From the IMG/VR virus record IMGVR_UViG_3300016486_000533, positions 1 to 44,485 of that record: 44,485 nucleotides of DNA; one strand, 5' to 3'. Below the pieces are notes generated by a model, which saw only the letters and a list, made by a program, of their open reading frames with translations, did not search any database and was not told the DNA's origin. The stretch is from a virus. Shown here one piece after another: positions 1 to 44,485 of this stretch; position 1 is the first letter of the stretch, and every line of letters begins with the position of its first letter. Both the position numbers and the translations under genes were made by a program.

Positions 1-10
1 AACCGGGCGC

Positions 11-38
11 TGGACAGCCGGAGACAGTGTGCTATAAA
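11..38 (+). promoter_or_regulatory. sigma70-type promoter with extended -10
   Basis: The -35 is TGGACA (11-16) and the -10 is TATAAA (33-38), with a 16-base spacer and an extended -10 TGC (30-32). Transcription should start near base 45, which excludes the ATG at 38 and supports the ATG at 80 as the gene start. The same promoter recurs at 44062-44089. Confidence 0.65.
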
Positions 39-79
39 TGCTTCAGACGTTCCCGCGTTCCAAATCAGACGAGACACAC

Positions 80-295
80 ATGAACCCCTTCAAGAAGCTT
101 AGCGATACAATGACCGGCGCAACACAGAAAAGCGGCATCGAGACACGCAAGCGCGGTGAGACTGACGCTGATCGCCGCAATCGTGAGAACCGTCTACGCG
201 AGGAGCGTGAAGCTGCTGAGCGCAAGATGCGGGAAGAGGCTAAAGAGAAAGCCTGGCAGGCGGAGCGCAAGCGCCGGGGCTACGCGCCTAACTGA
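80..295 (+). CDS. small highly charged protein, unknown function
   Basis: A 71-residue protein rich in Arg, Glu and Lys, with a long heptad-like charged stretch (roughly residues 25-65) that looks like a single helix or coiled coil. No known domain was recognised. An in-frame ATG at 38 lies inside the -10 of the promoter at 11-38, so I chose the ATG at 80. It is the only rightward gene between the control region and the leftward operon, and has its own strong promoter, so it may be an early host-interaction protein. That role is inference. Confidence 0.6.
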   Translation: MNPFKKLSDTMTGATQKSGIETRKRGETDADRRNRENRLREEREAAERKMREEAKEKAWQAERKRRGYAPN

Positions 296-334
296 TTATC
301 CCACAAATTAGAGTTTCGTAGTGTAGCGGGATAA
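296..334. promoter_or_regulatory. inverted repeat between convergent genes
   Basis: TTATCCC at 296-302 and GGGATAA at 328-334 form a perfect 7-bp inverted repeat with a 25-base loop. It lies between the end of the rightward small gene and the end of the leftward PAPS-reductase-like gene. No T-tract follows, so it is at best a weak bidirectional terminator or a protein site. Confidence 0.3.
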
Positions 335-370
335 AGGAGGTCTGGCTGGCAGCGGTCGCAGGCGCTTGAT

Positions 371-1195
371 TCAGCCATTGCACTCACCCCAATTCGCCTG
401 ACAGAGAGCCCCCTCCATGTCGAATATCCAATCGCCCTGACGTTCCACCATTTCTCTGAGCGTTTGACGGGAATATTCAGAGCGGAACCTCGCCACTCCG
501 GACGAAGCTAAACTGGACGCCAAAGCCTCCATCCGCTCCCACCAGTCGTGTTGATCGGGCTCATCTCGCGCTAACGCGGCCAGTTGTGCTTCAGACTTTA
601 AAAAACAACCTGTGCAATTTCCGGCGCCCTTAGGTAGAGCGAGATCGAAGGGTTGCGTCTCCCAAAAGTCCCATACATCCCGAACGGACACCCCTGCGTC
701 TGCGAGCGGAAACCACCTAACGACACGCTTATCCGGGGACGCCCTTAGCCTGGTAGGTTCGTCGGCCCGAAATCCAACAGCGTTAGTCCAGCCCTTCCAG
801 CCCTCAGAGATCAGGTAGCGGCGCGCTGGCAGTATCTTGAGGTGCTCGGTACAAAATCGTTTAGATTGGTCTGGGCATGCCTTTTTCCGGCGAATGAGCC
901 GCTCGAAAGGCTCCCCATCCCTGCTGGCAGAATCGTGAGACACTGTTCTGAAAATAGGTCCGTCAGAGCGATCACCATCCTCGACCCAAACAATGTTGAT
1001 CCCCCACCTGACGCCACACTCTCTAACAAAATCCAGAGTTTGGGGCCGCTCCTTGCCCGTGTTAGAAAAAACGACCCGGCAACGCTCAGGCAACCCAGCG
1101 TTTGCCTCAATTATTTGGTGCAGCATGTAAGCACTGGTGCGACCACCACTAAAGCTGATTTGCACGTTACCGGTCGGCAAAATGTAAGCGCTCAT
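371..1195 (-). CDS. phosphoadenosine phosphosulfate (PAPS) reductase-like protein
   Basis: A 274-residue member of the adenine nucleotide alpha-hydrolase (PP-loop) family. The PP-loop signature SGGRTSAYML is at residues 16-25. A Cys pair near residue 197 (NCTGCFLKSEAQ) is typical of phage PAPS-reductase-family proteins. Family members activate a nucleotide by adenylation or reduce PAPS; in phages the substrate is generally unknown and DNA phosphorothioation (DndC-like) or nucleotide modification has been suggested. It is the last gene of the leftward block and lies downstream of an intrinsic terminator at 1342-1383. Its ATG overlaps the stop of a 32-codon ORF (ATGA), so the two are probably translated together. 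Family is fairly certain; substrate is unknown. Confidence 0.8.
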   Translation of the reverse strand: MSAYILPTGNVQISFSGGRTSAYMLHQIIEANAGLPERCRVVFSNTGKERPQTLDFVRECGVRWGINIVWVEDGDRSDGPIFRTVSHDSASRDGEPFERLIRRKKACPDQSKRFCTEHLKILPARRYLISEGWKGWTNAVGFRADEPTRLRASPDKRVVRWFPLADAGVSVRDVWDFWETQPFDLALPKGAGNCTGCFLKSEAQLAALARDEPDQHDWWERMEALASSLASSGVARFRSEYSRQTLREMVERQGDWIFDMEGALCQANWGECNG

Positions 1196-1290
1196 GCCAC
1201 TTCCCCCCTAATTGCCATACATTGAGACACAAGTGCGCAAGTGCCTATTGTCGCCAGAAACACCAATATGATACGCGTCATTCGCTTCAT
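1192..1290 (-). CDS. small hydrophobic/signal-peptide-like protein
   Basis: A 32-residue ORF with basic N-terminus (MKRMTR), a hydrophobic stretch (about residues 7-20) and two Cys. AGGA lies about 11 bases upstream of the ATG. Its TGA overlaps the ATG of the PAPS-reductase-like gene, the coupling pattern used throughout this genome. It could be a small membrane protein or a leader peptide. Too short for family recognition. Confidence 0.4.
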   Translation of the reverse strand: MKRMTRIILVFLATIGTCALVSQCMAIRGEVA

Positions 1291-1341
1291 TGCTTTTCAC
1301 TTTCCTAGTGGCCAACTATACCATTGAACGTGGTGCAGGCC

Positions 1342-1383
1342 AAATAAAAAAGGCGCCCCACTGCGGGCAAACAGTGGAGCGCC
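1342..1383 (-). terminator. rho-independent terminator, leftward
   Basis: On the minus strand a GC-rich hairpin (arms 1372-1383 and 1352-1363, 11 of 12 pairs, 8-base loop) is followed by six T (complement of 1346-1351) and further T-rich sequence. It should end the leftward transcript carrying the regulator, methyltransferase and dNTP-hydrolase genes. Confidence 0.75.
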
Positions 1384-1418
1384 AGAGCGCGGCCATAGGC
1401 GCCAGAGCGCGGCCATAA
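1379..1418. repeat. 20-bp tandem duplication
   Basis: Two adjacent copies of a GC-rich 20-mer (1379-1398, 1399-1418; GCGCCAGAGCGCGGCCATA core) that begin inside one arm of the terminator hairpin. 1384-1500 otherwise holds no gene that I can support. Confidence 0.7.
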
Positions 1419-1500
1419 GCGCTAGTTCGAGAGGAAAGGAACCAAAAACTCCCGAACGTCTAATCTATTGCAACGTTCATGCCGTGTCAAACGTTTCTAC

Positions 1501-1925
1501 CTATTTATATACATCATATGCGATGCGGTTCATATATTTTTTGGCCATTTTGCGAATTCCGTCCGCCGCCTGGCTTGGTGTGATTGCGTACATTGGCTTA
1601 TTCGGGGCGAACCCACCGCCAAACAGTACCACTGCGTCATTGAAGTCAATGCATAGCGCCGCTCTCGCAGTTTTTCCCAATTGCAGTCGTAATGAAACTC
1701 CTTCGGCGCAAATAGCCTCACTGCCTCTCCGGCAATGCAGCAAACTGTTTTGCAAACGTGCGCACTGTTGGGATCGTCAGGCAACCACCCCTCTTGCGTA
1801 AGGGCATATTCAGACATATTGAAGCCATGCTCATAGGAATCTTTCATCCTTTTTCGGACGTGAGGAAGATTGCCTATATGGTCAGCAAGCTGCATCAGCC
1901 TTTCTCCGGCATTAAATGAACTCAT
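1501..1925 (-). CDS. conserved phage protein with CCIAGEA motif, apparently frameshifted
   Basis: The first frame starts at the ATG at 1925, next to the methyltransferase stop, and gives a soluble protein with the motif TVCCIAGEAVRLFAP, typical of a phage protein family of unknown function. After NWEK the sequence loses family character. The -1 frame then supplies the expected tail (AALCIDFNDAVVLF and ITPSQAADGIRKMA) and ends at 1501. The switch point is a run of five A on the coding strand (T5 at 1671-1675). The total length is one base short of 142 codons. So this is one gene with a one-base deletion, a sequencing error, or a recoding site. Function unknown. Confidence 0.65.
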
Positions 1926-1926
1926 C

Positions 1927-2724
1927 TTAAACCCCTTCAAACATGTTGATCGTTTTGGGCGACTTTCGCCCGACTGTGCCTTCATTGAACAGTGGCGGTT
2001 GTGCATATGCAAGTCTCATGCGAGCAACCGCCATATTGAAATATTCTTCGTTCTGCTCAATACCCACAAAGATGCGCCCAAAGGCATTGCAGGCAATTCC
2101 AGTAGCACCGCTACCCATGAATGGGTCGAGTATGGTTTGGTCAGCCTCGGTGAAGTCTGCGACCAACTCTTTCATCAATGCCACCGGCTTCTCTGTAGGG
2201 TGTCCACCGTGACGGCCTGACGGATTTGTCAGGTGTGTGTAGACGCCACGCTTACCGCCAGCGTTCCACTTTGCGTATCCGGCGCCGGCCCATGATGCGA
2301 CAAACATCTCGGCTCCCATAGCCGGACCCTGGCCGTTCATCTGCGGCGTTGAGTCAGGCTTAACCCATACGCACGCCCTTTTGTATTTCATTGGACTTGC
2401 ATTGATAGAGTCTGCCCAGCGCCCCACGCCTTCGGGAGAACAAAACAGCAACACCCAGCCGTTTGATGCCGCGTACACCTTCTCGACGATATCATCTCTC
2501 ATGTTTTCCACATGGTCGAAGGAAATATCGCGATTCGATGGGCCTCCATCCTTGCGCACATTACGTGCGCCTGCTGTTTTAGCTTCGTGGGTTATCCTTT
2601 CATAAGGCGGGTCCGTTATTATATGATCCACGCTTGACAGAAGCGGAATGATCTCCAGGCAATCTCCACGCAAAAGAACGTGGGGGCCTACAGCTACCCA
2701 ATCTTTTATTGGATTATCGCTCAT
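1927..2724 (-). CDS. DNA N6-adenine/N4-cytosine methyltransferase
   Basis: A 265-residue SAM-dependent DNA methyltransferase. The catalytic motif DPPY is at residues 38-41, and the SAM-binding motif DPFMGSGATG lies near the C-terminus (about residue 205), so it has the permuted beta-type order, with the target-recognition region in between. It should methylate an exocyclic amino group in DNA, for self-protection or gene regulation. It lies in the same operon as a GcrA-like regulator; in Alphaproteobacteria GcrA reads adenine-methylated GANTC, so a GANTC-like specificity is an attractive but unproven idea. No cognate restriction gene is visible. SD GGGAG precedes the ATG. Confidence 0.88.
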   Translation of the reverse strand: MSDNPIKDWVAVGPHVLLRGDCLEIIPLLSSVDHIITDPPYERITHEAKTAGARNVRKDGGPSNRDISFDHVENMRDDIVEKVYAASNGWVLLFCSPEGVGRWADSINASPMKYKRACVWVKPDSTPQMNGQGPAMGAEMFVASWAGAGYAKWNAGGKRGVYTHLTNPSGRHGGHPTEKPVALMKELVADFTEADQTILDPFMGSGATGIACNAFGRIFVGIEQNEEYFNMAVARMRLAYAQPPLFNEGTVGRKSPKTINMFEGV

Positions 2725-2734
2725 GCGTCTCCCG

Positions 2735-2920
2735 TTACCTCCAGATAAAGATTAATGGTATTGCGAAAAGTGACACGACTCCTAAGACCAACGCCAAGAA
2801 GTTAATGAGAATCCAGAAGTACCAGGCTTCTGATTTTGGGTAACAATTTCTGGAAAACAGGGCTGTCAGCAAAAACATGCCGATGCATACAACCAGAACA
2901 GTTTCGGCTATCTGCAACAT
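2735..2920 (-). CDS. small two-TM membrane protein
   Basis: A 61-residue protein with two hydrophobic segments (about residues 5-22 and 34-59) separated by a polar loop. The start overlaps the stop of the preceding small ORF (TAATG). Function unknown; it is in the leftward early operon, so it is more likely a host-membrane modifier than a holin. Confidence 0.5.
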   Translation of the reverse strand: MLQIAETVLVVCIGMFLLTALFSRNCYPKSEAWYFWILINFLALVLGVVSLFAIPLIFIWR

Positions 2921-3000
2921 TAGTATGACTTGCCTCCAGCGTCCACTGACGCTCCGAAGCAGCCTTTTATTGCTGAGTTAATTCCGTTTTTAAGTCTCAT
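2920..3000 (-). CDS. 26-codon coupled ORF
   Basis: A short ORF starting MRLKNGINSAIKGC, lying between the dATP/dGTP-hydrolase-like gene and the membrane-protein gene. Its TAA overlaps the downstream ATG (TAATG). The region around its start has been duplicated in tandem (2974-3029), leaving a truncated 12-codon copy directly coupled to the upstream stop. Product unknown. Confidence 0.4.
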   Translation of the reverse strand: MRLKNGINSAIKGCFGASVDAGGKSY

Positions 3001-3029
3001 TTGAGTTAATTCCGTTTTTAAGGCTCATT
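2974..3029. repeat. 28-bp tandem duplication
   Basis: Two adjacent 28-bp copies (2974-3001 and 3002-3029) differing at one base. Each contains an ATG start region on the minus strand. As 28 is not a multiple of 3, only the downstream copy continues into the 26-codon ORF. Confidence 0.85.
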
Positions 3030-3612
3030 ATTTGCTCTCCAGTTCAGTTTCGCATAGCGCAAGCGCGCGCCAGGCCAGTGATACAGAATGTGGCGTTCCG
3101 TCGTCTCCGACTTTGCCACGGTCGATAAGGTGACGGACAATACAGTCCGCATGATCGTTAGACTTATCTTTTGACCAGTAAAGCGGCTGGCCAGGGTTAT
3201 GCTTATCATTGCCGGTCTTAGAGAGTCGCGCCAAAGCCGCCATTGTCAGGGGAAAGTAGTCCAGAACGCCTGTTGCAATTGGCGTATTCTTGCGCTCCTC
3301 GCTATCTTCTGTGATTTTTATTGATCTCGTGTCTCCGTAAACAGATTTCACCTTTGTCTCTACGTCTACATCCACGTTAGTATTCACGCATATCGGCAAT
3401 TTTTCTACAATATCCCAATGTAACTCAAATTTCACGCCAAGGGAATCTATGTAAAATGATCCATTCTCCCTCCAGGAACTGTCCACCCATAAACCAGACG
3501 AAATATCATAATACTGACCCTTGAAGGGATAGATGCTTTCGCCGTCGTAAAACTGGATTTTCGCCCTAGTCCCGCTGCGCGTCCTGTAATATTCACCAAC
3601 CTCGAGTTTCAT
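3028..3612 (-). CDS. dATP/dGTP diphosphohydrolase-domain protein (DUF5664-like)
   Basis: A 194-residue protein. The C-terminal part (about 118-192) has the pattern of the phage dATP/dGTP diphosphohydrolase N-terminal domain family: DYFPLTMAALARL, then HADCIVRHLIDRGK and ending SLAWRALALCETELE. The N-terminal 110 residues look like a separate beta-rich module not recognised. Family members such as MazZ hydrolyse purine dNTPs and reshape the phage nucleotide pool. The gene follows an HD-domain dNTP hydrolase, supporting a nucleotide role. No PurZ gene is present, so a Z-DNA genome is not implied. SD AGGAGG precedes the ATG. Assignment is by pattern only. Confidence 0.6.
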   Translation of the reverse strand: MKLEVGEYYRTRSGTRAKIQFYDGESIYPFKGQYYDISSGLWVDSSWRENGSFYIDSLGVKFELHWDIVEKLPICVNTNVDVDVETKVKSVYGDTRSIKITEDSEERKNTPIATGVLDYFPLTMAALARLSKTGNDKHNPGQPLYWSKDKSNDHADCIVRHLIDRGKVGDDGTPHSVSLAWRALALCETELESK

Positions 3613-4164
3613 GTCGCCCTCCTGTCAAAAACATAAACATTACCAAAAATTCCATTTTGGCACAGGCTTGAGACCAAGGTTCAATATATATGCCAAGAGG
3701 TTTAGTCCCGTCCGATTCCATGTCCCACTTGTGTTCAGACTGCATCATTAGTGCCTTCCGCTCATCCAAAAGAATTCGGCGGTCATACTCCTTGGTTTTT
3801 CCTGCATCTCGCTGGCCAGGTTAAGGTGCGCAAACTTTTGGCGAATACCCTTGTCAACCTGAAGTGCTATTTCTGAAAACACCGGAATCATAGATTTCAG
3901 CGGAGTTTTCATATCGCCAACATACGCCTCTTCGGCGTCATGCATCAAAGCATCAAAAGCTAAAAACTTATCGTCCGTATCTTTTAGAATTTTCTCTGCC
4001 AAATATACCGAATGCTGCGCGACAGAATAGAAGTATTTCGTGGCGCCACCATACCGGCACGTCATCGAAAGGGCGTGCGCAATATCAACTATCTGTATGT
4101 CGTTATTCATCAAATCGTTGAAGTCGAACTTACGGCCTGTATATGTCAAAACCCAATTACTCAT
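3593..4164 (-). CDS. HD-domain (YfbR/DatZ-like) nucleotide phosphohydrolase, apparently frameshifted
   Basis: Starts MSNWVLTYTGRKF and contains VDIAHALS, YSVAQHS (His51) and LMHDAEEAYVGD (His75-Asp76), the metal-binding HD pattern of YfbR-like 5'-nucleotidases and phage DatZ-like dATPases. The first frame ends early at 3748. The -1 frame supplies the expected C-terminus (EYDRRILLDERKALM, then EPWSQACAKMEFL), ending at 3593. The switch is at a run of five A on the coding strand (T5 at 3796-3800). The restored product is about 190 residues, the usual family length. The start overlaps the upstream HTH gene by 8 bases. It should remove phosphate from (d)NTPs or dNMPs. Confidence 0.7.
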
Positions 4165-4660
4165 CCCAAGCCCCTGTTTTTACATGCAATTCGCGTTTCT
4201 GGAGAATTTGGTGAACTCGCTGACGTGTTAGCCCGAATTCTTCGCCAATTTGCTTCATTGTAAAGCCAAAATCGCGCCGGTATGACATAACGTCCGCACG
4301 ATCCTTATTCACTGCCTTCGATAGCTTGCGCGGAGTCTCGTCGCCAAGCTGCTCGCGAATTGCGTAGTATATACGGTACTTGGACACCCCGGTCTTTTTG
4401 GACGCCTCGGAAACAGTGCATTCGCCGCTTTGCACAAGCTGCACCGCGTCACGCACTTCCTCAAACACTCCACGCTTGACTCCAAGGGCCTGCGCTGTGA
4501 TTGAAATTCGAGCCGTCGATATCCCGGTTTCTTTTGAGATTTCAGCCAGCCGCTTGCCGGATGATAGACTTGTCAAGGCTTCCAACATTAAGCTTGAGAG
4601 GTGGGGTTTCTGCTCTGACAGATCGTTCGTAGTGGTGTTGGCAGTAATTTGTGAGTCCAT
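4157..4660 (-). CDS. triple helix-turn-helix regulator with sigma-region-4-like HTH
   Basis: A 167-residue protein with three HTH-like units: about 37-60 (LAEISKETGISTARI), 81-104 (TVSEASKKTGVSKYRI) and 133-154 (TMKQIGEEFGLTRQRVHQIL). The last closely resembles the region 4.2 HTH of sigma factors. No sigma region 2 is present, so it is probably a DNA-binding regulator or anti-sigma/co-sigma type protein. The start has a good SD (GGAGAAAAAACCAATG) although it lies 119 bases inside the GcrA-like gene. Co-transcribed with that regulator from the promoter at 5019-5047. Confidence 0.65.
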   Translation of the reverse strand: MDSQITANTTTNDLSEQKPHLSSLMLEALTSLSSGKRLAEISKETGISTARISITAQALGVKRGVFEEVRDAVQLVQSGECTVSEASKKTGVSKYRIYYAIREQLGDETPRKLSKAVNKDRADVMSYRRDFGFTMKQIGEEFGLTRQRVHQILQKRELHVKTGAWDE

Positions 4661-4994
4661 TGGTTTTTTCTCCGCAAAATTTGAATGGTTTGTCCCATGT
4701 TACCGGGAAGTGGCACTGCTTCGGACCCAATTCGATTAGTGATGGGCCGTCACGCTCTGGCGTGTCTTGGTCTGGTCGCTTTGGAATACGACGACGCTTC
4801 AGTATACATTCTTTGGTAGCGTCATCTTGTCTTTTGGTCTTTCTTGGCGTCTTAATTCCATGACGCTTAAACACACCAGCAATGGTTCCTGCTGATATGT
4901 TTTCGTCCCTGGCGACTCCGCGCATGGTCATTCCGCCGGCAATCTTCTCTTGCCAGCGAGCCACGTCCTCTTCTTTCCACTTGATAGTACTCAT
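4542..4994 (-). CDS. GcrA-like cell-cycle regulator
   Basis: A 150-residue protein. Residues 5-47 fit the GcrA N-terminal HTH (WKEEDVARWQEKIAGGMT, then a second helix and FKRHGIK). Residues 93-121 match the GcrA C-terminal Cys/His module: CHFPV, FKFCGEK, then NYCQHH. In Alphaproteobacteria GcrA binds sigma70 domain 2 and activates promoters carrying methylated GANTC. A phage copy could redirect host RNA polymerase to phage promoters. It is the first gene after a consensus promoter (5019-5047), with SD GGGAG, and overlaps the next regulator by 119 bases. A GANTC-rich promoter region lies upstream of the terminase. Family assignment is from motif pattern; target is inferred. Confidence 0.72.
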   Translation of the reverse strand: MSTIKWKEEDVARWQEKIAGGMTMRGVARDENISAGTIAGVFKRHGIKTPRKTKRQDDATKECILKRRRIPKRPDQDTPERDGPSLIELGPKQCHFPVTWDKPFKFCGEKTNGLTNYCQHHYERSVRAETPPLKLNVGSLDKSIIRQAAG

Positions 4995-5018
4995 GTAAAA
5001 ACTCCCGTTTACAATGTT

Positions 5019-5047
5019 TGTATATTACCCGATATTGCACATGTCAA
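5019..5047 (-). promoter_or_regulatory. leftward sigma70 promoter for regulator operon
   Basis: Minus strand: perfect -35 TTGACA (5047-5042), 17-base spacer, -10 TATACA (5024-5019). The start should be about 18 bases before the GcrA-like ATG. Back-to-back with the rightward promoter at 5060-5088. Confidence 0.8.
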
Positions 5048-5059
5048 CAAAACATTTGA

Positions 5060-5088
5060 TTGAAATAGCAACTTTCGTGCCGTATAGT
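5060..5088 (+). promoter_or_regulatory. rightward sigma70 promoter for lipoprotein pair
   Basis: -35 TTGAAA (5060-5065), 17-base spacer, -10 TATAGT (5083-5088). Transcription would start near 5095, just upstream of the lipoprotein ATG at 5117. This excludes the GTG at 5087 as a start. Confidence 0.75.
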
Positions 5089-5116
5089 GATGGCTCGCAA
5101 TAGAATGAGGTTAGAA

Positions 5117-5479
5117 ATGAGAAAAATACTACTCGCCGCTGCGCTTGCGTTTATGCCGATTACCGGATGCGCAACACTTGCGGCCACAAGCAATCAAGAG
5201 CAAATTGGCTCATACGACGAAAAAGCACTGCTTACTGCTGAAGTGGCGTATGGTGCAGCCTTGTCTGCTATCAATGCAGCCGCCGTGATGGGAACGATTG
5301 ACGCCAACCAGAGTCGGCAACTTATGCCACTACTTGAGGCGGCAAACGATGGCCTAGAGTCCGCTCGAGCGCTATACGATGCAAACCGACTGATTGAAGG
5401 CCGGTCTGCAAGCGAATCCGCACTGTTGCAGGTTGCAGCAGTTCTCCAAGTCCTCATTGATGCAGGGATTATCGAATAA
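5117..5479 (+). CDS. phage lipoprotein, possible moron
   Basis: A 120-residue protein with a type II signal peptide: basic start (MRK), hydrophobic core and lipobox ITGC with Cys18 as the lipidation site. The mature part is mainly alpha-helical and Ala-rich (DEKALLTAEVAYGAALSA). No catalytic motif seen. SD GAGG lies before the ATG at 5117; earlier in-frame starts overlap the promoter. With the next gene it forms a two-gene rightward unit inside a leftward operon, with its own promoter, typical of a moron. Surface exclusion of other phages is one possible role; this is inference. Confidence 0.7.
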   Translation: MRKILLAAALAFMPITGCATLAATSNQEQIGSYDEKALLTAEVAYGAALSAINAAAVMGTIDANQSRQLMPLLEAANDGLESARALYDANRLIEGRSASESALLQVAAVLQVLIDAGIIE

Positions 5480-5682
5480 TGAACGCTCAATCTGTCGTCC
5501 AACTTCTCATCCTGCTTGACCAGGTTTCGGCACAAGTCATCACCATGCTCCAGACGATCAAGGGATTCTCGCCGGAAGACGAGGATATCTTGCAGGACTT
5601 GCTGAAGCAGCACCGATCCAAAAACGACGCCCTATATGCGTCCGTCATGGCGTCACTGGCCGCGCGAGCCGAAAAAGGCTAA
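5479..5682 (+). CDS. small helical protein coupled to lipoprotein
   Basis: A 67-residue helical protein (MNAQSVVQLLILLDQVSAQV...) without a signal peptide or membrane segment. Its ATG overlaps the lipoprotein stop codon (TAATG), so the two are translated together and probably act together. It ends 13 bases before the end of the convergent gene at 5696. Not assigned to a family. Confidence 0.6.
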   Translation: MNAQSVVQLLILLDQVSAQVITMLQTIKGFSPEDEDILQDLLKQHRSKNDALYASVMASLAARAEKG

Positions 5683-5695
5683 CTATCGGCTCAAA

Positions 5696-6160
5696 CTATC
5701 GGCCCTTGCGCTGCGGCGTGGGGGCCACCGCCTTCTCTATCTCTTTGACAACCGACGGGCGATCTACACCCGGAAGTAACTCACACACCACATAATCCAA
5801 CGCCAACTCGAACCACTCAGCAAATTTGCTCTGGGCCATCGACTCGAACGCAATACTCTGGCCGCGAACCTGCCAAACATCACCAACCCCAGGAATATTC
5901 AATAGGATTCGGTCGCTAAGCCCGGTTCCTATTTTGATTTGCTCGACAACGTGTTCTGCGCTGTCAAAGTCATCACTGTTTTCAAACACAAGGCGCGCAA
6001 GCCTCCACAACAACCTATGCTGGCGCGGGTTGCGTGGAGACTTTGCGTGAACCATGACCAATGCGCCCTCGTCCATTAGTCCCATAAGCTGCCGGCCCTC
6101 TAGGTCTATTGGAGCCAGCCCGTCGCCCTCTCGCCTTAGCCAGATTGTCCCCTCAGCCAT
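5696..6160 (-). CDS. DUF1367/NinB-like phage protein
   Basis: A 154-residue protein with the pattern VHAKSPRNPRQHRLLWRLA followed by a C-terminal helical part (FAEWFELALDYVVCELLPG). This resembles the DUF1367/NinB-type proteins found next to recombination and replication genes of many phages. NinB (Orf) proteins assist annealing recombination; activity here is unproven. The start overlaps the DnaA-domain gene stop by 8 bases. Confidence 0.55.
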   Translation of the reverse strand: MAEGTIWLRREGDGLAPIDLEGRQLMGLMDEGALVMVHAKSPRNPRQHRLLWRLARLVFENSDDFDSAEHVVEQIKIGTGLSDRILLNIPGVGDVWQVRGQSIAFESMAQSKFAEWFELALDYVVCELLPGVDRPSVVKEIEKAVAPTPQRKGR

Positions 6161-6473
6161 TTAGGATAGCGTCCTCAATCTCTGAAATCTTCGCTGCGTA
6201 CTCAGGATCGTCATAAAGCTTTGGAGCCACCTTCATAATGTAAATCATTGTGGTGTGGTCGGCGTAGTTAAACGCTCGAGCAATTTGTGGGAATGATTGA
6301 TTTGTGTGCTTCCGGCAAAGATACGCCGCGATATGACGTGGCTTAGCAATCTTCATCCGCTTCGTCTTCTTGGCCAGCGAACCTTTCGATAGGCCGAATG
6401 CCTCCTCGGTTGCGGCTATCACTGTCGCGCACAAAATTGCTTTCTTCGAGTTCTTTGAGAATGACTGTACCAT
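6153..6473 (-). CDS. stand-alone DnaA domain IV-like DNA-binding protein
   Basis: A 106-residue protein matching the C-terminal DNA-binding domain of DnaA: PRHIAAYLCRKHTNQSFPQI (45-64) and the DnaA-signature-like ADHTTMIY (71-78; DnaA has DHTTVIHA). No AAA+ domain is encoded next to it. It could bind DnaA boxes in the phage origin or compete with host DnaA at oriC. The ATG has an SD (AGGA, nine bases upstream) despite lying 131 bases inside the HNH gene. Alternative start: Met40, leaving only the domain core. Confidence 0.75.
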   Translation of the reverse strand: MVQSFSKNSKKAILCATVIAATEEAFGLSKGSLAKKTKRMKIAKPRHIAAYLCRKHTNQSFPQIARAFNYADHTTMIYIMKVAPKLYDDPEYAAKISEIEDAILNG

Positions 6474-6837
6474 CTAACTTTTTCCTAAACTTGGTGTTGA
6501 AACTTCTCTTACTAATCTGGCCAGAAATGCCCTTGGCCTTCCTGCGAGCGCGCCTGGCATACTGCCCTGTGCGTCCGCCCATTTTGTCAGAAAGAGCGGC
6601 TTGTTTTGCCTCCCACTTTCCTTTGTCTGCATTACACTTCCGACACAAAAGGCGACAATTCTCTAGCGTCGATTCTCCGTTCATTGATACGGGCTTAATG
6701 TGGTCAAAGTCTTTTCCGACACTATCACACCCGTCTGCTTCGCACATTCCGCCTGCGCGCTGCCATACCTCAACTCTTACCCACTTGGGGAAGGCTTTTC
6801 TGTCAGCTATCCATGAAGGTTTTCTTGTATCTGCCAA
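6343..6837 (-). CDS. HNH endonuclease
   Basis: Contains the HNH core: Cys pair in MCEADGC, DFDHIKPVSMNG (metal-binding Asp-His), then LENCRLLCRKCNADKG. Phage HNH proteins of this type nick or cut DNA and often act in packaging or homing. I chose the TTG at 6837 because GGAG lies eight bases upstream and the resulting overlap with the preceding gene is only 35 bases. The longer ATG-type start at 6954 would overlap it by 152 bases. The C-terminal 35 residues overlap the DnaA-domain gene and are probably non-essential tail. HNH identity is firm; start is uncertain. Confidence 0.75.
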   Translation of the reverse strand: MADTRKPSWIADRKAFPKWVRVEVWQRAGGMCEADGCDSVGKDFDHIKPVSMNGESTLENCRLLCRKCNADKGKWEAKQAALSDKMGGRTGQYARRARRKAKGISGQISKRSFNTKFRKKLDGTVILKELEESNFVRDSDSRNRGGIRPIERFAGQEDEADEDC

Positions 6838-7534
6838 GTACGTGACTCCTGTTTGCCAAATACACAGCTTTGAGAAAACCACGCGGCCCCTCACTGCGTA
6901 TGCGCTTTGTCCGCTCTGACTTTCCGCCCAGCTTCTTCCATCCAGGGTTATCAAGCGATTCGGGAACTATTTCCTTGCGCTCTGGCATGATAAACCCGTT
7001 TCCGTGCCAGATACAGGTTTTCTTCGCATAAATATCACGCGCTGGTATGATTTCAGGATAGCGTGGATGTTCGTCGTCTTCTGGCAAATATCCCGCATAT
7101 TCGTAAGGGTGGAAGTAAGCGTCTGGCTTGCGCCACTTTGTTGATAGGACTCCAACCGGGTTTTCTGCCATCCACGGCACATTAAATTCGTTAGCAATGG
7201 TTTCAACATGGCGGGCCATACGAACAGCGCGATCCTGGCAATCAGGATCTTCTTCCAACTTTTTTGCAAAATGCTTTGCGCCGGCAACAGTCAGGTCTGT
7301 GCAGGGACTCCACGACATTACAAGTGATGGTCGCATGTTGGTGAATATTGAGCGCACCGTTCGCTCGCTTGATAGGTCTTCGTTGAAGTAATAGATTGTT
7401 CCATCGTTATCAAAGTTTTCTTTTTTGCAGTCATTAATGATATCGTAGGCGACGCCCACAAACCCGGCCTCGGCCCACGGCCTGAGCGCATTACCAGATT
7501 CATCAAACAGCGAAAGAATTATGTCGTTTATCAT
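6803..7534 (-). CDS. Dcm-like C5-cytosine methyltransferase-family protein
   Basis: A 243-residue protein starting MINDIILSLFDESG (the FDxTG-like SAM-binding motif region). SWSPCTDLTVAG (Cys78 in the PC motif) matches motif IV with the catalytic Cys, and ENPVGVLS (from Glu124) matches motif VI. These fit the compact phage Dcm-like family, which lacks a clear target-recognition domain. It may methylate cytosine or modify phage nucleotides. The ATG overlaps the stop of the helicase-like gene (ATGA), so I rejected the longer start at 7618. Second DNA methyltransferase-type gene in the operon. Confidence 0.72.
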   Translation of the reverse strand: MINDIILSLFDESGNALRPWAEAGFVGVAYDIINDCKKENFDNDGTIYYFNEDLSSERTVRSIFTNMRPSLVMSWSPCTDLTVAGAKHFAKKLEEDPDCQDRAVRMARHVETIANEFNVPWMAENPVGVLSTKWRKPDAYFHPYEYAGYLPEDDEHPRYPEIIPARDIYAKKTCIWHGNGFIMPERKEIVPESLDNPGWKKLGGKSERTKRIRSEGPRGFLKAVYLANRSHVLGRYKKTFMDS

Positions 7535-8984
7535 TTTTTGCCCTCTACGTACTTTCGATATGTCGGCCACGCCTTCATTTGCTTCTCGAATTCTTCCTGG
7601 CTTATCGGTTTGAGCCACTTTTCTTGGTCAAACACCACGAAGTAGTTGTTGAGCCTTCCATTATGCAAGAACCCTGCCGATCCATTGTCCGGCGCGAGCA
7701 TTGGAAGTCCGCCGGCACGCAAATCATTGCTAACAAGCGATGGACTCACGCCATTCCAGCGTTTGATTTCCGGGTATTGGGAAAACAGGTCTGGGAACAT
7801 CAGTGTAATTTCGTCTGACGTGTACCAAGGACGGACAGTCACATCTGGAAAAGTCCTGAGAATCGTCTTTGCATATTCCTGCGTTGCCTTTGACGCGCTG
7901 GAAGTCGGCATTGTCATCTCAGACGCCCATGTCAATGCATCGCTGATCCAGTGCGCAATATAGTTTTCCTTTGACTCCTGCATCTCATGCGCCAGTCGGG
8001 CAAAAGGCTTCATGCGCTCACGGCTGGCAACCCTTGAAGCCTGCGTAAGCGGCGCGGCAGCGGGAACAACAAACTGGCTCACATCTCTTTTCAGAAACCA
8101 GTCAGCAAGAAACCTGGCGTTTCCATCATTCACCCATTCGTGAAACCTTGATATGACTTCCGGTGGGCATTTGCGTGCTGGAATACTATAAAACAGGTCA
8201 TCATTCTGCAACAACCTATCTTGGCCCTTCGGAAGAGTCAGCAGGACAAGCATACGGCTAACTTCATTTCGAGAGAATGACCTTTGCCGCTGGGCGTCGT
8301 GAATTACTCGAGCGTCTGGGGATAATATCATCTGGCAAAGAACCTGACCGCCAATTCGATCCTCCAGCCCGTTGCCGGTTCCATTAAGCACGCCAATGAC
8401 AGCATTTCGCATCCACGCCTTGTTTGTCGAACGCAGGTGGATAATTCCAAACTTGATTGACCACGGCGCGAACGCTTCGTAAATTGCAGATACCCACAGG
8501 TCAGCAGGAAGCCGCTCGCCAGTGATTGCTCCGGCAAAAGGAATATGCACCATCGGGTCTTGAACGTGCCACGCGATCAGGTCCAATAGCCACTCGATAT
8601 CTTTTGGTGACGATGCAAACGTGTGCTGCGTCAACTCCAGAAAAGGGGTTATGTCTCCAGGTTCAGCGTTCCATCCGGTCCATAGATTGATATAATCGGT
8701 GCCGTTCTCAGAAAAAGTCTTGGGCCTCCCGGAAAGAAACGAAAGTCGTCGCAGGACTCGTAGTGCGTCCCTTCGATAAATTCTCCGGTAGCGCCTTCTG
8801 GGTCTTCGCAGTCAGGGAAGTTTTCTCGCACGTAAGGAACAACATCCTTGAATGACGGCATTGGCCTTCCAGTAGCCACTTCGACAAAGCGCAGTGATCT
8901 CCTGACATAGATTAGTTTTTCACGTAGTTGAGAAAGGAATAATTTCGGCGTTTCCCGATTTCGGGAGAGCGCGTGACGTGCCAT
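7531..8984 (-). CDS. degenerate SF3/D5-like helicase, apparently frameshifted
   Basis: The first frame starts at the ATG at 8984 (SD GGAG) and runs through LREKLIYVRRSLRFVEVATG to FFPGGPRLF. It then continues, as the family should, only in the -1 frame (SENGTDYINLWTGWNAEPGD, TPFLELTQHTF, then LLDLIAWHVQDP). Near the C-terminus, RDVSQFVVPAAAPLT fits D5-like phage helicases. The switch is at a T5 run on the coding strand (A5 at 8712-8716); total length is one base short of 485 codons. Where a Walker A (GxxGxGK) is expected I read AITGERLPADLW, so ATPase activity seems lost. Assignment is by remote pattern. Possible roles: origin-binding remnant or degraded helicase. Confidence 0.5.
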
Positions 8985-9384
8985 ATTTTTGCTCCAAATA
9001 TTTGATGTTTTGCACTTGGTGCAAACTCTTTGGTTGGCCTGTTCCGTGACCAGTTCCATATTTTTCGATTGCCTCCAAAGCAGCGTAACCAGCCTTAGCC
9101 GGCATTAGAACACGCGCAACAGTTTTCTCCGTCGTGTTGTCTAGGTAGAGCGTATCCATTCCACAGTCAATACACCACCACGCTAATAATCTTTGCGCTG
9201 CGGTGCGAACGTCCTGACCGAGAACGTATGCAGAAATGATTGTCTTTGCGTCGCTTCTACAGTCTTTAGGATCAACATCTTTGCCCTTGTGCCTGGACAC
9301 TGCCTCAGAAACTAGTTTTAGCGTTGTTTTGTCATGCAAATCAATAAGGCACTTTCGGCGCCCATTACTCCTCGCCAATTTCAT
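8920..9384 (-). CDS. unknown phage protein
   Basis: A 154-residue soluble protein, mainly helical, with Cys/Trp-rich centre (LLAWWCIDCGMDTLYLD). No family recognised. It overlaps the preceding gene by 20 bases and the helicase-like gene by 65 bases, consistent with a tightly packed operon. Its middle resembles a small nucleic-acid-interacting fold only in a general way; I assign no function. Confidence 0.55.
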   Translation of the reverse strand: MKLARSNGRRKCLIDLHDKTTLKLVSEAVSRHKGKDVDPKDCRSDAKTIISAYVLGQDVRTAAQRLLAWWCIDCGMDTLYLDNTTEKTVARVLMPAKAGYAALEAIEKYGTGHGTGQPKSLHQVQNIKYLEQKYGTSRALPKSGNAEIIPFSTT

Positions 9385-9661
9385 CGCGTTTCCCCGGCGT
9401 TACATTTACCATTTTGCTATCCAGTTCCGCCAGAAGTTCAGCAACGCTTTTGTCGCGCGTGACTTCCACCTTTTCTGGTTGCACCGTTTTTCCAAACATC
9501 TTCTCGAAAAACCAACGCGGGTCTTCCTCTGCGACCTCGGTGAACTTCTCAATCCCGCCGATATTCTCGAACACCTGCAAAATTGCAAGGCGAGAAAACT
9601 TAGACGTATCCTGCATTCCAGCCGGCCCGTCGATAATCATTGGCGGTTTTTTGAATGACAT
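9365..9661 (-). CDS. small phage protein, first gene of leftward operon
   Basis: A 98-residue acidic protein with the stretch ILQVFENIGGIEKFTEVAEE followed by DPRWFFEKMFGK. This pattern is shared with small proteins often encoded beside phage terminases, so it could be a packaging accessory or a small-terminase substitute; no HTH is evident. It starts right after SD AGGGAG and an extended -10 promoter (9681-9689), divergent from the large terminase. No other small-terminase candidate is visible in the window. Confidence 0.55.
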   Translation of the reverse strand: MSFKKPPMIIDGPAGMQDTSKFSRLAILQVFENIGGIEKFTEVAEEDPRWFFEKMFGKTVQPEKVEVTRDKSVAELLAELDSKMVNVTPGKRDEIGEE

Positions 9662-9680
9662 GGAAACTCCCTAGCAGATT

Positions 9681-9689
9681 AGTATAGCA
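9681..9689 (-). promoter_or_regulatory. leftward extended -10 promoter
   Basis: Minus strand TGC-TATACT (9689-9681), about 20 bases before the ATG at 9661, with no good -35 at the usual distance. It would drive the leftward operon from 9661 to 5696. Confidence 0.5.
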
Positions 9690-9708
9690 TATCCCATGCC
9701 ATGCAGTT

Positions 9709-9774
9709 ATGCAATCTTGCAACGCTGGTATGCAAAATAGCATGTTGTAAATCCTAGTACAGCATGCAATCTTG
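9709..9774. repeat. ATGCAATCTTG direct repeats in divergent region
   Basis: The 11-mer ATGCAATCTTG occurs at 9709-9719 and 9764-9774. Related ATGCAR words surround it (near 9701, 9730). They sit upstream of the leftward promoter and may be operator or packaging-recognition sites. Confidence 0.45.
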
Positions 9775-9832
9775 TCCGAGTAGCGTTGTCGGTTAAAACT
9801 ACGGCTTTCTTCAAGCCATGACGGCGGGGCGC

Positions 9833-9838
9833 TATAAT
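9833..9838 (+). promoter_or_regulatory. -10 element of candidate ncRNA promoter
   Basis: A perfect TATAAT at 9833-9838. The -35 region (9810-9815, TTCAAG) is weak. Transcription would begin near 9845, exactly before a highly structured non-coding segment. Confidence 0.45.
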
Positions 9839-9844
9839 GGGAAA

Positions 9845-10062
9845 CCATTAGCTAGAACCGTGGGGCGCCAGCCTCTAGCATCCCCGCCCGAAAGCGATAG
9901 GGGGAAATACTGGCCAGGGACGTGCAAAGTCTCTGTGAAGCAGATCGCAAGTTTAGGGGGTTGCACCCTACCTAAGCACCGAGGCGCCCTCAGCCGACAG
10001 GTTCGGACATGGCACTAAGGTTCGGGAAGCAACTCTGGCCGAAAGGCTGGGGCTTCTTCCCC
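9845..10062 (+). ncRNA. candidate structured RNA upstream of terminase
   Basis: This stretch has no convincing gene but has nested pairing. A closing stem GGGCGCC/GGCGCCC (9863-9869 with 9983-9989) encloses three hairpins: 9881-9905 (UCCCC/GGGGA), 9915-9935 (CAGGGAC/GUCUCUG, loop GUGCAAA) and 9953-9975 (two-part stem, loop UUGCA). Downstream are 9994-10006 (CCGA/UCGG) and 10026-10056 (GAAGC/GCUUC enclosing CUGGCC/GGCUGG with a GAAA tetraloop). A perfect TATAAT precedes it. It does not match any RNA class I know. It could be a packaging RNA, a leader or a regulatory RNA. Confidence 0.5.
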
Positions 10063-10103
10063 TATACCTCCAACCCTAGCCTCTGGTTCAAACATAGACC
10101 TTA

Positions 10104-10166
10104 GACTCTAGTAACTTAGTAGACTCTCTAGCGTTGAATCTAGTTACTTAGAGACTCTATAGCGTT
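10104..10166. repeat. tandem 31-32 bp units each with two GANTC sites
   Basis: Unit 1 (10104-10135) and unit 2 (10136-10166) share the pattern GANTC-TAGTWACTTAG, then GACTC, then TAGCGTT. GANTC sites are at 10104, 10122, 10136 and 10153. The unit lies 130-195 bases before the terminase start. Confidence 0.8.
10134..10163 (+). promoter_or_regulatory. candidate late promoter overlapped by GANTC sites
   Basis: -35 TTGAAT (10134-10139) overlaps GAATC; -10 TATAGC (10158-10163) follows GACTC directly; spacer 18. It is the best rightward promoter candidate between the ncRNA and the terminase. Weak consensus would suit activation by a GcrA-like factor; inference. Confidence 0.45.
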
Positions 10167-10298
10167 TCACAATTTTCGGAATTGACTACACAGGGTTAAC
10201 GTGGCACTTTGCTTGTGAGCCGTGCCGTCCACGCATACCTCCCGCTGCGTGTGTTGCCATTCTAACCGACTCGATGGCGCGGCTCACCGGAGGACTAT

Positions 10299-11921
10299 TT
10301 GGAAAATTTGAAGCATCCTGACGAATTCTCTACCGACGCCGCTGTTTTGCGGAAGCTGGGAGAATGGCGTAACAATATTGAACTTCACGCAAACGAATGC
10401 CTGAAGATACGCGATAAGGCTGGCCAGCTAGTCCCTTTGAAATTCAATGCCCTTCAGCGTATTGTGCACAACGCCGCTGAAAAGCAAAGAAGCGAAACGG
10501 GTAAGATCAGGCAAATTGTGTTGAAGTACCGACGCGGTGGCGCATCTACTTACATTCTTGCTCGCGGATACAACAAAGCAACGCTGCATCACGGCGCGTC
10601 TGTTGCTATTATGGCACACGTATCACAGTCAACCAACGCACTTTACCGCATCGTCAAGCGTTTCCAGGAACACAATCCGTTCGCTCCCCCGCTTGGTGTC
10701 TCCAACGTCAAGGGTCTGGAATTTGACGGTATGGATAGCCGATATGGCGTTTTCTCTGCTGAAAACGACGAGGCCGGACGAGGCGACGAGGTTTCATTCC
10801 TGCACTTTTCTGAGGCGGCATACGCTCCAAACCTCGAAGGCAGTATGTCCGGCATTGGTAACTGCGTGTCAGATATGCCTGGAACCGAAATTTGGCTGGA
10901 ATCTACGGCAAAGGAGCCTTTTGGCGACTTTTACGAACGCTGCATGGATACAATGAAGGGCGCATCCGACTATCAGCTAACGTTTGTCCCTTGGTCAGAA
11001 GACCCGCTTTGCTATTCTGATCCAGGCGCAGACTTCGAGCCGTCAACTGAGCGAGAAAACCCAATTTTCCCATCCGAATCGGAACTGATGGAGGTAAACG
11101 GCCTGACGCTTGGTCAGATTGCATGGCGCCGAAAGCGCATGGGCGGTCCACGCAACATCATTAAGTTTTCCCGTGAGTATCCGCTCACTGTTTCTGACTG
11201 CTTCGCCGCAATTGACGATAATGCGTTTATCTCGCCAATCGACGTGACGAGAAGCCGAAAAGCCAATATCAAGGCTCATGGCTCCATTGTCATTGGGGTT
11301 GACCCTGCATCTGGCGGTGGCGACAGATTTACAATTGCTGTTCGTCAGGGCCGAAAAGTGCACAAAATAACGCACCGCACCAAAGTAAAATTCAATGAGG
11401 GACTTGAGTTCATCAAAGCGATGATCGAGGACTGGAAGCCTGACCGTGTGTTTATTGACGCCGGCGGTGGCGGTAACGGTGATGCACTGTGTTCCGCACT
11501 GCGCGATGATCCGCGATATAGCGAAATTGTTCGCGGAGTTCTGTTTGGCGGTGTGAGCCAGCACAAGTTGCGTCGCCCCGACAAGCCAGGCCCACGCAAC
11601 CGCAAGGCTGAGATGGCAATGCGCCTAAAGGATGCAATGGAGTCTCCAGAAGGGCTTGACCTTCCGGACGAGGAGGGAATCCAGTCTGACTTTTGCTCGG
11701 TTAAGGTCGAATATCTTAACCAAGAGGGCGACTACCAGCTTGTGCCTAAAAAGAAGCTGAAGACTCGATCCCACGACCTTTTCGATGCCGTAGGGTTGAC
11801 TTATGCCGATGAGTTCGTTCAGCCGTTGCAACTTATTGAAGGCGGTGATATTAACTCTAGCATAGGTCGCACATACAGCCCAGCCGGCGTGCCGCCAAGC
11901 AATACAGGATGGATGGCCTAA
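10299..11921 (+). CDS. terL: large terminase subunit
   Basis: A 540-residue packaging motor ATPase/nuclease. An atypical Walker A region KYRRGGAST is at about 76-84, IWLESTA lies mid-domain, and the RNase H-like nuclease domain contains GVDPASGGGDRF (about 333-344) and DRVFIDAGGGGNGD (about 381-394) with acidic metal ligands. It translocates DNA into the prohead and cuts the concatemer. The start is TTG at 10299, supported by GGAGG six bases upstream; there is no nearby ATG. It ends directly before the portal gene. No recognisable small terminase lies upstream; instead a structured RNA candidate does. Confidence 0.92.
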   Translation: MENLKHPDEFSTDAAVLRKLGEWRNNIELHANECLKIRDKAGQLVPLKFNALQRIVHNAAEKQRSETGKIRQIVLKYRRGGASTYILARGYNKATLHHGASVAIMAHVSQSTNALYRIVKRFQEHNPFAPPLGVSNVKGLEFDGMDSRYGVFSAENDEAGRGDEVSFLHFSEAAYAPNLEGSMSGIGNCVSDMPGTEIWLESTAKEPFGDFYERCMDTMKGASDYQLTFVPWSEDPLCYSDPGADFEPSTERENPIFPSESELMEVNGLTLGQIAWRRKRMGGPRNIIKFSREYPLTVSDCFAAIDDNAFISPIDVTRSRKANIKAHGSIVIGVDPASGGGDRFTIAVRQGRKVHKITHRTKVKFNEGLEFIKAMIEDWKPDRVFIDAGGGGNGDALCSALRDDPRYSEIVRGVLFGGVSQHKLRRPDKPGPRNRKAEMAMRLKDAMESPEGLDLPDEEGIQSDFCSVKVEYLNQEGDYQLVPKKKLKTRSHDLFDAVGLTYADEFVQPLQLIEGGDINSSIGRTYSPAGVPPSNTGWMA

Positions 11922-14075
11922 ATGCCGTTAAAAGACCAAAACGAAATTACTCTCGAAGGATTCGACAGTAAAGATGACTTCTGCAAGTGGGTTATGGAAA
12001 CCCGGCAGAACGATCTTGACTTTGACCGCGAGAACCGTGACCGGGGCATTCAAGACACTCGCTATGCGGCTGGCTATCAGTGGCCGGCTGAAGACTACAA
12101 GTGGCGCGTTGACAACAATATTCCCGCCATGACCTTTAATCAGGTTCCATCACTACTTCGTCACCGCCTTGGTGCTCGTGCGCGTAAGGCAATCGGACCA
12201 AAGGTTACACCAGTCAATCCAGGTAAGCGTTATGACGGCATTGCTCAAATCCGCGAGGGATTGATCCGCAACGTCGAAATGAACAGCGATATCAAGGTTG
12301 TAGACGCAACAATCTCGCAGCAGCAGCTTATTGGCGGTATCGGCAACTACGAAGTAACCATCGAATACGCCAACAATGACGTGTTTGAGACGGATATTTT
12401 CATTCGCACGGATCAAAATAGCTGGAGCGTCATCTGGGATTCAATGTCCCAGGAGCCAACCGGCAAGGACGCGCGCCACGTAATGAAGGAAACCAACCTC
12501 ACCCGCAAGGATTATGAGGCAATGTTCCCTGATTATCCGGTCGAAAGCATTGGTGAGAACCCGGCGCACACGCTGACAAATACAAGCGGCGTTATGGTCA
12601 ACGGACAGTCCGATAACCTTCAGGGGTGGATTAACGAAGATACGGTTCGTATTGCTCTTGTATGGACAATGCATGAGCGCGACAAGACTTTGGCGTTGCT
12701 GACGAACGGCGATGTGGTAGATATTGGCGACACTCCACCGGAAGAGTACCAGACTGATCCAAACGAAGATGGTGATTTTGACACAGTAGTCAGAAACCAA
12801 AAAACCGGGGAATACAAATCCCGCGTTGCGAAGTGCAAGTACGCTAGAGGCGTTCTGACGAACGGCTCTGACATACTTGGCGAGCCATACGAAATGGAAG
12901 TAGATCGCGTTCCACTCGTTCGCGTTCCGGCCTGGTGCATCTATACCGGAGACCGCATGGAGCGGTTTGGTATGATTTACAATGCCCGCGACGCGCTGAC
13001 GTTCTATAATTACGTCAAATCTGACCGGATTGAGCGCATTGTGTTCCGCAACCGTGCGCAGTACGAAGCGCAGGAAGACGCGCTTTCGGCTGAGCAGGAA
13101 AAGCAGTACAAGAATGCTCACCGCCTTCGTGGTGGAGTTCTGAAGTATCGCGGGCCAGCACCAATGCAGATTTCGCCACCGCCTGTTGACCAAGCCGCCA
13201 TCATCGAAACTGAAGCAGCACAACAGTCTATCAATGATATCTTTGACATTCGGCCAGGCTTGGCCAGTGGTATGGGGGCGCCTTCCGGCATTTCCCTTGA
13301 ACACCAAATGGATATCACCGACACGGGCGGACTCATTTACGATGAAACGATGGAAGCCGCCAAGCGCGAAGTATATCGTCTCATTAACCAGCTTATCCCA
13401 TACGTCTATGACGCACCACGCATCATCAAGATCGTTGGCGAGGACGGAAAGATCAAAGAGGCAATTCTCAATGATCCAGAGAACCCGGAAAGCATTGACA
13501 TTACGCTTGGCAAGTATTCTGTAGACACTGCTACCGGACCAAGCGCAGCAACCCAGCGCGTGCAGGCAATCGACTTCTATCAGACAATGTTCAACGCCAA
13601 CCCGGAACTGATGGGTCTGGTTGCGCCAGAACTGATCGAATTGCTAAACGTCCCCGGAACAGAGAAGCTTTCCAAGGCGCTTCGTGAGCGCACCGGAACT
13701 GGCCAAGAGGAAGACTTGACGCCAGAGGAGCAGGCCGCGATGGCCGCCGAAGCTGAAAAGCAGGCGGCACTAGAAGAAAAAATGGTCATGCTTCAAATGC
13801 GTAGCGCCGAACTTGACGTTGAAAAGAAGCAGGCCGAGACTGAAGCCAGACTTGCTGACGTTCAACAAAAACTTGCAACCGCCGAATCTGAGCGCGCCCA
13901 ATCACAGGAGCGTTTGTCCAAAGCAGAGCAAGACAGAATCACCAGTACAGCTAAGATTCTAGAGATGGAATCCAAGATGGAACTGTTGGCCGCTCAGACA
14001 GAAAAAGTTCTGGCGGAAATTCAGAAGATTAATGCAACTCCAATTCCAAACCCAACCGGAGGTACTACGGAATGA
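11922..14075 (+). CDS. portal protein (P22-like)
   Basis: A 717-residue protein close to the 725-residue P22 portal. N-terminal motif DRENRDRGIQDTRYAAGYQW, followed by NNIPAMTFNQVPSLLRHRLG, is typical of this portal family. A long charged coiled coil (about 600-700) resembles the barrel/helical C-terminus of P22-type portals. The portal forms the dodecameric ring for DNA entry and exit and docks the terminase. It begins immediately after terL and its stop overlaps the scaffold start (ATGA). Confidence 0.88.
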   Translation: MPLKDQNEITLEGFDSKDDFCKWVMETRQNDLDFDRENRDRGIQDTRYAAGYQWPAEDYKWRVDNNIPAMTFNQVPSLLRHRLGARARKAIGPKVTPVNPGKRYDGIAQIREGLIRNVEMNSDIKVVDATISQQQLIGGIGNYEVTIEYANNDVFETDIFIRTDQNSWSVIWDSMSQEPTGKDARHVMKETNLTRKDYEAMFPDYPVESIGENPAHTLTNTSGVMVNGQSDNLQGWINEDTVRIALVWTMHERDKTLALLTNGDVVDIGDTPPEEYQTDPNEDGDFDTVVRNQKTGEYKSRVAKCKYARGVLTNGSDILGEPYEMEVDRVPLVRVPAWCIYTGDRMERFGMIYNARDALTFYNYVKSDRIERIVFRNRAQYEAQEDALSAEQEKQYKNAHRLRGGVLKYRGPAPMQISPPPVDQAAIIETEAAQQSINDIFDIRPGLASGMGAPSGISLEHQMDITDTGGLIYDETMEAAKREVYRLINQLIPYVYDAPRIIKIVGEDGKIKEAILNDPENPESIDITLGKYSVDTATGPSAATQRVQAIDFYQTMFNANPELMGLVAPELIELLNVPGTEKLSKALRERTGTGQEEDLTPEEQAAMAAEAEKQAALEEKMVMLQMRSAELDVEKKQAETEARLADVQQKLATAESERAQSQERLSKAEQDRITSTAKILEMESKMELLAAQTEKVLAEIQKINATPIPNPTGGTTE

Positions 14076-14956
14076 CTATTGAGAACACACCAGACGAAAG
14101 CGAATTTATCGTTCCCGCAGACAATGAAGTTATTGAGGGGGCGGAGGCAAGTCTGACCCCAGCCGATGACGTTGAAATCAAAGAGGACGATGATGACAGC
14201 GAAGGCGTTGTTGAAAGCGCAGAGCAGATTGCGGCCAACAAGGCGGCAGCTAAGGAAGCCTTTAAGCGCAGAAAAGCGGAGCGTGAGAGTTTTGCATCGC
14301 AAAGCCGCATCCAGGAACTCGAGAATCAGGTCCGCGCGCTTGCAAGCAGCAAGTCTCCAGAAAACAAGGAAGCGGTTGCAGCCGCACCAAAGAAGCCAAA
14401 TCCGGCTGATTTTGACCTTGGCCGTTGGGACGAGAAGTATGAAGCGGCTCTTAGCGACTGGATGGATCATCGAGACGACTTTATTCTAAAGCAGGCCGAG
14501 GAGCGAGCATCCAGCGCAACTCGCGAACTAGGCGAGTCTGCAAGGCGGCAGCGCGAGAATGCTGACCTTGAGTCCGTCGGAAATGATGTTGGAAAAAGGG
14601 GTATTGACAAATACTCTGACTTCCAAGATACTGTTCAGGACGCTCTAGAAGCGATGCCGCCTGCACCGGAGGCTCTAAAACATTTAGTGCGACTATCGAA
14701 TGCGGAAGACGTATTCTATCACCTAGCGCAAAATCCTGACGCGCTGGAGAGTATCACGGACCTCGATCCGATGGGCCAAGCCCTTGAATTTGGTAAAATC
14801 TCGGCTCGGCTGGCCGCAAAGTCCAAAGTGGCTTCGCAGACAACCAAGGCTAAACCATCACCCCAGCAGCCTCGCGGAACTGGCGGCAAGTTCACTTCGG
14901 ACGCTGACGCCAATTACGAGAAGCTTCTAAAATCAAACAACAACCCGTGGAATTAA
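14072..14956 (+). CDS. scaffolding protein
   Basis: A 294-residue protein with a very acidic N-terminus (about 1-60), a central coiled coil and a basic C-terminal helix-containing part (PRGTGGKFTSDADANYEKLL). This composition, length and location between portal and coat match P22-type scaffolds, which nucleate procapsid assembly and then exit. Translationally coupled to the portal gene. Assignment rests mainly on position and composition. Confidence 0.75.
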   Translation: MTIENTPDESEFIVPADNEVIEGAEASLTPADDVEIKEDDDDSEGVVESAEQIAANKAAAKEAFKRRKAERESFASQSRIQELENQVRALASSKSPENKEAVAAAPKKPNPADFDLGRWDEKYEAALSDWMDHRDDFILKQAEERASSATRELGESARRQRENADLESVGNDVGKRGIDKYSDFQDTVQDALEAMPPAPEALKHLVRLSNAEDVFYHLAQNPDALESITDLDPMGQALEFGKISARLAAKSKVASQTTKAKPSPQQPRGTGGKFTSDADANYEKLLKSNNNPWN

Positions 14957-14962
14957 AATACA

Positions 14963-16282
14963 ATGGCTAACAACTATCCTCAACTGGCTCTCGTCACCGA
15001 CGCTATCGCCGCATCAATGGAAAACACGCTTGTCGCGTCCAAACTGATGCGCTGGATGGATCGTGGTTCGAGCAAGATTGGCCCGCTCAACCGCTTCCAG
15101 GTTATCGAGCGCGTCTCCCCTCGCTACAACAGCCGCCGCACAACTGGTAACGTGGCTGACCTTTCCGCTGGCAAGCAGGACACTGTTGCAGGTGCCGAAA
15201 TCTTCCAGCTTAACTCGCTGATTGGCTATGACTTCTTCGACGAAGACTTCAGCCGCGTTCGCGATCTTGACATGGCAATGAAAGACGAGCGCCTTAAGGC
15301 AATCGGTCGCAATGCTGGTGAAGACGTTGACGCAGACGTGCTTTCTTTCACTGCACGCGCAGGTAACAACCAAACTGGTGTTTCCGGTAACGCAGTGAAC
15401 TCCATCGAAGCACTTCAGGCCGGATATGTCCGCCTGAAAGAAGAAGGCGTTGCAGACGGCACTATGTTTGCGGTTCTTTCCTATAGCGACTACCCAGCCC
15501 TGTCGAAGTATCTCCTTGAGACTACGACTGCCAACCGTGGCACGCAGGAAACCATTCTCGGTACGCTTTCGGGCGCCGTGAAAGACCTGCTTGGCATGAA
15601 GGTGATGTTCACCCAACAGCTTCCTGTTCAGGTTGCTGGCACACGCACCAACGGTACTGTCGATGGCGCTTCGCAGAACGTGAACTACCGTGCCGTTGCT
15701 CAGTCCCAGACGACTAACGGCAACTTCCTGACCCAGACGTTTAACCTGGCAGGACTTGGCGCTAACGCAACCATCGAAGACGGCGCAATCTTTACGATTG
15801 CCGGCGTTAACGCATGGGATAACCGCAAGGGTGCCAGCATTGGCCGCCTTCAGCAGTTCCGCGTTGTTGGAGCAGTAACCGCAGACGGCACGGGTGACGC
15901 GGAAGTTCGCATCTACCCAGCCATCGTTGTGCAAGACCCGTCTTCGCCAATTGGTGATGTCGGAGTGAACAACGCACATGCAACCGTCGATGCCGCACCT
16001 GCTAACGCAGCGGTTGTGACCTTCCTGCAAGGCGCCAGCACGAGCCATGTGGTTCGTTCTATCGTCGCGCGCGAAGCAATCCGCGTCGAAACTGCATCGC
16101 TGGAAACTCTTCCTTCGGGTGAGAATGCTACGCGCAAAATGAAGGGCGTCCCGCTCTCCATGCGTATGCACCGCTACTCGAACGGCGATAATGGTACGGT
16201 ATCCTGCCGCCTCGACTCGGCATACCAGACAAACGTTGAAGCGCACGGTCGCTCGAAGATTGTCCGCATTAACGGCTTCTGA
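14963..16282 (+). CDS. major capsid protein (P22 coat family)
   Basis: A 439-residue protein, close to the 430 residues of P22 coat. The start MANNYPQLALVTDAIAASM and the long N-arm followed by alternating alpha/beta segments fit the P22 coat branch of the HK97 fold. It forms the capsid lattice. It has no good SD within 15 bases and is six bases from the scaffold stop, so expression probably relies on coupling. A strong terminator at 16305-16344 follows, which would set high capsid transcript levels relative to downstream genes. Confidence 0.88.
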   Translation: MANNYPQLALVTDAIAASMENTLVASKLMRWMDRGSSKIGPLNRFQVIERVSPRYNSRRTTGNVADLSAGKQDTVAGAEIFQLNSLIGYDFFDEDFSRVRDLDMAMKDERLKAIGRNAGEDVDADVLSFTARAGNNQTGVSGNAVNSIEALQAGYVRLKEEGVADGTMFAVLSYSDYPALSKYLLETTTANRGTQETILGTLSGAVKDLLGMKVMFTQQLPVQVAGTRTNGTVDGASQNVNYRAVAQSQTTNGNFLTQTFNLAGLGANATIEDGAIFTIAGVNAWDNRKGASIGRLQQFRVVGAVTADGTGDAEVRIYPAIVVQDPSSPIGDVGVNNAHATVDAAPANAAVVTFLQGASTSHVVRSIVAREAIRVETASLETLPSGENATRKMKGVPLSMRMHRYSNGDNGTVSCRLDSAYQTNVEAHGRSKIVRINGF

Positions 16283-16304
16283 TCGCTGTTAACCATATAG
16301 CTTG

Positions 16305-16344
16305 ACTTGGCCCCGGTGTAGAGATACATTGGGGCCAAGTTTTA
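16305..16344 (+). terminator. strong intrinsic terminator after capsid gene
   Basis: A 16-bp stem (16305-16320 with 16325-16340; two G-U pairs) capped by a GAGA tetraloop is followed by TTTT. It begins 22 bases after the capsid stop codon. Genes after it must be reached by partial read-through or antitermination, as no clear promoter follows. Confidence 0.88.
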
Positions 16345-16359
16345 TCTAGGAAGACTGCA

Positions 16360-16731
16360 ATGTCTCTGGTCACAACGTCTATCTCCATCACAAAAGACAC
16401 TGGCTGGGTTTTGGTCGCCACCAATCCAGTGTATCTGGCAATTCGGAGTCGAGACGGACGGCCATTCCAGGTAGCAACGTTGGCTTCTCCTGGCGTTCCA
16501 TCCGAGCCAGATATTCTTTCGTTTGACAGCTACAGCCAAGAAATTGACGGTATTGTTTTCGAGAAAGACACGGCATCGACGGGATATTTCTATGTCAGAG
16601 CCGCGCTGGCAACGTCGGTAACTGACCCCACGCGCGTAGGTATTCTGTTCGACGAAACGATCCTTAGCATCACCGTTGACAGCACGGTCATTACGGTAGA
16701 CACTACACTTGTAACATGTGACGAGAGTTAA
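16360..16731 (+). CDS. beta-rich virion protein, paralogue A
   Basis: A 123-residue beta-rich protein. It is clearly related to the gene at 17849-18145: both share SWxSIxITxxxGW-like starts (SISITKDTGW / SVAITPESGW), NPxYLxIRxRxxRPxQ and a FxKDTxSxGxFxVR segment near the end. It carries an extra Val/Thr-rich tail (about 95-123). Position right after the coat gene suggests a capsid decoration or appendage protein. No named family recognised. Confidence 0.62.
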   Translation: MSLVTTSISITKDTGWVLVATNPVYLAIRSRDGRPFQVATLASPGVPSEPDILSFDSYSQEIDGIVFEKDTASTGYFYVRAALATSVTDPTRVGILFDETILSITVDSTVITVDTTLVTCDES

Positions 16732-16739
16732 GCAGTTTT

Positions 16740-17699
16740 ATGGTCAAACAAACAATCAACGTAGGCGCCGCGCCAAATGATGGCACAGGGGACCCCCTGC
16801 GCACCGCCATGATTAAGGCTAATGACAACTTCACGGAATTGTATCTTGGGGGGGACCCCCTGAACCTGACGGTCACCAATCCAGCGGCCCCGCCAGCGGG
16901 CACTGTTCGCGTATTCCGGAAAGAGATAGCGGGCAGGCAACTACCAGCGTTTATTGGTCCATCTGGGGCAGGCAGCGCGTTGCAGCCACTCTTAGCGCAG
17001 AAGAAAATTGGCTATTGGAGTCCACCCGGCAACGCAACTACTTTGCCGGGTGTTTTCGGCTTTAATGCAGTTTTCACAGCTGGCTTTACCACAACTGCCC
17101 GAAACGTAGCCGCGACTAACATGTTCACCCGTATGCGTAGGCTGGGATACCAGACCAGCGCGACAGCCGGAACGGTGGGGCAATGGACATCGTCACCACA
17201 ATACACAACGGGCGATGGCGCGGGCTTGGGAGGTTTTACTTATATCCTTCGCTTCGGTATCAGTGACCCATCGTTGGTCGCAGGCGCTCGCATGTTTATG
17301 GGCGCGCGCCAAGCCTTCACCCCAACCAACCTCCCGCCCGCAAATCTTACTAACTGTATCGGCGTCGGACATGATGCTGGTGAAACGGAACTATCCATCT
17401 ACTACGGCGGAACAACCGCACAGGCGCCGATTCCATTGGGCGTAAACTTCCCGGTGACCACTAGCACAGACCCTTATGAGCTTGCTCTATTTAGTTCGCC
17501 TGCCAGCACCGACATTAATTGGGAGGTCACGAACCTTAGAACGGGCAATGCCGCCACCGGAACAGTAAGCGGAGGCGCGGCAGTCGTGCCCACCGCCACT
17601 GTCCTTCTGGCCATCCCCTGGGGTTTTCGCACGAATAACGCCACGGCGTCTATTGTGGGTATCGACGTGATGAGCGCTTATATCGAGACGGAACAATAA
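16740..17699 (+). CDS. fibre-type virion protein
   Basis: A 319-residue protein whose N-terminus (INVGAAPNDGTGDPLRTAMI, then NFTELY) is a widespread motif at the start of phage fibre and appendage proteins, where it anchors trimeric fibres. The remainder is Gly/Thr/Ala-rich and beta-structured. It is nested between the two paralogous small beta proteins, suggesting a head- or collar-attached fibre. Receptor unknown. Confidence 0.62.
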   Translation: MVKQTINVGAAPNDGTGDPLRTAMIKANDNFTELYLGGDPLNLTVTNPAAPPAGTVRVFRKEIAGRQLPAFIGPSGAGSALQPLLAQKKIGYWSPPGNATTLPGVFGFNAVFTAGFTTTARNVAATNMFTRMRRLGYQTSATAGTVGQWTSSPQYTTGDGAGLGGFTYILRFGISDPSLVAGARMFMGARQAFTPTNLPPANLTNCIGVGHDAGETELSIYYGGTTAQAPIPLGVNFPVTTSTDPYELALFSSPASTDINWEVTNLRTGNAATGTVSGGAAVVPTATVLLAIPWGFRTNNATASIVGIDVMSAYIETEQ

Positions 17700-17709
17700 C
17701 GACACAGGA

Positions 17710-17820
17710 ATGTCTGGCCTGACTACATTTTCGTTTTTGCCGGGAACTGACGTATTGACTATTACGGCCAACTTCTCTATACCCGATAATGGCACAGCAG
17801 GACACTACGTTGCTCCGTAA
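17710..17820 (+). CDS. possible 36-codon ORF
   Basis: Starts MSGLTTFSFLPGTDVLTI and ends with GHYVAP, an amphipathic beta-like sequence in keeping with neighbouring structural proteins. It fills the otherwise empty gap between 17699 and 17849. The AGGA is too close to the ATG for a good SD, so support is modest. It may be a remnant of a third beta protein. Confidence 0.3.
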   Translation: MSGLTTFSFLPGTDVLTITANFSIPDNGTAGHYVAP

Positions 17821-17848
17821 CTTCTCAACTCAAGAAAGAGAATAACCA

Positions 17849-18145
17849 ATGGCCCTTACAACCTCAAGTGTTGCAATTACGCCCGAAAGCGGCTGGACCT
17901 CGGTTGCGGTAAACCCTAACTATCTGCAAATTCGGAACCGCACCAGCAGACCGTGGCAACTTGCCGTTACCGCCGGTCCCGCACCAACAAACGAAAACGC
18001 TGTCCTTTCGTTTAACCCGCAGGCTCAACAAGATGGGCATGTCTTTATCAAGGACACCGTATCTTCTGGCACGTTTTTTGTCAGGGTGATGGAATCCGGA
18101 CCTGTTGGAGAAACAACCAATTTCGGATTGCTTATTGACGTTTAA
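17849..18145 (+). CDS. beta-rich virion protein, paralogue B
   Basis: A 98-residue paralogue of the protein at 16360-16731 (shared SVAITPESGW-type start, NPNYLQIRNRTSRPWQL, HVFIKDTVSSGTFFVRV). It lacks the C-terminal tail of paralogue A. Similar size and fold suggest a decoration or cement protein, or subunits of one appendage. SD AAGAGA precedes the ATG. Function inferred from position only. Confidence 0.62.
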   Translation: MALTTSSVAITPESGWTSVAVNPNYLQIRNRTSRPWQLAVTAGPAPTNENAVLSFNPQAQQDGHVFIKDTVSSGTFFVRVMESGPVGETTNFGLLIDV

Positions 18146-18165
18146 ATAATAGGTATTACCTTGGT

Positions 18166-18189
18166 CATACCAATGGAGGAATTGGTATG
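18166..18189 (+). promoter_or_regulatory. translation-control hairpin with SD in the loop
   Basis: CATACCAAT (18166-18174) and ATTGGTATG (18181-18189) form a perfect 9-bp stem. The six-base loop is GGAGGA, the Shine-Dalgarno sequence, and the last three stem bases are the ATG of the next ORF. An upstream GGTAT (18152-18156) could pair instead with ATACC (18167-18171), giving a competing hairpin. Confidence 0.7.
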
Positions 18190-18288
18190 ACTGAGAACAT
18201 AATTTACGCAATCATGTGTTTTTGGGGATCATCCTTTTGTTGGTTGATCTATTGGCTCGAAGGTGAGGCTTTGATAGATGGCAAATAA
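18187..18288 (+). CDS. 33-residue single-TM protein
   Basis: MTENIIYAIMCFWGSSFCWL... is a hydrophobic segment (about 4-23) with an acidic tail. The SD GGAGG is seven bases upstream, and the stop overlaps the next gene by 11 bases. Its translation start is buried in the hairpin 18166-18189. It may be a small membrane protein made at a controlled time. Function unknown. Confidence 0.55.
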   Translation: MTENIIYAIMCFWGSSFCWLIYWLEGEALIDGK

Positions 18289-18586
18289 GAATAAGGTATT
18301 TTGGCCGGCATGGCGATACGGTCCAGAAGGCGCTTCCGGCGTATTCCAGTCTGAGAATGACGTTCCTGCCGGCTGGGTTGAAAATCCAAACGACGTTGTT
18401 GAGCCTGATGCGCCAAAGCCTGAAGACGGCTCGGATGCGTGGGGCGGACACACAAAGAAAGAACTGCAAGCCGCACTACGCAAATCTGGGGAGAAGGTGC
18501 ACGCAGCAACGTCTGCACGCAAAATGTTCGAGAAAGCCGTAGAAGTCGGCGCTATTCCGGGGTACGGTATGCCTAACAGTGACTAG
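18278..18586 (+). CDS. small phage structural-region protein
   Basis: A 102-residue soluble protein with an N-terminal motif FWPAWRYGPEGASGVFQSEN and VPAGWVENP, seen in small phage proteins of the head-tail region. The C-terminal half is helical and charged (KKELQAALRKSGEKVHAATS). Likely a head-completion or neck accessory protein by position; not assigned to a family with certainty. Confidence 0.6.
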   Translation: MANKNKVFWPAWRYGPEGASGVFQSENDVPAGWVENPNDVVEPDAPKPEDGSDAWGGHTKKELQAALRKSGEKVHAATSARKMFEKAVEVGAIPGYGMPNSD

Positions 18587-18595
18587 GGGTTTACC

Positions 18596-19045
18596 ATGAC
18601 AGTAATAGTCTTCAAAGATGGTGTATTTGCGGCTGATCGCTCTATTACTGCCAATGGCCAGCATCTTTATGAGGATGAAAAGATCGTCAAGGGCGACAAA
18701 GCTATTGGCGGATATTGCGGATCAGTCACGGCAGGCCAGCATTTCGCAAATTGGATAAAGACGGACTGCCTGGAAGAGTTTCATGCCGGCAAGGAAGATG
18801 ACTGGATGGGTCTTGTCCAAATTGGTGATTCCCTGTTTATCTGCGACATGAACGGAATTTCCGAAGTCCCGCTCAAACAGCCTATGGCAATTGGCTCCGG
18901 TTCTGAGGTTGCTTTGGGGGCGCTTGATATGGGCGCCAATGCGGATGAGGCGGCATGGGTGTCTGCAAATCGTCTGGGTTGCGCACAATACGGGATTGAT
19001 GTAATGTCGCTTGACGCGGAATCGTATCTATATCACCGCAAATAA
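18596..19045 (+). CDS. Ntn-hydrolase / proteasome-like phage protein
   Basis: A 149-residue protein with the pattern MTVIVFKDGVFAADRS at the N-terminus and IGSGSEVALGALDMGANADE toward the C-terminus, as in phage HslV/proteasome-beta-like proteins. Such proteins have an Ntn-hydrolase fold; the catalytic Thr is expected near the N-terminus (Thr2 here). In phages the role is unclear, possibly processing of a structural protein. Location between head and adaptor genes supports a morphogenesis role. Confidence 0.6.
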   Translation: MTVIVFKDGVFAADRSITANGQHLYEDEKIVKGDKAIGGYCGSVTAGQHFANWIKTDCLEEFHAGKEDDWMGLVQIGDSLFICDMNGISEVPLKQPMAIGSGSEVALGALDMGANADEAAWVSANRLGCAQYGIDVMSLDAESYLYHRK

Positions 19046-19053
19046 GGTGCTAA

Positions 19054-19776
19054 ATGTCCACACTAAGCCAGATTATTCAACGCGGTTTCCGTGAAAGCCA
19101 GATTCTAGACATTGACCGTGCGCCATCAGCAGCGCAGGAAGCCGAGGCGCTTGTCATACTTAATGGCATTATTAAGCGCCACACAAGGCCGTCAACTGTT
19201 ACGGTATGGCTTGGCGATACCAAAAATATTCATCCCCAGCGAGGAACGATCCTGAAGGACTTCACGCCGCTGGTTGATAATAGGGCAATACCGCAGGACA
19301 CGTTCGTTAACCTGTTGCTGGATCAGTCATATAGCGTAATGCTTCCGCCGGAGCCGGGTGACGGAGCCAAACTGTCATTCATTGACGTGGCTGGCACGCT
19401 TGCCTCTTATCCGCTCACGCTACTCGGCAACGGAAACCTTGTGGCAGGGAATACGTCGGCCACACTGTCAGACAACAACTCTACGACAACTTATCTTTAT
19501 CGACGAGACCTTGCCAATTGGCAGCTTGTTTCGACGCTCCTGAGTACTTCTTCGACGCCATTCCCGGAAGAGTTTGACGATATGTTTGTCATTGAATTGG
19601 CAATTCGTCTGAACCCACGATACGGCAAGGAAATTAGCGGCGTCACGGGTGAAATGTATCAGCAAATCCGCTCGCGCTTTATCGGTCGATATACGTCAGA
19701 AAACAGCAGTGCCGCCCCAGACAACATTTGGGATACGGCGTTCAACACCAATGGTGATATTGGCAGGGGTTACTAA
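19054..19776 (+). CDS. head-tail adaptor, P22 gp4-like
   Basis: A 240-residue protein; the N-terminal helical part (SQIIQRGFRESQILDIDRAP, EALVILNGIIKRH) and C-terminal helix-rich segment (DDMFVIELAIRLNPRYGKEI) resemble gp4-type adaptors that bind below the portal. A beta-rich insertion (about 50-160) is typical of larger members. It is followed immediately by the gp10-like gene, as in P22. Function inferred from order and pattern. Confidence 0.65.
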   Translation: MSTLSQIIQRGFRESQILDIDRAPSAAQEAEALVILNGIIKRHTRPSTVTVWLGDTKNIHPQRGTILKDFTPLVDNRAIPQDTFVNLLLDQSYSVMLPPEPGDGAKLSFIDVAGTLASYPLTLLGNGNLVAGNTSATLSDNNSTTTYLYRRDLANWQLVSTLLSTSSTPFPEEFDDMFVIELAIRLNPRYGKEISGVTGEMYQQIRSRFIGRYTSENSSAAPDNIWDTAFNTNGDIGRGY

Positions 19777-20994
19777 GTGGCCAAAGTTCCATTAACTAGG
19801 ACGACGTGGCGCCGGGACTATGCCGGCGGCGTTCAATTGCAGCTACTCAATAGGTTCTTCGAGGAAGACCCGTCTTCTACAATTGACGATACGGCGCTTA
19901 TTGCCCGCCCCGGAACTGACTCGTATCGCGCATTTGGGTCCGGCACAATGCGTGGAAACTTCACGCAACAGGGCTTCTTTGGCGGCGATCTTTTTGTTGC
20001 ATCCGGTCAAACACTGTATCGTTGGGATGGGACAACGGAAACTGCGATAACAGGCGTTTTGTCTGCTGAAGACACGCCAGTATCCATCACATATCAAGCA
20101 TCCCCCGGCGTGGAGCGCCTATGGATTGCGGACGGCGCGACTCTCTACTACTACGAGGGTGATACGAAGTCTCGCGGAAACCTTGACGCTGATGAGGCGC
20201 TAAACGTATCCCCGGGCGACGTGGTTCTTATTGACACTGTTTACTATGAGTTTGTTGCGTCCGGCGTTGACGCTGGAACGCCGGCTGGAACGTTGGCGGA
20301 CCCGTGGCTTGTGCTTATTGGTGCAACGTCAGAGTTTAGCCTATCAAACCTGTCTGCCGCCATCGGCAACACGGGCACTCCTGGCGGAACCTACTCAACA
20401 GCACTTCTTGCAAACCCTAACGTCGAGGTTAGGCGTCTTGAGCAATATCGCCTCAACGTGCAGGCTGTTGTGCCTGGGGCTGGTGGAGACACTATCGTTA
20501 CAACAACAACGGCGGCAAACCTAACGTGGGGTGCTGCGACTCTGGAGAACGGCGGGCTTGATATACTGACTCCTGTTGACGTTCCGGATGGAGGGACCGA
20601 GGCGGCGGTATCGCTCACAACCCTTGCTGCGTATGTCATTGTATCCGTTGCGGGTAGCCAGCGCATGTATTTCATTAGGCCGGGCGAGTTCTGGATTGAA
20701 GTCTTTGCTGAAGCTGAATCTGAGCCTGATGTTGTCTTGCAGGTAGTTACCGTTGGGTCAAGCTTTTGGGCGCTTGGTGAGTCCACTATCGAGCCTTGGA
20801 CTGCCACGGGTGACGCGGATATTCCATTTGCACCAATACAGGGCCGGCAGATGAGTTACGGTATCGTTGCTGGAACCGCTTTGGTTCTTGAGGACCGTGT
20901 GATATATGTGGATGATAAGGGGATTGTCAGGGATAGTTCTGGCGCTCGAATCAGCACGCACGGCATTGAAGAAGAAATAAGGCTTAGAACGTAA
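19777..20994 (+). CDS. P22 gp10-like DNA-stabilisation protein, N-terminal part
   Basis: A 405-residue beta-propeller-like protein with GTG start right after the adaptor stop. ALIARPGTDSYRAFGSGTMRG and LFVASGQTLYRWDG fit the first blades of gp10-type tail hub proteins. An inserted domain (about 145-265, from PGDVVLIDTVYYEF to WGAATLENGG) is repeated in the next gene product. The propeller is incomplete: its missing C-terminal blades appear encoded at 23137-23952, after an intervening 2.1-kb gene. Confidence 0.65.
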   Translation: MAKVPLTRTTWRRDYAGGVQLQLLNRFFEEDPSSTIDDTALIARPGTDSYRAFGSGTMRGNFTQQGFFGGDLFVASGQTLYRWDGTTETAITGVLSAEDTPVSITYQASPGVERLWIADGATLYYYEGDTKSRGNLDADEALNVSPGDVVLIDTVYYEFVASGVDAGTPAGTLADPWLVLIGATSEFSLSNLSAAIGNTGTPGGTYSTALLANPNVEVRRLEQYRLNVQAVVPGAGGDTIVTTTTAANLTWGAATLENGGLDILTPVDVPDGGTEAAVSLTTLAAYVIVSVAGSQRMYFIRPGEFWIEVFAEAESEPDVVLQVVTVGSSFWALGESTIEPWTATGDADIPFAPIQGRQMSYGIVAGTALVLEDRVIYVDDKGIVRDSSGARISTHGIEEEIRLRT

Positions 20995-20995
20995 A

Positions 20996-23134
20996 ATGGC
21001 ACTGACTTTTGTTGACAGCCCGAACAGATACGAGACTGGTGAATTTGAGGACATTAGCATTGCTAGTGTGTGGAGCAACTTCCCGACGGGCGGTAGTGCA
21101 TTCGGCGCCCGTGTCGATGAGCCGGTATTCGGCTCACGAACCGGACTGAAGGCATTCTATTGCAGCACTAACGGCACCACCGGTGATATGCGAGCCAGCC
21201 TTGCAAATCCTGCTGCCGCTGAAGTTTATTTTGCGCTTGCATGGTATGCGCCGGCACTGCCAACCCAAGGCAACACACAACAGTTTAGACTGCATGATAG
21301 CACTAACGAGCTTGTTTGCTACTTTAACGTGCAGCCAAGCGGAACCATTGCGCTGCGCGATTCATCCGGTACAATTATTGCAGAAACTGCGGCTCCTGTA
21401 ATTATAGCAGGAACGTGGACCTTCCTTGAGTTCCGGGTCTTATGCGGAGCAGGTACTGGTGTGGCTCAGATACAAAATCAGGCCGGAACAAGCCTGATGA
21501 GTGCGAGCGGTCTTGCAATTCCTGGGACAATAGGAATTATCGTTCCTCGCGGACAGACTTCAGGAGTAACGGCAGGTGGGCGTGACTATTACTTCACTGA
21601 TATCTCTGTAAAGGACACAACCGGAACTGAAAACAATACTTGGTACGCATCTGGCGGTGTTGCCAACTACCTACTCAAGCCGAATGCCGATGTTGTCGGA
21701 AACGCATGGTCATTTGTGGCCCGCAGGACATTCAACAACGGCGTAGGTTACAACGGCAGGACAAATGACAGCGGCTTTGCTGTTGCCGATGCCGCCACAC
21801 TGGAAATCGGCGCTGGTGACTTTACTGTCGAAGGCACGTTCCGTTGGGATGTTCTTCCTTCTTCTGGATCAATCCAGACTCTTGTCTCAAAGTGGCGCGG
21901 CGCCTCTAACCTTTCGTGGCGCTTGTATGCCTACGAATCTGGAGGCAACACATTTATTGCCTTTGCCACAAGCACTGACGGCACTACCGGCACCGAGACG
22001 ATTGTGCACAACTATCAGCTTGATATCGTTAAGTGGCAGAAATACACCATATCCGTATCGCGAGCGTCCGGCTCTAGCCGTATGTTTATCGACGGTGTGC
22101 GCGTAGGCCCCGTTGTCGCTGATGCGGCGACATACTTTAACGGTTCTGCACTGGTTGCTATTGCTGGGCAGGCAGCCAGTTCAATAACTTTGGAAAATGG
22201 CTTTATTGGCTGGATGGATGAGGTTAGATATACCGTAGGTGTTGGCCGGTACACGGCAGAATACACGCCGGCAACCACAGCATTCCCACGCGATGTTGGC
22301 GGCGACCCCAGCTTTGCCAGCGTTCAGTTGCTTGTTGGCTGGGATGACGGGCTTGTTATTGACCAGTCTGGCGCCGGACGTACAATCACAACACGCGGAA
22401 CAGCAGAGGCGCAAGTTACTGATGACGGTGACTTTGCTTTCCAGTCTATCGATAAGACACTGAGGGACGACACGTTTATTGAGGCAAAGTACATTCCGGC
22501 ATCTGGTACTTTGGAGTTTGGTGCAAATCCTCTAGACACAGAGACGGTTGTTATCGGAAGCCAAACATACACATTCAACACGACACTTGGCGGCGCCGGC
22601 AGTGTCCTCATTGGTATTGACCAAGAAGCAAGTCTTGATAACCTTGTTGCGGCTGTTGAGAATGGCCCCGGAGAAGGCACGCTGTATGGTACTGGCACAA
22701 CGGCCAATGCTGACGCTTCGGCAGAATCCCAGCCTGGTGACATTATTGGGGTTTTTGCCATAGTTCCGGGAACTGCCGGTAACTCGCTCACCTTCACAAC
22801 TTCCGTCACTGGCGCTACAATATCTGGTTCTGGCACTTTGGCTGGTGGCATAGATATACCGGCAGCAAGCGACTACGTTCTAGAGCGCCTTCCGCGAGGA
22901 ATTACGCGCGTTGACGGCATTGCGCTGTTCACGAGGCGTTCTGTGTTTGGCGTCGGTGGCGCACAATTGCAACCTGGGTTTGTTGACTCCAGCTTGGCGG
23001 TCAGTAATGGCGCTGATGTTGCGGCACCTGCTAACCCAGCGTGGCAAACAGATATCCTAAATAACAACGGCGGATCGCCTTGGACCGTCATTGATATGCT
23101 CGGAAGCAAAGTTCGCGTTAACAGGACAGTCTAA
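20996..23134 (+). CDS. LamG-domain adhesion/tail protein
   Basis: A 712-residue protein. Residues about 20-210 look like a first jelly-roll; about 255-430 form a concanavalin A-like LamG domain (FTVEGTFRWDVLPSSGSIQT, SRMFIDGVRVG, GWMDEVRYTVGVGRYTAEYT). About 495-615 is a beta domain (TETVVIGSQTYTFNT, GTAGNSLTFTTSV) shared with the preceding protein. It probably binds cell-surface glycans. It lies between the two halves of a gp10-like propeller, two bases after the first. Confidence 0.65.
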   Translation: MALTFVDSPNRYETGEFEDISIASVWSNFPTGGSAFGARVDEPVFGSRTGLKAFYCSTNGTTGDMRASLANPAAAEVYFALAWYAPALPTQGNTQQFRLHDSTNELVCYFNVQPSGTIALRDSSGTIIAETAAPVIIAGTWTFLEFRVLCGAGTGVAQIQNQAGTSLMSASGLAIPGTIGIIVPRGQTSGVTAGGRDYYFTDISVKDTTGTENNTWYASGGVANYLLKPNADVVGNAWSFVARRTFNNGVGYNGRTNDSGFAVADAATLEIGAGDFTVEGTFRWDVLPSSGSIQTLVSKWRGASNLSWRLYAYESGGNTFIAFATSTDGTTGTETIVHNYQLDIVKWQKYTISVSRASGSSRMFIDGVRVGPVVADAATYFNGSALVAIAGQAASSITLENGFIGWMDEVRYTVGVGRYTAEYTPATTAFPRDVGGDPSFASVQLLVGWDDGLVIDQSGAGRTITTRGTAEAQVTDDGDFAFQSIDKTLRDDTFIEAKYIPASGTLEFGANPLDTETVVIGSQTYTFNTTLGGAGSVLIGIDQEASLDNLVAAVENGPGEGTLYGTGTTANADASAESQPGDIIGVFAIVPGTAGNSLTFTTSVTGATISGSGTLAGGIDIPAASDYVLERLPRGITRVDGIALFTRRSVFGVGGAQLQPGFVDSSLAVSNGADVAAPANPAWQTDILNNNGGSPWTVIDMLGSKVRVNRTV

Positions 23135-23136
23135 GT

Positions 23137-23952
23137 GTGGCCATTGCAGACAAAATTAGGGTTGCCAACCAAGAGGTTGCGGCTGTTGTCGCGACGCCTT
23201 ATACTCCTCTGCGAGTGCATGAACTATATGCCGTCGCTATTGGCGGCAAGATCGCTCCGTATCTGTATGTCCATAATGAGCATATTGCGGCGGTCGCAGG
23301 TAACGATGGTGAGAGTGCCGTGTTAAGAGTCCATGAAATACACGCGGTTGTTGTTGCAGCAGAGGGCGTTATCCCGGAACAGCCACTTGTCATCAATGCC
23401 TTCCCTTACGATATCGACGGCCACGTATTCTACGGCCTGCACATTCGCGGTAGGGGTACATTCGTTTATGACCTTATGACCGGCCAGTGGATGCAGTGGC
23501 AGACTGCAAACTTCCTTTACTGGAACGCGCAATATCACGTTAAGTGGAACGATCAGTTCTATGCTTCAAGCCTGATTGACTCCACCCTTGTTGTGGTAAA
23601 CCCGAATTCCGTTCTGGATGATAGCTTCCGTACAAATACATTCTTGGCAACAGGTCGCCTGGAAAGTCAGTCTCGCAGATACATTCAAAACCCGGAAGCG
23701 CAACTGTTTGGCTCTATCGGATTGCGCGGCGGCGATGTTGCTCTGCGCTACTCTGACGACGAGGGCGACACATGGTCAACGGATCGCGTAGTTACGGTAT
23801 CCCCCGGTGTGCGCGACGCCAACGTGATGTTCTATGACCTTGGGTCAGTGAAGGCTCCGGGTCGCATCTTCCAGATTAAGGATGAGGGGACAATGCGCCG
23901 AATCCAAACCCTCAACGCAATTATGGGTGGAGAAAATGGCAGCGACTCCTAA
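23137..23952 (+). CDS. gp10-like C-terminal propeller part
   Basis: A 271-residue protein. The N-terminal 80 residues contain three short repeats related to LRVHEIHAVVVA. From about 95 on it reads as propeller blades: RGRGTFVYDLMTGQWMQW, NDQFYASSLIDSTLVVVN, YSDDEGDTWSTD. This is the C-terminal pattern of gp10-like proteins, so it complements 19777-20994. The GTG start directly follows the upstream stop. The assembled hub may be a heteromer. Confidence 0.6.
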   Translation: MAIADKIRVANQEVAAVVATPYTPLRVHELYAVAIGGKIAPYLYVHNEHIAAVAGNDGESAVLRVHEIHAVVVAAEGVIPEQPLVINAFPYDIDGHVFYGLHIRGRGTFVYDLMTGQWMQWQTANFLYWNAQYHVKWNDQFYASSLIDSTLVVVNPNSVLDDSFRTNTFLATGRLESQSRRYIQNPEAQLFGSIGLRGGDVALRYSDDEGDTWSTDRVVTVSPGVRDANVMFYDLGSVKAPGRIFQIKDEGTMRRIQTLNAIMGGENGSDS

Positions 23953-25078
23953 CGAAAAATTAATAGGCCCGATTGGTTATTCTCCCATCGTCGAGAAGGA
24001 TGGCGGGGCGACTCCGTTCTTTGCCCGGCAATGGCTTAACCTTGTTAATCTGGTCAAGTCTGTCGTAAAAATACAGAACGATATTATTATTGTTAACCAA
24101 GATATCATCACGCTTGTTGACGATGTTAACGCGCTGGAGGCCACTGAAATAGGTGGTGACGGAACGATTATCACGCCAGCCGCGGCGCCGCTAAGCGACG
24201 GCAACATAACGCTCACTCTCGCAGATACGGCTGTAACCCCAGGCGCATATACTTCCGCTGATATTACTGTAGATCAGCAGGGACGAATAACCGCAGCAGC
24301 CAACGGATCGGGCGGGGGTGGCGGGTCTCTCGAAGTAGAAGACGACGGAGTATCAGTTGTTGCAGCCGCAACGAAACTTAATTTCGCAGGTTCGGGGGTA
24401 GTTGTAACTGACAACGGCTCGGGCGAAGCACTTATCACAATAGCAGGAGGCGGAGGACCAGCCGTGTTAGCAGTAGTTCAAACAGCATCAGAAGCATTGG
24501 CGAATATCACGTCAGGAATCACGCTTGCGGCGCCACCCGCCAACGGAAATACTTTGGTGGCAGTTGGTATAAACACGAGCAACACCAGCAACCCAAATAC
24601 TAACTCTGGGTGGGTTAATCACGGCAGCGACTCGTCGCCACTAGACTGCATAATCGCAACAAAAGTGTGCGGTCCAAGCGAGTCTACACTACAGTCTCCA
24701 TTCTCGACAACTTCGGCTGGTTTGATAGTTATGTACGAGATATCTGGGGCAAGTGTAGTCATAGACAACACCACTTTCGCAAGTTACAATTCAGCCTCAC
24801 TAAGTATCAATACCTCCTCTAACGGACGATTTTTACCCGGCGTGACTGGCATAATACTGGCGTTCGCTGTGCACAAGGCCGAAGCGTATGGCACGTTCGG
24901 AGGCTCTGTCGTAGAAACAGGTGGCACTGCGCGGGTGCAGGACGATGGCACCATAACTGTTTCCCCGGCCTCCGCGCAGGGAGCGGTGGGGGTGCTAACC
25001 CCCGGCTTATCCCTATCCGCATCCATCCTATATCCTGCAGCGGTGGACGCGGCTATTGGTTATGTTATTCTTGCGTAG
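23936..25078 (+). CDS. tail fibre protein
   Basis: A 380-residue protein starting MAATPNEKLIGPIGYSP (SD GGAG just upstream; overlap of 17 bases with the propeller gene). The N-terminal region includes a helical coiled segment (LVNLVKSVVKIQNDIIIVNQ), then the common fibre motif GAYTSADITVDQQGRITAAA, a Gly-rich hinge, and a beta-rich C-terminal receptor-binding-like domain. It is likely the host-recognition fibre or tail needle. Longer upstream start at 23882 lacks support. Confidence 0.65.
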   Translation: MAATPNEKLIGPIGYSPIVEKDGGATPFFARQWLNLVNLVKSVVKIQNDIIIVNQDIITLVDDVNALEATEIGGDGTIITPAAAPLSDGNITLTLADTAVTPGAYTSADITVDQQGRITAAANGSGGGGGSLEVEDDGVSVVAAATKLNFAGSGVVVTDNGSGEALITIAGGGGPAVLAVVQTASEALANITSGITLAAPPANGNTLVAVGINTSNTSNPNTNSGWVNHGSDSSPLDCIIATKVCGPSESTLQSPFSTTSAGLIVMYEISGASVVIDNTTFASYNSASLSINTSSNGRFLPGVTGIILAFAVHKAEAYGTFGGSVVETGGTARVQDDGTITVSPASAQGAVGVLTPGLSLSASILYPAAVDAAIGYVILA

Positions 25079-25167
25079 TTCAGAGATGGGCGGTAAAAAT
25101 GATTCGCCAGCTTGACCGAGATAATGCTGCATGGCATAACACTGAAACAAGATTTGGAGTTAATTAA

Positions 25168-25398
25168 ATGGCAATTCTCGCATCCCTGAAGGGCTACAAG
25201 ACCCTTATTGTTAACGTCATCATCGCAGTTATCGGTATTCTGATCGCTACTGGTGTAGTGCCGGCTGTTGAGGCTCTTACGGCTGAAGAGGTTTCGACGC
25301 ATGTTGAGGCCCTATTCGGCGCTTTTGCTGTCATTGGTGCAGCCGTAAACATCTTCATTCGCATGTTCACAAGCACGCCCATTGGCCAAAAAGGCTAA
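25168..25398 (+). CDS. holin-like two-TM protein
   Basis: A 76-residue protein with two hydrophobic segments (about 9-31 and 48-68). SD GGAG lies eight bases upstream. Its stop overlaps the ATG of the M15 peptidase gene (TAATG). The holin-endolysin arrangement supports a role in timing lysis. Another membrane protein at 30513-30767 could serve the same role. Confidence 0.6.
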   Translation: MAILASLKGYKTLIVNVIIAVIGILIATGVVPAVEALTAEEVSTHVEALFGAFAVIGAAVNIFIRMFTSTPIGQKG

Positions 25399-25829
25399 TG
25401 CTTCCGCATGACGGGTATTACGCTCGCGCTCCAATCCCAAATGAGGCTTGGAAAGAACGCTGGCCTAACTTTACCCCACAGGAACTTGCTTGCAGTCATT
25501 GCGGCGAGTATGTGCACAATGCGAAGTTCATGGATAAATTGCAGTCCCTTCGCTATATCATTGGCAAGCCGTTCAAGATAAACTCTGGCCACAGGTGCGC
25601 CGTCCACAACAAGGCCGTCGGTGGCGCCCCAAAGTCAAAACACCTAGAGATTGCTGTAGATATCAGCCTGCACAACCAGGATCGCTTTGACTTGGCCAAC
25701 ATGGCTGACAGTTTCGGGTTTACAGGGATGGGCCACGCTAAGTCATTTCTGCATCTTGACCTTCGTTCTGGCCCAAAAACACACTGGTATTACGGTGACT
25801 CCAAGAAGTATTGGGTCAAGCCTCACTAG
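25398..25829 (+). CDS. endolysin, M15 (VanY-like) peptidase
   Basis: A 143-residue zinc peptidase. Metal ligands are visible: His82 and Asp89 in SKHLEIAVDI, and His119 with Asp121 in LHLDL. The SGHRC segment (63-67) also fits M15_3 peptidases. It should cleave peptide cross-links of peptidoglycan during lysis. Cys32 and Cys35 (SHCG) form an extra Cys motif. There is no signal peptide, so export depends on a holin. Coupled to the small membrane protein upstream. Confidence 0.82.
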   Translation: MLPHDGYYARAPIPNEAWKERWPNFTPQELACSHCGEYVHNAKFMDKLQSLRYIIGKPFKINSGHRCAVHNKAVGGAPKSKHLEIAVDISLHNQDRFDLANMADSFGFTGMGHAKSFLHLDLRSGPKTHWYYGDSKKYWVKPH

Positions 25830-25882
25830 TTGCATATCTTTTGATTGTGCGGTAATGTGCGTCATTAAACGGAGACTAAATC

Positions 25883-26494
25883 ATGTGGGGTAGTATTCTA
25901 GCTGGTGTGGGCAAGATGTTCGGCGGCGGCGGCGGCGGCGCAGGCTTGGGAAAGATTGCTGGCGCGCTTGGTTTGGGAGGAAGTGCCAACAAAGGCGTGA
26001 AGCGCATGGGTCAGGGCTTTCTTGATGCGAAAGAGGCCGTCGATCCACTATATGACAGCGCGCGGGGCAGGCTCCAGCCTTACGCGGACACTGGCGGGCA
26101 GGCTAATAGCCTTGTTTCTAGTCTTCTTGGTCTCAGTCCTGGCAATACTTCTGGCGCGGAAGCGATGAGCCAATTCCGGGACTCGACCGGGTATAAAGAC
26201 ATAATGAACCAAGCCATGAACGGTGTTTCGACTAACGCCGCCGCGAAGGGATTGCTCGGCTCCAGCGGAACTGGCAAGGTTTTCCAGAACACTGCCGCCG
26301 ACATTGCGCAGGGAAGTTTTGGTGACTTCCTGAGTCGCATAACTGGCCAGCAGTCAATGGGTATTAATGCTGCAAACAATCTTGCAGAGACGGATATGAA
26401 TCAGGCTGAGTTTGCAGGCAAAAACAAACTTGGGCTTGCGGAGACAATGGCTCAGAAGAAGGATTCAAGTTTCCTTGGCAAACTTTTTGGATAA
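25883..26494 (+). CDS. DNA ejection-type virion protein
   Basis: A 203-residue protein with a Gly-rich N-terminus followed by helical sequence: DPLYDSARGRLQPYADTG, RDSTGYKDIMNQAMNGVS, GLLGSSGTGKVFQNTAADIA. This pattern is common in phage proteins at the position of P22 gp7/gp14 injection proteins. It is probably packaged inside the head and ejected with the DNA. SD AACGGAG precedes the ATG. Confidence 0.6.
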   Translation: MWGSILAGVGKMFGGGGGGAGLGKIAGALGLGGSANKGVKRMGQGFLDAKEAVDPLYDSARGRLQPYADTGGQANSLVSSLLGLSPGNTSGAEAMSQFRDSTGYKDIMNQAMNGVSTNAAAKGLLGSSGTGKVFQNTAADIAQGSFGDFLSRITGQQSMGINAANNLAETDMNQAEFAGKNKLGLAETMAQKKDSSFLGKLFG

Positions 26495-26500
26495 ATAGAT

Positions 26501-28261
26501 ATGGCTGAAGCTAATAGTCTCTGGGGCGGAATGCCCGGTTATATCGCCAGCATGTTCCGCAACAAGAAAAAAACACCCGCTGGCTCCACGCCAGGTCCTA
26601 AAGATAGTGGAACAAGTCTTGTTGACGAAGGCAGGGCATTTGTGGATGCAGTGCGTGGTTATGGCGCGTCTGACCCCATTGATGATCCATATGCCAAGCG
26701 CAAAGAAGATAAAAAAGAAGATAAACCTGAAGACAAAAACCCGGCATTAACGCCATATCAGCAGCAGGTTACTCCGCAGGCTCAGGGCGGACCTAGTGCG
26801 CCGGCCACACGCGACACTCCAGAAGCGATAGCTAACCTTAATCGTGGATTTGATGCGCTTGCGTCAGAGCAGAATATGGTAGCGGCTCCAAAAGAGTCAA
26901 ATTCCGACAAAGTAATGCGTGGCGTTTCCGGCCTTCTTGGGTTTGTCCCGAAGGGTGGCACACGAGGCGACGCAGCGGACGGATTCGCTAATATTGGCCG
27001 TAGCCTTATGGGTCTCAATTCAGTGCAGCAGATGGAGAGTGACTATAATCAGTCAGTCGCCCCTGAGAAGCTGCGACGCGCGCTTGAAACTGGAGACGCT
27101 GAAGAAATTGCAAGGCTTGATATTGGCGAGGGAACAGCGCGCCAGAGATTCGACGGAAACCAAGCGAAAGCCGCCGCCGCCGAATCCCCGGAAGTTGCTA
27201 AGGCTAGGTCAAGAAAAGTAGAACTAGCCAACGCCGCAGAGGCAATGTCCCGCGAAACTGGAGTCCCTTATGGTGACGCAGTGGGCTACATTAATCAGCA
27301 GCTTGGCGGTGGCGTATTTGATGATATGGAACTGACCGCAGCACGTGACGGTGGGTATGACGGCCTGAAGGCTATCATTGGCGACCCGGTTACTTCCGCT
27401 GATCGCTTCCTGCTGACGGGCGGCAACACCGCTATTGATCTTCGCAACTCCAATATGGATAAGATTGACTGGCAAAGTAAGCCAAAGACTCCAGAAGAGA
27501 TGGAGATGTTTAAGGCTGATCTTGCTTACAAGGTCTCCAGGGGCAATCTTACTGATGCGCAGGCCCTCAAGGCGCTCAGAGACGCAGAGTCTAATGCTCT
27601 AAGGGCGGCTAAGTATCAGCCGGGCGGCGGAGCAGATAGCGCTAGCGGATTTGGCTCAGCGGGCGTAGTTGTCGGAAGCCTGACTAGGGCATACAACTCT
27701 ATTGAAGCGGCAAACGAAGCTGGAGTGTTTGTTGACCCAGAGGCCGGCGGCGGAATAAGTACGGCACTTACCGCCATGAAGGCAGACCCCAATATTGTTG
27801 ACAGCAGCAAGTGGCGCCTAGCTATGTCCGTGTTGGACCCAAAGGGGTTTGAGGCTGTTATGAGTATGCGCCAATCACAGCGCGACCTGATGCAGGCAAT
27901 TCGTCAACTTCCGGGAATGGAGGCATCAAAGCTTGCGGATACACCGGCTGAACAGGAGATGCTTCGTCAGACTGCGCTTCAGTATGATGGCTCATATGGG
28001 GGCGCTAAACGTTCGCTTGGCGCAACCACTGGACTATTTGCTCAGGAAATTGAACAGTTTGTACTTAACAATCCCAACGCCTCACCGCAGGCCAAGGAGG
28101 CCGCGCGGGACATTCTTCGCCGCGCTGGTATTGGCGGTTATGAGCAAGCAGCACAACCAAATCAGGCCGGCGGTAAGTACCCGGAAGGGACAAAGGTGAC
28201 TAACAAAGATACTGGTGAGGAGTTTGTGAGGCGTGGTGATAAGTGGGTGCCAACACAATGA
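26501..28261 (+). CDS. large virion/ejection protein, unknown
   Basis: A 586-residue hydrophilic, mostly helical protein. A Lys/Asp/Glu-rich, low-complexity segment lies at about 60-85. No enzyme motif seen. It is the second of three consecutive genes at the ejection-protein position (like P22 gp20). Its C-terminus (GTKVTNKDTGEEFVRRGDKW) resembles short WVPTQ-type beta tails. Stop overlaps the next start (ATGA). Confidence 0.6.
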   Translation: MAEANSLWGGMPGYIASMFRNKKKTPAGSTPGPKDSGTSLVDEGRAFVDAVRGYGASDPIDDPYAKRKEDKKEDKPEDKNPALTPYQQQVTPQAQGGPSAPATRDTPEAIANLNRGFDALASEQNMVAAPKESNSDKVMRGVSGLLGFVPKGGTRGDAADGFANIGRSLMGLNSVQQMESDYNQSVAPEKLRRALETGDAEEIARLDIGEGTARQRFDGNQAKAAAAESPEVAKARSRKVELANAAEAMSRETGVPYGDAVGYINQQLGGGVFDDMELTAARDGGYDGLKAIIGDPVTSADRFLLTGGNTAIDLRNSNMDKIDWQSKPKTPEEMEMFKADLAYKVSRGNLTDAQALKALRDAESNALRAAKYQPGGGADSASGFGSAGVVVGSLTRAYNSIEAANEAGVFVDPEAGGGISTALTAMKADPNIVDSSKWRLAMSVLDPKGFEAVMSMRQSQRDLMQAIRQLPGMEASKLADTPAEQEMLRQTALQYDGSYGGAKRSLGATTGLFAQEIEQFVLNNPNASPQAKEAARDILRRAGIGGYEQAAQPNQAGGKYPEGTKVTNKDTGEEFVRRGDKWVPTQ

Positions 28262-30471
28262 ACCCCGATGATCTCCCACCCGGCTTTGAAGTAACCTATA
28301 TGCCCCCTGTCGAGACGCAGGATCAGGGTGATCTCCCGCCCGGATTTGAACTTTCTGGCCCACAAACACTTGGCGACCGCTGGAAGAATGCTGGAGCGGA
28401 CCCGGACTCGCGCCGAAAGCTGGCTATTGAGATTGGCCGTAGCTTTGGCGAAAAGCAATACGCCGGCAGTGACCCGTCTGCTGTTCCGGGAATCTCAAAG
28501 CAGCAAGCCTCCGCGTTTAGTAAAACAGGGCGCGACCTGCTGGCATTCGGTATGGGTCGCCGCAAGCTTCGCAAAGAGGCAATGAAGACATTTCCGGGAT
28601 TGACCAAAGAGGAAGCTTCAATCGTCGCTGACGAGGCTGACCGCATCCAATTCAAAGAAAAGCCCGGCGCAACCGCAGCGGGCGGAGCCGTTGGCCTTGT
28701 CGGTAATATTGGCGCGCTTGGTGGTGGGCTTGGGGCGGCTGGGCGCGTTCCTGGAATTATTGGAAACGTCGCTCGCGGTGCAACTATATCCAAAGATGGC
28801 ACACTTGTCGGTAACGTCGCTCGCGGTGCCGTTGGCGGTGCAGCAGGCGCAGAGGCGTATGCACAAATTGCTGATGAGCGCAACGCAACTCCGGTTGAAT
28901 TGGGCGTATCTGCTGGTTTAGGTGGAGCCCTTCCCGGAATCGTTCAATCTGTAGGCGGCTGGCTTGGCCGTGGCGCACTACCAACTCAAGAGGCCGCACG
29001 AAGAATTGGCCGCGATATTGGTGAGGCTGGTGCGCAACGTGCAGACGAATTTGCAGCAGCAACGGGCGAGGCGCTTCCAACCGCAGCGGGCGCACTGGAC
29101 CCAAACTCTGCATTAACCATTGCAAGGTCAACCGCCGGCGGACCTCGCGCATCAACAGCTATCGAGAACTCTGTAAATACGACCGATACGGCGCTTATGC
29201 GCGGAATGTCAAACCGTGTTGACGAAACCGTTCCTCTCGCAGCAAGTTCTGCCAGAATCACTAATGACACAAAAGACGCAGCTTCTGCATTCATGGCCCG
29301 CGAAATATCTCCCGGTGTTCCGCAGAGGGAAGTACGAATTAACCTAGACCCGTCAATTCACCGTGCTTTGCTCGACGCTGTGAACATCTTGGATAGGAAC
29401 GTTGGCGAAGTGCCGCTTGACGGATTCTTGCGCCGAGCACTTGACACAAATGAACTAAGTCTTGGACAGTTTAACACTGTTCGGAAAAACCTTGAGTCCA
29501 CAGTGGAGTTTAGTTCCAACCCAGAACTGTCAAAGAATGTTAGCCAGCTTATTCGCGGCGCCGTTGACCAAGTAGACAAAGTTTCCGCTAAAGGCTACGC
29601 CAAAGCCGTCATTGACGATTATGCGGCTGGTATGCGTCAGGCAGAAGGTGCTCAGGCCGGTGGAAAAATTCTATCCAGTGGAACGCCATCAGAATTGCGC
29701 AGCGCAGCAACAGGCCCGGTTGTAAATCAGCCAGCCGCAAGCGTTGCTGACCGCATTACCGGCGCTGGTCGCGGGGCCGCACAGGCTTTGCGTGACGAAT
29801 TTGGTGCTGGCAGGCCGTCCGCTCGCTCTGCTGCACGCGCGGTATCCGAAGGTGACGTTGCTGCAAAGGTTGCTGATATTGTTCCGGGCGGACAGTCAAT
29901 CGTGGATGCATCCGGCGCGTACTCTAATGCCGCAGATGCCGCTCGCCTGATGCGCCCCGCTGGTAGTGTTGCTGACGGCGTTGGAGTTAGTGCTACAAGC
30001 ATTGGTATGGGCGTTGGTGGTAGCCAATACTTTGCGTATAGTGCAATGGAAAAGCTGGTGAGGGCGCTCTCGCTTCCGCCTAACGTGCGCAATGAAGTGA
30101 CTCGGATGTTGACGGACCCAGCGCGCGTTGAAGATGCTATCGCCGCAATGCGACGCGGTGGTGTGCGTGACCAGGACATTGCCCGCGTTGTGCGTACAGC
30201 CGCCCCGGCCATGACTGGATCAATCGCGCAACAAACAATGTCTGACGCCGACGGCAGGAAAATGACGCCAACGGAATATCAGGAACGTCTTGTTTCCAAC
30301 ATGGTTAGCACTGTATCTCGCGCTATGTATGATCTGCGTGGACGTGATCGCTCAAACACTTCCGAGGAACTTGACGCGGTTGAGGAGCGCATGATCCAGC
30401 TACTAGGAGAAGGCAGGACGCCAGAGCAGGCGATTGACACTGTTATGTCCGAGTTGCCCAAAAAGAAGTAA
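28258..30471 (+). CDS. large ejection/internal virion protein
   Basis: A 737-residue protein. Starts with two copies of a DLPPGFE motif (residues about 4-10 and 25-31), seen in other phage internal virion proteins. A Gly/Ala-rich amphipathic stretch (about 140-250) could insert in membranes during ejection. The C-terminus is helical and charged. The ATG at 28258 overlaps the previous stop (ATGA); the start at 28243 is less likely. Position equals P22 gp16. No peptidase or lytic transglycosylase motif noticed. Confidence 0.62.
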   Translation: MNPDDLPPGFEVTYMPPVETQDQGDLPPGFELSGPQTLGDRWKNAGADPDSRRKLAIEIGRSFGEKQYAGSDPSAVPGISKQQASAFSKTGRDLLAFGMGRRKLRKEAMKTFPGLTKEEASIVADEADRIQFKEKPGATAAGGAVGLVGNIGALGGGLGAAGRVPGIIGNVARGATISKDGTLVGNVARGAVGGAAGAEAYAQIADERNATPVELGVSAGLGGALPGIVQSVGGWLGRGALPTQEAARRIGRDIGEAGAQRADEFAAATGEALPTAAGALDPNSALTIARSTAGGPRASTAIENSVNTTDTALMRGMSNRVDETVPLAASSARITNDTKDAASAFMAREISPGVPQREVRINLDPSIHRALLDAVNILDRNVGEVPLDGFLRRALDTNELSLGQFNTVRKNLESTVEFSSNPELSKNVSQLIRGAVDQVDKVSAKGYAKAVIDDYAAGMRQAEGAQAGGKILSSGTPSELRSAATGPVVNQPAASVADRITGAGRGAAQALRDEFGAGRPSARSAARAVSEGDVAAKVADIVPGGQSIVDASGAYSNAADAARLMRPAGSVADGVGVSATSIGMGVGGSQYFAYSAMEKLVRALSLPPNVRNEVTRMLTDPARVEDAIAAMRRGGVRDQDIARVVRTAAPAMTGSIAQQTMSDADGRKMTPTEYQERLVSNMVSTVSRAMYDLRGRDRSNTSEELDAVEERMIQLLGEGRTPEQAIDTVMSELPKKK

Positions 30472-30512
30472 TTCGGCATGATACTTGCTTGGCTAGTCCA
30501 AAGGAGTCCATA

Positions 30513-30767
30513 ATGATTGAATTTATCCTCTTGCTCGCTGTTGCTGTTTTGCTTGTAATTAGCGCGCCGTCACTATTATATTTGGTAATTAAGCACGTTG
30601 CGCCTATCGCCATGCTTACTGCCGGCTGGGCAGTACTTCTGTTTGTTTCCAGCCTAATCCCGGAAGGTTCGCCGTGGTCTGCGCCTACAACCATCGCACT
30701 GATATTGCTTGGCGGTGGAACACTGGTTTGGATATTCGATGGCCCACACGTTCAAAAAAACAAATAA
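30513..30767 (+). CDS. small membrane protein
   Basis: An 84-residue protein with hydrophobic segments at about 2-26, 28-48 and 58-75, ending in a basic tail. The ATG at 30513 has SD AAGGAG seven bases upstream; the earlier start at 30489 does not. It could be a second holin or an antiholin, being the last gene but one of the late operon. Confidence 0.55.
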   Translation: MIEFILLLAVAVLLVISAPSLLYLVIKHVAPIAMLTAGWAVLLFVSSLIPEGSPWSAPTTIALILLGGGTLVWIFDGPHVQKNK

Positions 30768-31149
30768 GTTCCGGGCAATCAAAACCGAAGTTGACGGAAT
30801 TGTTTTTGACTCTAAACTAGAAGCTAAGAAATACCAAGAATTCAAACTTCTTGAAAAAGCAGGGCAGATTCAAGACTTACAGCTTCAGGTGAGGTATGAT
30901 CTTTGCGTAAACAACCAAAAGGTTTGCACTTACGTTGCAGACTTCGTGTTCGTAGAAAACGGAGCAACGGTAGTCTACGATGCGAAAGGTATGATACTCC
31001 CAGAATTCCGCCTGAAAGCGAAACTATTCAAGGCGATACACGGGTTTGATATTACGCTGTCTGACGGGATTGGTGCGACTGAGCGCCGGACAAAAGCCCG
31101 GAAAGCAAAAGCCCGGACTCCAAAGGTTTCGCTAACTCGTAATCGTTGA
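30739..31149 (+). CDS. DUF1064-like PD-(D/E)XK endonuclease
   Basis: A 136-residue protein with the DUF1064 pattern: TEVDGIVFDSKLEAKKYQEF, then LLEKAGQIQDLQLQVRYDL, YVADFVFVENGATVVYDAKG, with the Asp and Lys of a PD-(D/E)XK-like core. Such proteins are predicted structure-specific endonucleases in phages. The ATG at 30739 overlaps the membrane gene by 29 bases. The 3' end overlaps the convergent primase gene by 98 bases. Confidence 0.72.
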   Translation: MAHTFKKTNKFRAIKTEVDGIVFDSKLEAKKYQEFKLLEKAGQIQDLQLQVRYDLCVNNQKVCTYVADFVFVENGATVVYDAKGMILPEFRLKAKLFKAIHGFDITLSDGIGATERRTKARKAKARTPKVSLTRNR

Positions 31150-31951
31150 AGTCCATTCCCACGATTTGTGGCATTGCAAACGGCAATCCGATATCGCGAG
31201 AAACCTTGAGACCAGTTTTACTTGCATCATTGTCTGCCATGACGTGTGTAGCGTGTTTTGCAAGCGTTCTCATGTTTCCAGCACTGCCGGCACACGCCAC
31301 TCTCACAGAAAGCCCCAGGTTGCCCGCTGAGCGCATTATGCTCATTCCGGTGGCAATCCCTTCGCACAGTACTGTTTGCTCGCCAGCGCCCATCCAGACG
31401 GCTGATCCACCCAGCTTCCCGCCATACATAAAGCACTTTTTCCCATCTGGTGCAATAAACTCGATTGTGCGCAAGTCTCCAGCGTAATCCTTGAACGGCA
31501 GGACCAAAAGAGACGTGTCGGAAGACTCATCCCGCAATATCTTTGGGACTCTCATTATTTTGCTGAGCGCGTTGACTGTAATTGTGCTGGCTTTGGTTTC
31601 AGAGAATCCCTTTCGGGCCAAATACATGTGGCGCCTAGACTCAACATTGTTCCAAATCTTCGCGGCGTTAACGCGGCCATGCCATGCCCTGCGTTCTTCT
31701 TCGTGTTTCTGTTTTGCTATTGCTGCGTGGTCAACTTCTGTTTGTCTTGACTCAACGCCAAGTGAGTGAAGTATATCGACATACTCACAATTGCTTTTGT
31801 GGCACGTCATTAGCAGACGACCGCCGCGATCAGTAACCGATAGCGCAATCTGGTCTCGACGCTTCTCAGGCTGGCACACAGGGCATGGTAGTGTGCCATA
31901 GTTTCCATGCCACATGCCGCCATTGCTGGTTGTAACTTCCCTAGCGTTCAT
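31052..31951 (-). CDS. DNA primase, zinc-finger and TOPRIM
   Basis: A 299-residue primase. Residues about 21-58 hold a zinc ribbon (CPVC and CHKSNCEY). The TOPRIM domain includes TVLCEGIATGMSI (catalytic Glu) and HVMADNDASKTG (acidic DxDxS-like motif). It should make RNA primers for phage replication. No DnaB-type helicase domain is fused. The ATG at 31951 lies seven bases after the upstream stop; longer starts would overlap that gene heavily. Last gene of the leftward operon. Confidence 0.8.
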   Translation of the reverse strand: MNAREVTTSNGGMWHGNYGTLPCPVCQPEKRRDQIALSVTDRGGRLLMTCHKSNCEYVDILHSLGVESRQTEVDHAAIAKQKHEEERRAWHGRVNAAKIWNNVESRRHMYLARKGFSETKASTITVNALSKIMRVPKILRDESSDTSLLVLPFKDYAGDLRTIEFIAPDGKKCFMYGGKLGGSAVWMGAGEQTVLCEGIATGMSIMRSAGNLGLSVRVACAGSAGNMRTLAKHATHVMADNDASKTGLKVSRDIGLPFAMPQIVGMDFNDYELAKPLESGLLLSGLLSGAQSHQSRQTA

Positions 31952-31958
31952 GAGTTTT

Positions 31959-32216
31959 TCATCTGTGTGTGCGCACGGCTGGATTGCCGGCCATTCCGCA
32001 ATATCCAGTTTGCTCTGACCCGGATTCCTTATACTTATAGACGTAATGCGAGGTCCAGCGCCAAGCCATGCAGGCGGAGCCGATGCACGGATGCGGACCT
32101 GGCTCCGCGATGACCTCACCAGACAGGCCGTACTGACCTGGCTGACAAAACGTTTGCGGACACACTTTTGCCTTTGCCTCGTTTTCAGTGGTTAGTGTGG
32201 TTTCTAGGTCAATCAT
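31959..32216 (-). CDS. Cys-rich phage protein (CIGSACMAWRW)
   Basis: An 85-residue protein with VCPQTFC, CIGSACMAWRW and TGYCGMAG, giving several Cys that could bind zinc or iron-sulfur. Similar small Cys proteins are encoded beside primases in other phages, but function is unknown. Starts at 32216 after SD GGGAGG. It may work with the primase downstream. Confidence 0.6.
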   Translation of the reverse strand: MIDLETTLTTENEAKAKVCPQTFCQPGQYGLSGEVIAEPGPHPCIGSACMAWRWTSHYVYKYKESGSEQTGYCGMAGNPAVRTHR

Positions 32217-32235
32217 GTTTGCCTCCCAGCGTTTA

Positions 32236-33447
32236 TTACATGCCAATCATGGCTGGTGTTGACCGAATGCGGCCAGCTTCCCCAAGTGTCTCGTGATACG
32301 TTATCGCTTCGCAATACTGGTTGGACTTCCATCCTCCCCGCGTTGCGTATGCGTCGTTTGCAGCAAGCGTGCCATGTTGTTCAAGCGTTATGCCTGCAAA
32401 CTCTTGAACTCTGCGGTGGTGCTTGTCTCCGAAGTGAAGAACCCTGTAATGCGTATCGCCCCAGATATTCGGGTAGTGACTGGCAATGAAAAGCGCGGTG
32501 GAAGCGTCCAGGCCCTTCTTGTGGCCGTGGTGCCATGATAGCATATTCTGCCCAAACTGCATCGCGTAGTATGGATTCTCGCTTTCGATCATCTCCACGC
32601 GCGGTTCTTTTTCGTAAATCATCCGGAACATTGTCCGCATCATCAGCGATCCAAACAGGTCATGGTTGCCTTCTGCGATCAGGACGTAAACCTTCTTGTG
32701 CTTCTCCAGCGCCATATCAATAACTGAGCGCATTACGCGGCAGGCGGTGGCAACCATTTGACCGGGGCGACCCGACGCATCCAGGATATGACCGTGCGAT
32801 GGAGTGACAGCCGTAAGGCCGTCATAGTGCATCCAGTCACCTAATTGGGCGATGACGCATGAGTCTGCCGGCGGTGAGCGGCGCACCATGTCGGCAAAAC
32901 AGCCAGACAGTGTTTCTTCCGCAATGGACAAATCCCAATCCTGTCCGGATTCGCGACCCCATGCCAGCATACCAATGTGGCAATCTGTTAGGGTATATAC
33001 GTTGAGTAGTTCTTTGGTTGTGTTCTTTGGTGGTGGCATCGGCTTAAGTCTTGATACGCCCTCGCAGATTGTATCGACGATCTCGCGCGCCATCTCAATC
33101 ATCTGTTCGCGGTCTTGGCTAGACTTTACCCATTGCCCACGCACTTCGCCGTCTTTATCGTAATACGTCGAAACACCCTTGACGTTATACCCCGCTGGTA
33201 CCGTCCGCGTGTAGTCATGCTCTGGCGCCCAGCCCTGAGAAGCGGCTCGCGCCTTTACGATCCTATAAATCCTGCACACATATGATGGAGGAGCACCAGT
33301 GTCTTTGCTTGTCTGCGTTGAATTCTTTGTCTGCGCAAGACTTTCAAGTATTTCCTTTTGCCGGTCAGTCGCGGCGTATGGAAGTAAATCTAGCGCATCA
33401 CTAAAGTCCGCCCGCGATAGTGCGGTGGCACGTCCGGTACTGGTCAT
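32236..33447 (-). CDS. calcineurin-like metallophosphoesterase with N-terminal HTH
   Basis: A 403-residue protein. The N-terminal part has an HTH-like segment (TDRQKEILESLAQTKNSTQT). The phosphoesterase domain shows the metal motifs TDCHIGM, GDWMHYDG, EGNHD and WHHGHKKG. It may be an SbcD-like nuclease or nucleic-acid phosphatase. I chose the ATG at 33447 as the longer start overlaps the preceding gene. It sits in the replication operon, supporting a DNA-processing role. Confidence 0.75.
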   Translation of the reverse strand: MTSTGRATALSRADFSDALDLLPYAATDRQKEILESLAQTKNSTQTSKDTGAPPSYVCRIYRIVKARAASQGWAPEHDYTRTVPAGYNVKGVSTYYDKDGEVRGQWVKSSQDREQMIEMAREIVDTICEGVSRLKPMPPPKNTTKELLNVYTLTDCHIGMLAWGRESGQDWDLSIAEETLSGCFADMVRRSPPADSCVIAQLGDWMHYDGLTAVTPSHGHILDASGRPGQMVATACRVMRSVIDMALEKHKKVYVLIAEGNHDLFGSLMMRTMFRMIYEKEPRVEMIESENPYYAMQFGQNMLSWHHGHKKGLDASTALFIASHYPNIWGDTHYRVLHFGDKHHRRVQEFAGITLEQHGTLAANDAYATRGGWKSNQYCEAITYHETLGEAGRIRSTPAMIGM

Positions 33448-33469
33448 TTGAATATCCCTATAGACAAGA

Positions 33470-33697
33470 CTATTCGTCGTCGTCTTTGCTACGGCCAGGG
33501 CTTCCGAACGGGGCAAAAGGCCAAACTTGGTCCCGCTTTCTATGATCCAACGCCTCAATCATGCGCCAGAGTGTGTATATGATCGTTACAATACCGGCGG
33601 CGGCTGGAATCCAGGACATAAACACGGCAACTCCTGAAATTACGGCAACGCCGTCTCCGATTTCTTTCACTATATCTTCCACTTGATGATTTGTCAT
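33470..33697 (-). CDS. holin-like/T7-type small membrane protein
   Basis: A 75-residue protein with a hydrophobic pair of segments (GVAVISGVAVFMSWIPAAAG, then IVTIIYTLWRMIEAL) followed by a charged tail. This resembles T7-type (class II) holins. Its location in the leftward early operon is unusual for lysis, so another membrane role is possible. Start at 33697 is preferred; 33718 is an alternative. Confidence 0.5.
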   Translation of the reverse strand: MTNHQVEDIVKEIGDGVAVISGVAVFMSWIPAAAGIVTIIYTLWRMIEALDHRKRDQVWPFAPFGSPGRSKDDDE

Positions 33698-33749
33698 TGG
33701 ACTCTCTGACTTTGGCATGCGTGCAATATAGCGCAATAGTCCTTGAACA

Positions 33750-34064
33750 TCAATGGAGGTTGGGCTTCTCTTGCGGCACGTCGTCAATCACTTCTGTAGC
33801 CATAGTGTTGTACTGTCCCAGCGCCTGAATGCAAGCGTTCATCATCACAGGAAGGTGAACTGGCGCTACATCGTTAGAGATTGCTTGGCACACGCGCATG
33901 ACAGCGTTTCCCATGATAGAATGCATGAGACTGTTGTTTGCCTCAATCGTCGTGTCTGCCACGAATGCCGGCATCGCCTTGCGCAGTAGGTGCACAAGTT
34001 TCTTTGTGGTGTCAGTGATCTCCTGCATTTCTGCATCCGTCACAACATGCTTAATCATGTCCAT
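33750..34064 (-). CDS. unknown helical phage protein
   Basis: A 104-residue protein, helical and Met-rich (LMHSIMGNAVMRVCQAISND). No recognised family. Its ATG overlaps the upstream stop (TAATG), so it is translationally coupled. It lies upstream of the phosphoesterase. Confidence 0.55.
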   Translation of the reverse strand: MDMIKHVVTDAEMQEITDTTKKLVHLLRKAMPAFVADTTIEANNSLMHSIMGNAVMRVCQAISNDVAPVHLPVMMNACIQALGQYNTMATEVIDDVPQEKPNLH

Positions 34065-34246
34065 TATAGAATATCCTCGCTAATTGCCTTGAAGAGATTG
34101 ATTATCGCTTCTTCTTTGGTCTCACCCCATCCGACGGGAGCGCCTTCGCCAAAATCCAGTTGTGCACTCCAGTCATGCCCACGCTCAGGTATTGGCGGGC
34201 GAACATGATCCAGGTAAACTTTCACTACGTTGTATTCTAGAGTCAT
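34064..34246 (-). CDS. small conserved phage protein
   Basis: A 60-residue protein with a GWGETKEEAIINLFKAI helix at the end, a pattern typical of small phage proteins with a HicB-like half-fold. A HicB-type antitoxin is not claimed, since no HicA partner is adjacent. Coupled to the next gene by TAATG. Confidence 0.55.
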   Translation of the reverse strand: MTLEYNVVKVYLDHVRPPIPERGHDWSAQLDFGEGAPVGWGETKEEAIINLFKAISEDIL

Positions 34247-34269
34247 CTTGCACCTACTTGCTGAATTAT

Positions 34270-34300
34270 GGGGAGTGATGCAATAAGCGCGCCACTCCCC
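34270..34300. promoter_or_regulatory. perfect 8-bp hairpin in operon gap
   Basis: GGGGAGTG (34270-34277) and CACTCCCC (34293-34300), loop 15 bases, lies between the Erf-like gene and the next leftward gene. No T-tract follows on the minus strand, so it is more likely an RNA-processing or attenuation element than a full terminator. Confidence 0.4.
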
Positions 34301-34306
34301 GGTAAA

Positions 34307-35017
34307 TTACTCTGCGTTCTGCGCGTAGATTGCGTTCATGCGCTTGACCATTGCGGCGGCGGCTGGAACGTGCGCGTAGTCATTCTTGATGCGCTTCATG
34401 CGCGGGTTAATGTCTTGGTCGCCCTCATACATGAATAGTTGCTCAGCGGTGGGCTCTGTGTCCAAGTATTCATTGACCTTCGCCACGAATTCCAGAACTG
34501 GCTTCAGCTTGGTTGCATCGTTGGATTGAGCCTTGTCTGACTTCTTGCCTGCCTTTGGTGGAAGCGTGTCGCCAGTGTTATCCTGCTCATCTGCATCATG
34601 TTCGCCGGTAGGAACCTTAAACAGATTGCGGATGAAATACTTGGTAACGAATGACTCAGCCGACGCATAGGCTTGTGGGCCAGCAGCGACAACCGCAACG
34701 TCGCGGCGCAGTGGTCCGTATGTGTCGCCAGACTCGTGAACCAGGTAGATATCAAACGTGGTATGCAACTGATTGCCTCCACGCTCACCTTCCGCTGGCT
34801 TGATGATCTCGGAGTCCGTCATGTTCGCCATAGTGAACAGGCCAGCTTCCGCCATCATGGGTCCGACAACTTCATAAAATTTGTCAACCGAAGTAAAGTT
34901 ATACCCGCCGTGCTTGTTGTTGCCGTCTTTGCCCAGGCGCTTGACGCCAGAGGCAACCTTGATAACTGCCGCTGCGATATTGCCCGACATTGCGATTGTT
35001 TGTGTTTGGTCAGTCAT
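34307..35017 (-). CDS. erf: ERF-family single-strand annealing protein
   Basis: A 236-residue protein with the ERF pattern YNFTSVDKFYEVVGPMMAEA and QAYASAESFVTKYFIRNLFK followed by VPTGEHDADEQD. ERF proteins anneal single strands and circularise terminally redundant phage DNA, as in P22. It overlaps the helicase stop (ATGA) and has SD GGAG. With the YqaJ exonuclease two genes upstream it forms an exonuclease-annealase pair. Confidence 0.85.
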   Translation of the reverse strand: MTDQTQTIAMSGNIAAAVIKVASGVKRLGKDGNNKHGGYNFTSVDKFYEVVGPMMAEAGLFTMANMTDSEIIKPAEGERGGNQLHTTFDIYLVHESGDTYGPLRRDVAVVAAGPQAYASAESFVTKYFIRNLFKVPTGEHDADEQDNTGDTLPPKAGKKSDKAQSNDATKLKPVLEFVAKVNEYLDTEPTAEQLFMYEGDQDINPRMKRIKNDYAHVPAAAAMVKRMNAIYAQNAE

Positions 35018-36522
35018 GTTTTTCTCCGCTGTGCTGATTTGATATACTTGATAGTTCTGTGTGTGACCCATGATGAAACGTTTGGCGCCGGGCAATCCAG
35101 CGATGCATTATGTAGGCCAAAACTGTTAGGCCAGTCTCCGAATTTCTCCTTAAACTGTACTCCCGCCCATCCTTCCTTGTACTGCCTCTGGTCCCGAATC
35201 GCCAATAGTGATGAATACCATTCTTGCATATCCTCAAGTCTATGCAACTTATCTTTTATTTTTTGTGGAGTATTGGCCGCAATTCCCGTCCGCATTACCT
35301 CACGCAATTCCCCATCCTGTTCCGCAACAGAAGGCGGTGGTGCCGGCATGAACCCGCAAGCCGGGCAGGCCCTAATGCGCGGTTGACGCATGGCGCCACA
35401 TTTCGCACACTTCTTAGGTTCCTGAGTCTCCCGGTCTGCCTTCTCACGTTCCGCCTTATCCGCCTTGGTGCCGTCATCAAGCGAGTTATAATGGATATCG
35501 TAGGGGTGTCCCAGGCTTTGGTTTCCGGCGCAATCCAGCAACAGGCAATCTTCCTGCCCAGGATGCAGGCGCAATCCGCGACCAATGCCCTGAACCCAAA
35601 GCATCTTTGACTTCGTTTTGCGTGCAAACAATATGCAATTCACGAAGGTCCAATCGAGTCCAGCTATGAGGCAACCAACAGAAACACACACTTTTGCGTC
35701 GCCGCGCTCCATCTTCTTGCCAATTTCCGTGCGCTCCTCTGCTGTTGTGTTGGCGTCGATATACTCACACTGAACGCCGCACATAAGAAAGCGTTGCTGC
35801 ATGTCCATTGCGTGCGCCCTGTCAACGCAGAAAGCGATAGTGGATCTCCCGTTGGCGTGTTCAAGCCATTGCTTCACGGTATCTGCGAGAATAGTTGTCT
35901 TGCGCGATGCGGTGGACAGCTCGCCCTCGTGGTAATCGCCGGCGACCATGCGAACGCCAGCGGTATCAATCTCTATAGGCGCAAGGTATCGCAGCGGCTT
36001 AAGCCATCCGCCTTCAACCATCTCGCCCAACCTGCCAGCAATAAGCAGCTTGTTCCAGTGCTTGCCCATGCCGCGCGCCCACGGTGTAGCAGTGAGTCCA
36101 ATGAACGGCACGTCTTTCCAGGCGGGCTTATTCATCCACTTGTAGACAAAATCATACTGCATGTGCGCTTCGTCGATAAACACAGTGTCAACCATCGGAA
36201 TTGCGCGGCGTGCCAGTGTTTGCACCGAGCATACCTGCACTGGCCGGTGTGGTGCTGTCATAGGGTGATTAGCTTGCAGGACTCCAACGTCCCGTATTCC
36301 ATATTCGTAGAACCTTTCGACGGTCTGATCTATCAATGAAAGGGCGGGTGCAGCAAAGATAGTGCGCTTACTGGAATCCAGGTCACGCAATATCTTCTCA
36401 GCAGCGAAGGCGGTTTTGCCCCATCCGGTAGGCGCTTGTATAACAATACGCCGCTCGAAAAAGTCCAATTCCGCCTCTAATTCATCGCTTGCTTTCTGCT
36501 GGTGTTCACGCAGCGTAACCAC
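35014..36522 (-). CDS. SF2 DEAD/DEAH-type helicase
   Basis: A 502-residue helicase. Walker A PTGWGKT (31-37), DEAH (117-120), motif III TAT (144-146) and motif VI QGIGRGLR (about 311-318). A zinc ribbon (CAKCG and CPACG, about 370-390) follows the helicase core. Likely unwinds DNA in replication or recombination. GTG start directly follows the exonuclease stop. Confidence 0.87.
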   Translation of the reverse strand: MVTLREHQQKASDELEAELDFFERRIVIQAPTGWGKTAFAAEKILRDLDSSKRTIFAAPALSLIDQTVERFYEYGIRDVGVLQANHPMTAPHRPVQVCSVQTLARRAIPMVDTVFIDEAHMQYDFVYKWMNKPAWKDVPFIGLTATPWARGMGKHWNKLLIAGRLGEMVEGGWLKPLRYLAPIEIDTAGVRMVAGDYHEGELSTASRKTTILADTVKQWLEHANGRSTIAFCVDRAHAMDMQQRFLMCGVQCEYIDANTTAEERTEIGKKMERGDAKVCVSVGCLIAGLDWTFVNCILFARKTKSKMLWVQGIGRGLRLHPGQEDCLLLDCAGNQSLGHPYDIHYNSLDDGTKADKAEREKADRETQEPKKCAKCGAMRQPRIRACPACGFMPAPPPSVAEQDGELREVMRTGIAANTPQKIKDKLHRLEDMQEWYSSLLAIRDQRQYKEGWAGVQFKEKFGDWPNSFGLHNASLDCPAPNVSSWVTHRTIKYIKSAQRRKT

Positions 36523-37362
36523 TTACGCAACAAAGATTCGGATTGAGCCGCGCTTGTCTCGTTTCAGCATGAGGCCATAGCCTTCAGCCTTGCCAACATC
36601 AGACTCCATAAGATTCTTTAGGCCTGACGCCGCAGAGTCGAACATGCTGGCCGCTTCTTTGTTGCCAAGATACGTCACCGCAGCGTCCTTGAAAGCATTG
36701 TTGCCAGTCATGTCAACGTCGCGGAGTTCCTTGACTACTGCCTCGGCCTTGATTGATTCAATGGGTCCAGGCGACCGGCCTTCTTGCACGCTTTCCCAGA
36801 ATGCACGTTCAATCTCAGATAGTGCGTCCTGATAGAACGGATCAGCGTCAACAACACACGAGCCCCAGCCGCTATTGTCGAACAGCACGCTAATGACGGC
36901 CTGCTTTCGCTCCGTAACCATCATATTATGCTGCAACTGTGGGTAGTAAGTTTCTCGCACTGTGTCGATAGTACGTTTCGCTTTGGCGCCGAAGTCATAA
37001 CCGCCAGTGTGCTTGGCTTCCCAGATTGCCGCGCCATCCATGCATAGGCCGTCTAGCGTTGCGTGCATTGGATACGCGAAGGCGTCGCTGCGAACGATCT
37101 TTTGCATATCCGTAACCGCGTCGCCAGTCTTGCTTGCGTACCATGCTGCGTTTAGTTCTTCCGTTGCCGTACCCATAAGCATATTTAGAGTCGGCTCCTT
37201 GTGCTTGACGCCAAGCCCGCTTTTCTGTTTCCATAGGTCATAAATCCAGTCCGCGTTGCCGCTCATAAGCGTGTTAGCGTCACTGCCACCGATTGATAGT
37301 GTGCGCGCCGCAATGTCTTCATCAGACATAATGAAGGCGCTAAGTGGGTTTGCCTGTGTCAT
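36523..37362 (-). CDS. YqaJ/lambda-type exonuclease
   Basis: A 279-residue PD-(D/E)XK nuclease. GGSDA (25-29), TEEL (Glu68/69), Asp104 in MHATLDG, and Glu115-x-Lys117 in WEAKHTG are the expected active-site residues; YYPQLQHNMMV fits the YqaJ Q-x-x-H helix. It should resect dsDNA ends to give 3' tails for the ERF annealase. Starts right after the upstream stop. Confidence 0.87.
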   Translation of the reverse strand: MTQANPLSAFIMSDEDIAARTLSIGGSDANTLMSGNADWIYDLWKQKSGLGVKHKEPTLNMLMGTATEELNAAWYASKTGDAVTDMQKIVRSDAFAYPMHATLDGLCMDGAAIWEAKHTGGYDFGAKAKRTIDTVRETYYPQLQHNMMVTERKQAVISVLFDNSGWGSCVVDADPFYQDALSEIERAFWESVQEGRSPGPIESIKAEAVVKELRDVDMTGNNAFKDAAVTYLGNKEAASMFDSAASGLKNLMESDVGKAEGYGLMLKRDKRGSIRIFVA

Positions 37363-37635
37363 CTATAGTGCTCCTTTAAGTTTGCCTGTGGCTATTTTCG
37401 TCAGTTCAACCATAAGCCGCCCTGTGTCATCCAGGTGCAATTCGTTTGCATCATCAAACCATCCGTAAGATTCACAGATTGACTCCGCAATATAAATCTT
37501 AGCGTCATGATTCTTGATAACGTCAAATAGGACTCTGATCGCATTCGACTCCTCTTGAGTTAGACAGTTATTAGCTTCAATCGCTAACTCAACCGACTCC
37601 GCTGGAGTCGGGTCATCTTTATATCCATGTAACAC
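37363..37635 (-). CDS. unknown phage protein
   Basis: A 90-residue acidic helical protein (starts VLHGYKDDPTPAES as GTG). SD GGGAG is eight bases before the GTG at 37635; the ATG at 37680 would overlap the SSB gene and has no SD. No family recognised. It lies between SSB and the exonuclease. Confidence 0.55.
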   Translation of the reverse strand: MLHGYKDDPTPAESVELAIEANNCLTQEESNAIRVLFDVIKNHDAKIYIAESICESYGWFDDANELHLDDTGRLMVELTKIATGKLKGAL

Positions 37636-37660
37636 GTTATAAACTCCCGTTTTGGTGTTG

Positions 37661-38068
37661 CTAGAATGGCATCTCATCATTTAGCGGCTCGGACTGGTCA
37701 AAAGATTGACCGCCACCGCCACCGTTGCCTTGACCACGCTTTGGAGCGTCAACGAGTCCTGATATCGTTTGCACGCGGCATTCGATATTTTCTCGCTTGT
37801 TGCCGTCCTTGTCTGTCCAGGCGCTTGTTTCCAATGACCCAGAGATAACAACGGAGTCGCCCTTGCTTAGTGTTGCGGCAATGTCTGACTCTCGGCCCCA
37901 TGCGTTGCACCGAATAAACGTCGTAACGTCAACCCATTGTTCCGTGCGCTTGTCTTTATAGCTGCGATTAAGTGCCAGGCTAAGCCCTGTAACGGATGAT
38001 CCGCCAGCGGCGCGGGTTTCTGGGTCACGCGTGAGGCGACCGATAGCGTTAAACTGATTAAGTGACAT
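37661..38068 (-). CDS. ssb: single-stranded DNA-binding protein
   Basis: A 135-residue SSB: OB-fold start MSLNQFNAIGRLTRDPETR, LSLALNRSYKDK, FIRCNAWGRESDIAA, then a Gly-rich linker and the acidic tip DEMPF (host SSBs end DDIPF). It coats ssDNA and recruits replisome partners through the tip. The ATG at 38068 has SD GGAG seven bases upstream. The frame is open upstream to 38350, so a 229-residue fusion is possible. Confidence 0.88.
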   Translation of the reverse strand: MSLNQFNAIGRLTRDPETRAAGGSSVTGLSLALNRSYKDKRTEQWVDVTTFIRCNAWGRESDIAATLSKGDSVVISGSLETSAWTDKDGNKRENIECRVQTISGLVDAPKRGQGNGGGGGQSFDQSEPLNDEMPF

Positions 38069-38350
38069 ATTAGACTCCTGCTGTTTGTTGTTTAGGCCCG
38101 CTGCAATTTCTATGCCTGATCCTGCGTGATACACTGACGACTCATCAAACCAATCAGAGTCATAGTCCGCCTCAATAAACGTTGACGTTGGACTCGTCAG
38201 AACAGTAAACGCCTTGTAGCGCATTATCCTGCTTGCCGATAGGTATTTAAATATGGACTCAATGGACTCGTCGTATATCCCGGCGAATCCCATCGCCCAT
38301 AGCATTGCATGGCTGGCGTTGCCATTGATAGTTCCGTAAGCGTATTTCAT
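38069..38350 (-). CDS. 94-codon ORF open into ssb, unknown
   Basis: Starts MKYAYGTINGNASHAMLWAM at an ATG overlapping the pentapeptide gene stop (ATGA), so it looks genuinely translated. It has no stop before the ssb start and would give an N-terminal extension of SSB. The last part (AAGLNNKQQESN) is low-complexity. Either it is a fusion, or the original stop was lost. Function unknown. Confidence 0.5.
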
Positions 38351-39054
38351 GCCGCATCCCTCCGCAGAGCAGTCGCAGCCCCTTCGATAAAGCCCAAGAT
38401 CCGCAACGCCTCAGCGCGGTAACGCTCGGCTGTCACCGTCTGGCAATGCTCGCGGACCTGCTCAATTGCATCCTCACCAATCCATCTGCGGCACCCCGCT
38501 TTAATGACCAGGCCGCCGAGAATTGAGGACCACGCGAAATATTCGTGACCGTCCAAGCGGGTGGCGCGAGCGAGCAAAATTAGTCCGCTCAGACCGGCGC
38601 CGCGCAGATCGGCACGGCTCAGATCAGCACGGCTCAGATCAGCACCATACAGACCGGCACCGCGCAGATCAGCACCGTACAGACCGGCACCGCGTAGACT
38701 GGCACCGCGCAGATCAGCACCGCACAGATCGGCATTGCACATACTGGCACCGCTCAGATCAGCACCGCTCAGATCGATATTGCTTAGATCAGCACCGCGC
38801 AGATAGGCACCGCTCAGATCAGCACCGCGCAGATTGGAATTGCTCAGATCAGCACCTCGCAGATCGGTTCCGCGCAGATAGGCACGGCTCAGATCAGCAC
38901 CGTACAGATCTGCACCGCGCAGATTGGCAACGCGCAGATAGGCGGTCTTTACAGCCAGCCCCAGCTTTACGCGCCAGTCTACGCTTTCATCGCAATCGAT
39001 TTCAGCCGTGTACTGTGCCTCTTGCGTCCATCTGTTTTTGATTTCGTATTTCAT
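38347..39054 (-). CDS. pentapeptide-repeat protein
   Basis: A 235-residue protein with about 25 A(D/N)LxG-type pentapeptide units (residues about 43-160), forming a right-handed beta-helix. Such proteins can mimic DNA and bind gyrase or topoisomerase; phage roles are unknown. The C-terminal 75 residues form a helical cap (WIGEDAIEQVREH). DNA is correspondingly repetitive (about 38590-38940). Coupled to neighbours on both sides by ATGA overlaps. Confidence 0.87.
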   Translation of the reverse strand: MKYEIKNRWTQEAQYTAEIDCDESVDWRVKLGLAVKTAYLRVANLRGADLYGADLSRAYLRGTDLRGADLSNSNLRGADLSGAYLRGADLSNIDLSGADLSGASMCNADLCGADLRGASLRGAGLYGADLRGAGLYGADLSRADLSRADLRGAGLSGLILLARATRLDGHEYFAWSSILGGLVIKAGCRRWIGEDAIEQVREHCQTVTAERYRAEALRILGFIEGAATALRRDAA

Positions 39055-39194
39055 TTTTTGCCCTTTCCAGGTTCGGCCTGTTCCTTCATTGCAGATTGCA
39101 GCAATTCGTGAGGCGTGGGGCTTGGCTTCCTAAACCATCGCCCAATTAGTCTTGGTTTTGCGTCGTTGAATAGCATGGTCAGGATCCTTTTCAT
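39051..39194 (-). CDS. 47-residue coupled small protein
   Basis: A basic protein starting MKRILTMLFNDAKPRLIGRW. Its ATG overlaps the upstream stop (TAATG) and its TGA overlaps the pentapeptide ATG (ATGA), which strongly supports translation. No domain recognised. Confidence 0.6.
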   Translation of the reverse strand: MKRILTMLFNDAKPRLIGRWFRKPSPTPHELLQSAMKEQAEPGKGKK

Positions 39195-39721
39195 TAGTAT
39201 TCTTCAAACGCGTCTATAAGGTCTTGCATATTGGAGTCACCAATACCGTTGCGCATCTTTAGTGAATTGGCCATAGCAGCGCGATATACGGACTCGCCAT
39301 TGCGCGAGTCGGAGTCATATCCATAGTCATCCGCCCAATCTTCAAAGCAATTATAATTCAGGACGTTATAATCCATTACAAGAGAATACATAACGTCAAG
39401 TATTTTTGGAACAATTAGCGCCCTACTTGGAACCATCCGCCCCGCGTAATTCATTGCCTTGCGCCCACTCTCGCATTCTATTTCAATTGCCTCCGCGTCG
39501 TAAACGCTAAGCGGGCCAAACTTAAATGATGGGCACTGATTAATTCCGGCACTGTATTCCGTTGAAAATACAGAGTCTCCGTGACGCGTGAGGGTAACGA
39601 CCCAATTCAGACTCTTGTGACGCGAATCCTTGTTGCGCGACTCGCTGAACGGAATAAAACTATACGATAAATCGACTCCCAGAGCGTCAATTAGTGCGAT
39701 GATTTCTTGATTATTTGACAT
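39194..39721 (-). CDS. conserved phage protein (FEDWADDYGYDSDSR)
   Basis: A 175-residue protein. The pattern LNWVVTLTRHGDSV, then a DV-x-YSLVMDYNVL segment and FEDWADDYGYDSDSRNGESV, is widespread in phage proteins of unknown function and is usually near replication genes. No catalytic motif is evident. Function unknown. Confidence 0.65.
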   Translation of the reverse strand: MSNNQEIIALIDALGVDLSYSFIPFSESRNKDSRHKSLNWVVTLTRHGDSVFSTEYSAGINQCPSFKFGPLSVYDAEAIEIECESGRKAMNYAGRMVPSRALIVPKILDVMYSLVMDYNVLNYNCFEDWADDYGYDSDSRNGESVYRAAMANSLKMRNGIGDSNMQDLIDAFEEY

Positions 39722-39757
39722 CAGATTGATTCCTTTGTTTGTGGTGTGTTTGTTTGT

Positions 39758-40711
39758 CTAAACTCGCAGAGGCATGAGGACTCCAATTAGTCCCGGATCA
39801 TCCGGAAAGGATACGCGAATTGGGCTACTAGGATCAGTGATTGCGAATTCAAATCGTGCTGTTTTGTTTGACTTAGCGAGCGTTACCATATCTAGCAGAT
39901 ATTTTGGGTTTAATCCAAAAACGATAGGGTTTGCAGCATGAACTACAACGGGCCACTCAATGCTAAGCGGTGCAACGTCATCAGGGCGCATTGACAGCGT
40001 AGCGGAATCAATTGTGACTGATTTGCTGCGTTCCGAACCATACGTAGCAACACGCTTCGCGGCTTCCGCACACTCCGCCGCTGTTCCTACGAGCTTCATA
40101 TTGAATGGCCCCTTGGGAAACACGCGCGAATAGTCGGGGAACGTCCCATCAATAACCTTTGATGTGATTGACAGGCCACTAAGGCCGTCACTAAGGCGGA
40201 TCCTATTGCGCATATCGTCATATTGAAGAGTCCACGCGCCGCCTTTTATTTTGGCCAGAATCTCGACAGTCTTTCGCGGCATAATAAATGATGGAACGTT
40301 GCTAGGCTCGAATCCGGGAACGCTGTAGTGCAGCATGCGATGGCCGTCCGTGGATGTCACCTTGAGTCCGTCATTGAATTCAAAGTAAGCGCCGTTGAGA
40401 TAGTATCGAGTCTGTTCCTTGCTCACGGCTGTAATGATGCGCGCAAGAATCTCTTGAATACCGCCAATGTAAATTGTTTGCGTTGCCTCGAAAGCCAACG
40501 GGCAATATTGGTCGCTCGGTGGAACGCTGGCGGGAGTCTCACCCTTCGCGTTATAGAATCCATCTAGCTTATCCGTTGGCGCGATTATCTCAATATCGCA
40601 ATCCGTTGCGCGTGCCACACCGTCGCACACCATTACCAGAGATAGCACTGGAATCGTGCAACGCTTGTCGATTGCTTTAGCTACAATTTTGAATTGATCC
40701 GTCATGGTCAT
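39758..40711 (-). CDS. dnaN: DNA polymerase III beta clamp
   Basis: A 317-residue sliding clamp. TRYYLNGAYFEF, STDGHRMLHYSVP and KVIDGTFPDYSRVFP mark the first two domain boundaries, and GVLMPLRV is the typical clamp C-terminus. It is shorter than bacterial DnaN (about 370). It should tether a polymerase, yet no polymerase is encoded, so it probably works with host Pol III. The start shares a 45-bp translation-initiation repeat with the next gene upstream. Confidence 0.87.
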   Translation of the reverse strand: MTMTDQFKIVAKAIDKRCTIPVLSLVMVCDGVARATDCDIEIIAPTDKLDGFYNAKGETPASVPPSDQYCPLAFEATQTIYIGGIQEILARIITAVSKEQTRYYLNGAYFEFNDGLKVTSTDGHRMLHYSVPGFEPSNVPSFIMPRKTVEILAKIKGGAWTLQYDDMRNRIRLSDGLSGLSITSKVIDGTFPDYSRVFPKGPFNMKLVGTAAECAEAAKRVATYGSERSKSVTIDSATLSMRPDDVAPLSIEWPVVVHAANPIVFGLNPKYLLDMVTLAKSNKTARFEFAITDPSSPIRVSFPDDPGLIGVLMPLRV

Positions 40712-40971
40712 GTTTCCTTTGTTGTTGAATTTGTTATTTCACACTTGTGAACACGTCGCCAATTTGGTTTGGTGAATTCCCCTCATAGTCACGCACAACG
40801 TACACCGGCACACCTGCCGTGTTCATGTTGATGATACACATGGGAGTCTCATATCTGTTAGCTGTTTTCTGGGCGACAGATTGCGCGCGTTCAAGGGGAG
40901 TCCAATACTTATATTCTTTTGTGTTTGTCATGGTCATGTTTCCTTTGTTGTTGAATTTGTTATTTCACACT
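40701..40971. repeat. 45-bp direct repeats spanning translation starts
   Basis: Exact 45-bp copies at 40701-40745 and 40927-40971. Each covers, on the minus strand, a stop region, the SD AAAGGAAAC and the start MTMT of a gene (clamp and the 67-residue protein). Recombination between them would cleanly delete the small gene. Confidence 0.88.
40734..40937 (-). CDS. small phage protein, unknown
   Basis: A 67-residue protein (WTPLERAQSVAQKTANRYET, then a beta-rich C-terminus). It is bracketed by 45-bp direct repeats and shares its start signals with the clamp gene. No family recognised. Confidence 0.6.
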   Translation of the reverse strand: MTMTNTKEYKYWTPLERAQSVAQKTANRYETPMCIINMNTAGVPVYVVRDYEGNSPNQIGDVFTSVK

Positions 40972-40991
40972 ATTGACGCCCTGACAATAGC

Positions 40992-41558
40992 TTATTTGCG
41001 TTTATTTTCATTTGCCTCTAGTGCAATACCGATAGGGCAGGACTCTCGATTCCAATACGGAAGCGCATAGGCTTCATTGAGTCGCTCATTGACGTGCGTA
41101 ACCTGCAACGCTGTGAATAGGGCTTCATTGGACTCATCATCGCAAATAGTTTCCGGTGAGTCGTCGAAGTGAAACATTGAATTGTTAGCGTGGAGTCCCT
41201 GACAAAAGCGCCATACATCAAACACGCTTGAAATTGGCCGCGTAAGTGTATCGTCAAGCGTCATGGGCGACAGTGCCGAAACGATATCAGCCCATGAGTC
41301 GGACTCCATAACCACCTCAGCGAAGTTAGAGTGGAACGTGACGACCGTGAGGCAATAACGCTTGGCACATGAATACTCACGCTCCGCTGGATTCTTTTTC
41401 TCAACCCATAGCACAAGATAGTATGGACCGCCTATCGGGCGAATTGCGCAAGGGCATGTATCGTTATGCCATGAATTATCCGCGAAGCCGTCCGGCATTG
41501 GTGGCAATTCATCGCGCGTAAATTCCGGGAATTTCTGTAGTGCTTGTGACCAATTCAT
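40992..41558 (-). CDS. conserved phage protein, unknown
   Basis: A 188-residue protein starting MNWSQALQKFPEFTRDELPP, with the SWHNDTCPCAIRP region typical of a phage family of unknown function. I chose the ATG at 41558 (AAGGAAAC upstream). An operator-like palindrome lies at 41583-41601 in its leader. Confidence 0.6.
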   Translation of the reverse strand: MNWSQALQKFPEFTRDELPPMPDGFADNSWHNDTCPCAIRPIGGPYYLVLWVEKKNPAEREYSCAKRYCLTVVTFHSNFAEVVMESDSWADIVSALSPMTLDDTLTRPISSVFDVWRFCQGLHANNSMFHFDDSPETICDDESNEALFTALQVTHVNERLNEAYALPYWNRESCPIGIALEANENKRK

Positions 41559-41582
41559 TATGTAGTTTCCTTGTGTCAAAAT

Positions 41583-41601
41583 GTGTGCCATCCTGGGACA
41601 G
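41583..41601. promoter_or_regulatory. operator-like site, copy 1
   Basis: GTGTGC-CATCCTG-GGACAG, one of three related sites (others 42402-42420 and 42981-42999). The best copy is a perfect GTGTGC/GCACAC inverted repeat with a 7-base centre. Confidence 0.45.
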
Positions 41602-41637
41602 ATTCCCGGCGTTGTCTGAGTCGGTTTTTTTGGCGGT

Positions 41638-41940
41638 TTATTCGTAAGCGGTGAGACAGATTTGGGAGACTCCATTCTCGAGAATTGTGTGGCGCTCATA
41701 TTCTACGTTCGCGCCCTGATACACACTCACTGCAAATTGATTGCGCGTCATCTCTCCGTCACTGTCAAAAAACCGCACGGTTACGTCGTCAAGGCCATAT
41801 AGCGAGTCCTCTTCTTTCTTGGCGCCATTATGTAAAGCCTCATAAACAATACGGGCGACTCCAGCCTCGCCCGGACAGTCGAATTGAAGCGGGCCAAGCC
41901 ATGCGGACTCAACGTCTCTAACTGTTATGCGCTCGCTCAT
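41638..41940 (-). CDS. small phage protein, unknown
   Basis: A 100-residue acidic protein (starting MSERITVRDVESAWLGPLQF). The ATG overlaps the upstream stop (TAATG). No domain recognised; probably one of the small accessory proteins of the early operon. Confidence 0.58.
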   Translation of the reverse strand: MSERITVRDVESAWLGPLQFDCPGEAGVARIVYEALHNGAKKEEDSLYGLDDVTVRFFDSDGEMTRNQFAVSVYQGANVEYERHTILENGVSQICLTAYE

Positions 41941-42155
41941 TATTCTGACTCCTCAATACGTGCTAGGCTGTATTCAATTTCATACATGGACGCTATGTCT
42001 GACTCTGAAATCTCATAGGCGCTATGTGCAACCATATATTGGACTCTGTGTTCTACTTCATCCGTGAGCCATTCCACCGCGTCGTCCTCGCAATCGAATT
42101 GCGCTATAGTCGGATCCGGGTCCATATAGTCAATGTGATACGTGACTTTAAACAC
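41940..42155 (-). CDS. small phage protein, unknown
   Basis: A 71-residue acidic protein (FKVTYHIDYMDPDPTIAQFD, then WLTDEVEHRVQYMV). A similar pattern occurs in small phage proteins of unknown function. The GTG at 42155 overlaps the upstream TAG (TAGTG) and follows SD GGGAGG; the ATG at 42188 lies inside the upstream gene and is rejected. Confidence 0.58.
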   Translation of the reverse strand: MFKVTYHIDYMDPDPTIAQFDCEDDAVEWLTDEVEHRVQYMVAHSAYEISESDIASMYEIEYSLARIEESE

Positions 42156-42382
42156 TATACTAGTCCTCCCAAGGCCAGCTTGACGCATGTGTGATTATAG
42201 ATTCCGCCGTCCGGCGTGCGCTCGCCTTGCATCTCCTGCATGAAGTAGCGCGCCGCGACTCCAGCCTTGCCGTTGGCACGTTTCAGGCAATCAAGCCCGA
42301 AATGATATAGGGACTCGTCACTGCCAATCCATAGGGCAACGTTCCAAGCGTTTTTAGATTTATGGCCATTGTAACTAGGCAT
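42155..42382 (-). CDS. YNG-type conserved phage protein
   Basis: A 75-residue protein. MPSYNGHKSKNAWNVALWIG matches the widespread phage pattern YxGxxNxxTWNVALWI of unknown function. The ATG at 42382 has SD GGAG eight bases upstream and lies after an operator-like palindrome (42402-42420). Confidence 0.62.
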   Translation of the reverse strand: MPSYNGHKSKNAWNVALWIGSDESLYHFGLDCLKRANGKAGVAARYFMQEMQGERTPDGGIYNHTCVKLALGGLV

Positions 42383-42401
42383 GAGTAAGACTCCGTAGTG
42401 G

Positions 42402-42420
42402 GTGTGCCAGGATAGCACAC
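42402..42420. promoter_or_regulatory. operator-like palindrome overlapping a candidate -10
   Basis: GTGTGC-CAGGATA-GCACAC, perfect 6-bp arms. On the minus strand GTGTGCTATCCT looks like an extended -10, 20 bases before the gene at 42382, so a bound protein would block it. The promoter at 11-38 shares GTGTGCTAT. Confidence 0.5.
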
Positions 42421-42437
42421 TATTGGTTGGGGGTTGA

Positions 42438-42468
42438 GCGCCAAAAATTGCCGCCCTCATATTCACTG
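42438..42468 (-). repeat. 31-bp inverted repeat, left arm
   Basis: The reverse complement of this segment matches 43633-43663 at 30 of 31 bases. Each arm reads outward from the control region, toward the gene at 42382 and toward the rightward gene at 44131. Confidence 0.85.
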
Positions 42469-42541
42469 CTACACGTAGGGAAGGATAGAGAGGCTTACAT
42501 AGGAGATTGCCTAAGTGTTACCTGTCCTAATCCCATGCATA

Positions 42542-42712
42542 TCATTTTGATATCCTTTTGCCGAAGCGGCCTGTAGGCACTATTGGATTGATTGAGACAA
42601 AGCGAGTCGGTTGAACTGGCATTGAAACTGGCATTGATTCTCCAGTCCATTGCGAGCGAATGAAATCATCCGACGGCTTATACGATATGAGCGTATGGAT
42701 TGGCTTTGTCAT
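42542..42712 (-). CDS. 56-residue coupled small protein
   Basis: Starts MTKPIHTLISYKPSDDFIRS and includes a short internal repeat MPVSMPVQ. Its ATG overlaps the stop of the upstream gene (TAATG). No domain recognised. The gap 42383-42541 contains an operator-like site and one arm of the inverted repeat, but no other gene. Confidence 0.55.
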   Translation of the reverse strand: MTKPIHTLISYKPSDDFIRSQWTGESMPVSMPVQPTRFVSINPIVPTGRFGKRISK

Positions 42713-42873
42713 TAGTTAGACTCCGCTTCTTTGACGATACACTTACGCGAGCCATATCTAGCAGGCATGCCATGCTTAGCGCGATTGCACTCATTAGCGA
42801 AATGATTTGCCTGAGCGAGCGGCATTGGCCCATAAGTAAGGCCTGTCGATTTGCTATAAACGATATGTGTCAT
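42712..42873 (-). CDS. small phage protein, first gene of replication operon
   Basis: A 53-residue protein (THIVYSKSTGLTYGPMPLAQ, then CNRAKHGMPARYGSRKC), a pattern seen in small phage proteins of unknown function. SD GGAGAG is six bases before the ATG at 42873, and the promoter 42899-42932 lies directly upstream. Longer upstream starts overlap that promoter. Confidence 0.6.
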   Translation of the reverse strand: MTHIVYSKSTGLTYGPMPLAQANHFANECNRAKHGMPARYGSRKCIVKEAESN

Positions 42874-42898
42874 GCGTCTCTCCTTTGTTTCTATATAT

Positions 42899-42932
42899 AC
42901 AATATACGCCCCAAAGATTAACGTCAAGTTAA
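42899..42932 (-). promoter_or_regulatory. leftward early promoter with CtrA box around the -35
   Basis: Minus strand -35 TTGACG (42927-42922), 17-base spacer, -10 TATTGT (42904-42899). The -35 lies inside TTAA-CTTGACG-TTAA (42932-42918), a perfect CtrA consensus box. Transcription would start near 42892 and read the replication operon. Confidence 0.7.
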
Positions 42933-42980
42933 TTTCTGCAATTAATTCCTGCCTATCTGCATTTATTTCCACACGGCTGA

Positions 42981-42999
42981 CTGTCCCAGGATGGCACAC
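42981..42999. promoter_or_regulatory. operator-like site, copy 3
   Basis: CTGTCC-CAGGATG-GCACAC, related to the perfect palindrome at 42402-42420. It lies about 55 bases upstream of the early promoter. Confidence 0.45.
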
Positions 43000-43010
43000 T
43001 TTCTGGCATC

Positions 43011-43080
43011 CATATTGCATACCCAGCACGGATCCATATTGCATACCCAGCCCTTCATACATATTGCATACCCAGCACGC
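43011..43080. repeat. three iterons
   Basis: CATATTGCATACCCAGC occurs at 43011, 43035 and 43060, spaced 24-25 bp. Iteron-like spacing upstream of the leftward promoter suits an initiator or regulator binding array. Confidence 0.85.
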
Positions 43081-43191
43081 GCCAGCCCTTCACACTCTAT
43101 TAACCATGCCGCCCCCTCTGGCCTATGCTTAACAATGAATGAAGAGACTGCATCTAATTGCACCCATTCCATTAGCCCCTCACTAACCATA

Positions 43192-43222
43192 AATATACAC
43201 CACACATTTAACCATTGCTTAA
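43192..43222 (-). promoter_or_regulatory. second leftward promoter with CtrA box
   Basis: Minus strand -10 TATATT (43197-43192). At the -35 position is a CtrA box TTAA-GCAATGG-TTAA (43222-43208) in place of a consensus -35, as in activator-dependent promoters. Confidence 0.5.
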
Positions 43223-43337
43223 CCATTGATACCCAAACCATTAACCTTAACAGCCTCTTACCTTAAGGCTTTGTTAACCTTAACCAATGCTTACCTTGCT
43301 CAGTCAACCTTACTCTAATCTGTTAAGCTTTCGTTAA
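43208..43337. promoter_or_regulatory. cluster of CtrA-type boxes
   Basis: Perfect TTAA-N7-TTAA sites at 43208-43222 (N7 CCATTGC), 43263-43277 (GGCTTTG) and 43323-43337 (GCTTTCG), with half-sites TTAACCAT at 43100-43107 and within the first box. A fourth full box is at 42918-42932. Confidence 0.75.
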
Positions 43338-43398
43338 CTATAAAGGGGGGGGATGGTATTTGAGAAGAGGGCGGGGGGGCTTGCACCCATCTTTGTAA

Positions 43399-43480
43399 AT
43401 AAACCAAATTCTGAAAACTCCATTCCACAGTTGGGCTTGTCGCAGATAAACCAAATTCTGAAAACTCCATTCCACAGTTG
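43399..43480. repeat. 35-bp direct repeats
   Basis: Exact copies at 43399-43433 and 43446-43480 (period 47). Each contains ATTCCACAG, a weak match to the DnaA box TTATCCACA. Function unknown; may be origin-related. Confidence 0.85.
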
Positions 43481-43518
43481 ACCGATACTTCCATAATCTG
43501 CAAGTTGCCGGAACTATC

Positions 43519-43562
43519 CAGGCGTGAGACCTATCGGATGCGCTAACTGTAGTTCACGCCTG
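43519..43562. repeat. inverted repeat CAGGCGTGA/TCACGCCTG
   Basis: A perfect 9-bp inverted repeat (43519-43527, 43554-43562) with a 26-base loop in the control region; protein-binding site or RNA hairpin. Confidence 0.6.
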
Positions 43563-43632
43563 CATGTATTGTGTTTGGTACACCACGCCAGCGCATCAGG
43601 CTCATAGCGGTGTTATGTTCCCCTAGTAGTTT

Positions 43633-43663
43633 CAGTGAATATGAGGGCGGCAATTTCTGGCGC
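43633..43663 (+). repeat. 31-bp inverted repeat, right arm
   Basis: Partner of 42438-42468, with one mismatch. The two arms flank about 1.16 kb of the control region. Confidence 0.85.
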
Positions 43664-43737
43664 ATTGATCCGCACATCAACTCAGGTCGATAACATTATG
43701 AAAGTTAGTGACCACACTCATCGTTATCATTGTCCAT

Positions 43738-43749
43738 TGTCCATGGACA
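43738..43749. promoter_or_regulatory. 12-bp palindrome TGTCCATGGACA
   Basis: Perfect palindrome, preceded at 43731 by another TGTCCAT. Operator-like. Confidence 0.5.
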
Positions 43750-43823
43750 GTCTTAGTGTGATTCACGGCAATTTCCAGCCGGTTATGGCACGCATCCATC
43801 GTTTACAGGCAATGCATGGCCCA

Positions 43824-43902
43824 TCGACGTGCAAAGATTATCGCGTTTTCTTTACATGTCCCGACAACGTGCAAAGGAATCTCCGTTTTCTTTACATATC
43901 AT
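43824..43902. repeat. imperfect 38-bp duplication
   Basis: Two related units, each with CGTGCAAAG followed by CGTTTTCTTTACAT, precede the 16-bp tandem array. GACGTGCAAAG also occurs at 9920 in the candidate ncRNA. Confidence 0.6.
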
Positions 43903-43904
43903 TG

Positions 43905-43980
43905 TGATACATATCATATCTGATACATATCATATCTGATACATATCATTGTGATACATGTCATATGTGATACATTTATC
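43905..43980. repeat. 16-bp tandem operator-like array
   Basis: Units starting TGATACAT at 43905, 43921, 43937, 43952 and 43968. The core TGATA-CA-TATCA is an inverted repeat in the first three units. The array ends about 80 bases upstream of the rightward promoter at 44062-44089, suggesting cooperative regulator binding. Confidence 0.85.
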
Positions 43981-44061
43981 CCGCTCGGTAAATATCGGCC
44001 AGAAAGCGTAGTGACACTGCGTAAATGTCCCTATCGGTAAACCGGACACGCAACCGGGCGC

Positions 44062-44089
44062 TGGACAGCCGGAGACAGTGTGCTATAAA
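44062..44089 (+). promoter_or_regulatory. sigma70-type promoter (copy of 11-38)
   Basis: TGGACA, 16-base spacer, extended -10 TGC-TATAAA. In the circular genome this copy shows the true upstream context: the 16-bp tandem operator array ends about 80 bases before it. Confidence 0.65.
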
Positions 44090-44130
44090 TGCTTCAGACG
44101 TTCCCGCGTTCCAAATCAGACGAGACACAC

Positions 44131-44346
44131 ATGAACCCCTTCAAGAAGCTTAGCGATACAATGACCGGCGCAACACAGAAAAGCGGCATCGAGACACGCA
44201 AGCGCGGTGAGACTGACGCTGATCGCCGCAATCGTGAGAACCGTCTACGCGAGGAGCGTGAAGCTGCTGAGCGCAAGATGCGGGAAGAGGCTAAAGAGAA
44301 AGCCTGGCAGGCGGAGCGCAAGCGCCGGGGCTACGCGCCTAACTGA
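44131..44346 (+). CDS. small highly charged protein (copy of 80-295)
   Basis: Identical to the 71-residue gene at 80-295 because of the terminal redundancy. One gene in the circular genome. Here its control region is seen complete on the upstream side. Confidence 0.6.
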   Translation: MNPFKKLSDTMTGATQKSGIETRKRGETDADRRNRENRLREEREAAERKMREEAKEKAWQAERKRRGYAPN

Positions 44347-44421
44347 TTATCCCACAAATTAGAGTTTCGTAGTGTAGCGGGATAAAGGAGGTCTGGCTGG
44401 CAGCGGTCGCAGGCGCTTGAT

Positions 44422-44485
44422 TCAGCCATTGCACTCACCCCAATTCGCCTGACAGAGAGCCCCCTCCATGTCGAATATCCAATCG
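44422..44485 (-). CDS. PAPS-reductase-like gene, partial copy
   Basis: The last 21 codons of the gene at 371-1195, cut by the window end. Part of the terminal repeat, not a second gene. Confidence 0.85.
   Translation of the reverse strand, partial: DWIFDMEGALCQANWGECNG

Follow-up and report, generated by a model that had tools for sequence, protein, structure and literature searches.

CtrA is the cell-cycle response regulator of the host cell. Its control over phage genes is not new and has been published as 'lytic deferment', a term proposed by Mascolo et al. 2022, who found arrays of CtrA sites in several alphaproteobacterial phages unrelated to one another, located either in gaps or in terminal repeats, and proved both binding and regulation in three of these phages (PMC9437464). 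In that work, purified CtrA bound phage sites in EMSA and altered reporter expression, and the so-called 'LPEG' phages were marked by a normalised positional entropy, calculated from a PSSM, of <0.75 (PMC9437464). The pairing of a phage GcrA with CtrA sites is likewise known from phiCbK: GcrA was described in phiCbK-like phages by Gill et al. 2012 (PMC3556154), and sites have been lost and gained among relatives within this group (PMC9437464). For the phage Jorvik, a CtrA requirement and one predicted site are on record (PMC10589892).

Here, we describe a cluster of CtrA-like boxes in the IMG/VR record IMGVR_UViG_3300016486_000533, analysed over its whole stretch of 44,485 nt (the window). The most similar described array is that of the Brevundimonas phage vB_BsubS-Delta. 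Both phages have a TTAA-rich noncoding gap of ~1.2–1.3 kb with several perfect N7 boxes and half-sites, in both the gap adjoins a small unknown ORF (68 aa in Delta, 53 aa here), and in both the sites are strongly uneven across the genome (PMC9437464). Delta differs in being a siphophage with 12 perfect boxes and divergent flanking blocks, whereas the present phage has four perfect boxes, flanks that run in one direction and recognisable replication genes downstream, and belongs to another lineage. Caulobacter phiCbK also combines CtrA boxes upstream of early genes with a phage GcrA homolog (PMC3556154, PMC9437464), but it is a giant siphophage whose three perfect boxes are scattered over 10-kb terminal repeats and precede genes without a known function; we saw no relationship at the sequence level between phiCbK and the present phage. 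Rhizobium Pasto, likened here by description, is a podophage in which CtrA sites precede a replication gene (a phi29-type SSB), yet these sites lie in a direct terminal repeat (PMC9437464). Finally, Sphingomonas vB_StuS_MMDA13 shares a gap of ~1 kb in which direct repeats ending in TTAACCAT overlap CtrA sites (PMC9437464), but is a siphophage in which three putative sites precede a gene without a known function.

As the array features that could be scored recur in the window, the present phage is likely to be a further CtrA-array phage. What appears to be new is the lineage, which is unrelated and probably podovirus-like, and the placing of a putative box within the predicted promoter of a recognisable replication block.

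Genome organisation and phage-encoded proteins

An exact 434-bp repeat at both ends of the record (window 1–434 and 44052–44485) indicates a circular or circularly permuted phage genome of ~44,051 bp. Other IMG records yield near-identical contigs, one of them from metagenome 3300035698, which was sampled from Ace Lake, Antarctica (PMC8542988). Late genes, encoding terminase, portal, capsid and others, occupy 10.3 to 31 kb on the plus strand; judging from portal and terminase type, the phage is probably podovirus-like. Among the proteins scanned, a subset of those of the phage, no integrase was found.

The remaining genes lie largely in two leftward blocks on the minus strand. One, which includes GcrA, runs from 9.66 to 0.37 kb. 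The other (31052–42873) lies downstream of a predicted promoter termed P1 and encodes replication functions: DUF7249, the sliding clamp DnaN, a putative SSB assigned by sequence reading, a RecE-type exonuclease, a helicase, the annealing protein Erf, a phosphoesterase and a primase. Genes of this replication block are mostly tightly spaced or overlapping, with the exception of 329 nt between the first and the second gene, a space in which no terminator-like site was found. The first gene downstream of P1 (42712–42873, minus strand) encodes 53 aa without a Pfam match and begins with an ATG at 42873, preceded by the ribosome-binding site AAAGGAGAG.

The GcrA-family protein (150 aa; 4542–4994, minus strand) matches PF07750 with 39.8 bits, against a cut-off of 26.9, over positions 3–144 of the 155-position profile; a search for a matching solved structure returned none. 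GcrA proteins bind sigma-70 and promoters with methylated GANTC. Since there is no GANTC site within 42720–43759, the phage GcrA is not expected to act through GANTC at P1 or at the second predicted promoter, P2. This stretch is merely the third-longest GANTC-free gap of the genome, so no claim is drawn from the absence itself. Also on the minus strand are a phage HTH/sigma region 4-like protein (4157–4660; PF04545, 39.7 bits) and a DnaA domain IV protein (Bac_DnaA_C, 106 aa; 6153–6473; PF08299, 69.9 bits), the latter with distant matches in other phages and in a genome without a DnaA box cluster. The GcrA block further holds genes for a PAPS-reductase-like protein (371–1195) and an N6/N4 DNA methyltransferase of unassigned specificity (1927–2724), both leftward.

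The array lies in a noncoding gap of ~1.2 kb (42877–44051), which continues to a plus-strand gene at 44131, is richer in AT than any other part of the genome (44% GC in 43–44 kb) and is dense in TTAA. A gap between two divergent operons is ruled out, as the flanking gene blocks are both leftward and the sole plus-strand gene between them is the short one at 44131–44346. The gap also contains three 24-bp repeats (43007–43079), two 35-bp repeats and an TGATACAT/ATCAT repeat array (43893–43975). The length of the last varies: the near-identical contig G004 is short of one 16-bp unit. An inverted repeat of 50 nt (82%; 42438–42487 and 43614–43663), which includes GTGAATATGAGGGCGGCAAT, flanks the gap. 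In addition, a sequence of the type GTGTGC(C/T)ATCCTGG occurs three times near the replication block (42402–42420, 42983–43001 and 41583–41601), once as the palindrome GTGTGCCAGGATAGCACAC, and is a candidate operator of a phage regulator. No known RNA element reached the Rfam gathering scores anywhere in the window.

Four perfect boxes cluster in the gap

The first-pass annotation had counted four perfect TTAA-N7-TTAA boxes within 420 bp, where less than one would be expected by chance in the whole window, and this count holds: the whole 44-kb genome contains exactly four, all between 42918 and 43337, whereas dinucleotide shuffles of the whole window gave a mean of 0.48 and never reached four (0 of 100). 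All are exact matches. Box 1 (TTAA-CTTGACG-TTAA; 42918–42932, minus strand) overlaps the −35 of P1, while box 2 (43208–43222), which reads TTAACCAT-TGC-TTAACCAT on the plus strand, takes the position of the −35 of P2 when read on the minus strand. Box 3 (TTAAGGCTTTGTTAAC; 43263–43277) and box 4 (TTAAGCTTTCGTTAAC; 43323–43337) are on the plus strand, and box 4 shows the extended consensus on both strands. Four one-mismatch sites on the plus strand (43089–43294; starts at 43089, 43129, 43247 and 43280) join the perfect boxes inside the gap. On the plus strand, three of the four boxes extend to TTAA-N7-TTAAC, the CtrA consensus derived from ChIP-seq in Hyphomonas (PMC7200025), and six TTAACC half-sites share this orientation (43100–43285; at 43100, 43208, 43219, 43241, 43274 and 43280), compared to 0.24 expected.

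Because the gap is rich in TTAA, conditional tests were run. When 14 TTAA were placed at random over 42877–43345 (468 bp), at least four pairs 11 bp apart arose with P ~0.0004, and no more than two such pairs appeared in any of 20,000 dinucleotide shuffles of this region. Across 116 loci (1.44 Mb), a search for equally spaced TTAA pairs (at least three in 600 bp, spacings N1–N19) returned a single cluster, namely the N7 cluster described here. When one mismatch was tolerated, the genome had 18 N7 sites, of which 8 were located in the gap (0.48 expected); among the control spacings, the highest count was three. Throughout, CtrA sites were scored by consensus and half-sites in place of the published PSSM. 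The normalised positional entropy of the array was 0.675, below the 0.75 of PMC9437464; it refers to one-mismatch consensus sites, not to the PSSM hits used there, and none of 5,000 random placements was as low.

Predicted promoters and the sign of control

P1 (42899–42927, minus strand) precedes the first gene of the replication block by 45 nt. It is defined by consensus match only, with a −35 TTGACG (42927–42922), a spacer of 17 bp and a −10 TATTGT (42904–42899); a second, overlapping −10, TATATT (42906–42901), lies 11 nt from box 1. A scan for promoter-like matches lists this pair (42927/42899), but the region yields no more such matches than its shuffles do. At P2, the minus strand reads TTAAGCAATGGTTAA, then 10 nt, then the −10 TATATT (43197–43192). 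P2 has no −35 of its own; box 2 (43222–43208) stands in its place, such that the distance from box to TATATT is 10 nt, compared to 11 nt at P1. Both arrangements had been proposed from the initial reading, i.e. a box enclosing the −35 of a leftward promoter with TATTGT 17 bases on, and a second box replacing the −35 of a promoter with TATATT, and both were recovered at these positions. We infer that P1 and P2 are real promoters, and transcription from P1 may reach DnaN and beyond.

The best explanation for the array is that it consists of CtrA binding sites that time the replication block, a reading to which we assign a probability of about 0.72. CtrA~P would occupy the four boxes, and the intervening half-sites would probably contribute to cooperative binding. 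On box 1, it would cover approximately −40 to −26 of P1 and most likely shut this promoter until CtrA is cleared at the onset of S phase in the host. Repression is favoured here because P1 possesses its own TTGACG −35. At P2, CtrA would act as an activator, as this promoter has no −35 of its own. Whichever the sign of control, the replication genes would be timed by the CtrA state of the host. Caulobacter offers precedents for both modes: repression where a box overlaps a self-sufficient promoter (hemE Ps) or where upstream boxes add up (pilA), and activation from a −35 box (PMC11264516). Our view that CtrA represses P1 is a leaning, and we are much less sure of the sign of control than of binding.

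The boxes could instead bind CtrA as an activator at both promoters (class II, with the box over the −35), which would turn the replication genes on at high CtrA~P. This possibility, which we rate at somewhat below even odds, differs from the explanation above solely in the sign at P1. In most promoters that CtrA activates, a single box is found at −35 (PMC11264516); P2 is without a −35 of its own; and two phiCbK boxes, read by eye, are followed 10–11 nt downstream by −10-like hexamers much as at P1 and P2. Moreover, the phage promoters known from phiCbK (gp005, gp018) and Cp1R7A-A1 are activated by CtrA. However, the good TTGACG −35 of P1 lies inside the box with a 17-bp spacer, meaning that this promoter would need no CtrA and that bound CtrA would block it; pilA is repressed through multiple sites located upstream; and the most similar phage array, at gene 120 of vB_BsubS-Delta, is repressed.

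Host affiliation and conservation of the array

The host is probably an alphaproteobacterium from an Antarctic lake. A search of cellular genomes gave four terminase relatives, all of them alphaproteobacterial (two Rhodovibrionaceae MAGs, a Paracoccus MAG and Bradyrhizobium), and all four genomes carry GcrA; portal relatives were not found in cellular genomes. Among the matches listed, relatives of the sliding clamp came mostly from phages infecting Rhizobium, Sinorhizobium, Paracoccus and Aurantimonas; for RecE, the best relatives were from Bradyrhizobium and Pelagibacter phages. Together with the GcrA gene, the relatives of terminase, clamp and RecE point to Alphaproteobacteria. The terminase relatives in the phage collection count against such a host, the best-scoring among the matches listed being Vibrio and Escherichia phages with ~30% identity. 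The GcrA-likeness itself is no strict class marker, since PF07750 also passes its cut-off in the control Sulfolobus acidocaldarius, outside the Alphaproteobacteria.

The best relative spanning the gap is G008 (IMGVR 3300017716_002065; portal identity 61–62%), a genome of ~45.5 kb after its 123-bp end repeat. Its gene order matches that of the present phage, with the block of GcrA and HTH genes followed by the gap and then the replication block, and it encodes a GcrA-like protein that scores above the Pfam cut-off. The conservation of boxes in relatives, on which the first-pass annotation had made its proposal depend, stood only in part: the syntenic gap of G008 contains no perfect TTAA-N7-TTAA, whereas half-sites and one-mismatch sites are enriched there. 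Specifically, this gap holds 5 of the 18 TAACCA half-sites of the genome (0.11–0.45 expected) and 4 of its 9 one-mismatch boxes, compared to three at the control spacing N9 and two each at N8, N10 and N11. One of these boxes, TTATTGCTTTGTTAA (35824), is located ~67 nt before the gene that opens the early block of G008. Since the excess over the control spacings is small, conservation of the array in G008 is suggestive rather than firm.

Closer relatives do not cover the array. Contigs of the same species start at window ~43377 and ~43807, and the relative IMGVR 3300020203_000106, with a 72% helicase match, starts inside DnaN and so is without the gap. No DNA match to the gap was found in the phage collection, and among the 80 loci retrieved in the clamp search, none had two or more perfect boxes within 500 bp. 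Two contigs with the 24-bp repeat pattern, each with a single match and one CtrA-like box, were not taken as relatives; L005 (28% DnaN) was also rejected, its gene content being that of an unrelated prophage-like contig.

Alternative readings of the array

The first-pass annotation had interpreted the boxes as CtrA sites, and nothing found in the follow-up overturned this view. On the contrary, it is well supported by the N7 spacing, the extended consensus, the clustering of TTAACC half-sites, the GcrA gene and the alphaproteobacterial relatives, from which we infer that host CtrA binds the array.

It is also conceivable that the boxes are operator or origin iterons of a phage protein, either the HTH/sigma region 4-like or the DnaA domain IV protein, and that their likeness to CtrA sites is coincidental. 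The phage encodes both proteins, and the other repeats of the gap (the 24-bp repeat in three copies, the 35-bp repeat in two and the TGATACAT array) would fit a control or origin region. We regard this as unlikely: spacing and half-site match the published CtrA consensus TTAA-N7-TTAAC exactly, the gap is without a DnaA box cluster, and CtrA-like half-sites recur in G008 even though its HTH protein shares merely 33% identity over 75 aa with that of the present phage and a DnaA domain IV homologue was not found there. The HTH/sigma region 4-like protein is a possible phage-encoded competitor for the box array. Separately, DnaA boxes were rejected as the cause of the array, as they are not enriched (26 one-mismatch sites in the window vs 32 expected).

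The Caulobacter chromosome origin (Cori) is gated by CtrA. By analogy, the gap might combine a replication origin with the promoter region, with host CtrA gating phage replication itself and the phage GcrA and DnaA domain IV proteins lifting the block. Of the features expected of an origin, CtrA-like sites and repeats are present in the gap and a DnaA box cluster is absent, and we consider the idea a long shot; if true, the result would be a phage version of the CtrA-GcrA-DnaA switch.

That the boxes came together by chance, in a noncoding gap rich in AT and low in G, is highly improbable: TTAA is indeed dense in 43–44 kb, the most AT-rich part of the genome, but the conditional tests give P ~0.0004 with the number of TTAA kept and <1 in 20,000 with local dinucleotides kept, and no other spacing clusters.

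Implications for phage biology

If the array is read by CtrA, as we favour, the present phage would extend the small set of phages believed to sense the CtrA state of their host by an unrelated, probably podovirus-like lineage. Its boxes would be linked to replication genes that can be recognised as such, and not to genes of unknown function, and GcrA would co-occur with predicted CtrA sites outside the phiCbK group. This offers a clear test, namely whether phages of this kind hold back replication until S phase begins in the host. The phage may thus time its own replication by the cell cycle of its host.
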